Source of the DNA: Bacteroidota bacterium
Lineage (GTDB): Bacteria > Bacteroidota > Bacteroidia > 2-12-FULL-35-15
DNA: 43,036 nucleotides
Direction of reading: 5' to 3'
Assembly: GCA_023251805.1 (NCBI GenBank)
Contig: JAHEYB010000024.1
Coordinates: forward strand, 1 to 43,036
In this document: positions 1 through 43,036 of the stretch, piece after piece
Layout of the letters: every line of letters begins with the position of its first letter
Position numbering within the stretch: position 1 is the stretch's first letter
The notes under the pieces: model-generated
What the model was told of the DNA's origin: nothing
Seen by the model: the letters and a program-made list of their open reading frames with translations, nothing else
Databases searched by the model: none
Translations under genes and position numbers: made by a program

Positions 1-58
1 CCAATTTTACCATCAATAACTTGGAACTTTAAATTTTAATTGAATTAATTTTTTGAAC

Positions 59-940
59 ATGACTAAAAAAAATATTTTTATCGGCATTGCTTCAGTCACA
101 TTATTTTCGGCTTGTACCGAAGAGATTAATGTGAAGTTGCCGAACTCCGACAAAAAAATAGTAATTGAAGGCTCAATTGAAAATGGAAAATTTCCACAAG
201 TGATTATCACTCGCACCATTCCATTATTTTCGTCCGTTGCAGGAACTACCGTAACCGAATTTTATGTATTGGATGCTAAAGTATATGTATCAAATGGTAT
301 TATTACTGATACGCTTGGATTGGTAATTGATAGCTCTTCATCATTAGGCTTGGTTTATCAAGGAAGTACCATTATTGGAGTACCGGGACAAAATTATTCC
401 TTACGGGTAGAGGCTGCAGATGGAAATGTATACAATGCAACAACCTCCATCCCATTTCCAATTCCTTTGGATTCGGTTTGGTGGAAACCACAACCTCCAC
501 ATGATACTTTAGGATTTGCAAATGCTCATATGTCGGACCCTCCGGGATTGGGAAACAATTACAGATGGATGGCAAAACGCCCAAAGGACAGAAGATTTAT
601 TGCTCAGAATGGTTCCACCTTTGATGATAAATTAATTGATGGAAAAAGTTTTGAATTTGCTTACATCAAAGGATATGATGCCACAGATAATGTGAATAGC
701 GAAGACAATGATTCTGATGTAGAAAGATATTATTATAGAAAAACAGATACTATTTATATAAAATGGTGCACCCTCGACCGAGCCAGCAAAGAATTTTATA
801 CCACGTTTGAAGCCGCGCTTTCCAGCAACGGAAATCCATTTGCATCTCCTACTACCATTATAGGCAATATTGATAATGGTGCCTTGGGTGTGTGGGCGGG
901 AATGGGTGCCAGCTACGATACCATCATGCCAACTCCTTAA
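59..940 (+). CDS. DUF4249 family lipoprotein
   Basis: This is an outer-membrane-associated lipoprotein of the DUF4249 type, 293 residues from the ATG at 59. A TTG six bases upstream is in frame, but the ATG directly precedes the lysine-rich start of the signal peptide. The signal peptide ends in a lipobox around the Cys of SAC, followed by TEEINVKLP. The pattern 'KIVIEGSIENG...V.ITRT' near residues 33-55 and the C-terminal 'GALGVWAG' are typical of the family. In Bacteroidota such genes usually follow a TonB-dependent receptor gene and may act as its accessory surface lipoprotein. Here the upstream partner would lie outside the window. The molecular function of the family is unknown. Confidence 0.85.
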   Translation: MTKKNIFIGIASVTLFSACTEEINVKLPNSDKKIVIEGSIENGKFPQVIITRTIPLFSSVAGTTVTEFYVLDAKVYVSNGIITDTLGLVIDSSSSLGLVYQGSTIIGVPGQNYSLRVEAADGNVYNATTSIPFPIPLDSVWWKPQPPHDTLGFANAHMSDPPGLGNNYRWMAKRPKDRRFIAQNGSTFDDKLIDGKSFEFAYIKGYDATDNVNSEDNDSDVERYYYRKTDTIYIKWCTLDRASKEFYTTFEAALSSNGNPFASPTTIIGNIDNGALGVWAGMGASYDTIMPTP

Positions 941-1045
941 TTGGTCAATTACTAAAAGTGCAATAAAATTGTTGCTTTTGTGGATAAAATCTAAAAAACA
1001 GCACAAAAACAAATGCTATTTTCGTGACAATTAAAAACAGAAAAC

Positions 1046-1197
1046 TTAAACACATAGAGACATAGAAAAGTAGATTGGCATAGAAAATAAATTTTATACA
1101 TAGTGTACATTCTCTGTTAAAGCAGCTTGCTTCTATACTATGTAACAAGTTGAATAAAAACATAATAACACACAAAAACTATGTTTCTATGTGTTAA
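1046..1197. repeat. Imperfect long hairpin with 'cacatag' arms
   Basis: The left arm at 1046-1065 reads ttaaacacatagagacatag. The right arm at 1179-1197 is its near reverse complement, differing by about one substitution and one missing base. The interior holds a second smaller hairpin (catagt / actatg, roughly 1100-1140). No credible ORF lies inside. It fills most of the gap between the DUF4249 gene and trxB, and looks like a small non-coding mobile repeat or a relic of one. Confidence 0.6.
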
Positions 1198-1230
1198 AAA
1201 AAAGTCAAACAATACAAGAACTACAATATT

Positions 1231-2169
1231 ATGGAACATGTAAAATGCCTTATCATTGGTAGCGGTCCGGCCGGATATACTGCAGCAATTTATGCAGCTC
1301 GTGCCGACTTAAAACCGGTTTTATATACTGGATTGGTGCCGGGTGGACAGTTAACTGAAACTACCGAAGTCGATAATTTTCCAGGTTACCCAAAAGGAAT
1401 TACCGGCCCCGAATTAATGGAAGATTTAAAAGCTCAAGCTGAACGATTTGGAACCCAAGTACGATTTGGCATCGCAACAAAAGTTGACTTGAATGCTACA
1501 CCAAAAAAAATATGGATTGATGAAACTATTGAAATGACTGCTGACACCGTTATTATTTCAACCGGTGCTTCCGCGAAATGGTTAGGACTTGAAAATGAAA
1601 CACGCTTACGTTTAAATGCAGGTGGCGTTTCCGCCTGTGCTGTTTGTGACGGATTCTTTTACAGAGGTCAGGATGTGGCCATTGTTGGTGCAGGTGATAC
1701 TGCAGCTGAAGAAGCAACTTACCTCGCTAAGTTGTGTAAAAAGGTTTACATGATTATCCGCAGAAGCGATATGCGTGCAAGTAAAGCCATGCAACATCGA
1801 GTAAAAAATACTGCCAATATCGAAATTATTTGGGATAGCGAAACACACGATATCGTTGGACAACAAGCTGTAGAAAATGTAATTGTCAAAAATATAAAAA
1901 CCAACGAATTACGCACACTTACGGTCACAGGATTTTTTGTTGCAATTGGTCACAAGCCAAATACCGACATTTTTAAAGGCCAATTAACCATGGATGATTT
2001 GGGATATATTGACGTTATTGGTGGTTCCAGCAAGACAAATATTCCAGGAGTTTTTGCTGTAGGCGATTGCTCCGACAAAACTTACCGACAAGCTGTAACT
2101 GCTGCAGGAAGTGGTTGTATGGGCGCTTTGGATGCTGAGCGCTGGTTGGCTTCAGAAGGAATTCATTAA
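1231..2169 (+). CDS. trxB: Thioredoxin-disulfide reductase
   Basis: Cytoplasmic FAD enzyme that uses NADPH to reduce thioredoxin. At 312 residues it has the usual length of the low-molecular-weight bacterial enzyme. The FAD-binding GSGPAG motif is at residues 10-15, the redox-active CAVC at 136-139 and the NADPH-binding GAGDTA at 153-158. The C-terminal FAD motif is GVFAVGDCSDK. The family-conserved PGGQLTETTEVDNFPG is present near residues 37-52. The gene stands alone, with repeat-filled intergenic DNA on both sides, so it is probably transcribed singly. No thioredoxin gene is adjacent. Confidence 0.97.
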   Translation: MEHVKCLIIGSGPAGYTAAIYAARADLKPVLYTGLVPGGQLTETTEVDNFPGYPKGITGPELMEDLKAQAERFGTQVRFGIATKVDLNATPKKIWIDETIEMTADTVIISTGASAKWLGLENETRLRLNAGGVSACAVCDGFFYRGQDVAIVGAGDTAAEEATYLAKLCKKVYMIIRRSDMRASKAMQHRVKNTANIEIIWDSETHDIVGQQAVENVIVKNIKTNELRTLTVTGFFVAIGHKPNTDIFKGQLTMDDLGYIDVIGGSSKTNIPGVFAVGDCSDKTYRQAVTAAGSGCMGALDAERWLASEGIH

Positions 2170-2193
2170 GTTTATCAGATAACCTTAACCAAC

Positions 2194-2312
2194 ACTTCGA
2201 CTTAGTTTATGCTGAGCGAAGTCGAAGTACTCAGTGTGACATTTCCTCCGTCAGTCTGAGCGCGACTGAAAGGAGTGTCATCCCGAGCGGAGTCGAGGGA
2301 CGAAGACTTTAT
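2194..2312. repeat. Cluster of dispersed palindromic repeat units
   Basis: Three small palindromes lie in a row after trxB. The first has 10-bp arms (acttcgactt at 2194-2203 and aagtcgaagt at 2219-2228). The second carries tcagtc/gactga around 2251-2269. The third, at 2277-2300, is a variant of the 24-bp unit ending gagcggagtcgaggga. Close relatives of this last unit occur at 10253-10276, 18261-18284 and twice near 41.6-41.8 kb. No coding potential was seen. Confidence 0.65.
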
Positions 2313-2416
2313 TATTTCGAAAACAAAATTTTCAACCCCTTCTTAAACAATTATTTAGTTTGGAATCGCCTTTTTTTTTATATTCACGGAATAAACACGA
2401 TCAAGAACATTATTTA

Positions 2417-3145
2417 ATGAAAAAATTACTATTTCTTCTTCTTTTTTCCTTTGCAATGAAATTTTCATTTGCTCAATTTTTTGGGCAAATTCCTATTCCA
2501 GTAAAATACAACGAAGCAAAAGTGGTTGACCCAACTTACGGAATTACCATGTACGAAAAATTAAATTTTTATACAGGTGGAGATTCTGTTCGTAACGATA
2601 AAAAAGGATATGCCTGCCAAGGATGGATGGAGGATATTTATGAAACAGGACAAACCATTCACAAAGGATTTTATGAAGATGGTCATTTAAAACTATACAA
2701 GAACTTTTATTCAAATGGCAATGTAGAACGCTCTTTCAAACAAGTGGATTTTAAACGCAGTAACTTACAATTGTTTTTTCCGGATGGAAAATTAAAATCG
2801 GATATCACCTATTACGATGGCAAAGAGCAAATTTGGACGGATTATTATCAAAACGGACAAATAGAATATACTGAGGAAAGCGACAAAAGCATGGAGTATT
2901 TGATTTATCGTAAATCCTATGCCGAAGACGGAAAACCTCAGGAATTATTTGAGATGACAGATCCTAAGAAAAAAATATATTCCAAAAAAGAGTACTACGA
3001 GAATGGTAACATCAAATCAGAAGGAACCATGAAATACAGCAAGGCAATGATTGATTATCAAAAGGACGGCAATTGGAAAGATTACGATGAAAGCGGAAAA
3101 GTGACGCAATCGAAGTATGTGAATGGTGATGAGGTGAAAGATTAA
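2417..3145 (+). CDS. Secreted MORN/YwqK-repeat protein
   Basis: 242 residues from the ATG at 2417. I chose this over an in-frame TTG at 2360 because it opens a clean signal peptide (MKKLLFLLLFSFAMKFSFAQ). The mature part carries repeated 'YE.G....G.Y.DG.LK.Y..FY.NGN', 'FFPDGKLKSDITYYDGK', 'YYQNGQIEYTEE' and 'EYYENGNIKSEG' units. These are the MORN-like repeats annotated as YwqK-family antitoxin (MORN_2) in many Bacteroidota. The antitoxin label is a family name only; no toxin gene is adjacent. The function of these exported repeat proteins is not known. It is convergent with the cold-shock gene, with a shared stem-loop between them. Confidence 0.8.
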   Translation: MKKLLFLLLFSFAMKFSFAQFFGQIPIPVKYNEAKVVDPTYGITMYEKLNFYTGGDSVRNDKKGYACQGWMEDIYETGQTIHKGFYEDGHLKLYKNFYSNGNVERSFKQVDFKRSNLQLFFPDGKLKSDITYYDGKEQIWTDYYQNGQIEYTEESDKSMEYLIYRKSYAEDGKPQELFEMTDPKKKIYSKKEYYENGNIKSEGTMKYSKAMIDYQKDGNWKDYDESGKVTQSKYVNGDEVKD

Positions 3146-3175
3146 ATTTTTGCTAAGGAAAAGCAGAAATCGGAG

Positions 3176-3247
3176 CGTCATTGCGAGGAACGAAGCAATC
3201 CCTTCGAAAGCAAGATTGAACAGATTGCTTCGTTCCTCGCAATGACG
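3176..3247. repeat. Perfect 25-bp inverted repeat (intergenic)
   Basis: The arms at 3176-3200 and 3223-3247 are exact reverse complements. The core of the left arm reads cattgcgaggaacgaagcaa. The 22-bp loop is not conserved. It lies directly after the MORN-repeat gene and does not have the U-tract of a terminator. It is of the general type of palindromic intergenic repeat that occurs in many copies in bacterial genomes. Confidence 0.8.
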
Positions 3248-3280
3248 TTCTAAAACAATTCCACTAAACTCTATATATGC

Positions 3281-3313
3281 AAAAAAGCTCCAAGTTACCT
3301 CAGAGCTTTTTTT
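3281..3313. terminator. Bidirectional Rho-independent terminator
   Basis: The stem aaaaaagctc (3281-3290) pairs with gagctttttt (3303-3312). It is flanked by A and T runs, so it can work in both directions. It separates the convergent MORN-repeat gene and cold-shock gene. Confidence 0.8.
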
Positions 3314-3334
3314 AAATAAAAATGTTTTTTACAA

Positions 3335-3526
3335 TTATGCCTTTTTAACATTTACTGCATTTAAACCTTTTTTACCTTCAGCTTCTTCAAAAGTTACTTT
3401 ATCTCCATCACGGATTTGGTCAACCAAACCTGTAACGTGAACAAATAATTCTTGGTTTGTATCATCAACTGTGATAAAACCGAAACCTTTAGAAACATTG
3501 AAAAATTTTACTGTACCTGTTTTCAT
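3335..3526 (-). CDS. cspA: Cold-shock domain protein
   Basis: A 63-residue single cold-shock domain, the normal size of the family. It binds single-stranded nucleic acid and acts as an RNA chaperone in the cytoplasm. The RNP1-like motif KGFGFI (residues 13-18) and RNP2-like LFVHV (27-31) are both visible, as is the conserved start TGTVKFFN. A good promoter lies about 30 bases upstream and a terminator follows the stop, so the gene is monocistronic. The leader is short, unlike the long thermosensing leader of Escherichia coli cspA. Whether it is cold-induced cannot be judged from sequence. Confidence 0.95.
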   Translation of the reverse strand: MKTGTVKFFNVSKGFGFITVDDTNQELFVHVTGLVDQIRDGDKVTFEEAEGKKGLNAVNVKKA

Positions 3527-3557
3527 TCAATTTAAAAATTAATAATTAATACTAAAA

Positions 3558-3587
3558 CAAATATACGACAATTCGTTCGAATTCAAA
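3558..3587 (-). promoter_or_regulatory. Promoter of the cold-shock gene
   Basis: Read on the minus strand: -33 TTTG (3584-3587), an 18-bp spacer, and -7 TATATTTG (3558-3565). This matches the Bacteroidota primary sigma consensus. Expected transcription start is near 3551. Confidence 0.75.
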
Positions 3588-3609
3588 TTTTTATTTCTAA
3601 TATTGGCAA

Positions 3610-4428
3610 ATGTGTGTTACAAAACGATTTTTAGGCCTTTTTATTTTAATAATAGCAGTTAGTGGCTGTAGCACTTCCTCTCTTTTTTATGCCCCATATA
3701 AAGAATTCAAATATTATCCTGATACAAGCAGTTATACTTTAGAGGAAATAAACTTCAAATCAACAAATGGTAAAAATTTGAATGGCTGGTTCTTTAAACC
3801 AAAAAACAAAGCCGTTATTGGAACTGTTTTACATTTTCATGGCAATGCAGCCAATATTTCCTATCAGTATCAATTTTCCGATTCGTTAATTAAAACCGGA
3901 TTTCAGGTAATGGTTTTTGATTATGAGGAATTTGGTAAATCAGAAGGAAAAGCATCACAAGAAAATGTGTTGCAAGATGGAATTGCTGCATTGCATTATA
4001 TCAAACAACGCGATGATGTTAAAAACACCAAATTGATTTTATTTGGGCAATCGTTGGGCGGGCATTTATCCTGTGTAGTTGCTGCGCGCGAACAAAAACT
4101 CATTGATGCTTTGGTTGTGGAAGGAGCTTTTACAGGGCACGAACTCATGGCAATATATGTTGGAAAAAAGCAAGGCGCACCCAAATGGTTGGCAAAAGCA
4201 TTGGTTCCAAGCGTATACAACGCGATTGATGAAATTGATAAAGTTACCATTCCAAAATTAATCATTCACAGCACCGAAGATGAAACCTGTCCTTTTTATA
4301 TGGGCAAAGAACTTTACGACAAAGCCGTTGCTCCCAAAGAATTTTGGGAAATAAAAGGCGGACATATTATGTGTAGCAATTTATACAAAGGGGAATTTGT
4401 AAAAAAGTTTATGGATTTGATTAAATAA
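3610..4428 (+). CDS. Alpha/beta hydrolase lipoprotein
   Basis: 272 residues, serine hydrolase fold. A short signal peptide ends in the lipobox VSGC (Cys at residue 20), so the protein should be membrane anchored outside the cytoplasm. The oxyanion segment is HFHGNAAN (about 77-84). The nucleophile elbow is GQSLGG (about 145-150), the acid is in STEDETCP and the catalytic histidine is in KGGHIMC near the C-terminus. It resembles the YfhR/ABHD13 type of hydrolase; the substrate is unknown. It is divergent from the cold-shock gene and convergent with dnaK. Confidence 0.85.
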   Translation: MCVTKRFLGLFILIIAVSGCSTSSLFYAPYKEFKYYPDTSSYTLEEINFKSTNGKNLNGWFFKPKNKAVIGTVLHFHGNAANISYQYQFSDSLIKTGFQVMVFDYEEFGKSEGKASQENVLQDGIAALHYIKQRDDVKNTKLILFGQSLGGHLSCVVAAREQKLIDALVVEGAFTGHELMAIYVGKKQGAPKWLAKALVPSVYNAIDEIDKVTIPKLIIHSTEDETCPFYMGKELYDKAVAPKEFWEIKGGHIMCSNLYKGEFVKKFMDLIK

Positions 4429-4457
4429 AAAAGCGCCTCGTATTTCTACGAGACGCT
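4425..4457 (-). terminator. Terminator of dnaK
   Basis: An 11-bp stem (agcgcctcgta at 4432-4442 with tacgagacgct at 4447-4457, one G-T pair) encloses a 4-base loop. On the minus strand it is followed by a T run (ttttttattt). It lies between the convergent hydrolase gene and dnaK, and the clear T tract fits termination of dnaK. Confidence 0.8.
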
Positions 4458-4481
4458 CAGTACTAAATCACAAACTAAAAA

Positions 4482-6389
4482 CTATTTTTTTTCGTCCTTC
4501 ACCTCTTCAAAATCAACATCCGTTACTTCACCATCACCTTTTGCTTCAGGATTCGCATTTGCTTGTCCGTTTGTATCTGCACTTTGTTGCGCATTGTACA
4601 TATCTTGAGAAGCTGACTGCCATCCTGCATTTAATTTTTCTAAAGAAGAGTCGATTGCAGTAATGTCGCGTGAACCGTGAGCTGTTTTTAATTCCGCTAA
4701 GGCTTCTTCGATAACTGTTTTTTTCTCAGCCGGAATTTTATCTCCGTATTCTTTCAATTGTTTTTCTGTTTGGAAAATCATTGAATCGGCAGCATTTACT
4801 TTTTCTGTTTCTTCTTTTGCTTTTTTATCTGATTCTGCATTTGCATCCGCATCCGCTTTCATACGTTTGATCTCTTCATCACTCAATCCCGATTTTGCTT
4901 CAATACGAATGTTGTGCGATTTACCGGTCGCTTTATCTTTTGCAGATACTTGTAAAATTCCGTTTGCATCAATATCAAAAGTAACTTCTACTTGAGGCAC
5001 ACCGCGTGGTGCTGGTGGAATTCCATCCAAGTTAAATTCTCCTAACTTGCGGTTATCTCTTGCCATTGAGCGTTCACCTTGATACACTACAATTTGAACA
5101 GATGGTTGATTATCGCTAGCTGTAGAAAAAGTTTCCGATTTTTTTGTAGGAATGGTTGTGTTCGACTCAATTAATTTAGTGAACACGCCACCCATTGTTT
5201 CGATACCCAATGAAAGTGGAGTAACATCTAACAACAACACATCTTTTACTTCTCCGGTTAATACACCACCTTGAATAGCTGCACCAATTGCAACAACTTC
5301 ATCAGGGTTTACACCTTTAGAAGGTGCTTTTCCGAAGAATTTTTGAACCGCATCCACAATTGCAGGAATGCGTGTTGAACCACCTACTAAAATAATTTCA
5401 TCAATATCAGAAGTGCTTAAACCTGCATTTTTTAATGCTGATTTACATGGTTCGATGGTACGTTTAATTAAATCGTCTACCAATTGCTCAAATTTTGCTT
5501 TTGTTAAGGTACGTACCAAGTGTTTTGGAATACCATCTACAGGCATAATGTAGGGCAAATTAATTTCGGTTGAAGCTGAGCTTGACAATTCGATTTTTGC
5601 TTTTTCAGCAGCTTCTTTCAAACGTTGTAAAGCCATTGGATCTTTTGATAAATCCAATCCACCATTTTCAGATTTGAATTCAGTAACCAACCAATCAATA
5701 ATTTTATGATCGAAATCATCACCACCTAAGTGTGTATCACCATCAGTAGATTTTACTTCAAATACACCATCACCTAATTCAAGTACGGAAACGTCATGAG
5801 TACCACCACCACAATCGAACACCACAATTTTCATTTCTTTTCCTCTTTTATCCATACCATACGCCAAAGCCGCAGCAGTTGGTTCGTTGATGATACGTTT
5901 TACTTTTAAACCTGCAATTTCTCCGGCTTCTTTAGTAGCTTGACGTTGTGCATCGTTAAAATAAGCAGGTACAGTAATAACTGCTTCAGTCACTTCATGA
6001 CCCAAATAATCTTCAGCAGTTTTTTTCATTTTTTGTAAAATGATTGCAGAAATTTCTTGAGCAGTATATTTTCTGTCTTCAATTTCAACACGAGGAGTGT
6101 TATTATCTCCTTTTATAATTTTGTAAGGAACACGAGCAACCTCTTTTGAAACTTCATCAAAAGTGTGTCCCATAAAACGTTTAATGGAATAGATTGTTTT
6201 TTTAGGATTTGTGATGGCTTGACGTTTAGCAGGATCACCTACTTTACGTTCACCATTTTCCACAAATGCTACTATTGAAGGAGTGGTACGTTTACCTTCG
6301 CTGTTTGGAATTACTACAGGTTCGTTACCTTCCATAACCGAAACACAAGAGTTTGTTGTTCCTAAGTCGATACCAATTATTTTACTCAT
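4482..6389 (-). CDS. dnaK: Molecular chaperone DnaK (Hsp70)
   Basis: 635 residues, full length. The cytoplasmic ATP-driven chaperone folds nascent and stress-damaged proteins with DnaJ and GrpE. The N-terminal ATPase starts [19 protein letters not shown]. The second signature is [16 protein letters not shown] (about 190-205) and the third is [10 protein letters not shown] (about 335-345). The substrate-binding domain follows from about 390. The C-terminal tail is acidic and Gln/Asn rich, ending in [12 protein letters not shown], close to the EEVKD ending of many bacterial DnaKs. No dnaJ or grpE lies next to it, and the gene has its own terminator. I could not identify a convincing promoter in the 170 bp upstream. 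Confidence 0.98.
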
Positions 6390-6405
6390 ATTATTTAGAT
6401 TTTAT

Positions 6406-6425
6406 TCCTGCCTAACGGCAGGCAA
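6406..6425. repeat. Short palindrome upstream of dnaK
   Basis: The motif cctgcctaacggcaggca forms a hairpin of six to seven base pairs in the dnaK leader or promoter region. A related palindrome lies at 10762-10783. It could be a dispersed repeat unit, or an operator for dnaK. There is no second copy positioned as a CIRCE-type operator. Confidence 0.4.
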
Positions 6426-6498
6426 GATTTACAATTTATTAGACGATAAGCCATTTTCAATCATTATGCCATTGGAAATAAGGGGAAATTATGACATA

Positions 6499-6527
6499 AA
6501 AAAAGCGCTCTTTTAGGGAAAGGCGCT
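6499..6527 (-). terminator. Possible terminator of the second DUF4249 unit
   Basis: On the minus strand an agcgcc...gagcgct stem-loop is followed by seven T residues. It lies about 40 bp beyond the end of the small ORF at 6563-6718, consistent with ending that transcript before the dnaK promoter region. Confidence 0.55.
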
Positions 6528-6562
6528 ATATTTTATGACAAAGAGGCAGTTTAGCGAGAATG

Positions 6563-6718
6563 CTATTTATACCGATACGGAATCTGTAATAGTCCAATCC
6601 AATTCGGATGGCCTATAACAGCTTCTCTATCGGCATTTACAATACATTGGTAAGCAATAAAATCGGGATTATTTTTTAAAGTATTGTATCTAAAAGCAAG
6701 GGTGAGCGCCTGCTGCAT
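6563..6718 (-). CDS. Small ORF overlapping the DUF4249 end (possible frameshifted tail)
   Basis: A 51-residue reading frame with its own ATG. It overlaps the last 29 bases of the DUF4249 gene in another frame. The peptide (MQQALTLAFRYNTLKNN..., ending GLLQIPYRYK) has a natural amino-acid composition. No homologue is recognised. It could be a translationally coupled small protein, or the true C-terminus of the upstream lipoprotein separated by a frameshift. The DUF4249 frame already ends near where the family normally ends, so I lean slightly to a separate or relic ORF. Confidence 0.4.
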   Translation of the reverse strand: MQQALTLAFRYNTLKNNPDFIAYQCIVNADREAVIGHPNWIGLLQIPYRYK

Positions 6719-7742
6719 TCACAAACTTAAGGTGTTTGGTATACTGTCCACATGCCAACGAATCCCATGAAGTACCATCCAGAGGACGAGAAATTGCGGG
6801 TCGGTTTAAACGAGATGAAAACAAGCCCAAGCCATTATTGATATTTGTAAATTCCGGTCGTTCCTGAATAATACCTGTAGATGGTTTATTTACATCAATA
6901 AAAGTGCTTAAGTTCTCGGAACCTGCAACCAATAGTAAATCTACTTTAAGGGCAGTACGTTTAACCAAACCCGAATAATCTGTTAATGTTCCCCCAATGT
7001 ATTGATAAAAGTCGCGCCCTTTCATATCTTGAGTAACAACTGTAGCCACATTTATATTTTCCATCGTTTTCACAGGCAAAGTATACTCAATCATATTGGT
7101 ATCATTACCTGTCAAGGTAGAATCAATATAATTCAAACGAAGAATCACCTGATATAATTTTGCATTATTTGCGCTGGTCCAAACCACATTAAAAGGATAG
7201 TTAGGAACTGTTCCAAAAGCAACAAAGCTAAAGGTGGAGCCCAAAGGAGACGGGTTTGTAAATCCTGTAATATCGGTAATTAAAGTAGTAGATGAAGTAA
7301 CAACAGTACCAGTTTCGCTATTGGTAACCGTTAATTCATATTCGCTATCCGTAAACAAGGGATAAGTAATACTGCTAAAAGCATAAATGGCATTTGCCTG
7401 ATCGGTATTATAAAAAATACCCGGGTCTTTAGGCATATTGGTAGGAACCAAAGGGATAGTAGGTCCAACTTGAGCTCCGTTCTTGATTCTTCTTAATTCA
7501 ACTGTTAAGGCATTCACAAACTGAACAGAGTCTTTCACCTGAGCATATACAAAGGCATCGCCTTCACCTAAAAATGCTTTGTTAATCTTAACATATTGCA
7601 TATTCTGCGCTTGGTCAAGCAATCCGTAAACAATCATTGTTTCTTTATAATCTCCAATGACATCTAAATCGGTGCTACAAGCCGATACTAATAAAGTGCC
7701 TGTTAAAACGGAGCTAAAAATTATTCTTTTCACTAAATTCAT
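6690..7742 (-). CDS. DUF4249 family lipoprotein
   Basis: 350 residues from the ATG at 7742, beginning MNLVKRIIFSSVLTGTLLVSACS with a lipobox Cys. An in-frame ATG at 7763 falls inside the likely -7 promoter box (TACTTTTG, 7763-7770), so the downstream start is preferred. The family pattern is visible: 'DYKETMIVYGLLD..QNMQYVKINKAFLGEGDA', a middle beta-rich region, and 'NINNGLGLFSSR' near the C-terminus. Unlike the usual arrangement, no TonB-dependent receptor gene is adjacent; panB lies divergently upstream. The frame ends ...FVNAAGAHPCF and overlaps another small ORF, so a C-terminal frameshift is possible. Confidence 0.8.
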   Translation of the reverse strand: MNLVKRIIFSSVLTGTLLVSACSTDLDVIGDYKETMIVYGLLDQAQNMQYVKINKAFLGEGDAFVYAQVKDSVQFVNALTVELRRIKNGAQVGPTIPLVPTNMPKDPGIFYNTDQANAIYAFSSITYPLFTDSEYELTVTNSETGTVVTSSTTLITDITGFTNPSPLGSTFSFVAFGTVPNYPFNVVWTSANNAKLYQVILRLNYIDSTLTGNDTNMIEYTLPVKTMENINVATVVTQDMKGRDFYQYIGGTLTDYSGLVKRTALKVDLLLVAGSENLSTFIDVNKPSTGIIQERPEFTNINNGLGLFSSRLNRPAISRPLDGTSWDSLACGQYTKHLKFVNAAGAHPCF

Positions 7743-7762
7743 TTTTTGACGTATTGATAACA

Positions 7763-7770
7763 CAAAAGTA
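7763..7770 (-). promoter_or_regulatory. -7 promoter element of the DUF4249 gene
   Basis: TACTTTTG on the minus strand fits TAnnTTTG. No clear -33 TTTG is found at the usual distance. It places the transcript start near 7756, which leaves a 14-base leader before the ATG at 7742. Confidence 0.45.
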
Positions 7771-7883
7771 TCAATAAATTCGGTTTAAATCCAACAATTT
7801 TTCAGGCGGTAGGATTAGGGCAATAAACGGCAGAAAAGCTTAAAAAACGGAATCCCGAAAACAATTTGTAATTTTACAATCCA

Positions 7884-8012
7884 AATTAGAGAAATAGAGA
7901 ATTGGCGAAATGGAGAGTTATTTATAATGAGGTATATCATTAATTTTCACCTCTATTAATAATTCGCTAATTCATCAAATCTCCATTTCACTAATTCTTT
8001 AAATCTCTAAAT
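7884..8012. repeat. Imperfect long inverted repeat upstream of panB
   Basis: The left arm (about 7884-7916, attagagaaatagagaattg...) and the right arm (about 7979-8012) are reverse complements over about 34 bp, with roughly a fifth of positions mismatched. About 60 bp lie between. Both arms are built from short 'aat-ag-ag-aa' words, with a partial extra copy near 7961-7978. It holds no ORF and occupies most of the gap between the DUF4249 gene and panB. It could fold in the panB leader or be a small mobile repeat. Confidence 0.55.
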
Positions 8013-8038
8013 CAATAATTCTCAAATTTTTTGAAAAG

Positions 8039-8857
8039 ATGCCAAAACAAAGAAAAGAAGTTAAGAAAGTTACCACACACGTTTTACAAGAGATGAAAAC
8101 AAGTGGTGAAAAAATATCTATGCTTACTGCATACGATTTCACAATGGCAAAAATTGTTGATGCAGCCGGAATAGATGTGATTTTGGTTGGCGACTCGGCT
8201 TCCAATGTAATGGCAGGACATGAAACTACTTTACCTATAACATTGGACCAAATGATTTATCACGCTTCTTCTGTTGTCCGTGCTGTTGATCGTGCCTTGA
8301 TTGTGGTGGATTTACCATTCGGAACATACCAAGGAAATTCAAAAGAAGCCCTAAATACAGCAATTCGTATTATGAAAGAAAGTGGTGCGCATGCAGTTAA
8401 ACTGGAAGGTGGTGGAGAAGTAACTGAATCCATTCAACGGATTTTAACAGCTGGAATTCCGGTAATGGGACATTTAGGATTAACACCTCAAAGCATTTAT
8501 AAATTCGGGACTTACAATGTTCGTGCGAAAGAAGTAGCAGAAGCAAAAAAATTAGTGGAAGATGCGCTTGCGCTGCAAAAAGCGGGTTGCTTTGCAATTG
8601 TCTTGGAAAAAATTCCTGCGACTCTTGCCACCAAAGTTGCAAAAAGCATTACGATTCCTGTTATTGGAATTGGTGCAGGTGGAGGAGTTGACGGACAAGT
8701 ACTTGTTTTTCACGATATGGTTGGCTTAAACAATGAATTTAATCCGAGATTTTTAAGACGATACTTAAATCTATATGATGATATCAAAAAGGCGGTCGGA
8801 AATTATATTAAAGATGTGAAGTCGAAGGACTTTCCGAATTCTAGTGAACAATATTAA
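8039..8857 (+). CDS. panB: 3-methyl-2-oxobutanoate hydroxymethyltransferase
   Basis: Catalyses the first step of pantothenate (coenzyme A) synthesis, transferring a hydroxymethyl group from methylene-tetrahydrofolate to 2-oxoisovalerate to give ketopantoate. 272 residues, a complete TIM-barrel enzyme. Metal and substrate residues appear in VGDSASNV (Asp and Ser near 53-54), VVDLPFG (Asp near 92) and AVKLEGG (Lys near 121). The catalytic Glu is in IVLEKIP (near 188), and the glycine-rich [17 protein letters not shown] follows. No other pantothenate gene is nearby. Its stop codon touches the left end of the GxxExxY repeat unit. Confidence 0.97.
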
Positions 8858-9470
8858 TCCAACGAATTACGAAAAAAAATACGAATAGTACGAATTACAA
8901 AAAAAGGGAATTATCTCAACGAATTACGAATTTTTTACGAAAAATACTAATTACAAAAAAGAAAAGAAATACTAAAAGTCTACTCCGTTAAATTTTATAA
9001 TTTAATTTATGACAATTAGTACAGTTAAAAGAAATGACTTAGTTTACCCAGAATTAAGTTTTATTATTGTAGGATGCGCATATACTGTTTTCAATGAGTT
9101 GGGGCCAGGTCATACTGAAAAAAATTACCAAAAAGCTTTATCAGTTGTATTTGAAGAGAAAAAAGTAAAAAACAAATAGCAAGTTTATTACCCATTAAAA
9201 TTCAGAGATAGAGTAATTGGTAGAGGGTTTTTAGATTTTTTAGTAGATGATAAAATTATAGTAGAGTTAAAAAAAGATGAATTCTTTTCAAAAACCCATA
9301 TTGATCAAGTTTTAAACTATTTAAAATTAAGTAACCTTGAATTAGCCATCTTAATCAACTTTACTATAGAAGGGGTAAAATTTAAGAGAATAATAAACAT
9401 AAAACAGGACGTATAACCCACATAGATTAGAAATTCGCACTATTCGTATTTTTTTTCGTAATTCGTTGGA
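8858..9470. mobile_element. GxxExxY cassette bounded by 39-bp terminal inverted repeats
   Basis: The left end (8858-8896) and right end (9432-9470) are reverse complements at 38 of 39 positions; the outer 32 bp are perfect. The arms contain aacgaattacg, an 8-base A tract and tacgaatagt. A partial direct copy of the left end follows at about 8917-8955. Between the ends lies one gene, the GxxExxY ORF at 9009-9416. The unit sits exactly between the panB stop and the start of the pseudouridine synthase gene. There is no transposase and I see no obvious target-site duplication. Confidence 0.6.
9009..9416 (+). pseudogene. GxxExxY family protein, interrupted by a TAG codon
   Basis: The 136-codon frame runs from ATG 9009 to TAA 9414-9416, with one in-frame TAG at 9177-9179 (codon 57). 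Family features are intact on both sides: the name-giving GHTEKNY at about residues 34-40, then GFLDFLVDDKIIVELKK, which has the D...ExK arrangement of the PD-(D/E)XK nuclease fold, then LNYLKLSNLELAILINF and VKFKRIINI at the end. The TAG could be a single change from GAG, because a glutamate would suit that position. The frame is otherwise undamaged, so loss is recent, or a sequencing error is possible. The function of the family is not established. Confidence 0.8.
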
Positions 9471-9484
9471 GTGACATATCAAAC

Positions 9485-10177
9485 ATGAATAAAATAGAGG
9501 TATTATACGAAGACAATCACATCATTGCCGTAAATAAACGTCCATCCGACATTGTGCAGGGTGATAAAACAGGTGATACACCTTTAAGCGATTTCGTTAA
9601 GCAATACATCAAAGAAAAATACAATAAACTGGGAGAAGTATTTGTGGGTACTGTTCACCGTATCGATAGACCAGTAAGTGGCATTGTGCTTTTTGCAAAA
9701 ACAAGCAAAGCTTTAACTCGATTGAATCAGATGTTTCAAACCAAAGAGATTCAAAAAACATATTGGGCTGTAGTAAAAAATAAACCAAAAAACATTAAGG
9801 GGACATTGGTTCATTACTTAAAAAAGAATGAAGCAAAAAATATGTCGAAAGCATTTGAAAAAGAAACTCCAGGTGCTTTGCGTTCGGAATTGGAATACGA
9901 ATTAATTTCCAGCTCCGATAACTATCATCTTCTTGAAATAAAGCCTCTCACAGGCAGACATCATCAAATACGTGTACAGCTTTCGAGTATGGGTTGTCCG
10001 ATAAAAGGAGATTTGAAGTATGGTTTTGATAGAAGCAACAAAGATGCGTCAATTCATTTACACGCAAGAAAAGTAGAATTTATTCATCCTGTAAAAAAAG
10101 AATCCGTTACAATTATTGCCCCGCCTCCGAATGAAGTTTTGTGGAATGAGTTTGTGAAGAGAGTAGGAAGCAAATAA
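9485..10177 (+). CDS. RluA-family RNA pseudouridine synthase
   Basis: 230 residues, catalytic domain only, with no N-terminal S4 domain. It isomerises uridine to pseudouridine in rRNA or tRNA. The catalytic motif GTVHRIDRPVSGIVLFAKT (about 55-73) contains the nucleophilic Asp. LTGRHHQIRVQLSSMGCPIKGDLKYG (about 156-181) is the conserved RluA C-terminal motif. The short size and start 'IEVLYEDNHIIAVNKRP' fit the RluC/RluD-related group. The exact target uridine cannot be told. It is co-oriented with panB and may originally have been its operon partner, now separated by the inserted GxxExxY cassette. Confidence 0.93.
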   Translation: MNKIEVLYEDNHIIAVNKRPSDIVQGDKTGDTPLSDFVKQYIKEKYNKLGEVFVGTVHRIDRPVSGIVLFAKTSKALTRLNQMFQTKEIQKTYWAVVKNKPKNIKGTLVHYLKKNEAKNMSKAFEKETPGALRSELEYELISSSDNYHLLEIKPLTGRHHQIRVQLSSMGCPIKGDLKYGFDRSNKDASIHLHARKVEFIHPVKKESVTIIAPPPNEVLWNEFVKRVGSK

Positions 10178-10252
10178 AATTAAACACACCCCTTGCCCCT
10201 CTCAAGAGGGGAATACATCCTGCTCACATCAAACTTTCACCCAGATTCATAT

Positions 10253-10276
10253 GTCACCCTGAGCGGAGTCGAAGGG
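10253..10276. repeat. Dispersed 24-bp repeat unit
   Basis: This unit begins gtcaccctgagcgg and ends agtcgaaggg. The reverse complement at 18261-18284 differs at a single position, and further variants are at 2277-2300, 41629-41652, 41695-41718 and 41771-41794. It lies in the gap between convergent rluA-type and arfB genes. Just upstream, 10190-10212 holds another short palindrome (cccctctcaagagggg). Confidence 0.7.
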
Positions 10277-10291
10277 CGTATATATCCGTAC

Positions 10292-10696
10292 CTACCAATC
10301 TTTTTTTCTTGATTTTTTAATTTCCGAATCTCTCTTCTTAGTATTCAATCGTCTTTCTTTTGAACCTTTACTTGGCTTCGTTGCTCTGCGTTTTTTTTGG
10401 ACGACAAAACATTTATGGATGATTTCGTAGAATTTTTTGATTGCAATTTCTTTATTTCCCAACTGATTTCTTTCGGTTTGAGAAATAACTTGTAGCACTC
10501 CGTCTTTGGTGACTTTGTTATAGAGCTTACTTAAAATGATTGCCTTTTGCTCTTCGGTAAGTAAAGAGGAGTTTATGACATCAAAATCCAGCTCCACTTT
10601 TGTGGATACTTTATTCACATTTTGTCCGCCTGCCCCTCCACTCCTGCTGGTTTTAAAACTGAATTCCGAATCGAATACAATGCCTTTGATGTTCAC
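10292..10696 (-). CDS. arfB: Alternative ribosome-rescue factor ArfB
   Basis: A 134-residue peptidyl-tRNA hydrolase that frees ribosomes stalled on broken mRNA. The catalytic GGQ is in SRSGGAGGQNVNKVSTKVEL (residues 18-37). A central helical domain follows, and the C-terminus is a long basic tail rich in Lys and Arg (about 100-134). Basic tails of this kind enter the empty mRNA channel. It is too short for a canonical release factor and lacks the stop-codon recognition domain. The gene is divergent from the amidase gene. Confidence 0.95.
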   Translation of the reverse strand: MNIKGIVFDSEFSFKTSRSGGAGGQNVNKVSTKVELDFDVINSSLLTEEQKAIILSKLYNKVTKDGVLQVISQTERNQLGNKEIAIKKFYEIIHKCFVVQKKRRATKPSKGSKERRLNTKKRDSEIKKSRKKDW

Positions 10697-10761
10697 AAAA
10701 CAAAATTACGCATAAAAATGATTATTTTTGGTTTGTATTTGAGGTTCTCAAATTTTCAACA

Positions 10762-10785
10762 CAGGCCTGCCTGCGGTAGGCAGGG
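10762..10785. repeat. Short GC-rich palindrome
   Basis: The sequence gcctgcctgcggtaggcagg forms a strong hairpin in otherwise AT-rich DNA, about 35 bp before the amidase start. It is related to the palindrome upstream of dnaK at 6406-6425. Confidence 0.5.
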
Positions 10786-10816
10786 CACACAGAGCTAAAA
10801 GGAGTTTTACAGAGAT

Positions 10817-12118
10817 ATGAAGTATTTTTTAAATATTGTTTTGTTTTTATTTATCACAATTTCTTGTGTTGCACAGGAAGACGTACAATCCAAAATAAAA
10901 TACTATACTGAAAAAGTTCAAAATTATCTTGATAAAGAAAAAGCGCTTTCGGGTTATTATTCTATTGATAAAGATGGGATCAAGATGTTTGCTTCATCAA
11001 AAGATAAATTAGCAAACAAGGTTGAATTTTTTGTCAGTTGGCGTTTATATGACACTTTTGCAGAAAAAACGCATATTTATTCGGACAAAGAATTAATTAA
11101 TATCTACTTTCAAACGTCTGAATTTACATTGCGACCAAGAGAATACCCCGATGGCGTTTACACAAAACCTTACGATGAGCCTCACCCAAAATTATTCGGT
11201 TATAGGATAGCCATTGATGCTGGCCATATTGCCAACGATTATGAAATGGGCGACCTCGAAAAGAAATACATCAAAATGAATGTTGACTCAGCACGAGGAA
11301 TATACGACTCACTACAAATTGCTGAAGGAATGTTAACTATGGCGACAGCGCAATTATTAAAAGAAAAACTAGAAGCCGAAGGAGCACAAACATTTTCAAC
11401 ACGCGTAAATGGATTGAATGCATTTGGAATTTCATTTGACGATTGGCTCACAAAATATTATGCTACAGCCGTTGATAGTTTATATAAATTGGGAAGGTTT
11501 ACTCTGAAACAAAAAGAATGGTTACTTGGTCCGAAAGCATTAAAACGGGATAAGTTCCGCGAAGTGTTTAAAGACTTAGAATTAGCCAAACGTGCTGAAA
11601 TCATCAATAAATACAATCCCGACTTTACTGTCATTATTCACTACAATGTGGATGAAACCAATCTTGAATGGAACAAGCCAACAACAAAAAACTTCAACAT
11701 GACTTTTGTTGGAGGCGCTTTCATGAAAAGTGATTTAGCGACCATTGAAAAACGATTTGATTTTTTTAGGTTACTAATAACGGATGATTTGGAAAAATCA
11801 ATTCAACTAAGTGGAGCGGTTGTGAAACAATTTGAAAACACCTTAAATGTAAAAACAGCAAAAATTACGGATGCTAAATATTTATTCAAAGGCTGTTTAC
11901 CTACTACTGAAACGGGCGTGTATTGCAGAAACCTACAATTACCCCGATTCATCCATTCTCCTATAGTATATGGTGAAACATTGTATCAAGACAATCTCTC
12001 CGAATGTAAGTTGCTAAACGAAGAAAGCGACAAAACAAAAAACAAACGTGTTCAGCAAGTGGCGGATGCTTATTACAAAGGCATTGTAGATTATATTGTT
12101 ACTCCTTCAAAAAAATAG
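10817..12118 (+). CDS. Secreted N-acetylmuramoyl-L-alanine amidase (Amidase_3-like)
   Basis: 433 residues with signal peptide MKYFLNIVLFLFITISCVAQ. The zinc amidase fold is supported by IAIDAGH (His at 137), EGMLTMATAQLLKEKLEAEGAQTFSTR (about 172-198) and the later IIHYNVDE (His near 275), which together give the His-Glu-His pattern of the family. The family cleaves the amide bond between muramic acid and the stem peptide in peptidoglycan. An N-terminal region of about 130 residues and a C-terminal region of about 150 residues surround the core and are not recognised. There is a substantial insertion between the two parts of the catalytic core. It is co-directional with gldM, 87 bp upstream of it. 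Confidence 0.8.
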   Translation: MKYFLNIVLFLFITISCVAQEDVQSKIKYYTEKVQNYLDKEKALSGYYSIDKDGIKMFASSKDKLANKVEFFVSWRLYDTFAEKTHIYSDKELINIYFQTSEFTLRPREYPDGVYTKPYDEPHPKLFGYRIAIDAGHIANDYEMGDLEKKYIKMNVDSARGIYDSLQIAEGMLTMATAQLLKEKLEAEGAQTFSTRVNGLNAFGISFDDWLTKYYATAVDSLYKLGRFTLKQKEWLLGPKALKRDKFREVFKDLELAKRAEIINKYNPDFTVIIHYNVDETNLEWNKPTTKNFNMTFVGGAFMKSDLATIEKRFDFFRLLITDDLEKSIQLSGAVVKQFENTLNVKTAKITDAKYLFKGCLPTTETGVYCRNLQLPRFIHSPIVYGETLYQDNLSECKLLNEESDKTKNKRVQQVADAYYKGIVDYIVTPSKK

Positions 12119-12205
12119 ACTTCCTGCTTTCTGTATCTTTTTTCCTTTCCTGTATTATGAGGCAAAAATCAAGTTTTAGTATAAACTTAAAAAACCTCAG
12201 AAATC

Positions 12206-13804
12206 ATGGCTTCAGCAAAAGACACACCCCGACAAAAGATGATTGGTATGATGTACTTAGTACTCACCTGTCTACTTGCACTAAATGTTTCAAAAGACAT
12301 TTTAGATGCATTTGTAATTGTAGATAAAGGATTGGAAAAAACAAATTTGAATTTTACGGATAAAAACGAAGTACTGTATTCACTATTTGATTTAGCAAAA
12401 AGTGTTGATCCTGTGAGAGTCACACCTAACTGGAAGCAAGCGCAAGATGTAAAAAAACGCTCAATCGAATTAAGTGATTTTATTGACAAGCTTCAAAAAG
12501 AGTTAATCGTAAAAACAGAAGGATTAGAACAAAGTGTTGCAGATACGATTCAAATGGCTAGCTTGGAGAATAAAGACAATTATACGATTCCAACTAATAT
12601 TTTAATTGGTAATTCAGAAGATGGTTCGGCCGGTGCATCACGTGATTTGAAAAACAGATTAATTGAATACAGAAAACAGCTGTCAAATTATATTTTGCCA
12701 AAAGACAAAACAAAAGTGAAGATTGACATCAATACAGCAGACCCTGAACACAGCGAAGAAAATGAAAACTGGGAACTGTATAATTTTTATGACCGACCAT
12801 TAGTTGCTAGTTTAACTATATTATCGAAACTAAAAACGGATGTTAAAAATGCAGAATCTACTACGGTGGATTATTTACTAAAGTTGGTAGATGTGGAAAC
12901 ATTAAAATTTGATACCATTGCTGCAAAAGTAATTCCACAAAGTAATTATGTGATGTTGGGAGAAGAATACAAAGCCGATGTATTTATAGCAGCTTTCAAC
13001 AAAACTAGGAACCCGGAAATTATGGTGGGTGACTACAATGAAATGAGCAAATCATTTAACGGAACACCAAATGCAATAACGGTTGAAAGAGGTTTAGGAA
13101 AATATGTTGCAGAAACAAGTAGAGAAGGAATTGTTAATTATTCTGGAACGATAAAAGTTGTTTCGCCACAAGGAAAAGAAATGGTGTTTCCATTTAAATC
13201 GGAATACATTGTTGCTAAGCCTGCTTTGACTGTTTCGGCAACTAAAATGGACGTGTTGTATGCTGGATTAGACAACCCTATTTCTGTTTCTGTGCCCGGA
13301 ATCCCTACAGATAGATTAACTGTCTCAATTAGCAATGGCACACTAACGCCAACAGGGAAAGGCACTTTTAATGTGAAAGTGATGAACGGAACAAAAGCAG
13401 AAGTAAGTGTGATTGCAAATTTAGAAAACGGAGAAAAAAGAAATATGGGAACAATGACTTTTAGAGTTAAACAAGTTCCAAAACCAAGCGCACAATTTGG
13501 GGATTTGATTCAAAGTGGCAGAATGACAAAAAGTAAAATAGAAACACAACTAGGATTGATTGCTTTTTATCCTGCATTTGATTTTAATGCTAAAGCTAAA
13601 GTAACTTCTTTCAGAATGTCGGTAATTGGTGGAGGGAATGTATCCGAAGAATTTACTTCAAACAGCAATATGCTCACCGAACCAATGAAAAATCGTCTTA
13701 AAAAAGTAAAAAAGAATGAAAGAGTAATCTTTGAAGAAATTCAAGCAGTTGGTCCGAATGGTAAACCAGAACCACTTACCGAATTAATAGTAAAAGTAAA
13801 TTAA
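12206..13804 (+). CDS. gldM: GldM/PorM-family T9SS motor protein, orphan copy
   Basis: 532 residues, similar in size to GldM. The start TPRQKMIGMMYLVLTCLLALNVSKDILDAF carries the family-defining single transmembrane helix (about 11-30), which in the known system contacts GldL in the inner membrane. The rest is a long periplasmic part with repeated beta domains, including 'SVPGIPTDRLTVSISNGTLTP'. GldM and GldL form the proton-driven motor of type IX secretion and gliding. The gldK, gldL and gldN partners normally next to it are absent from the whole window. It may therefore be a paralogue with its own role, possibly linked to the preceding cell-wall amidase. Confidence 0.88.
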   Translation: MASAKDTPRQKMIGMMYLVLTCLLALNVSKDILDAFVIVDKGLEKTNLNFTDKNEVLYSLFDLAKSVDPVRVTPNWKQAQDVKKRSIELSDFIDKLQKELIVKTEGLEQSVADTIQMASLENKDNYTIPTNILIGNSEDGSAGASRDLKNRLIEYRKQLSNYILPKDKTKVKIDINTADPEHSEENENWELYNFYDRPLVASLTILSKLKTDVKNAESTTVDYLLKLVDVETLKFDTIAAKVIPQSNYVMLGEEYKADVFIAAFNKTRNPEIMVGDYNEMSKSFNGTPNAITVERGLGKYVAETSREGIVNYSGTIKVVSPQGKEMVFPFKSEYIVAKPALTVSATKMDVLYAGLDNPISVSVPGIPTDRLTVSISNGTLTPTGKGTFNVKVMNGTKAEVSVIANLENGEKRNMGTMTFRVKQVPKPSAQFGDLIQSGRMTKSKIETQLGLIAFYPAFDFNAKAKVTSFRMSVIGGGNVSEEFTSNSNMLTEPMKNRLKKVKKNERVIFEEIQAVGPNGKPEPLTELIVKVN

Positions 13805-13825
13805 GTTGGGTGGTAGAGCAGTTGG

Positions 13826-13859
13826 AACGAAGTTCTCCTTGTAGCGGGAGAACTTCGTT
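13826..13859. terminator. Stem-loop between convergent gldM and priA
   Basis: A perfect 13-bp stem (aacgaagttctcc at 13826-13838 with ggagaacttcgtt at 13847-13859) has an 8-base loop. T tracts are weak on both sides, so termination is likely but not certain. Confidence 0.55.
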
Positions 13860-13861
13860 AT

Positions 13862-16444
13862 TTACATTGGATCTACATCTATATTCACTCTAACCGACTT
13901 ATAATCGCTACTCGACTTAAATTTAATCAACAATTCGCTCAACACTTTTTTCACTTGCCCAACCGATGCATCTCTTTCAATTTTCAATAAAATATTTTTA
14001 TGGAATAAATTACGAATACGGGAAACCAAAGGAAACTCAGGACCTAAAACACGTTTCGAAAAATGTTTTTTGAGAGCATCTGCTAAAAATTTAGCGGAAG
14101 CATTTACCATGTCTACATCTTTATGAATCACAGTAATTTCTATTAAGCGATAATAAGGAGGATAATTGAAATTTTTTCTATCCAACAATTGATTGGTATA
14201 CATCGACAAATAATCGTTTGCAATCACTTCCTGAATAATACTGTGCTCAGGATTTTGCGATTGAATAATTACTTTCCCTCGTTTATTTTTTCGTCCTGCT
14301 CTTCCCGACACTTGCGCCATTAGTTGATAACTGCGTTCAAACGACCTAAAATCAGGAAAGTTTAGCATACTATCTGCATTTAAAATTCCAACCATACTCA
14401 CGTTATCAAAATCAAGTCCTTTAGTTACCATTTGTGTTCCGACCAAAATATCAATATTTCCCTCTTCAAAATCCTGTATAATATGTTGATGTGCAAATTT
14501 ACTTCTTGTAGTATCTAAATCCATTCTTGCAATTCTAGCTTTCGGATAAAAAATAGATAATTCCTCTTCAATCTTTTCTGTTCCAAAGCCTTTCATTTTT
14601 AAATCGGTATCGCCACAAGCTGCACATTTCGTAGGCGGTTTAATAGAATAGCCACAATAGTGACAACGCAATTGATTGCTCACTTTATGGTAGGTTAAAC
14701 TCACATCACAATTTGCACATTGTGGCACCCAAGCACACATATTGCATTCGAGCTGTGGCGCAAATCCTCTACGATTTTGAAATAAAATAACTTGTTCTTT
14801 TTTATCAAGCGCAAGTGTGACTGTATCTAAAAGTAAGGGAGCAAAATGCGACTTCATCATCTTTTTGCGAGTCGCTTCTTTTACATCCGCAATTAAAATT
14901 TCCGGCATTTGAACACCACCAAAACGTTTGCTGAGTTCGGCAAAGCCATATTTTCCATCTTGCGCATTGAAATAACTTTCGACACTTGGTGTAGCAGAAC
15001 CTAACAAGGTTTTTGCTTTGTGAATATGTGCCAAATAAATGGCTCCGTCACGAGCATTGTAACGTGGTGATGGGTCGTATTGTTTATAAGAAGTATCGTG
15101 TTCTTCATCAACAATTACTAACCCTAAATTACTGAACGGAAGGAATAGTGCGGAGCGAGCTCCAATTATTAATTTGTTGTTGGTTGCTGGTTGTTGGTTG
15201 TTAGAAGAACCAAGTACAGAGTTCCAAATTTCTACTCTTTCGTTTTCATTGAACTTACTGTGATACACTCCCACGACATCACCAAAATATTTTCGCAAGC
15301 GATTAATGATTTGAGTCGTTAAAGCAATTTCTGGAAGCAAATACAATACTTGTTTGCCTTTCGCTATCGTTTCTTCAATAAGCTTTACATAGATTTCGGT
15401 TTTACCAGAAGAGGTAACGCCATGAAGTAAGACTACATCGACCTCACCCCTGCTCTCTCCGAAGGAGAGGGAGTTTTCTTTGCTAACAATTTTATTAGAT
15501 TCTCCATCAACATTTGCCTTCCCAGAAAATTGAAGATTAATAGACTCCAACACACTTTGCTGTTCTTCATTCAATGCTGAAATTTTATTTTCAGAATCAT
15601 ATCTTGCCAATCTTCCTACTTCACGTTCGTAAATTTCAAACACATTTTTTTTTGCCAAGGATTTAATAGCGGCTTCTGCACCTTCCACCATTTTTAAAAT
15701 GTCCGACTTCTTCACCTCAAGGATTTCTTTGGAATAGCGCTTCGACAAACTGATAAATGCCATTACTGAATCCAGTTGTTTGGGAGCTTTGCGTTCAAGA
15801 GTATCAAAAATTGTTTTTAAATTTTCTTCATTGTTGGCATGCTCCGTAAAACGCACATAAGATTCTACTTTCGGTTTAAATTTTTCTTTCAGCTCTTCTA
15901 AAATCAAAACCACTCCTTTTTCAATCAATGTTTTGATGAGTGGATAAACTGTCTTTTGTTCAATGATTTCAGAAATATCTTGAAGACTCAAAACATTACG
16001 AATTTCTAAAGCATCAATCACTAATATTTCTTTATCGGAAAGAAATTGTTCTTCATTCGCTACAGATTGAAAATCAAAATTGGGGTTGAGTACAACTTTT
16101 GTTTCGCTGGCAAGTTTTAGTCCGCCTGGCAAAGCAGCTACCATCACATCACCAATATTGCACATATAATACTGGCTCATCCATTCCCACAACTCAAATT
16201 GTTTCTCATTTACAATTGGGTGTTCATCTAAAATGGTATCGATGTATTTTGCTGCGTATTGTTTTGGGGGAATTTCGTGCACTCTTCGAACAACAGCAGA
16301 ATATAATTTTGCTCTGCCGAATTGCACTACCACTCTTTTTCCTACGGCAATTGAGTCATTCCAATCGAAAGGCACACGATAGGTGTACAAATTGGGAACA
16401 GCCAATGGTAAGATTACATCTACAAAAAGAGTAGTACGACTCAT
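13862..16444 (-). CDS. priA: Primosomal replication-restart helicase PriA
   Basis: 860 residues. PriA recognises stalled forks and reloads the replicative helicase. The N-terminal fork-binding domain begins LFVDVILPLAVPNLYTYRVP. Walker A is in HGVTSSGKTEIY (about 340-350) and Walker B is VDEEHDTSY. Four Cys pairs (CNMC, CANC, CHYC, CAAC) bind two zinc ions within the helicase. Helicase motifs V-VI appear as VGTQMVTKGLDF and QVSGRAGR. Two segments look foreign: about residues 309-334, partly encoded by a palindromic repeat at 15441-15474, and a Ser/Asn/Gln run at about 414-424, encoded by 15174-15202. Both are in frame, and they would explain a protein somewhat longer than usual. Confidence 0.97.
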   Translation of the reverse strand: MSRTTLFVDVILPLAVPNLYTYRVPFDWNDSIAVGKRVVVQFGRAKLYSAVVRRVHEIPPKQYAAKYIDTILDEHPIVNEKQFELWEWMSQYYMCNIGDVMVAALPGGLKLASETKVVLNPNFDFQSVANEEQFLSDKEILVIDALEIRNVLSLQDISEIIEQKTVYPLIKTLIEKGVVLILEELKEKFKPKVESYVRFTEHANNEENLKTIFDTLERKAPKQLDSVMAFISLSKRYSKEILEVKKSDILKMVEGAEAAIKSLAKKNVFEIYEREVGRLARYDSENKISALNEEQQSVLESINLQFSGKANVDGESNKIVSKENSLSFGESRGEVDVVLLHGVTSSGKTEIYVKLIEETIAKGKQVLYLLPEIALTTQIINRLRKYFGDVVGVYHSKFNENERVEIWNSVLGSSNNQQPATNNKLIIGARSALFLPFSNLGLVIVDEEHDTSYKQYDPSPRYNARDGAIYLAHIHKAKTLLGSATPSVESYFNAQDGKYGFAELSKRFGGVQMPEILIADVKEATRKKMMKSHFAPLLLDTVTLALDKKEQVILFQNRRGFAPQLECNMCAWVPQCANCDVSLTYHKVSNQLRCHYCGYSIKPPTKCAACGDTDLKMKGFGTEKIEEELSIFYPKARIARMDLDTTRSKFAHQHIIQDFEEGNIDILVGTQMVTKGLDFDNVSMVGILNADSMLNFPDFRSFERSYQLMAQVSGRAGRKNKRGKVIIQSQNPEHSIIQEVIANDYLSMYTNQLLDRKNFNYPPYYRLIEITVIHKDVDMVNASAKFLADALKKHFSKRVLGPEFPLVSRIRNLFHKNILLKIERDASVGQVKKVLSELLIKFKSSSDYKSVRVNIDVDPM
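15174..15202. repeat. TTG-rich low-complexity repeat inside priA
   Basis: The plus strand consists of reiterated ttgttggttgctggttgttg words. The minus strand encodes the run SNNQQPATNN within PriA, between the motif after Walker A and the conserved IIGARSALF. Neighbouring codons do not share this composition. Confidence 0.65.
15441..15474. repeat. Palindromic repeat inserted in frame inside priA
   Basis: The plus strand has cctcacccctgctctctccg followed by aaggagaggg, containing the near-palindrome ctctctccgaaggagag. It resembles intergenic repeat units rather than helicase coding sequence. It encodes about residues 324-335 of PriA (SLSFGESRGEVD), just before Walker A. Confidence 0.65.
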
Positions 16445-16505
16445 AGTACAAACCTAAATAAAAAAGCGTGAATTAATCGACTTGTTGAAAACGATTCTGA
16501 AGAAA

Positions 16506-17156
16506 TTACTCCTTCTCAAACTGGATATTTTTACCCAATGTACCTCTTCTTCTGTAGCGACTGCTTTGTGTTTCGGTGATAGGTTTAAAATTTTCGACTT
16601 TAGCAGAGCTGGCATCAATTACAGGATGTACATCATCGATTTTTGCCAAGGTATCTATCACAAAGGGAATGTGAGCAATGGGTAATTTGAATCGTATGCG
16701 AGTAAATCGCATCAATAAATTAGATTGAAACTGATCAGAAGCAACAGCAATTTTAGTAAAGCCTAATTTTTTTGCCATTTGATAGGAATAATAAATATTT
16801 TCTGTACTGTGTTGTGCTTTGTCTTCAATCAATATTTTTTCTTTGGGAGTTCCTAAAGCTTCAGCATAAAGCGCCATTACTTTTCCTTCCACATAAGGAG
16901 TATAAACTGCTGCTCCGGAAAAAATAACATTTTTTGCTATTCCTTTTTTTATCAAGTAATCCGCCCAAATCACACGACCTTTCATTGCAGTTGTCCAATC
17001 GTTTCCATCATACGGACAACCAGGAACGATGATAACATCGTAGGGCTGATTTTTAAGCGCACGTTTGTACAATTTAGAAGGATGAGGACGAAAAAATGTA
17101 CAACTACTTAAAAGGAGTATGGATAAAAGAAGGAATATGATTCTAGTTCGTTTCAT
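16506..17156 (-). CDS. YdcF/SanA-like DUF218 lipoprotein
   Basis: 216 residues. A lipobox-like LLLSSC ends the N-terminal hydrophobic segment (Cys near 19). The DUF218 core is recognisable: DVIIVPGCPYDG (about 40-51), RVIWADYLIKKGIAKNVIFSGAAVYTP (about 61-87), and AQHSTENIYYSYQMAKKLGFTKIAVASDQF (about 114-143). E. coli relatives (SanA, YdcF) are linked to envelope integrity, but their biochemical activity is unclear. The start of priA lies 61 bp downstream, so this gene and priA may share a transcript. The C-terminal tail is basic and not conserved-looking. Confidence 0.85.
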   Translation of the reverse strand: MKRTRIIFLLLSILLLSSCTFFRPHPSKLYKRALKNQPYDVIIVPGCPYDGNDWTTAMKGRVIWADYLIKKGIAKNVIFSGAAVYTPYVEGKVMALYAEALGTPKEKILIEDKAQHSTENIYYSYQMAKKLGFTKIAVASDQFQSNLLMRFTRIRFKLPIAHIPFVIDTLAKIDDVHPVIDASSAKVENFKPITETQSSRYRRRGTLGKNIQFEKE

Positions 17157-17191
17157 TATAAGTGTTTTATAAAATTCCTCTACATTAATTT

Positions 17192-17247
17192 ATTTCTCGA
17201 CAGGCTCGAAATGACCTTGTGATATCATTTCGAGCCTGTCGAGAAAT
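17192..17247. repeat. Perfect 23-bp inverted repeat (intergenic)
   Basis: The arms 17192-17214 and 17225-17247 are exact reverse complements around a 10-base loop. The core is ctcgacaggctcgaaatga. It lies between pfkA and the DUF218 gene. It lacks a T run, so it is better explained as a dispersed palindromic repeat than as a terminator. Confidence 0.75.
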
Positions 17248-17265
17248 CGTAATATCAGGATAAAT

Positions 17266-18234
17266 TTACAAGGACAAAATATTCACCATTCGTATTAAAT
17301 CTGGATTTAATTCTTGAATATGTTTGATGGCTTTTTCAAAAGGAGTAAATAAAATATTTTTGTCAATGATGCCCACCATTACATTTTTTTTGCCTTGCAT
17401 TAATGCTTCCACAGCAGCAAATCCCATACGACTGCTATTCACTCTATCCATCGCAGAAGGGTTTCCTCCTCTTTGTATATGCCCTAAAATAGTAACACGT
17501 GTATCGAAATCGGGCAAGCGTTTTTTTACTTGCTCAGCAATTGTAAAAGCACCACCTGCTTCATCACCCTCTGCAACAATAATTATTTTTGAGGATTTAC
17601 TTTTTCTTCCATTTTCCAAACGTTTGATTAAAACATCTACATCTGTTTTTGTTTCGGGAATTAAAATCGACTCTGCTCCCACTCCTATTCCTGCGCGCAA
17701 AGCAATCAAACCAGCATCGCGCCCCATCACTTCTACAAAAAACAAACGATCGTGACTTTCGGCAGTGTCTCTTATTTTATCTACTGCGTCAACAACAGTA
17801 TTGATAGCAGTATCGTAGCCAATGGTGAAATCGGTTCCTACTAAATCGTTGTCGATTGTACCGGGACAACCAACAAAAGGAATGTTGCACATTTTACTAA
17901 ATTCCAAAGCACCTTTAAAAGAGCCATCACCACCAATTACTACAACACCATCAATTTTATGTTTCAATAAATTTTCCAACGCTTTTTTACGGCCTTCTTC
18001 AGTCATAAATTCTTTACTTCTTGCCGTTTTTAAAATTGTTCCACCTCGATGAACGATGTTAGCAACAGATTTCGTTCCCATCGGGAAAAATTCATTGTTT
18101 ATCATTCCATCGTAACCATGCATAATGCCCACTACCTCTATGTTGTGATACACAGCAGTACGAACAACTGCTCTTAAGCATGCATTCATTCCCGGTGAGT
18201 CGCCTCCTGATGTAAAGACTGCTATTTTTTTCAT
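17266..18234 (-). CDS. pfkA: ATP-dependent 6-phosphofructokinase
   Basis: 322 residues, the size of bacterial PfkA. It phosphorylates fructose 6-phosphate in the committed step of glycolysis. The nucleotide-binding start is FTSGGDSPGMNACLRAVVR. GGDGS at 101-105 has Gly at 104, and PGTIDND at 124-130 has Gly at 125. Both are the residues of ATP-dependent enzymes rather than the Asp/Lys pair of pyrophosphate-dependent ones. The catalytic Asp is 128. ILGHIQRGGNPSAMDR near 247-262 is the fructose-phosphate site. The gene stands between repeat-rich spacers and is probably monocistronic. Confidence 0.97.
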   Translation of the reverse strand: MKKIAVFTSGGDSPGMNACLRAVVRTAVYHNIEVVGIMHGYDGMINNEFFPMGTKSVANIVHRGGTILKTARSKEFMTEEGRKKALENLLKHKIDGVVVIGGDGSFKGALEFSKMCNIPFVGCPGTIDNDLVGTDFTIGYDTAINTVVDAVDKIRDTAESHDRLFFVEVMGRDAGLIALRAGIGVGAESILIPETKTDVDVLIKRLENGRKSKSSKIIIVAEGDEAGGAFTIAEQVKKRLPDFDTRVTILGHIQRGGNPSAMDRVNSSRMGFAAVEALMQGKKNVMVGIIDKNILFTPFEKAIKHIQELNPDLIRMVNILSL

Positions 18235-18260
18235 ATATGTAAGGATTACTAATCATTACG

Positions 18261-18284
18261 CCCTTCGACTCCGCTCAAGGTGAC
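18261..18284. repeat. Dispersed 24-bp repeat unit (minus orientation)
   Basis: The reverse complement of this segment differs at one position from the unit at 10253-10276. It lies between the RNA methyltransferase and pfkA genes. A second GC-rich hairpin-like stretch (cctgctcctacccgggatga) is at about 18342-18364. Confidence 0.65.
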
Positions 18285-18389
18285 ATAAGAATTTATGTTT
18301 GTTTATAGTGATTAAATATGCTTATGATTTATTAATCGTCATGCCCTGCTCCTACCCGGGATGACAGTTCTGTACGAAACTCCACTCGC

Positions 18390-19589
18390 CTAACTCCGCT
18401 CTCCCGACTCCTGTCTACCTTCTAATTTGTGAATTTTTTTTGTTCCTTGATACATTTCATATTTCATAAAACGACATTCTAATTGTCCGTTAAACAATTG
18501 AATTTTTCGTGAAGGGCGTAAACCAATTTGTTTAAACGCTTCCATGTTCGAACTCAAAATCCAGCAATCATAACCCGAGAAATTTTTCTTGAAAGTATCG
18601 CCCATCATTTTATATAACTCTTCGATATTGTCTTTATCCATCCGTTCACCATAAGGTGGATTTATCACAACCACACCTCTTCCGGCAGGAACTTCAAAAT
18701 CTTTCATGTCCACATTTTTTATGGAAACGATGTCATCTACTTTTGCATACTTGATATTTTCTTTTGCTTTTTTAGCAACATTGGGAGAAAGTTCTCCTCC
18801 TAAAATTTTTTGTTCGTGATTTGTAATTTTATTGATTGCTGCATCTAAGATCGTGTTCCACAATTCTTCTTCGAAAGGCATAAATTTTTTCCAGCGTTCG
18901 AAACCAAAATCTTCACGATAATACCCTGGAGGAATATTATTTGCAATCAAAGCAGCTTCAATTAAAATAGTTCCGGAACCGCACATCGGATCAATAAAAT
19001 TTGTTCGTTTGTCCCAACCCGTTAGCAATACCAATCCGGCAGCGAGCACTTCATTGATGGGCGCTAAATTTGTTTTATCGCGATAGCCACGTTTATGCAA
19101 TGATTCACCTGAGCTATCCAATGAAACGGTACATGTATCATTATGAATATGTAAGTTTACTCTTACGGTTGGTTTTTCCAAATCGACTGAAGGGCGCTCG
19201 TTGTATTTTGTTCTAAACTGATCAACAATTGCATCTTTTGCTTTTTGGGAAATATATTGTGAATGTGTAAACAAATCGGTACTTAAAACGGTATCAATGG
19301 CAATGGTATCAGTAACATCCATGTATTCTTCCCAATTAATTCCTTGTATACCGATATATAATGATTTTTCGTCCGATACTTTAAATGTTTTGAAAGGAAC
19401 AAGCACCCTTAAGGCGGTACGCAAGCAAAGATTTGCTTTGTACATAAAACCTTTATCTCCTGCAAAACTCACTGCTCGATTGTGAATTTCTACATTTCTA
19501 GCACCTAATCTTTGCAATTCCTGAGAAAGTATTTCTTCCAAACCAAAAATGGTTTTGGCAATCATTTTTATATCCTTTTCTTCTTTCAT
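18390..19589 (-). CDS. THUMP-domain class I RNA methyltransferase (RlmL N-domain type)
   Basis: 399 residues from the ATG at 19589. The in-frame ATG at 19619 would add a short, unconserved leader, while MKEEKDIKMIAKTIFGLEEILSQEL matches the usual family start. An N-terminal ferredoxin-like and THUMP RNA-binding part (about 1-155) is followed by the SAM-binding methyltransferase (FIDPMCGSGTILIEAALIA). The target-base motif is VVVINPPYGERM. Homologues modify guanine N2 of 23S rRNA. The last ten or so residues (GRQESGERS) come from a repeat-like sequence at 18390-18417 and are probably not part of the ancestral protein. Confidence 0.9.
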   Translation of the reverse strand: MKEEKDIKMIAKTIFGLEEILSQELQRLGARNVEIHNRAVSFAGDKGFMYKANLCLRTALRVLVPFKTFKVSDEKSLYIGIQGINWEEYMDVTDTIAIDTVLSTDLFTHSQYISQKAKDAIVDQFRTKYNERPSVDLEKPTVRVNLHIHNDTCTVSLDSSGESLHKRGYRDKTNLAPINEVLAAGLVLLTGWDKRTNFIDPMCGSGTILIEAALIANNIPPGYYREDFGFERWKKFMPFEEELWNTILDAAINKITNHEQKILGGELSPNVAKKAKENIKYAKVDDIVSIKNVDMKDFEVPAGRGVVVINPPYGERMDKDNIEELYKMMGDTFKKNFSGYDCWILSSNMEAFKQIGLRPSRKIQLFNGQLECRFMKYEMYQGTKKIHKLEGRQESGERS

Positions 19590-19742
19590 TGAGGCAAAGA
19601 TAGAAATAAAACCTGGCAACTTCAGCCCTCAATTGCCTAAGCATAAGGGAATATCTTCAAAAGAATCAACAATTTATTCGCTTACCATAAAAAGTACCAT
19701 CATCCCCTTTTTTTGTCCAAACGCTTATCGCAAGAGCTATCA

Positions 19743-19750
19743 TACATTTG
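19743..19750 (+). promoter_or_regulatory. -7 promoter element of the T9SS cargo gene
   Basis: TACATTTG fits TAnnTTTG. It lies 28 bp before the ATG at 19779. The nearest TTTG upstream (19712-19715) is 27 bp away, too far for a standard -33 box. Confidence 0.45.
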
Positions 19751-19778
19751 TGTTGTATTCATTTAAACCTTTAAAACT

Positions 19779-20684
19779 ATGAACAAAATATTATCTACAT
19801 TGTTATTGTTAGCAGCCTTTGGTAGCAAAGCACAAACATTAAGCAATCCCAACTTTGAGAGTTGGGGAACAGGTTCAACTGTCAGCACGACTTATTATAC
19901 AGATACACTTCCTACTAACTGGTGGCCCTTTTATTGCAATACAGTTCACCAAACAACTGATTCATATCAAGGAATCTACGCATCTAAAATTCAAGGTTGG
20001 TTTGCATGCGGAATTGCTCCAGGAATAATGGTTAATGGCAAAGAGCCTATAAACTATGGAGAATTTATTGAATCGGGGACACCATTTACCACAAAACCAA
20101 GTAGCATTTCGGGATATTATAAGTATACCGATGTAACAATGGGTGATTCGGCAGAAGTAACCATTATCTTAAAGAGATACAATTCAGTTACAATGAAGCG
20201 AGACACAATTGCCTATTCTACTCAAACATTACCGGCAAGTGCTACCTATTCACTTTACACAGTAAACATTATTGACTTAATGCCAGGAGTAATGCCGGAT
20301 TCTATAATAATAATGTTTAATTCAAGCAAGTATTACATGTTTGATCCTATCACAATGGCATTGCCGGCTTTGTATATCGACAGAATAGCTATGCCGGAAA
20401 CACCTATGAGCATTGCGGATAATCAAATCTTATTAATGGAATCGTCAGTTTATCCAAATCCTTTTTCAGAAAGTGCTACTTTGGTGATGGATGCAGGTAT
20501 AAGTCAGTTTGAGCATCCTAGCGTTCAAATTTACGACTTGAGTGGAAAAAAAGTGATGGATTTAGGTGTAATCACAAGCAAGGAAGTAGTTTTTAATCAA
20601 GGAAATTTGTCGAAAGGAAGCTATTTTTATCAAGTGAGCAATGGCAATGCGCTTATATCACAAGGAAAATTTATAGTTCAATAG
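19779..20684 (+). CDS. Secreted protein with T9SS type A sorting domain
   Basis: 301 residues. Signal peptide MNKILSTLLLLAAFGSKAQ is followed by LSNPNFESWGTGS, a start common in Bacteroidota surface proteins with a jelly-roll (PCMD-like) domain. The C-terminal 85 residues form the sorting domain: VYPNPFSESATLVMD, VQIYDLSGKKVMDLG and GSYFYQVSNGNALISQGKFIVQ. The protein should cross the outer membrane by type IX secretion and be released or anchored at the surface. No catalytic motif is seen, and the ligand is unknown. It has its own -7 box and terminator. Confidence 0.85.
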   Translation: MNKILSTLLLLAAFGSKAQTLSNPNFESWGTGSTVSTTYYTDTLPTNWWPFYCNTVHQTTDSYQGIYASKIQGWFACGIAPGIMVNGKEPINYGEFIESGTPFTTKPSSISGYYKYTDVTMGDSAEVTIILKRYNSVTMKRDTIAYSTQTLPASATYSLYTVNIIDLMPGVMPDSIIIMFNSSKYYMFDPITMALPALYIDRIAMPETPMSIADNQILLMESSVYPNPFSESATLVMDAGISQFEHPSVQIYDLSGKKVMDLGVITSKEVVFNQGNLSKGSYFYQVSNGNALISQGKFIVQ

Positions 20685-20707
20685 TCTGTTTTGTTTTTAG
20701 AGAGTGG

Positions 20708-20742
20708 AAAACGCTTCCCGGCATATTTGGGAGGCGTTTTTT
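20708..20742 (+). terminator. Rho-independent terminator
   Basis: A 12-bp stem (aaaacgcttccc at 20708-20719 with gggaggcgtttt at 20729-20740, one non-canonical pair) ends in a T run. It lies 24 bp after the T9SS cargo gene. Confidence 0.85.
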
Positions 20743-20905
20743 ATTTCTTTTACACATTCGACCAAAAGCTCAAAACATCCTCAAAATCAATGAGTTTCAG
20801 ACTCAATTTTTATCTCTATTTTTTACTTCTCAACAAATACAGGCTTTTCGCAAACTCCCTATACCTGCAATAAAGGTAAAATAATAAAAATATGCTGATG
20901 AATTG

Positions 20906-20935
20906 TTTGATTTATTAGATAAAGTATTATTTTTG
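20906..20935 (+). promoter_or_regulatory. Promoter of the lipoprotein-ABC transporter cluster
   Basis: -33 TTTG (20906-20909), an 18-bp spacer, and -7 TATTTTTG (20928-20935). Expected start is near 20942, giving a leader of about 35 bases before the ATG at 20977. Between 20743 and 20905 I see only AT-rich DNA without a convincing gene. Confidence 0.75.
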
Positions 20936-20976
20936 AGCATTAATTTAAAAAACACCAACGAAAACCCATAATTGAA

Positions 20977-21873
20977 ATGAGATTGAAATTTATCACATTT
21001 AGAGGAGCCTTTTTATTTTTATCGGTTTCTGCATTATTTGCAGGAGGCTGTAGTGGCGATGACACAAAAGATCCTGATGCTTTGCCTCCTGTAGACAGCA
21101 CTCAAACAACTATTTTGAATGTAAACGGTGAGATTTTCAGTATTCCTTCACCTATTCAAACAGCTTTCCTAATCAAAGGAAGTGGTGCAGCTTACAGCAA
21201 AGAGATTCTTAACCCATCAAATAAATCATCTGATTATTCTACCAACTTTTCAAAAGCGTTGAACTTGGGTATTTATGGGGCTGATTTGGGTTATGTAACA
21301 ATTTACGACCAAAATCAAGATGCTATCGGATATTTAAATTCTGCTAAAAAATTGGCTGATGAATTAGGTGTTTCCGGTGCTTTTGATGCAAATACTATTG
21401 AGCGTTTTGCAAAAAACTTAGGTAACAAAGATTCAATGTTAGTATTGGTTGGTGTTGCTTATCGTTCGAGTGATGCTTACTTAAAAAATAACGATCGTAG
21501 CGATGTAAGCGGATTGGTACTAGCAGGTGGTTGGTTAGAGAGTTTACATTTTGCAACAAATGTTTACAAAGCAAAACCAAACGAAGAAGTAAAACGCAGA
21601 ATTGCTGAACAAAAATCCTCTTTACAAAGTTTAATAAAATTGTTGACTCAATTTTACAGTCAACCTGAGTATACAGAATTCATTGACAACTTGAATGACC
21701 TGTCAACAGTGTTTGATGGTGTTGAGTTTAAATACACTTACGAAAAACCAACTACTGATGCCGAAAAGAAAATGACAACCATCACTAGTAAATCAGAAGT
21801 GAATATTACACCTGAGCAAATTGAGTCGATTACTCAAAAAGTAAAATCAATCAGAAGTCAAATTGTAGGATAA
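20977..21873 (+). CDS. Lipoprotein of unknown function, first gene of ABC cluster
   Basis: 298 residues. The N-terminal signal ends in the lipobox FAGGCSGDD (Cys near 25), and the Asp residues after Cys fit a lipoprotein exposed on the periplasmic or outer face. The mature protein is predicted to be largely alpha-helical (SAKKLADELGVSGAFDANTIERFAKNLG, LQSLIKLLTQFYSQPEYTEFIDNLNDLS), with a helical C-terminus. I do not recognise a named domain. The segment 'GYLNSAKKLADELGV..AF' followed by 'DAYLKNNDRSDVSGLVLAGGWLESLHFATN' looks conserved in style. It has a clear promoter and is followed 50 bp later by a small secreted protein gene. Confidence 0.75.
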   Translation: MRLKFITFRGAFLFLSVSALFAGGCSGDDTKDPDALPPVDSTQTTILNVNGEIFSIPSPIQTAFLIKGSGAAYSKEILNPSNKSSDYSTNFSKALNLGIYGADLGYVTIYDQNQDAIGYLNSAKKLADELGVSGAFDANTIERFAKNLGNKDSMLVLVGVAYRSSDAYLKNNDRSDVSGLVLAGGWLESLHFATNVYKAKPNEEVKRRIAEQKSSLQSLIKLLTQFYSQPEYTEFIDNLNDLSTVFDGVEFKYTYEKPTTDAEKKMTTITSKSEVNITPEQIESITQKVKSIRSQIVG

Positions 21874-21923
21874 TTTCGGTTAAGTTAAAAAGCTCAATCG
21901 TTAAATAAAAATTTATAACAGAA

Positions 21924-22358
21924 ATGAAAAAAGGAATTTTAAAATTAGTATTAGTTGTTGGTGGATTCATTACAATAAACAGCGCATCGGCTCAAATTGC
22001 AGATACAATTGCTACTCAATGTGCAAAGCACTTAGAAAATCAATTCATTTCTGATGGTCAGCAATACCGAGCTTTATTAATGAATGCAGACGAAACTGCA
22101 GAATTTCACACTACACTATATGGCGGTACACTTTATCGTATAGCTGCTTGTAGTGGCTTATCCGATGGAAATTTAATTTTCTCGGTGTATGATTCAGAAA
22201 GAAACTTACTTTTCACAAACAGCGAATTTAAAAATGCTCCTTTTTGGGATTTCAAAATCACAAACACCTTGGATTGTGTGATTGAAGCGAAATTGAGTGG
22301 AGGAGCTCAAGGTTCGGGAAGAGCCGTTTTATTAATTGGCTTTAAACAACAAAAATAA
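21924..22358 (+). CDS. Small secreted protein of unknown function
   Basis: 144 residues, with signal peptide MKKGILKLVLVVGGFITINSASAQ. The mature domain of about 120 residues looks beta-rich: FISDGQQYRALLMNADETAEFHTTLYGGTLYRIAACSG, then LIFSVYDSERNLLF and GSGRAVLLIGFKQQ. The pattern resembles a small beta-sandwich as found in lipid- or sugar-binding modules, but I cannot assign a family. It lies between the lipoprotein and the ABC transporter genes and is followed by a strong terminator. That position suggests it is made in excess over the transporter. Confidence 0.7.
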   Translation: MKKGILKLVLVVGGFITINSASAQIADTIATQCAKHLENQFISDGQQYRALLMNADETAEFHTTLYGGTLYRIAACSGLSDGNLIFSVYDSERNLLFTNSEFKNAPFWDFKITNTLDCVIEAKLSGGAQGSGRAVLLIGFKQQK

Positions 22359-22382
22359 TATCAAATATAACCTTATTCAAAA

Positions 22383-22417
22383 GGCATTAATTACTGCGGT
22401 ATTAATGCCTTTTTTTT
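22383..22417 (+). terminator. Terminator 25 bp before the ABC transporter start
   Basis: A perfect 9-bp stem (ggcattaat at 22383-22391 with attaatgcc at 22401-22409) has a 9-base loop and is followed by eight T residues. It ends just 25 bases before the ATG at 22443, so it acts either as the end of a two-gene transcript or as an attenuator for the transporter gene. Confidence 0.85.
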
Positions 22418-22442
22418 CAAAACTACTTAATTACATTTAACA

Positions 22443-25400
22443 ATGAGTGAAAGAATATTAAAAGCCCTGATGCAAATGTTTGCGATTATTGCAAGGGTTG
22501 ATGGCATTAATGACAATGGCCGATTAATCGTGCAATCGTTCTTGAAGCAACAATTAAATCAGGAATTAGTTGATCAATACCTTGCCATTTTTGATGAATT
22601 TTTAGAAGCTCACCATCAGGTTACAAAAAAGAAAGATGGTTCAGCAAAACGTACCTCACTTAACTCCGTTAAAGTTTTAAAAATTTGTACTCAAATCAAT
22701 AGCGAGCTTACGCAAGTACAAAAGGTGGTTGTGTTACTTCGTTTGATTGAATTTATTAATTCCAATACCGAAATTGCTGAACAAGAAATGGAATTCGTTA
22801 CAACCGTGGCGGAAACATTTAATATTGAAGATGACGAGTTTAAACGTTGTATGGAATTTGTGAGAGCAGGGTTGGATACTATTCCAGAATCGTCTCGTTT
22901 GTTGATTATCGATAATAAAACTAGTCATACTCTCAAAGAAACAAAACATATTTATGCTGAAGGGGTAACCGGACAAGCACGCGTACTTTGGATTCCGAGT
23001 GTGAACATGTATGCATTGTTATATTATGGCAAAAGCGATATTTTATTAAACGGACAGTTACTTACGCAAGGGAAAGTATTTATTCTTACACCCGGTTCAT
23101 CCTTACGGAGCTCAAAAGTAAAACCTGTTTATTATAGCGATATTTTAAGTTCGTTTATGAGTGATACCTCAAAAGCAAAAGTATCATTTGTAGTAAAAAA
23201 CTTAGAGTACAAATTTAAAGGTGGTAAACTTGGATTAAGAGATATTAATTTTAGCGAAGACTCGGGCAAGCTTATTGGAATCATGGGTGGTTCCGGAGCC
23301 GGAAAATCCACATTACTAAATGTGTTGAACGGAATGGAAATTCCAAGTGGCGGTTCTGTTAAAATCAATGGAATAAATATTCACTCTGAAAAAGAACAAA
23401 TAGAAGGGGTAATTGGTCACGTTTCGCAGGACGATTTACTTATTGAAGAGTTAACTGTTTTTCAAAATTTGTTTTATAACGCAAAACTTTGTTTTGGAAA
23501 TAAAACAGATGCTGTTGTAACTCAAATGGTAACAGACGTATTGACAAGCATAGGATTAATTGAAACACGCGATTTAAAAGTTGGAAGCCCCTTAGAAAAA
23601 ACCATTTCAGGTGGACAACGTAAACGCTTGAACATTGCATTGGAATTGATTCGTGAGCCATCCGTATTGTTTGTAGATGAACCTACTTCCGGTTTATCTT
23701 CACGCGATTCGGAGAATATTATGGACTTATTAAAAGAACTTGCCTTAAAGGGCAAATTGGTTTTTGTTGTAATCCATCAGCCTTCTTCCGATATTTTCAA
23801 AATGTTCGACAAGTTGATGATTTTAGATGTAGGCGGTTATCCAATTTATTACGGCAATCCTGTTGACTCTGTTATTTATTTCAAAACAGTGGTGAACCAT
23901 GTAAATAGTAATGAAAGTGAATGTATTGAATGTGGTAACGTAAACCCCGAACAGGTATTCAATATTATTGAGTCGAAAGTATTGGACGAATATGGTAACA
24001 TCACTCGCAACAGAAAAGTGTCGCCTTCGGAATGGAATTTACATTACAAGGATAAAATTGAAAAGACGATTGAAGAAGTTGAAAATATTACAGAAATTCC
24101 GGAAAGCACTTTTAAAATTCCGAATAAATTTAAACAATTCAAAGTATTCATCACCCGTGATGTATTATCTAAACTAACCAATACACAATACATTTCTATC
24201 AATATGCTGGAGGCGCCATTATTGGCTTTCATCCTAGCCTATTTCATTAAATTTGTGAACTTAGATTTATCCAACAAAGTGGGTTATACTTTTCGTGAAA
24301 ACGAAAACATTATTATTTACATGTTTATGGCAGTAGTTGTGTCTTTGTTTATTGGATTAACTGTTAGTGCAGAAGAAATTATTAGAGACAAAAAAATTCA
24401 AAAACGTGAGTCCTTTTTGAACCTGAGTAAAGGAAGCTATTTGTGGTCAAAAATTATTATTATGTTTACTTTGTCGGCCATACAAGCTATTTTGTTTGTG
24501 TTGGTAGGAAACTATGTATTGCAAATACAGGGCATGATTTTCCAATATTGGGTGTTATTATTTAGCACTTTTTGTTTTGCAAACATGTTGGGGTTAAATA
24601 TTTCTGCAAGTTTCAACTCAGCAGTTACCATTTACATCCTTATCCCAATTTTAATTATCCCTCAATTATTGTTTAGCGGTGTGATGGTGAAATTTGATAA
24701 ACTGAATCCAATTATCACTTCACAAAGTGTTGTTCCATTAGTTGGTGATATGATGGCTTCCAGATGGGCGTTTGAGGCTTTAGCAGTTAAGCAGTTTAAG
24801 GATAATAAATTTACAAAAAAGACTTACCGTTTTGATAAAGCGATACACATAGCTACATACAAAAAAGACTATTGGTTAACCGAAATGGCTAAAAAAATTG
24901 ATTTCTGTGAATCGAATTACAAAAAGCCCGAAAGCAGAAAAGAAGTGGAAGATGCCTTGAAAATGATTCAAAATGAAATCAGAAAAGAGCTGAAGACTCC
25001 TGGTAATGAAAAATTAATTTGCGGTGGTTTGGATAATTTAAACTTGACTTCATTTAGTCCAACTGTTGCAAACCAAGTACGTGACTTTACTAATAACACT
25101 TTAAGGACGGTGTATTTAAATAATTTCAAGCGTGCAACTACATTGAGAGAAAAAGAAGTAAGTGTAATGACCAAAGACACAGCTGCAAGAGCCCAGTACA
25201 TTAAAGACAAGAACGACTATGAAAATGAAAGTCTGCAAGACCTAGTAACAAACAGAAATACACCTTATCGTATTTTAGATTTAGATGGCGCATACGTTCA
25301 AAAAATTGATCCAATTTATTTAGACCCGGTTGATTCCGATTTGGGAAGAGCACATTTTTTCGCTCCACGTAAAAAATTCTTTGGAAAATACTATGATACT

Positions 25401-25535
25401 TATTCTGTAAATATTTGTGTAATATGGGGAATGTCTGTTGTTTTAGCCATTACACTTTATTTTGATTTATTAAAAAAATTGATCAATGGCTTGGAAATCC
25501 TATTCAGCAAGTTGAGTAGAAAAAAAGGTCGATAA
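22443..25535 (+). CDS. ABCG-type ABC transporter with TerB-like N-terminus
   Basis: 1030 residues, a fused ATPase-permease. The N-terminal 140 residues are helical and resemble TerB (FAIIARVDGINDNGRLIVQSFLKQQL..., IAEQEMEFVTTVAETFNIEDDEF). A beta-rich linker of about 80 residues follows. The ATPase has Walker A GGSGAGKST (about 282-290), signature SGGQRKRLNIA (about 390-400) and Walker B VLFVDEPTSGLSSRDS. The conserved HQPSSDIFKMFD is typical of the ABCG/White group. A membrane domain with five or six helices (about 580-760) follows. Then comes a long soluble insert (about 770-985) before a last helix at about 990-1012. The substrate is unknown. The permease layout, ATPase first, is as in eukaryotic ABCG half-transporters. 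Confidence 0.85.
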   Translation: MSERILKALMQMFAIIARVDGINDNGRLIVQSFLKQQLNQELVDQYLAIFDEFLEAHHQVTKKKDGSAKRTSLNSVKVLKICTQINSELTQVQKVVVLLRLIEFINSNTEIAEQEMEFVTTVAETFNIEDDEFKRCMEFVRAGLDTIPESSRLLIIDNKTSHTLKETKHIYAEGVTGQARVLWIPSVNMYALLYYGKSDILLNGQLLTQGKVFILTPGSSLRSSKVKPVYYSDILSSFMSDTSKAKVSFVVKNLEYKFKGGKLGLRDINFSEDSGKLIGIMGGSGAGKSTLLNVLNGMEIPSGGSVKINGINIHSEKEQIEGVIGHVSQDDLLIEELTVFQNLFYNAKLCFGNKTDAVVTQMVTDVLTSIGLIETRDLKVGSPLEKTISGGQRKRLNIALELIREPSVLFVDEPTSGLSSRDSENIMDLLKELALKGKLVFVVIHQPSSDIFKMFDKLMILDVGGYPIYYGNPVDSVIYFKTVVNHVNSNESECIECGNVNPEQVFNIIESKVLDEYGNITRNRKVSPSEWNLHYKDKIEKTIEEVENITEIPESTFKIPNKFKQFKVFITRDVLSKLTNTQYISINMLEAPLLAFILAYFIKFVNLDLSNKVGYTFRENENIIIYMFMAVVVSLFIGLTVSAEEIIRDKKIQKRESFLNLSKGSYLWSKIIIMFTLSAIQAILFVLVGNYVLQIQGMIFQYWVLLFSTFCFANMLGLNISASFNSAVTIYILIPILIIPQLLFSGVMVKFDKLNPIITSQSVVPLVGDMMASRWAFEALAVKQFKDNKFTKKTYRFDKAIHIATYKKDYWLTEMAKKIDFCESNYKKPESRKEVEDALKMIQNEIRKELKTPGNEKLICGGLDNLNLTSFSPTVANQVRDFTNNTLRTVYLNNFKRATTLREKEVSVMTKDTAARAQYIKDKNDYENESLQDLVTNRNTPYRILDLDGAYVQKIDPIYLDPVDSDLGRAHFFAPRKKFFGKYYDTYSVNICVIWGMSVVLAITLYFDLLKKLINGLEILFSKLSRKKGR

Positions 25536-25558
25536 TCATTATTGAATTAAAAGTATAA

Positions 25559-25591
25559 AAAAGTCCGGAGCATTTAAGCTACCGGACTTTT
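25559..25591. terminator. Bidirectional Rho-independent terminator
   Basis: A 10-bp stem (aaaagtccgg at 25559-25568 with ccggactttt at 25582-25591) has A and T flanks. It separates the ABC transporter gene from the convergent histidine kinase gene. Confidence 0.85.
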
Positions 25592-25594
25592 GAT

Positions 25595-27403
25595 TTAATA
25601 TTGGAATTTATTTAAATATGTTGCCCTATTTTTTAGCACTATAGTAAATATTGAACCTTTACCAGGAGTGCTTTTCAACTCAATTTCACCATCCAGTTTT
25701 TCAACGCACTTTTTTACAAGATACAAGCCCAAACCAGAGCCTTTTGAAGTTTCCACTGCTTTATAATACATATCAAAAATAAGCCCTTGTACCGAAGATT
25801 TTATCCCAATTCCATTATCTTCGATTATAATGTGAATATCATTTTTATCGTTCTCAAGCACATTAATTTTCAAAAATGCTTTCGGTTCGGAAACACTTTG
25901 GTATTTGATAGAATTCTCTATTAGGTTGTGTAAAATAGTTTCAATTAAAAATTTATTAGAATAAAAATTGTCAAACACTTTAATATTTGTTGTGATAGTA
26001 AGTAATTCATATCCTTTAAAATATTTGAATTCACTAAGCTTGGCTTCAATTAAATCTCTAAAATCAATCAAATCATCGAAACGTGCAGTGTCTTTTATTT
26101 TCATTGTTTTCACCAATTCCTTCAGCGTATCATCCAGCTTTTGAGTAGATGAGCCAATCATATTCATATACTCTTTTGCCAGCCCATCTTTAATTTCAAA
26201 ATTGCTGACGTTTACCAATCCAATAATAGATGCAAGTGGTCCGCGTAAATCATGAGATGCTTTGTAAATAAATATTTCCAGTTCATTGTTGCTTAAAATT
26301 AAATTTTCTTCCACTTGTTTTCTTGCACTAATATCAGAATGAATTCCAATAGAGCCCACAACTTTTCCATCTTTATCAAAAAACGGAGAGCCACCTACAA
26401 TTAACCATTTTTTTTCTCCTTTTTTGGTAGTCAATTGAATTTCGTAATGCTCCGAAAGCATTTGTTTTCGGGATTCTAATCTGCTTTTCATCCTAATCTG
26501 CTCCTCAAAGTTTGTAATAAACAATTTTGTTGCATTCTTTTCTTTCATTTCTTCAAAATCGTATCCTAATAAATTACAAAAAGCTGGATTGGCATATTTT
26601 ATTTTTTCATCCAAATCAACAATTAATATTCCCTCATTCATTGTTTTAACAATATCCTCCCAATGATGTTTAGGAGAAAAATCAAGCATGTGATATTTTT
26701 TAATTGCTACAAATGCTATAACAGAAAAAGCAGTAGTAAAAGTGGATGTAACAGGAATACCATTTATGTTAAATACTAATGGAAAAATAACTTCTACAGT
26801 TATTCCAATTATAGTGGGGATAGTAAAGCCAATAGCCAACAACAGTGATTGCTTATGCTCCAAAACCGGTTTGTCTTTTTTTAAGCAATGCAGCCACAAA
26901 AGGAAAAGTGTTATTATCCCCCCCACACTTATCCAAACAAGTATCGTCTCAGTAATAAACGTTGGTTTAGGATTCACAATCCAAAACCACGTATCAGAAG
27001 CCACAATTGTATACTCATCCAAATGAGCAACGTTACACACAAGAAAGATTATGAGAGGTAAAATTAGGATGATAAATAAAACATTCCAAGAAATTTTTTT
27101 ATCCAATTTTGTAAAATAAACTGCGAAAAGTAAGCCAAACAGTATAACAAAAAGAATAAAAAATAAAATTATTCTATTCCAAACCAAAGCCGCTTCGGGG
27201 TGGACGCTCAACTTCAAAAAGCCTTCGCACATTTGCCACATACCTAAGGAAAAAACATAAAAAGAAAAATAACCCGTGACTCTTGTTCTCTGAATTTTTA
27301 AAGATATGTACACGAAAATCCCTAGGTTGATGGCTACCGGGATAAAAGTCAGCAACAAAATCAACGTTCTACTGAAGTCTAACTGAAATAATTCTACATT
27401 CAT
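25595..27403 (-). CDS. Membrane histidine kinase with 7TM N-domain and PAS
   Basis: 602 residues. About seven hydrophobic segments (residues 10-245) form an N-terminal 7TM-like sensor. A PAS domain with PAC tail follows (about 255-375: MNEGILIVDLDEKIKYANPAFCNLLGYD, VGSIGIHSDISARKQ). The H-box SHDLRGPLASIIGL carries the phospho-accepting His (near 394). The ATPase has the N-box NLIENSIKYQ, DNGIGI and GSGLGLYLVKK. This is a complete orthodox sensor kinase with no receiver domain and no adjacent response regulator, so it is an orphan. The signal may be a small molecule in the membrane or cytoplasm. Confidence 0.92.
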   Translation of the reverse strand: MNVELFQLDFSRTLILLLTFIPVAINLGIFVYISLKIQRTRVTGYFSFYVFSLGMWQMCEGFLKLSVHPEAALVWNRIILFFILFVILFGLLFAVYFTKLDKKISWNVLFIILILPLIIFLVCNVAHLDEYTIVASDTWFWIVNPKPTFITETILVWISVGGIITLFLLWLHCLKKDKPVLEHKQSLLLAIGFTIPTIIGITVEVIFPLVFNINGIPVTSTFTTAFSVIAFVAIKKYHMLDFSPKHHWEDIVKTMNEGILIVDLDEKIKYANPAFCNLLGYDFEEMKEKNATKLFITNFEEQIRMKSRLESRKQMLSEHYEIQLTTKKGEKKWLIVGGSPFFDKDGKVVGSIGIHSDISARKQVEENLILSNNELEIFIYKASHDLRGPLASIIGLVNVSNFEIKDGLAKEYMNMIGSSTQKLDDTLKELVKTMKIKDTARFDDLIDFRDLIEAKLSEFKYFKGYELLTITTNIKVFDNFYSNKFLIETILHNLIENSIKYQSVSEPKAFLKINVLENDKNDIHIIIEDNGIGIKSSVQGLIFDMYYKAVETSKGSGLGLYLVKKCVEKLDGEIELKSTPGKGSIFTIVLKNRATYLNKFQY

Positions 27404-27539
27404 AACAGGAAATGGAAGTAGTGAAATGTATTTTAAAAACTCAATTTACAACAATTAATTTAATAGACAAATTTTACCCATACAATAAGTAGGCTTATGT
27501 AATAAAATCAACAATTTTGTTAATTAATGTTGTTTCAAT

Positions 27540-27574
27540 TTTGTGCTATTTAGATTGTATTTAAATTATCTTTG
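27540..27574 (+). promoter_or_regulatory. Probable promoter of the ECF sigma operon
   Basis: The -7 TATCTTTG (27567-27574) fits the consensus. A TTTG (27540-27543) lies 23 bp upstream, somewhat longer than the 18-19 bp spacing of other promoters in this window. The transcript would start near 27581, which supports the ATG at 27613 over the in-frame TTG at 27595. Confidence 0.5.
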
Positions 27575-27612
27575 AATAATAGAATAATTTATTTTTGTTG
27601 TCACAACTCCTT

Positions 27613-28158
27613 ATGGAGAGAAAAATTAAGTATACAGAAGAAGAATTGGTGTCTTTATTAAAAAATAAAGATGCTATTGCATACAATGTGTTGTACGACA
27701 ACTATTCTGCTTCTTTATATGGAATTATTTCAAGAATAATACCTGCAGAAGAAATTGCTCAAGATATTTTGCAGGATGTATTTGTAAAAATATGGAAGGC
27801 GATTGAACATTATGATAAGTCCAAGGGGCGATTATTCACTTGGATGTTAAACATTGCACGAAATTCGGCTATAGATTACTCTCGTTCCAAACAATTCAAG
27901 CTGGAAAATAAAATCCAAGACATCGATAATTCCGTTTATGAAGTAAATAAGCAGAAATCGAGTAGCTTTAATACCGATTTGATAGGGGTAAAAGAGGAGG
28001 TTATTAAATTAAAAGATGATTATCGTATTTTAATTGATTTGATTTATTTTAAAGGATTTACCCAAGAAGAAGCTGCCAAGGAGTTAAATATCCCTTTAGG
28101 AACAGTAAAAACAAGGGTAAGAGCGGCTATTATAGAACTTAGAAAAACATTGAAGTAA
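27613..28158 (+). CDS. ECF-type RNA polymerase sigma factor
   Basis: 181 residues from the ATG at 27613. Region 2 spans about 15-90 with AEEIAQDILQDVFVKIWKAI and RLFTWMLNIARNSAIDYSRSKQ. Region 4 spans about 130-181 with LIYFKGFTQEEAAKELNIPLGTVKTRVRAAIIELRK, a helix-turn-helix that contacts the -35 region. The linker between them is basic and glutamine rich. It directs RNA polymerase to a regulon controlled by the anti-sigma factor encoded one base downstream. It resembles sigma factors of the SigK/RskA type. The regulon cannot be read from this sequence. Confidence 0.93.
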   Translation: MERKIKYTEEELVSLLKNKDAIAYNVLYDNYSASLYGIISRIIPAEEIAQDILQDVFVKIWKAIEHYDKSKGRLFTWMLNIARNSAIDYSRSKQFKLENKIQDIDNSVYEVNKQKSSSFNTDLIGVKEEVIKLKDDYRILIDLIYFKGFTQEEAAKELNIPLGTVKTRVRAAIIELRKTLK

Positions 28159-28159
28159 A

Positions 28160-28939
28160 TTGACTGTTGAGGAATACATATCATCCGGCATTATTGAACG
28201 CTACATAGTGGGAGAGCTTTCTGAAAAGGAAAGAATCGATGTGGAAGCAATGGCTATGCAGTATCCCGAAGTGAAAGCCGAGATAGAGTTGACAGAAGCT
28301 ACACTCATGAATTTTGCATCAAAAACTCCTCCTGTTCGCTTAAAACAAAAAATTGCAGGGCGACTGGATATAAATACTGCAAAAGTGATTCCCTTAAACG
28401 AAAAGAAAAGTAGTTCATTGATGTGGCTGGTTGCTGCCTCTTTATTATTACTTGTTGGTAGTTCCATTTACAATGTCATTTTAACAACTAAATTATCTGA
28501 AACCGAAGATCAGTTGGCCGTAATAAACTCCCAAAATCAAAAATTTGTTAGTGATTTTGATGCTCAGTCGAAGTCTTATGGAGAAATGGCTCAGCAAATG
28601 GCTATTTTGATGAATCCCAACAATAACAAAGTAATGCTAAAAGGAATGGATATTGCTCCAACAGCATTGGCAATTGTTTATTGGAACAAACAAAATAAGG
28701 ATGTTTATATTAATGTAAATGCTTTACCATCAGCGGCAGATGGTATGCAATATCAACTTTGGGCGATTGTAGATGGAAAACCTGTAGATATTGGAATGCT
28801 GGATATGAACCCCGATTTACCACCTCTTCACAAAATGAAATCCATTAACGGGGCTCAGGCATTTGCAGTTACATTGGAGAAAAAAGGTGGAAGCCCCACT
28901 CCTAACATGAATGCGATGTATTTGATGGGGAATGTTTAA
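28160..28939 (+). CDS. RskA-type transmembrane anti-sigma factor
   Basis: 259 residues starting at TTG 28160, one base after the sigma stop. No other start is in frame until an internal ATG at about residue 30, which would cut into the conserved N-terminal helix (TVEEYISSGIIERYIVGELSEKERIDVEAMA). One transmembrane helix (about 93-110) separates the cytoplasmic sigma-binding part from the periplasmic RskA-like domain. That domain contains ALAIVYWNKQNKDVYINVNALP, YQLWAIVDGKPVDIGML and FAVTLEKKGGSPTPN. It should hold the sigma factor at the membrane until a signal triggers release. The tight spacing implies translational coupling. Confidence 0.88.
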   Translation: MTVEEYISSGIIERYIVGELSEKERIDVEAMAMQYPEVKAEIELTEATLMNFASKTPPVRLKQKIAGRLDINTAKVIPLNEKKSSSLMWLVAASLLLLVGSSIYNVILTTKLSETEDQLAVINSQNQKFVSDFDAQSKSYGEMAQQMAILMNPNNNKVMLKGMDIAPTALAIVYWNKQNKDVYINVNALPSAADGMQYQLWAIVDGKPVDIGMLDMNPDLPPLHKMKSINGAQAFAVTLEKKGGSPTPNMNAMYLMGNV

Positions 28940-28969
28940 GGAAATATATTTTTACAATTTATAATATTA

Positions 28970-29003
28970 AAAACCCCATCTAAATTAAATCAGATGGGGT
29001 TTT
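28970..29003. terminator. Bidirectional Rho-independent terminator
   Basis: A 12-bp stem (aaaaccccatct at 28970-28981 with agatggggtttt at 28992-29003) has A/T flanks on both sides. It ends the sigma/anti-sigma transcript and, on the other strand, the unit ending with the small ORF at 29044. Confidence 0.85.
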
Positions 29004-29043
29004 AAACTAATTAACAAAACTAAACAGGGTAAATAATATATCT

Positions 29044-29166
29044 TCAAAAGAAAAATATACATACTGTAGCAAGAAACAAAAGAGATACTACCCAAAAAAT
29101 AAGTCCTTGAAGTTGTTGTATCTCCGTAATTTTATAATTGCTAAATCTGCCAAACAAATTTTTCAT
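29044..29166 (-). CDS. Small single-helix membrane protein
   Basis: A 40-residue ORF that starts 5 bp after the stop of the large T9SS cargo gene, on the same strand. It begins MKNLFGRFSNYKITEIQQLQ and ends with a strongly hydrophobic stretch (GLIFWVVSLLFLATVCIFFF), a likely transmembrane helix. A terminator follows about 40 bp later. No family is recognised. The tight spacing and the clean soluble-then-hydrophobic pattern support it being a real small protein, although chance cannot be excluded for such a short frame. Confidence 0.5.
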   Translation of the reverse strand: MKNLFGRFSNYKITEIQQLQGLIFWVVSLLFLATVCIFFF

Positions 29167-29171
29167 ATATT

Positions 29172-32100
29172 TTATTTTTTCAGCATTATCTTTTGAGAAA
29201 TGGACTTATTCCCATTATTAATATTCAGAATATATATTCCACCAGACAGATTAAGTGCATCAAGTTGAATTTCATTATTCCCTTTGCTAGCAATAGCCTC
29301 TTTATTCAAAATAACTTTCCCAAGCACATCAATTATTTTGATAGCGTGTAATCCGGATGAAGATGCGTTATAAAAAACATTGATAAATTCTTCATTACTT
29401 GATAAATTTAAAATGGAAAAATTCTCTTCTACATCTTCACAGTTGATGGATACAAAATTATATGACCGAGTAGTGCCATCATAATCTGTTTGACTCAAAT
29501 AATAATATAAATTCCCTTCCAAAGGTGTGTTGTCTACCCATGAATAATTTTTAAGATTAGAAGATGTCCCTGCGCCATCAATTATAGCCATCTGCTGTAT
29601 ATTGGTACCATTACTCGTTCTTGAAATTGTAAAGTAATCGTTATTGGTTTCTGATGCAGTTGTCCAATTAATATATACTTTATTCTGATTACACTGAGCA
29701 GAAAAAGATACCAATTCAATTGGCAAAGGGGCTGTTGCGTAACTAGTTGAGCTAATCCTAAAAAACATTGTTCCTGTAGTTGAAAGATCGGCTACGGGTA
29801 TTAAAAACTTAATCACATTTCCTGTAACTCCTGAATTGGTGTATGCTTTTTCATAAAGTGTACCCTGACCAAAAGTTGTATTATCATCTAAAAGCAAACG
29901 TATTTTAGTTGGATCATTAACACCAACTCCCAATCCAAATCCACCTCCTAATCCAGGAACACGAGACATGTCAAATTCTATTTCAAGGTTTACCATATTC
30001 ATCATTGAGTGGCCTCCTGTAAGGTTAGTAGTTTGCACTCGATAAATCCTGTTTTGAAGAACCTCTAATGCTGTTCCTCCATGCGTGAGGAGCCCATAAG
30101 TTCCGCTAATAGTTCCGTTATTATGCCCCACTACTACATATGTATTATCACCTATAGCAGTTGGTACAGAAATCAAATCGTGCGCAATTGTAAAAGGCAT
30201 ATCGTTAGGTCCTGTAGCAGCCGGAACATTTATACTTTTTGATTTATTTTGTTGTAATCCTTCTACTGTTTCAGCCCCAATGCCTGTAACATCATTGTGA
30301 TAGCCTGAATTAGCTGTCCATATTGTAGCTCCCGAAGTGGAAGTATACGCTAGCGTTGTGGATCCATTTCCACCAAGCGTAATTCCATATTTTATTGCAA
30401 GGTAGGATTCTATTTTATTTGCCTGAGCAGTTGAAATGGCTCCTGAATAAGAAATAATTTCTGCAACAGGTCCCAACCAATCTCTTATCCTTCCATCAAA
30501 TGCAGGTAAATTATCATTTTGTCCACCCATAAAAACATTTACAGAACCTGTTCCACCACCCAATGCGGTAACAATATCAAAATTCCCTGAGTGTGGGGTA
30601 TTGTATGATGTTCCGGCAGGATCTCCATTCTTTCGCCATACACCGGCTGCCTGAAAAAACCCATTACCATATCCCAATTCGCCATACTGAGCAACAACAC
30701 CACCATTCTCTCCTCCATGAACTGCACAACCACCACATGGAAGACCAAGGGTTACAGCATCGTATGTTGCAAGATGAGTTGATTTTCTGGTAAGATTTGT
30801 TAACTGAGCTACCCAAAAAAACGATCTTAAATTCTGATTAGGAGTTCTTAAAAAATCTCCACCAGTTGGAGAACTAAGAGTAAAATTAATGTAAGGATTA
30901 AAATTATAGCCCGAAGAAACATAATCGGGGCTACCATTTACTGTAACACTTGTTGCAGCAGTGCTCTGGTCCGCCCAAGCTGTAACATTAGGTCCGGCAG
31001 TTGTTACACCCGATCCGGCTTTTAGCCACATTGTAATTCCTGTATTAATTCCACCGGGAGAAGGAGGACAAGCTATAATTGCTCGTGTTCCAACAGGATC
31101 ATTTGCAGTTACTGTTCTGGCAACTCCTCCGACCGTTATTGTGGTCGTAGGGCTTGCCAACAAACGGGCATCCACAGTATTGGAAATTGTTCCGGCTGTG
31201 TTCATGTCATACGCAATCCAAAAATAGTTTGTACCTGTAGCCAACGTTTGTGCACCATTTATAGTAATAGTTCCCGCCCCTACCGAAGTACCCGCTCCAT
31301 CAAATGCCCCTATGGCAGAAAAAGTAGAAGTCGTTCCCGTATAATAAATATGTATCAATGAAACATCTGCTGTTGGTGCAGTTCCTGTCATTACCATTTG
31401 CAATTGTGTGAGTGAAATTGGCGAGCAAGATCCAGATGTAACCACTTGCAGACTAACAATAGGCTGATTCACATCACATTTAGTTACTGTAGCTGTAGAT
31501 GCTTGGACAACAGTTGCCGAAGTAAAAGACATTGAACCTGCGCTTGGAGTAAAAGTATAAGACCTGCCACTGGCCGGAAAAGTTGCATTCGCATCATTGG
31601 TTGCAGCATTGCTGGATGTATTGGCAGAAGTAGTAACACTTTGGTAAGATGTGCTTGCGCTTGCAATACCTACAGAACCAGCAATTGGTGCAGCTCCTGT
31701 ATTGGCACCATAAACAATATCAATTACATTGGTAGTTTCATAGATTTTTACCTGAACTCTTTTTGTATACGCAGCGGCAGACTCTCCATAATTTCCATAA
31801 AGCCACTCTACTGTTAACACTCTATTGGGCGAACTTCCCGTAAGCAAATAATGAACTTTTCCTGTAGTACAAGTATGCATATCATCCCAAAATGGCATAA
31901 TGATAGGATAGGATGCACCTGCAATAGAATTGGAGAAAGATGTAGTTACCGCTGCAGCACCCAATCCCATTGCCCCATTTGAACTTGCAGAAAATTGCGT
32001 ATAGTTTGTACATGCAAAAGTAAATGTAAAACCAATGGCTGTTACTGCAGATGAAACATCGTCTTGAGCACTGGCAATTATCTGGGTACTTCCTGTCATT

Positions 32101-32207
32101 GTTGTCAATGCAGTACCTGTTGCAGTAGAAAATGTATATGCGCTTGCTTGAGAAAAAACGGCACTACGCGAAAAAACGAATAAGAAAATAATAATTATCC
32201 TAAACAT
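29172..32207 (-). CDS. Large T9SS-exported surface protein
   Basis: 1011 residues from the ATG at 32207. The in-frame ATG at 32249 lies only about 12 bases after the predicted transcript start and would precede a lysine-rich stretch, whereas MFRIIIIFLFVFSRSAVFSQ is a good signal peptide. A beta-rich N-terminal domain (about 20-225) has a Thr/Ser/Ala-rich sequence. Next is a BNR/neuraminidase-N-like segment (about 225-375), then a LamG-like part starting GGINTGITMWLKAGSGVT. The segment AQANKIESYLAIKYGITLG is typical of Bacteroidota surface proteins of this type. A C-terminal beta-domain (LPIELVSFSAQCNQNKVYINWTT) and a sorting tail (LSGGIYILNINNGNKSISQKIMLKK) end it. It is probably an adhesin or matrix protein; the ligand is unknown. 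Confidence 0.85.
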   Translation of the reverse strand: MFRIIIIFLFVFSRSAVFSQASAYTFSTATGTALTTMTGSTQIIASAQDDVSSAVTAIGFTFTFACTNYTQFSASSNGAMGLGAAAVTTSFSNSIAGASYPIIMPFWDDMHTCTTGKVHYLLTGSSPNRVLTVEWLYGNYGESAAAYTKRVQVKIYETTNVIDIVYGANTGAAPIAGSVGIASASTSYQSVTTSANTSSNAATNDANATFPASGRSYTFTPSAGSMSFTSATVVQASTATVTKCDVNQPIVSLQVVTSGSCSPISLTQLQMVMTGTAPTADVSLIHIYYTGTTSTFSAIGAFDGAGTSVGAGTITINGAQTLATGTNYFWIAYDMNTAGTISNTVDARLLASPTTTITVGGVARTVTANDPVGTRAIIACPPSPGGINTGITMWLKAGSGVTTAGPNVTAWADQSTAATSVTVNGSPDYVSSGYNFNPYINFTLSSPTGGDFLRTPNQNLRSFFWVAQLTNLTRKSTHLATYDAVTLGLPCGGCAVHGGENGGVVAQYGELGYGNGFFQAAGVWRKNGDPAGTSYNTPHSGNFDIVTALGGGTGSVNVFMGGQNDNLPAFDGRIRDWLGPVAEIISYSGAISTAQANKIESYLAIKYGITLGGNGSTTLAYTSTSGATIWTANSGYHNDVTGIGAETVEGLQQNKSKSINVPAATGPNDMPFTIAHDLISVPTAIGDNTYVVVGHNNGTISGTYGLLTHGGTALEVLQNRIYRVQTTNLTGGHSMMNMVNLEIEFDMSRVPGLGGGFGLGVGVNDPTKIRLLLDDNTTFGQGTLYEKAYTNSGVTGNVIKFLIPVADLSTTGTMFFRISSTSYATAPLPIELVSFSAQCNQNKVYINWTTASETNNDYFTISRTSNGTNIQQMAIIDGAGTSSNLKNYSWVDNTPLEGNLYYYLSQTDYDGTTRSYNFVSINCEDVEENFSILNLSSNEEFINVFYNASSSGLHAIKIIDVLGKVILNKEAIASKGNNEIQLDALNLSGGIYILNINNGNKSISQKIMLKK

Positions 32208-32267
32208 TTTTTTTTCTTCTTTTGAAGTAATTTTGAAGAAGCAATCCATGATTCATTTTTAGTTTTT

Positions 32268-32275
32268 CAAATATA
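32268..32275 (-). promoter_or_regulatory. -7 promoter element of the T9SS surface-protein gene
   Basis: TATATTTG on the minus strand, identical to three other -7 boxes in the window, but with no clear -33 TTTG at 18-19 bp. The rest of the gap up to the LytS-type kinase (32276-32452) holds no gene and only a weak TATCTTAG-like -7 candidate for that kinase, at about 32420. Confidence 0.5.
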
Positions 32276-32452
32276 TCTCATTATATGAAAAATAGGATGA
32301 TACATTTAATAAGTGGCAATTATTGGGAATAAGTGGTCAATAAAGAAAAATAGAAAGACGGTTATGGTATGTAAAAGTGAATTATATTTTTTTAAAGCTT
32401 AGAATAATATAAAGAATATTATCTTAGCCATAGATAAAAAACAGTGTTAGAA

Positions 32453-35425
32453 ATGAAATTCGCACATAAAATTTCATTATTCCTTTTTATTTCAGTTAGC
32501 TTATTTTCAACAGGACAGATAATTCCATTTATCTCCGAAAAGAGTTTAAGCCCGAGTGAAAAATATTCTGTTCAGGTATGGACTACAGAAAATGGGCTAC
32601 CACAAAATTCCATTAATGACATCATACAAACAAAAGATGGATACTTATGGTTAGCTACATTTGATGGATTGGTTCAATTCGATGGGATTAAATTTAAAAT
32701 ATTTCGTTCCTCTACAACTCCTGAACTTAAAACCAACGGAATAAAAAAATTATTTGTAGATAAATTAGACCGCCTGTGGATAATATCTTCAGATGGAAGG
32801 CTTTATTCATATTACAAAAACAAATTTCACTCTTATGATCTTCCTGAAAAAACATTAATTTATAGTAACATGATTACGAATTGGACACAAACCTCCATTC
32901 TTATAGCATGTGAAAACAATAAAATATATTCAATTGATAACAATGTCATCTCAGAATTTCGAGTACCGCTTTACATCCAACACTTAAATACTATTATTTC
33001 TAAATATGATGACCAACTATATATAGGAGCAAGTAATGGTTTATTCTCATTTAGTGGCAACATCTGGTATACTTTTCCTGAATTTAAAAATCAAATTATT
33101 TCCACATTCTATCGTTCTCCAAATAATGATATACTAACAGATATCGGAACCTATCTATTGGTAGTACATCCCAGGAACACTGAATTATTGAATTTACCAA
33201 TTTCTTTAAAAGAAATTGGCAATCACGGAATTGGATTCAATCAATTACAGCAAATGGTCATTTTATCTGAAAAAGGTTTATATACAATTGTAGAAAACAA
33301 AACAATACATACTTCGATTGAAAATGGACTTTCATCAAACGGAATTAGTTCGGTTTATGCTGACAAACAAAATAATTTTTGGGTAGGAACTTCTAATGGT
33401 GGTCTAAATAAATTGAAAGAAAAACTTTTTCATACCCTTTCCAAAGAAAATGGGATGAATGATGATGGAATAACCGGTTTGCTTCAAACTTCCAAAGGAA
33501 ATATTTTGTTAGCTAATAATTGTTCTGGTTTGAGTAATTATCTAAATAAAAAATTCGTTCCTAGTTTTCAGTCTGTTGAAGGTGATTGCTTATGGAGTTT
33601 AATGGAAGATAAAAATAAAAATATTTGGGTTGGTTCCTATGGAGATGGAATCGCTGTATTTAAAGAAAATAATGAGATAAAGCACTATCGCATCTCGGAA
33701 GGACTTTCATCAAATGTAGTTTTTGCTTTGTACACCGACTCAAAAAATATGATCTGGTGCGGAACTGACAAAGGTTTGTGTTTTTTGGAGAATGATAAAT
33801 TTGTACAACTAGATATTTCCTTTAAAAATACAATCACCTATATTTTTGAAGATCGCAACAAGCAGCTTTTTTTATGCTCCGATATTGGACTTGCTACCAT
33901 TCGTAATCAAAAAATTGTATTGTTACAAAACGGGGAATTGGGCAATACAAATCTGCGTTACATATATGAAGATAAAGAAGGCGTATTATGGCTTGGAACA
34001 CATGGTAGTGGGCTCATTCGGTTTAAAAATGGCAGCACATTTTCCTACACTTCAAAAAATGCTGCACTTGATAATAATGTTTGGAGCATTACCGAAGATA
34101 GCAAAGGTAATTTTTGGCTGCCTTCCAATTCTGGCATGTATGTTATTGAACGAAAGGAATTGAATGAATTTGCTGACGGAATAATTAACAATTTAAGTCC
34201 GATTTATTTATCAAAAGAAGACGGATTAAAAAGCAGTGAATTTAATGGTGGATTTCAGCCAACGGTTTTGCAAAACGAGATGCATGAATTATGGTTTCCT
34301 ACCGTAAAAGGTGTTGCTATTGCAAACCCTGCAAATTTAAAGCCTGTTGATTATTTCCCTCAGATAGTAATAGAAAAAATAGCGCTTGATGATGAACTTA
34401 TAACGCTTACTGATTCAATACTTACTTCGGTATCTTCTAACAGTTTGTTAATTTCTTTTAGTGCACCGTCTTTTATCAACCCATCAAAGTTAAATTTTCA
34501 ATACAAAATAGAAGGGATAGACAATTCATGGGTAGATATTGGTTCTGCCAGAGAATTAAAATTGAATTCAATCCCAAGCGGAAATCATATTTTACGCTTG
34601 AAAGTTGCCGGTAATATTAACAATAAAGAAACCAGCATCCTTTTGATAAAGCCACTACCAATATGGAAAGAGACAAAATTTATTACTGCATTAAGTTTTA
34701 TTTTTTTACTGATTGTGCTTATTGCAACAGTTGGAATAATTGGTGTGATAAGAAAAAGAGAAAGAAAAAAAACGCTTCTCAACAAGCAATATGCAAATAT
34801 TGAATTAAAGGCCCTGCAAGCTCAAATGAATCCGCATTTTATTTTTAATTGTCTGAATTCGATTCAACATTTTATTATTGTGAATGATGAAATTTCAGCC
34901 AATAAATACCTAAGTAAATTTTCAATGCTTATGCGTAAATTTCTTGAGCACTCAAAATTTAATACAATATCTCTTCATGAAGAGATTGAGCTTATCCGTT
35001 TATACATTGAGTTAGAAAATCTGCGCTTTAAGGAAGGCTTTGATTTGACTATGGAAATAGACCCTGCTATAGATAAGTACAATATTGAAATTCCAAGTAT
35101 GCTTTTTCACCCTTTTGTTGAAAATGCTATTAATCATGGTTTACTTAATCTTGATAGAAAAGGGAATTTGAAAATTATTTTTCGATTGGAAAAGCAATGC
35201 CTGCTCGGCATTATTGAAGATGATGGCATTGGTCGAAAAAAATCTTCCGAATTGCGTTCAGAGACAAGGAAAGATCATCAATCACGAGGAATGGAAATAA
35301 CCAAAGACCGCATTTCTGTTCTGAATAAAATGGAAAACACAAACATTGAAGTGGAGATAATTGACAAGACAAATGACACATATGGTTCCTCCGGGACACT
35401 AGTAATTATTAAAATTCCTATATAA
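32453..35425 (+). CDS. Beta-propeller sensor histidine kinase, LytS/His_kinase type
   Basis: 990 residues from the ATG at 32453; the upstream GTG at 32444 adds three residues before the signal peptide MKFAHKISLFLFISVSLFSTGQ. Periplasmic two-component-regulator propeller repeats run from about 35 to 620 (e.g. WTTENGLPQNSINDIIQTKDGYLWLATFDGL, WVGTSNGGLNKLKE, LWLGTHGSGLIRFKNG). A Y_Y_Y-type beta domain follows (about 640-735), then one transmembrane helix (about 743-766). The cytoplasmic kinase has LQAQMNPHFIFNCLNSIQHF (His795) and HPFVENAINHGL. It is of the LytS class, without a classical H-box. It is paired with the LytTR regulator two bases downstream. Confidence 0.93.
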   Translation: MKFAHKISLFLFISVSLFSTGQIIPFISEKSLSPSEKYSVQVWTTENGLPQNSINDIIQTKDGYLWLATFDGLVQFDGIKFKIFRSSTTPELKTNGIKKLFVDKLDRLWIISSDGRLYSYYKNKFHSYDLPEKTLIYSNMITNWTQTSILIACENNKIYSIDNNVISEFRVPLYIQHLNTIISKYDDQLYIGASNGLFSFSGNIWYTFPEFKNQIISTFYRSPNNDILTDIGTYLLVVHPRNTELLNLPISLKEIGNHGIGFNQLQQMVILSEKGLYTIVENKTIHTSIENGLSSNGISSVYADKQNNFWVGTSNGGLNKLKEKLFHTLSKENGMNDDGITGLLQTSKGNILLANNCSGLSNYLNKKFVPSFQSVEGDCLWSLMEDKNKNIWVGSYGDGIAVFKENNEIKHYRISEGLSSNVVFALYTDSKNMIWCGTDKGLCFLENDKFVQLDISFKNTITYIFEDRNKQLFLCSDIGLATIRNQKIVLLQNGELGNTNLRYIYEDKEGVLWLGTHGSGLIRFKNGSTFSYTSKNAALDNNVWSITEDSKGNFWLPSNSGMYVIERKELNEFADGIINNLSPIYLSKEDGLKSSEFNGGFQPTVLQNEMHELWFPTVKGVAIANPANLKPVDYFPQIVIEKIALDDELITLTDSILTSVSSNSLLISFSAPSFINPSKLNFQYKIEGIDNSWVDIGSARELKLNSIPSGNHILRLKVAGNINNKETSILLIKPLPIWKETKFITALSFIFLLIVLIATVGIIGVIRKRERKKTLLNKQYANIELKALQAQMNPHFIFNCLNSIQHFIIVNDEISANKYLSKFSMLMRKFLEHSKFNTISLHEEIELIRLYIELENLRFKEGFDLTMEIDPAIDKYNIEIPSMLFHPFVENAINHGLLNLDRKGNLKIIFRLEKQCLLGIIEDDGIGRKKSSELRSETRKDHQSRGMEITKDRISVLNKMENTNIEVEIIDKTNDTYGSSGTLVIIKIPI

Positions 35426-35427
35426 AA

Positions 35428-36183
35428 ATGATACGAGCAATTATTGTGGACGATGAAGCATTGAGCAAAACAGTTCTAAAGAATCTCATCCTTAAGTATT
35501 GTCCCGAAATTTCACTTTTGGGAGAAGCTTCAAATATTACTGAAGCAAAAAAATTGATAGAAGAACTGAATCCTGATCTTGTATTTTTAGATATTGAAAT
35601 GCCGGGCGGATCAGGGTTTGAATTGTTAGAAAAACTAATTGATAATCCTTCATTAATGGTGATTTTTACAACCGCTTATGACCAATATGCGATAAAAGCT
35701 TTTAAGTTCAACGCACTGGATTATTTGCTGAAACCAATCAATATAAGTGAGTTAATTGCTGCTGTAGCAAAAATTTCCAATCCTGTTCACAAAAAAACAA
35801 TGCGTTCTTCACTAAAGCATTTCATGGATAGTCCCGGCAATTCGGGTATTTCAAAAAATAACAAAGTAGCTTTGCCAACTCAGGAGGGGCTTGTTTTTAT
35901 TGACATAGCTAATATTATCAGGTGCGAAGCGGATGGAAAATATACATATTGTTTCATTTCAGAAGGCAAAGCATTGCACTCAACTAGAAATTTAAAAGAT
36001 TTTGAAGAACAACTGACTCAGTTTGGTTTCTGCAGAATTCACCATGCTCATTTGATTAACCTGAATCATATAAAAACCTATGTGAAAGGCAATGGTGGTT
36101 ATGTATTGATGAATAATAATGATACGGTAACTGTATCAAAACGAAAGAAGGAAGATTTTCTAAAGCACTTAAATAAGATTTAA
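35428..36183 (+). CDS. LytTR-family response regulator
   Basis: 251 residues. The receiver domain (1-120) has acidic Asp8/Asp9, phospho-acceptor Asp55 in VFLDIEMPG, Thr81 and Lys102 in LLKPI. The LytTR DNA-binding domain occupies about 145-250 (LVFIDIANIIRCEADGKYTYCFISEGK, FCRIHHAHLINLNHIKTYVKGNGGYVLMNN, VSKRKKEDFLKHL). The start lies 2 bp after the stop of the propeller kinase, so the two form one operon and a cognate pair. Possible targets include the surface genes around it, but no LytTR site was identified. A strong terminator follows. Confidence 0.95.
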   Translation: MIRAIIVDDEALSKTVLKNLILKYCPEISLLGEASNITEAKKLIEELNPDLVFLDIEMPGGSGFELLEKLIDNPSLMVIFTTAYDQYAIKAFKFNALDYLLKPINISELIAAVAKISNPVHKKTMRSSLKHFMDSPGNSGISKNNKVALPTQEGLVFIDIANIIRCEADGKYTYCFISEGKALHSTRNLKDFEEQLTQFGFCRIHHAHLINLNHIKTYVKGNGGYVLMNNNDTVTVSKRKKEDFLKHLNKI

Positions 36184-36192
36184 GTTAAATAA

Positions 36193-36232
36193 AAAGCGAG
36201 ATATGATGCATAAATGCATCATATCTCGCTTT
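36193..36232. terminator. Strong bidirectional terminator
   Basis: A perfect 18-bp stem (36193-36210 with 36215-36232; arm aaagcgagatatgatgca) around a 4-base loop, with A/T flanks. It separates the LytTR regulator gene from the convergent siaC-type gene. Confidence 0.92.
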
Positions 36233-36256
36233 AAAATATAAATTTAAAGCCGTTTA

Positions 36257-36637
36257 TTATTCAGCTACCTGAACCATTTTAAATGGCACGTTGATAATTG
36301 CTTGGTAATCTTCACCCGCTTCTAGCATATCCTCATCATCTTCTTCATAATACCAATTGATTACTACTGCGCTTCCACCTTTGTTGATCGCTTCCAATTT
36401 TTTAAATACATCTAAAATGCATTTAGATGAACTTGTATTAAAATACTCTAGTTGAATATTTACGTTGGTTGCAGACTGAGGTTTTCCCGCATATTTCTCT
36501 AACCAATCCACTAATGGTTTGTAAAACTCGATAGAGTTTTCAGGGATTGAACGACCTTTAATTTCTAAAAAGCCTTTTCCTGTATCAAAAGTGATAGTAG
36601 GGGTTTTTGGTGTTCCTTCAATTGAAATTGTTTCCAT
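36257..36637 (-). CDS. siaC: SiaC-family partner protein (DUF1987)
   Basis: 126 residues. The start ETISIEGTPKTPTITFDTGKGFLEIKGRSIPENSIEFYKPL is characteristic of the family. The motif EYFNTSSSK places a threonine at residue 68, the position phosphorylated in Pseudomonas aeruginosa SiaC. In that system SiaB phosphorylates SiaC, the PP2C phosphatase SiaA reverses this, and unphosphorylated SiaC activates the diguanylate cyclase SiaD. It lies 10 bp after the SiaB-type kinase gene, in one operon. No cyclase is found here, so its output partner in this organism is unknown. The C-terminal EEDDEDMLEAGEDY is acidic. Confidence 0.9.
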   Translation of the reverse strand: METISIEGTPKTPTITFDTGKGFLEIKGRSIPENSIEFYKPLVDWLEKYAGKPQSATNVNIQLEYFNTSSSKCILDVFKKLEAINKGGSAVVINWYYEEDDEDMLEAGEDYQAIINVPFKMVQVAE

Positions 36638-36647
36638 AATCTTATTT

Positions 36648-37193
36648 TTATTGTGATATTTTAATATTTAAACTGAAAAATGAAAATTTGTCGTCCACCG
36701 GTGAAAAATTGAAATTCAATTTCTCTCCTGTTTTTCGTGCAATGTCTATCATTCCTAATCCACCTCCACCTTTCAATGACATTTCACCATTATTTAAAAC
36801 TGCTTTGTAATATTCTTTTAATTCTTCTTTAGATAATAAATTAATGTCTTCCAATCGTTTTTTCAAACTTTCAACATTTTCTTTTTTGATGTAATTACCG
36901 GTAACAATATTGTATTGATTATCCAATTTGCCAATCATAAAAATAGCGGAACGTATAACATCATTTTGTTCGGGTGCTACTTCATCCATATGATGATAAA
37001 GATTTTGCAGACACTCAACTAGTACATTGTAAACTTTCTTTTTAATCTTTGGTTCTTCCTGCAAATTATCCAATTTGGATTCCATAATCTGCAAGATGGA
37101 GGTAAGTAATTCAGAAGTGATATCACCTTTAAAAGAGAGCATAATATTATTACGCTCCATTTTATCATAAAAATCGTAAATATCTAACATCAT
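36648..37193 (-). CDS. siaB: SiaB-family protein kinase (GHKL-type)
   Basis: 181 residues, starting MMLDIYDFYDKMERNNIMLSFKGDITSELL. A GHKL-like ATP site is supported by VYNVLVECLQNLYHH (N-box region, about 54-68) and by the glycine-rich SLKGGGGLGMIDIARKTG (about 139-156). The family acts as a small cytoplasmic Ser/Thr kinase for SiaC, comparable to anti-sigma-factor kinases. It is the first gene of a two-gene operon with siaC and has a strong promoter of its own 50 bp upstream. Either of two adjacent ATG codons can be the start. Confidence 0.88.
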   Translation of the reverse strand: MMLDIYDFYDKMERNNIMLSFKGDITSELLTSILQIMESKLDNLQEEPKIKKKVYNVLVECLQNLYHHMDEVAPEQNDVIRSAIFMIGKLDNQYNIVTGNYIKKENVESLKKRLEDINLLSKEELKEYYKAVLNNGEMSLKGGGGLGMIDIARKTGEKLNFNFSPVDDKFSFFSLNIKISQ

Positions 37194-37244
37194 AAAACAC
37201 TAAGTTAAATCGATAAAGCTGATAATTCTGATTTGTTAATTAAG

Positions 37245-37274
37245 CAAATATATAAATAAGTTTAATTAATCAAA
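37245..37274 (-). promoter_or_regulatory. Promoter of the siaB-siaC operon
   Basis: On the minus strand: -33 TTTG (37271-37274), an 18-bp spacer, and -7 TATATTTG (37245-37252), an exact consensus match. Expected start is near 37238, giving a 45-base leader. Confidence 0.8.
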
Positions 37275-37326
37275 CAGCAAACACTAATTTTTTACTCCTT
37301 ATTAATTTAACCATTCATTCACATCC

Positions 37327-37350
37327 AAAACCCCAGCAAACAAGGGTTTT
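37327..37350 (-). terminator. Possible terminator of the lipoprotein gene
   Basis: aaaaccc (37327-37333) pairs with gggtttt (37344-37350), 11 bp after the lipoprotein stop. The stem is short and A/T-flanked on the minus strand. Confidence 0.5.
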
Positions 37351-37361
37351 AACAATGTGCA

Positions 37362-38186
37362 TCAATTCATTGTAAAAGCAAAAGTATTACCATTTATAGT
37401 AAGTGTTGCCTGATCATCACAAATTCCCGCTCCGTAATCAACTGTGCGAGTTGCTTTGCCTTCAGGTGTCAAATCAATTTTACCCGACTGAATCCAAGTA
37501 CAAGACATTGCTTTGATTACCGGAGATGTTACATTCACCGTATAATTTTTTCCTTCACGGGTTTTACCTACCGCATTTCCAGTAAACTGGTAAACATCAT
37601 TGGTTAACAACGTGTCTCCCATACCTGCAGTTTGCGTCATTGTTCTGGTACAAGCCCACTCTAAGTTCCAGCTGGATGCAATACATTTTCCGCCAATAAT
37701 ATTATTTGTAAATGAATAAGCTGAGTTACGGATAATCATAATGCTATCACAAGCATATTGTACAAAATTTGCTGCACTGGCACCTTTTACATAATAGTTA
37801 ATCAATTTAACTGTAACCGTACAACCCGCAGTATCCCATGAACGATCATATGTTGCAACTACTTGCCCCTTACGTGTTTTACCATCAATAGGGTCAACTG
37901 TTCCTGTTGTTCCATAATCCAAGGTCATAGTTACCGGAAAACCATCTAACGTATCAGCAGGATTGATAATAACCATTGGATAAGTAGACATCATAGATTT
38001 TACACCTTGTTCCTTAATGGCATATCCATTAATAATTCCCATTCTACCAGTGAATTCGCCCTCACAAACGCTATTATCAGTTGCTGACTGTGTTTCTGTA
38101 TCTGGCTCCTCTTTTTTACAAGAATTAAATGTTAATGCAAGTACTGCAGAAACAAATAAAAGTAATGAATATAGAATACGTTTCAT
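37362..38186 (-). CDS. Lipoprotein of unknown function in the Sia-like block
   Basis: 274 residues. The signal peptide ends in the lipobox TFNSC (Cys near 23), followed by KKEEPDTETQSATDNSVCEGEF. The mature part is beta-rich, with several 'MTLDYGTTGTVDPIDGKTRKGQVVATY' type strands and repeated Cys residues. The motif 'DYGTTG..D.IDGKTRKG.V...Y' and later 'VGKTREGKNYTVNVT' and 'RTVDYGAGICDDQATLTINGN' recur within the protein. The repeat suggests duplicated domains. Similar small beta-lipoproteins occur in Bacteroidota without assigned function. It lies between the propeller phosphatase and siaB genes, with its own promoter and terminator, so a functional link is only suggested. Confidence 0.8.
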   Translation of the reverse strand: MKRILYSLLLFVSAVLALTFNSCKKEEPDTETQSATDNSVCEGEFTGRMGIINGYAIKEQGVKSMMSTYPMVIINPADTLDGFPVTMTLDYGTTGTVDPIDGKTRKGQVVATYDRSWDTAGCTVTVKLINYYVKGASAANFVQYACDSIMIIRNSAYSFTNNIIGGKCIASSWNLEWACTRTMTQTAGMGDTLLTNDVYQFTGNAVGKTREGKNYTVNVTSPVIKAMSCTWIQSGKIDLTPEGKATRTVDYGAGICDDQATLTINGNTFAFTMN

Positions 38187-38229
38187 GGTATATAGATTTT
38201 AAGTTTTTTGCTAAATTTTATCCTAGCAT

Positions 38230-38260
38230 CAAATATAAGAATATTTTACAATTTGTCAAA
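38230..38260 (-). promoter_or_regulatory. Promoter of the lipoprotein gene
   Basis: On the minus strand: -33 TTTG (38257-38260), a 19-bp spacer, and -7 TATATTTG (38230-38237). Expected start is near 38223, a 37-base leader before the ATG at 38186. Confidence 0.78.
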
Positions 38261-38286
38261 AAATTGACGAAAAAGCCCTTCTTCCC

Positions 38287-41200
38287 TTAAAATCGGATGC
38301 CGATTACTAAAATATCATCAATTTGCTGATAACCACCCCTCCAAGTTTCAAAGGTTTGATCCAGCGTTTTACATTGCTCTTCCATGCTCTGTGATTGCAT
38401 CTCCAACATCAATTCATTGAATCGTTTTACCATGAATTTTTTGCCTTTTTCTCCACCAAACTGATCGGCATATCCATCTGAGGCCATATAAATGGTATCT
38501 CCTTTATTGATTTTAATGTTATGAGCAGTGAACTTCCGGTCGGCATCCAATTGTGAGCCACCAATAGGGTTTTTATCCGCCTCTATTTTATCAAATTTTT
38601 GATTGTTTACAATAAACAAAGGACGATAAGCTCCTGCATATTGCAACTCATTATTTTTTGTATCAATGCAACAAATGGCCACATCCATTCCATCGCTTGT
38701 ATCCACTACGTTTGTTCCTTGTTTTAAAGCTGCCTGCACACCGCGATGCAAAGCATTCAATATTTCATCGGGTTGGGTAATACCATTTTCACTGATGATT
38801 TGATTCAACAAATTATGCCCTATCATACTCATAAAAGCTCCGGGAACACCATGACCCGTACAATCCACTGCTGCAATTATTTTTTTGCCATCTTTTACCC
38901 CAAACCAATAAAAATCACCACTAACAATATCTTTTGGCTTATACAAAATAAAAGACTCAGGGAAATATTTAAAAATTTGTTCCAAAGGAGGCAATATTGC
39001 CAACTGAATTCGCTTTGCATACTGAATACTACTGGTAATGTCTTTGTTTTTTTGAGCCAGCTCCTGCGTACGCTCTTCCACTTTTTCTTCCAAAATTTTA
39101 TTTTCTCGCTTGATAGAGCTTGTACGGTATTTAACAAAACCCCAGAAACCACCAATCACAATAAATATACAAAGTGCATAAAACCATTTTGTGCGCCAAA
39201 ATGGAGGATTAATACGAATGTGAAGTATTACGCCTTCGTTATTCCAAGTTCCATCGTTATTAGCTCCACGCACTTTCAACACATAATCACCTCCGCTTAG
39301 TTCGGTATAACTGGCATAACGTTGTGTGCTGGGTGGCGACCAATCCTCATCTACTCCTTCGAGCATGTAAGAATATTTATTTTTCCCCGGCATTTGATAA
39401 TCCAAGGCCACAAAATCGAAAGAAAAGAAATTTTGTTTATAGGTCAACTCTAAATATCTTTTATCGTAAATCAATGTATCTAAAAATATTTCGGTACCAA
39501 ATCGTTTGTAGGAAATTAAATGCACTTGAGGAATGTTAGCATTGTCCTCAATTTTGTCGGGATGAAACGTATTAAAACCATTTACTCCTCCTAAAAATAT
39601 TTCTCCGGTTTTGGATTGATGATATGCCCCTTGATTAAATTCTAATCCTTGTAATCCATCATTTACATCATAATTTCTAAAAGCAGCACCATTTTCGTTT
39701 TTAATTAGGGCATTATATTTTGAAACTCCTTTATTGGTACTCATCCATAAATTGCCTTTGTTATCCGGCAAAATGCAATAAATAAAATCGTTGGGTAAAC
39801 CATCTTTTTCGAAATACGCTTCAAATTTTCCTGTTTTTGCATCCAACTTATTTAATCCGTTTGATGTACCAAACCACATATTTCCTTGTGGGTCTTCATA
39901 CGCACAATTCACCGCATTTGAACTAATGCTATTTGCTTTTTCATCACGCGTGTAAATCCTAAAAACATTTGATTCCTCATTATACCTAATCACTCCGCCA
40001 CCATCGGTAGCAATCCACATGTTTTTTTTGCTGTCTTGATAAATGTTGTAAATATTGTCAATACTCAATCCGTTTTCACTTGTATAATGACTGCTGAATT
40101 TTTTAATTTTTTTATCATATACAAAAACTCCTGCACCATAAGTTCCTACCCATATTTTTCCATCATCTGCTTGAAAAATGGAAACAATTGTAGCTGCATT
40201 AACAGGTTTAAATTCAGGGTAAGAAGTAATTTTTTTTGTTTTTTTATCATAGGAATTTAAGCCACCACCCCAAGTTCCAACCCAAATCAATCCTTCCTTA
40301 TCTTGATAAAGCGACAAAATTGAATTGTTTGAAGCCGTTGATAACTCATGGTAATGCTGAAACTTATCTGCATCACGGTCGATACTTGTCAAACCACCTC
40401 TTCGCGTTCCTACCCATAATAATCCATCACTATCTTCTAACAAAGAAAGCACTTCACTGCTTTTTAAACTGTTTTCAAAATCAGATGTTTTTTTATAAAA
40501 CTTAAATTTACTGGATGCCCGGAAATAAGCATTCACGCCACCGCCTTCGGTACCAATCCAAACCGAACCTACTTTGTCGTGATAAATACATTTTATTTGA
40601 TTGCTGGCAATTCCGGCAGGATTTTTTTCATCATACGAAATCCGTCTGAACCTGCCCGTTTTTTTGTTATATAAATTTATTCCGTTACCATAAGTTGCTA
40701 TCCATAAAAATCCATTGGCATCTTCATTGATGCTCATGATTTGATCGTTACTTAAAGAATTTACATCGGTTTCTTTGTTGCGAATGTTTTTAATGAATTG
40801 CCCCGAGTTAGGATCAAAAATTTGTATTCCCTCTCCAAATGTTCCAATCCAAAACATTCCATCTTTGTCTTCATAAATAGTACGAATCAAGGCAATGCTT
40901 TCATAAAGCAATTCACCTTTATCATTCAATTGATTATAGCTTTTGAATTCCCCCGTTTTTTTATCAAAAGAATTTAATCCGCCACCATAAGTACCTACCC
41001 ATAACTTTCCATCAGATGCTTCTAATAAGCACCAAGCATTATTATTGGATATGCTGTTCGACTTTTTGCTATCGTTGAGATAACGTGTAAACTTTTTTGT
41101 TTTTTGATTGTAAGAATTTAATCCATCATCCGTTCCAATCCACAACAATCCTTCTTTATCCTCCAAAATGGATTTTACATTGTTATTACTCAAACTATTT

Positions 41201-41592
41201 TTATTCCCCGAAATGCCTATGTGATGTGTAAATTTTCCGGTGCTTAAATTATACACGTCAAAACCACCTCCATTAGTACCAATAACCAATTCGCCACTTT
41301 TAGTTTCGTACAGCGCATTGATAAAATTATTAGAAATGGTATTGGAATCAAGCTGACTATTTTTAAAAACGGTGATACTGTATCCATCGTATTTGTTAAG
41401 TCCATCCTGGGTTCCAAACCACATAAAACCTCTGCTGTCTTGGAGTACACAATTTACCACTCCCATGGACAAGCCTTGCTCTGAAGAAATATGACTGAAT
41501 TTAAGCTCTTGAGATTTACCGGAAATGGTAAAACCAAAAAACAGGGAAGTAACAAGTAAGAATCTTAAATATATGGAGTGAACTCTATTCAA
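38287..41592 (-). CDS. Beta-propeller sensor fused to SpoIIE/PP2C phosphatase
   Basis: 1101 residues. The signal peptide (about 1-28) is followed by about 12-14 two-component-regulator propeller repeats (about 33-690, e.g. FMWFGTQDGLNKYDGYSIT, LWVGTYGGGLNSFDKKTG, MWIATDGGGVIRYNEES). A Y_Y_Y domain (about 710-790), one transmembrane helix (about 798-818) and a coiled coil (about 822-850, EEKVEERTQELAQKNKDI) come next. The C-terminal SpoIIE-type PP2C phosphatase (about 880-1100) starts YKPKDIVSGDFYW and has the metal-binding AVDCTGHGVPGAFMSMIGHNLL and DGMDVAICCID. This is the likely SiaA-like phosphatase, with an extracytoplasmic sensor in place of HAMP. It ends DDILVIGIRF. Confidence 0.93.
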   Translation of the reverse strand: MNRVHSIYLRFLLVTSLFFGFTISGKSQELKFSHISSEQGLSMGVVNCVLQDSRGFMWFGTQDGLNKYDGYSITVFKNSQLDSNTISNNFINALYETKSGELVIGTNGGGFDVYNLSTGKFTHHIGISGNKNSLSNNNVKSILEDKEGLLWIGTDDGLNSYNQKTKKFTRYLNDSKKSNSISNNNAWCLLEASDGKLWVGTYGGGLNSFDKKTGEFKSYNQLNDKGELLYESIALIRTIYEDKDGMFWIGTFGEGIQIFDPNSGQFIKNIRNKETDVNSLSNDQIMSINEDANGFLWIATYGNGINLYNKKTGRFRRISYDEKNPAGIASNQIKCIYHDKVGSVWIGTEGGGVNAYFRASSKFKFYKKTSDFENSLKSSEVLSLLEDSDGLLWVGTRRGGLTSIDRDADKFQHYHELSTASNNSILSLYQDKEGLIWVGTWGGGLNSYDKKTKKITSYPEFKPVNAATIVSIFQADDGKIWVGTYGAGVFVYDKKIKKFSSHYTSENGLSIDNIYNIYQDSKKNMWIATDGGGVIRYNEESNVFRIYTRDEKANSISSNAVNCAYEDPQGNMWFGTSNGLNKLDAKTGKFEAYFEKDGLPNDFIYCILPDNKGNLWMSTNKGVSKYNALIKNENGAAFRNYDVNDGLQGLEFNQGAYHQSKTGEIFLGGVNGFNTFHPDKIEDNANIPQVHLISYKRFGTEIFLDTLIYDKRYLELTYKQNFFSFDFVALDYQMPGKNKYSYMLEGVDEDWSPPSTQRYASYTELSGGDYVLKVRGANNDGTWNNEGVILHIRINPPFWRTKWFYALCIFIVIGGFWGFVKYRTSSIKRENKILEEKVEERTQELAQKNKDITSSIQYAKRIQLAILPPLEQIFKYFPESFILYKPKDIVSGDFYWFGVKDGKKIIAAVDCTGHGVPGAFMSMIGHNLLNQIISENGITQPDEILNALHRGVQAALKQGTNVVDTSDGMDVAICCIDTKNNELQYAGAYRPLFIVNNQKFDKIEADKNPIGGSQLDADRKFTAHNIKINKGDTIYMASDGYADQFGGEKGKKFMVKRFNELMLEMQSQSMEEQCKTLDQTFETWRGGYQQIDDILVIGIRF

Positions 41593-41624
41593 AATTTTTT
41601 ATTTGGAAGTAAATATAGGAAATT

Positions 41625-41926
41625 TTCGTCATGCTGAGCGGAGTCGAAGCATACATTATTAGAAGCAATATACACTCGTTTTTTCATCTATCTACCCTTC
41701 GACTTCGCTCAGGGTGACGCTCCGAAAAACAGTATATTATATTCTCATATCAATAACTAAAATTACTTCGTCATGCTGAGCGGAGTCGAAGCATACATTA
41801 TTAGAAGCAATATACACTCGTTTTTTCATCTATCTACCCTTCGATATGTCTGCTTCAACGCAGAATGCTCAGGGTGACGCTCCGAAAAACAGTATATTAT
41901 ATTCTTATACCAATAACTAAAATATC
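41625..41926. repeat. Tandem duplication that includes the tail of a phosphatase gene
   Basis: Copy 1 is 41625-41766 (142 bp); copy 2 is 41767-41926 (160 bp) and carries 18 extra bases near 41845. They are otherwise nearly identical. Each holds a 24-bp repeat pair forming a large hairpin (41629-41652 and 41695-41718 in copy 1). Copy 2 contains the last codons and stop of the phosphatase at 41897. Copy 1 contains a decayed version of the same tail, readable as ILVIDMRI plus stop. The rest of 41593-41896 holds no gene; a -7-like TATATTTA for the propeller phosphatase gene lies at 41610-41617 on the minus strand. Confidence 0.8.
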
Positions 41927-43036
41927 ATCAACCTGGTCTAAAGAACCTTTCCATTGCTCGAAATGATAATTGAGAATATGCTTTTGTTCTTCCATCGTAT
42001 TATCTTGCATTTCAATCAACAACTCTTGGAATTTTTTGTACTTGAATTTTTTTCCATTCGGACCGCCAAATTGGTCGGCATAACCATCCGTAAATAAATA
42101 CACCGAATCACCTTTCTCCAATTTTATCACATGATTAGTGAACACTTTCACATCTGCATTTTCGGTATCCGCACCAATTGCCAGCTTATCGGGTTTTACT
42201 TCTATAAATTGCTTTTGGCGGACAATGTATAATGGATTATTTGCTCCGGCATATTGCAATTCCAGTTTTTCGAAATTGATGGCACACAAGGCCATATCCA
42301 TTCCATCTTTTATAGAGTTTAATGTCTTTGTAATTTCTTTATTTAAAAATCCCAATGCATCAGCAGGAGAATTTACTGCAGCTGCTGTAGTAGTTTGATT
42401 CAAAATGGTACTTCCAATAATGCTCATTAAAGCTCCGGGAACACCATGGCCGGTGCAATCAACAGCCGCCATCACTGCAATATTTTCCATTGGCTTTCCA
42501 TCTTGCGGAGTTGTTTTCACAGAGGCATACCAATAAAAATCACCACTCACAATATCTTTCGGCTTAAATAAAATAAAGTAATCTTTTAAAACTGTATCTA
42601 TTTTTTCAGAAGAAGGCAAAATCGCTTGTTGAATACGTTGAGCATAATTTATACTATCTCGAATGTCCTTACTTTTTTCTTCAATGATTTCGTTTTTTAT
42701 TTCCAATTGATTATTGGATTCAGCTAAAGCCAAGCGAGAAATAATTTCTTTTTTTGTAAGGTTGGTGCGAGTGTGAATCAACAAAATGGTAAACAAGGCA
42801 ACCGACAAGGTTAACATTCCACCATTGATTAAAATATCTCCCACTTTTAAATGTCCTAACAACCAAAAGAAAATGACATTTGCTAAAAGTGAAAACACCA
42901 CCACCATCACCGAATAAAACGGGCGCCACAAAACAAACATTCCTGCTCCAATAAATAAAGCGATATACGCAAAAGTATGTTTCTGCAATTCATCCACATT
43001 CATTACACTAAACATGTATGCATTTTGAATGGAGAT
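41897..43036 (-). CDS. Membrane-anchored SpoIIE/PP2C phosphatase (5' end beyond window)
   Basis: At least 379 residues. The frame is open to the window edge (…ISIQNAYMFSVMN), so the real start is probably outside; an internal ATG at 43015 is unlikely to be the start. Three hydrophobic segments (AYIALFIGAGMFVLW, VMVVVFSLLANVIFFWLLG, GGMLTLSVALFTILLI) precede a coiled coil (LALAESNNQLEIKNEIIEEKS) and the SpoIIE domain: FILFKPKDIVSGDFYWYAS, MAAVDCTGHGVPGALMSIIG, DGMDMALCAINFE, SVYLFTDGYADQFGG, and the end DDILVIGIRI. It is close to the preceding phosphatase in this domain but has a different N-terminus. This could be the SiaA-type membrane phosphatase that controls SiaC. Confidence 0.9.
   Translation of the reverse strand: MSIQNAYMFSVMNVDELQKHTFAYIALFIGAGMFVLWRPFYSVMVVVFSLLANVIFFWLLGHLKVGDILINGGMLTLSVALFTILLIHTRTNLTKKEIISRLALAESNNQLEIKNEIIEEKSKDIRDSINYAQRIQQAILPSSEKIDTVLKDYFILFKPKDIVSGDFYWYASVKTTPQDGKPMENIAVMAAVDCTGHGVPGALMSIIGSTILNQTTTAAAVNSPADALGFLNKEITKTLNSIKDGMDMALCAINFEKLELQYAGANNPLYIVRQKQFIEVKPDKLAIGADTENADVKVFTNHVIKLEKGDSVYLFTDGYADQFGGPNGKKFKYKKFQELLIEMQDNTMEEQKHILNYHFEQWKGSLDQVDDILVIGIRI

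Follow-up and report, generated by a model that had tools for sequence, protein, structure and literature searches.

What does a SiaABC-type switch control where no diguanylate cyclase accompanies it? The question is raised by a locus of an uncultured Bacteroidota bacterium, contained in a 43,036-nt stretch of DNA (positions 1-43,036 of contig JAHEYB010000024.1, assembly GCA_023251805.1) that we analyzed as a whole and refer to as the window. Genes for SiaC, SiaB and two SiaA-like PP2C phosphatases are found at 36257-43036, all on the minus strand:

36257..36637, minus strand: SiaC-family regulatory phosphoprotein, 126 aa (PF09345, 154 bits; T68 in NTSSSK)
36648..37193, minus strand: SiaB-family (GHKL-type) protein kinase, 181 aa (PF19788, 147 bits; NF038262, 171 bits)
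37362..38186, minus strand: c4, conserved lipoprotein, 274 aa, between phosphatase and SiaB (lipobox and operon position)
38287..41592, minus strand: sensor phosphatase 1, 1101 aa (periplasmic Reg_prop beta-propellers, Y_Y_Y, one TM helix and SpoIIE/PP2C; Pfam)
41897..43036, minus strand: sensor phosphatase 2, at least 379 aa (multi-TM SpoIIE/PP2C; PF07228, 71 bits; NCBIfam SiaA model, 179 bits)

A first-pass annotation of this DNA had proposed a SiaB/SiaC operon with two SpoIIE/PP2C phosphatases on one strand, and family and structure matches bore out every part of it. Residues 3-121 of SiaC align without gaps to the P. aeruginosa SiaC structures 6kko and 6k4f; therefore, T68 of NTSSSK occupies the column of the phosphorylated P. 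aeruginosa T68, as the annotation had read it. SiaB, separated from SiaC by an intergenic gap of only 10 bp, scores well above the 85-bit cut-off of the NCBIfam model SiaB_fam_kinase (NF038262). Its ATP-site residues, whose loss had been named as an argument against the reading, are retained, with the N-box E..QN and the GxGLG..DIARK box kept in an alignment to the solved P. aeruginosa SiaB (6kko_A). The C-terminal part of phosphatase 1 is recognized by the NCBIfam SiaA model (210 bits), and the enzyme aligns to 6k4e, the solved structure of the SiaA phosphatase domain, with E 5e-33. Phosphatase 2 has at least two TM segments and lost its N-terminus at the contig end; its full orthologues measure ~467 aa, with 3-4 TM segments. 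Metal-site motifs are present in both enzymes. As for c4, the lipobox Cys23 is invariant and the operon position kept over 30 loci; the AlphaFold2 model shows a beta-rich fold (pLDDT 88), for which neither a Pfam or NCBIfam family nor a PDB match was found.

The gene order at 36257-43036 is kept across the genus and in other families, in line with the neighborhood conservation that the first-pass annotation had called for. Since genome comparison recovered the order PP2C-lipoprotein-SiaB-SiaC in dozens of loci, the set is no chance cluster. With SiaABCD of Pseudomonas aeruginosa (PMC7647112, PMC8457831) it shares a SiaB-family kinase, a SiaC with T68 in NTSS, a SiaA-type PP2C and the operon order phosphatase-kinase-SiaC. 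It differs in that SiaD or another GGDEF protein is encoded neither in the operon nor in the assembly, the candidate output being an ABC transporter; in its sensor, a Reg_prop/Y_Y_Y propeller plus lipoprotein; and in falling short of the NCBIfam equivalog cut-offs (SiaA 210 of 700 bits, SiaB 96 of 225, SiaC 104 of 150). In the literature examined, SiaD is the only output of SiaC.

The lack of a diguanylate cyclase, already suspected from the window, extends to the assembly: a domain search of its whole 2.98 Mb, ~80% complete, returned no GGDEF domain. Only two of 59 relatives encode the domain; the proteins concerned measure 1000 aa or more and do not adjoin SiaC. That c-di-GMP signaling is rare in Bacteroidota, as had been assumed, holds within the class (these two relatives, and one in-class genome in a phylum sample) but not phylum-wide, GGDEF occurring in 80 of the 148 genomes sampled. 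Outside the class, SiaC-positive genomes possess GGDEF and no C7 (the transporter introduced below), and two of them, L286 and L287, carry PP2C-SiaB-SiaC-GGDEF operons. These have the PP2C (~1187 aa), SiaB and SiaC in the same order as here, and differ by the GGDEF gene (254-278 aa) that follows SiaC. The whole L287 GGDEF protein matches 7e6g; a PDB search with its stalk alone did not retrieve SiaD. An ordinary SiaABCD system, with a SiaD-type gene hidden in the genome part absent from the assembly, would fit both the incompleteness of that assembly and the pairing of SiaC with GGDEF in Pseudomonas and in these same-phylum genomes. However, 46 of 48 SiaC-positive relatives, many of them 99-100% complete, have no GGDEF, and the other two carry it away from SiaC, rendering this explanation very improbable.

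Where, then, might the signal go? The first-pass annotation had offered secretion, gliding or another regulator in place of c-di-GMP. The departure from c-di-GMP stands, whereas nothing was found for gliding: no Por, Gld or Spr family of Type IX secretion and gliding matched in the locus above cut-off, a PorZ match on the propeller reaching 139 of 260 bits and a GldA match reflecting a generic ATPase. A transcriptional output is conceivable, with two candidate gene sets lying within 10 kb, namely a Reg_prop histidine kinase with a LytTR regulator (32444-36183) and an ECF sigma/anti-sigma pair (27595-28939), and with sigma factors being targets of classical partner switches. Yet the kinase/LytTR pair adjoins SiaC in no more than a few members of the genus (L095, L096 and L100) and not in other families, and was dropped as an output because of this poor conservation; the sigma/anti-sigma pair is likewise not kept and does not recur in other families. 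We consider this alternative unlikely. The evidence points instead to a TerB/FHA-like ABCG transporter encoded in the window:

20977..21873, plus strand: c3, exported lipoprotein-like, 298 aa (conserved order c3-c11-C7)
21924..22358, plus strand: c11, exported protein, 144 aa (conserved order c3-c11-C7)
22443..25535, plus strand: C7, ABCG-type transporter and candidate output, 1030 aa (TerB, putative FHA fold, ABC ATPase and ABC-2 membrane domain)

C7 starts with a TerB domain (~1-140; weak in Pfam), followed by a putative FHA-fold domain (~150-235), the ABC ATPase (ABC_tran PF00005, 107 bits) and the ABC-2 membrane domain (ABC2_membrane PF01061, 63 bits). The succession of ATPase and membrane domain in a single chain, together with a structure match to ABCG1, assigns it to the ABCG type; its AlphaFold2 model has a pLDDT of 87. 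For residues ~150-235, FHA domains made up most of the top 50 Foldseek matches, with probabilities up to 0.99 and weak E-values (0.03-0.4), and Pfam returned no FHA match. When aligned by eye, the conserved columns of this domain do not evidently contain the canonical Arg and Ser of a phosphothreonine pocket, the NG motif alone being clear. Family searches gave no match for c3 or c11. A resemblance between the SiaD stalk motif (I81 S82 ... Y85 Q86) and a conserved TerB helix of C7 (I-C-x-x-I-N) was given no weight, as the same residues may belong to the TerB core.

Four genomic signs link SiaC to C7: co-occurrence, adjacency, matched paralogue divergence and one fusion. Across 59 genomes, 45 have both genes, nine neither and five are discordant (Fisher p 9e-7); with one genome per other family, the counts were 13/1/1/8 (p 2e-4). 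Discordant genomes include one with SiaC and no C7 (G057) and one with C7 and no SiaC (G056). The two genes are convergent neighbors in many lineages, with gaps typically of 40-160 bp. Separate paralogous modules have them in the same direction, arranged as SiaC-c3-C7 in the genus and as PP2C-SiaB-SiaC-C7-c3 in other families. Their divergence is matched, in that the L124 copies of both are nearest to the copies of L148, which belongs to another family. Finally, a 367-aa protein of L124, encoded next to C7, combines a SiaC domain with a TerB/FHA-like module in one chain; it was the sole match of a C7 N-terminal profile among non-C7 open reading frames (E 4e-4), and a reverse search from it through 119 genomes returned, besides itself, C7-sized (~1030-aa) frames only. 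The fusion was seen once, in a draft assembly.

Within the window, SiaC and C7 lie 10.7 kb and seven genes apart, and many SiaC paralogues, including two of the three in this genome, have no adjoining C7. In Bacteroidales the convergent pair sits inside a wider conserved block with a methyltransferase gene upstream of SiaB, so the adjacency may be partly inherited gene order. Taken further, C7 could be a bystander that stays with SiaC merely through inherited order and a shared taxonomic range, the true SiaC partner being encoded elsewhere; that an unrelated methyltransferase gene stands beside SiaB in 18 loci of the Bacteroidales block, and that C7 is absent from the 10 kb around SiaBC in several lineages, would suit this account. 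Inherited order leaves unexplained, however, the co-directional modules, the cross-family paralogue pairs, the near-identical presence and absence, and the fusion, and we regard a bystander role as rather doubtful, if the most serious of the competing explanations. A single clade of C7-linked SiaC proteins was sought and not found in a SiaC-only tree, built on few columns (23 changes, against 43.5 in shuffles).

On balance, the evidence leans toward a SiaABC-type switch in which SiaC docks on, and sets the activity of, the transporter C7 instead of a diguanylate cyclase. The sensor phosphatases, one with a periplasmic Reg_prop/Y_Y_Y sensor (with c4 as its probable helper) and one with a multi-TM sensor, would remove the phosphate from SiaC T68, and SiaB would restore it. 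Free SiaC would dock on the cytoplasmic TerB/FHA-fold module of C7 and thereby set its activity, c3 and c11 presumably acting as exported partners of the transporter. We infer the phosphorylation, dephosphorylation and physical binding in this scheme, as we do the cargo and the sense, on or off, in which the transporter is controlled.

The proposal of two phosphatases serving one kinase is accurate locally but too narrow for the genome, which encodes 35 SpoIIE phosphatases versus three SiaC and two SiaB copies. Up to 33 further phosphatases might also act on SiaC, and an SI.YA..IQ-type linker proved so widespread among the genome's phosphatases in a motif survey that the two in the operon are not singled out. 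SpoIIE number follows SiaC (median 23 in genomes with it, one in those without; p 9e-7), and uncultured Bacteroidota encode up to ~47 sensor-PP2C proteins per genome. Such an excess of phosphatases, which adjoin SiaC in many loci, could also be read as a feedback module in which SiaB and SiaC set only the activity of the phosphatases or their kinase, with no separate effector; as this would leave the C7 linkage and the fusion unexplained, we give it very little credence. With regard to Bacteroidia as a whole, the chances seem about even that the SiaABC output has been exchanged, with SiaC gating an ABCG exporter (TerB/FHA-like) and a few SiaC proteins collecting the inputs of tens of sensor phosphatases per genome, in a many-input, post-translational control of transport without a second messenger.

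Such control of an exporter has a parallel in Rv1747 of Mycobacterium tuberculosis, an FHA-ABCG transporter co-encoded with the kinase PknF (PMC5549992, PMC3908365). Both are ABC exporters with an N-terminal FHA (in C7, FHA-like) regulatory part and a link to Ser/Thr phosphorylation, which for C7 is putative. C7 differs by its added TerB domain, its apparently non-canonical FHA pocket and its proposed control, for which a STAS-like protein and a separate GHKL kinase would be responsible, with no eukaryotic-type kinase. In the PP2C/STAS partner switches that control diguanylate cyclases, HsbA-HsbD and the BgrR system (PMC8457831), the state of a small STAS-like protein, which in turn docks on an effector, likewise depends on a phosphatase/kinase pair; here, the SiaC family replaces STAS and the proposed effector is not a cyclase. 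SiaC-family proteins have been proposed as general modulators of adjacent proteins (eLife structure paper, PMC8457831). A transporter target would be a new use of the SiaABC switch and, as a second, unrelated output class, would make SiaC a docking switch of general use. The large unexplained sensor-PP2C set of uncultured Bacteroidota would gain a function as well, and C7 would be a rare case, outside Mycobacterium, of an ABC exporter under a reversible Thr switch.

Three items had gone unmarked in the first-pass annotation, namely the gene of the lipoprotein c4 (37362-38186), the operon of C7 (20977-25535) and the genome's 35 SpoIIE phosphatases. Inspection of the sequence itself revealed one further element, in the gap at which siaC and the LytTR gene converge with their 3' ends:

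36192..36232, no strand assigned: likely shared terminator, a near-perfect hairpin with a T-run

Five minus-strand genes in the window's 3' quarter make up the candidate switch:

41897-43036, minus strand, multi-TM SpoIIE phosphatase, truncated by the contig end
38287-41592, minus strand, Reg_prop/Y_Y_Y/TM/SpoIIE phosphatase
37362-38186, minus strand, lipoprotein, 274 aa
36648-37193, minus strand, SiaB
36257-36637, minus strand, SiaC

SiaC gave a gapless alignment with the P. aeruginosa structures, placing T68 of its NTSSSK motif in the phosphorylation-site column. SiaB, aligned with the solved kinase, retained the Gly-rich box as well as the Glu and Asn of the N-box. The phosphatase domain of 38287-41592 matched the solved SiaA PP2C domain (E 5e-33), both phosphatases carry metal-site motifs, a 10-bp gap separates SiaB from SiaC, and a strong, terminator-like hairpin lies 3' of SiaC (about 36192-36232). 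These data confirm the first-pass annotation of a SiaA/B/C-like set at 36257-43036, including the threonine at SiaC residue 68 as in Pseudomonas; loss of the SiaB ATP-site residues, which it had named as a possible counterargument, was not seen. A Reg_prop histidine kinase and LytTR response regulator pair (32444-36183) converges on siaC and shares the hairpin; further away, an ECF sigma factor gene is followed by one for an RskA-type anti-sigma factor (27595-28939).

The neighbourhood is conserved in relatives, as the annotation would have it. In 60 loci from relatives, two phosphatase genes (the first for about 467 aa, the second for about 1100 aa) followed by lipoprotein, SiaB and SiaC recurred genus-wide and partly in other families; in another 80 loci, drawn from named metagenome-assembled genomes, the lipoprotein gene came immediately before SiaB in 30, with a PP2C gene ahead of it in 23. 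The closest named genome, 'Bacteroidota bacterium F1-120-MAGs045', encodes a 100% identical SiaC. The lipoprotein belongs to a nameless, widespread family with an invariant lipobox Cys, fixed between the Reg_prop-PP2C and SiaB genes, and is a fifth component of the set; its confident, beta-rich model had no match in the PDB.

Some loci deviate. SiaB-SiaB tandem fusions (364-431 aa, two kinase domains per chain) lie directly upstream of SiaC at L125, L126, L127, L129, L132, L139, L140, L147, L148 and L149. In one genus sub-branch (L097, L112, L118, L120), genes judged by eye to encode era- and der-like GTPases adjoin SiaBC at a locus devoid of phosphatase and lipoprotein genes. The SiaBC pair of contig L170 (CAJCJB010000134.1), labelled Candidatus Saccharibacteria, nests among Bacteroidota sequences, so that the label is probably a binning error.

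No GGDEF domain was found in the window's assembly (2.98 Mb, about 80% complete). While SiaC and SiaB each occur in 48 of 59 relatives, disagreeing only in two incomplete genomes, GGDEF domains occur in two, belonging to proteins of 1000 aa or more that have no SiaC nearby. The switch thus stands without a SiaD-like cyclase, as proposed, in this assembly and in 46 of the 48 SiaC-positive relatives; lacking the defining enzyme of the Pseudomonas SiaABCD system, it is not a member of it. In a phylum-wide sample, however, 80 of 148 nearly complete genomes encode GGDEF domains, just one of them from the window's class; the claim that c-di-GMP is rare in Bacteroidota is therefore correct at class level and incorrect at phylum level.

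The second gene set repeatedly beside SiaC is c3-c11-C7 (20977-25535, plus strand, in the window), comprising two exported-protein genes and C7, an ABCG-type half transporter with 245 additional N-terminal residues. The model of these residues (pLDDT 87) combines a TerB-like helical part with a beta-sandwich; structural matches to the latter were nearly all to FHA domains, at high Foldseek probabilities and modest E-values.

The whole analysis rests on draft assemblies. SiaC and C7 were both present in 45 of 59 genomes, both absent in nine and discordant in five (three of these incomplete); one genome per other family gave 13/1/1/8 (Fisher p 2e-4). Fifty-two distinct C7 genes lie at most eight genes from a SiaC gene. 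In most lineages the two converge, about 40-160 bp apart; separate co-directional modules read SiaC-c3-C7 in the genus and PP2C-SiaB-SiaC-C7-c3 in two other families. In the module of one relative (L124), C7 and SiaC are each closest to their counterparts in L148, from another family, rather than to the usual copies found in their own genus. Directly upstream of this C7, a 367-aa protein (L124:8862-9962) combines a SiaC domain with a TerB/FHA region like that of C7. It was the sole non-C7 ORF above threshold with the C7 N-terminal profile over the loci (E 4e-4); searched in turn against 119 whole genomes, it returned, besides itself, only C7-sized frames of about 1030 aa. Only one such fusion was found, many SiaC paralogues lack an adjacent C7, and in the window 10.7 kb separate the two genes. 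Presence/absence, position, matched paralogues and fusion are the four signs tying SiaC to C7.

In 18 Bacteroidales loci, the gene directly upstream of SiaB (e.g., L209:7996-9165) was identified by eye as encoding a THUMP/RlmL-like methyltransferase. It sits in an old block of genes that also includes SiaBC and C7, and the convergent SiaC-C7 adjacency in Bacteroidales partly belongs to this wider block.

SiaC also occurs outside the class, in four genomes of the phylum sample; none of these has C7, all have GGDEF genes, and two carry PP2C-SiaB-SiaC-GGDEF operons. The GGDEF protein of one of these two matched SiaD (7e6g) as well as further GGDEF proteins. In the SiaC tree, P. aeruginosa SiaC groups with the out-of-class SiaC proteins, albeit on a long branch. 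This group supports an exchange of the switch's output.

The window set acts like a SiaABC switch, most likely on an ABC exporter. The phosphatases and SiaB would set the T68 state of SiaC. As P. aeruginosa SiaD is bound by unphosphorylated SiaC only (PMC8457831), we propose by analogy that unphosphorylated SiaC docks on C7 at its TerB/FHA-like module and sets the transporter. Binding of phospho-SiaC by the FHA part is possible, but less favoured since canonical FHA pocket residues are not evident in the C7 alignment. We found no report of SiaC in Bacteroidota, or of any SiaC-regulated transporter, in the open-access literature.

The suggested two phosphatases for one kinase proved an undercount, as the genome encodes 35 SpoIIE domains against three SiaC and two SiaB. 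Relatives with SiaC carry 1-47 SpoIIE domains (median 23; counts near 45 may be lower bounds), compared to 0-8 (median 1) in those without (Mann-Whitney p 9e-7; p 1e-4 with one genome per other family), and SpoIIE and SiaC counts correlate (rho 0.70). These numbers fit many sensors feeding few SiaC switches. Several SpoIIE genes of the window's genome form tandem clusters (e.g., on contigs C49, C29, C27, C33 and C34), and an SI.YA..IQ-type linker is common to most of its 35 SpoIIE phosphatases and the SiaA-like ones.
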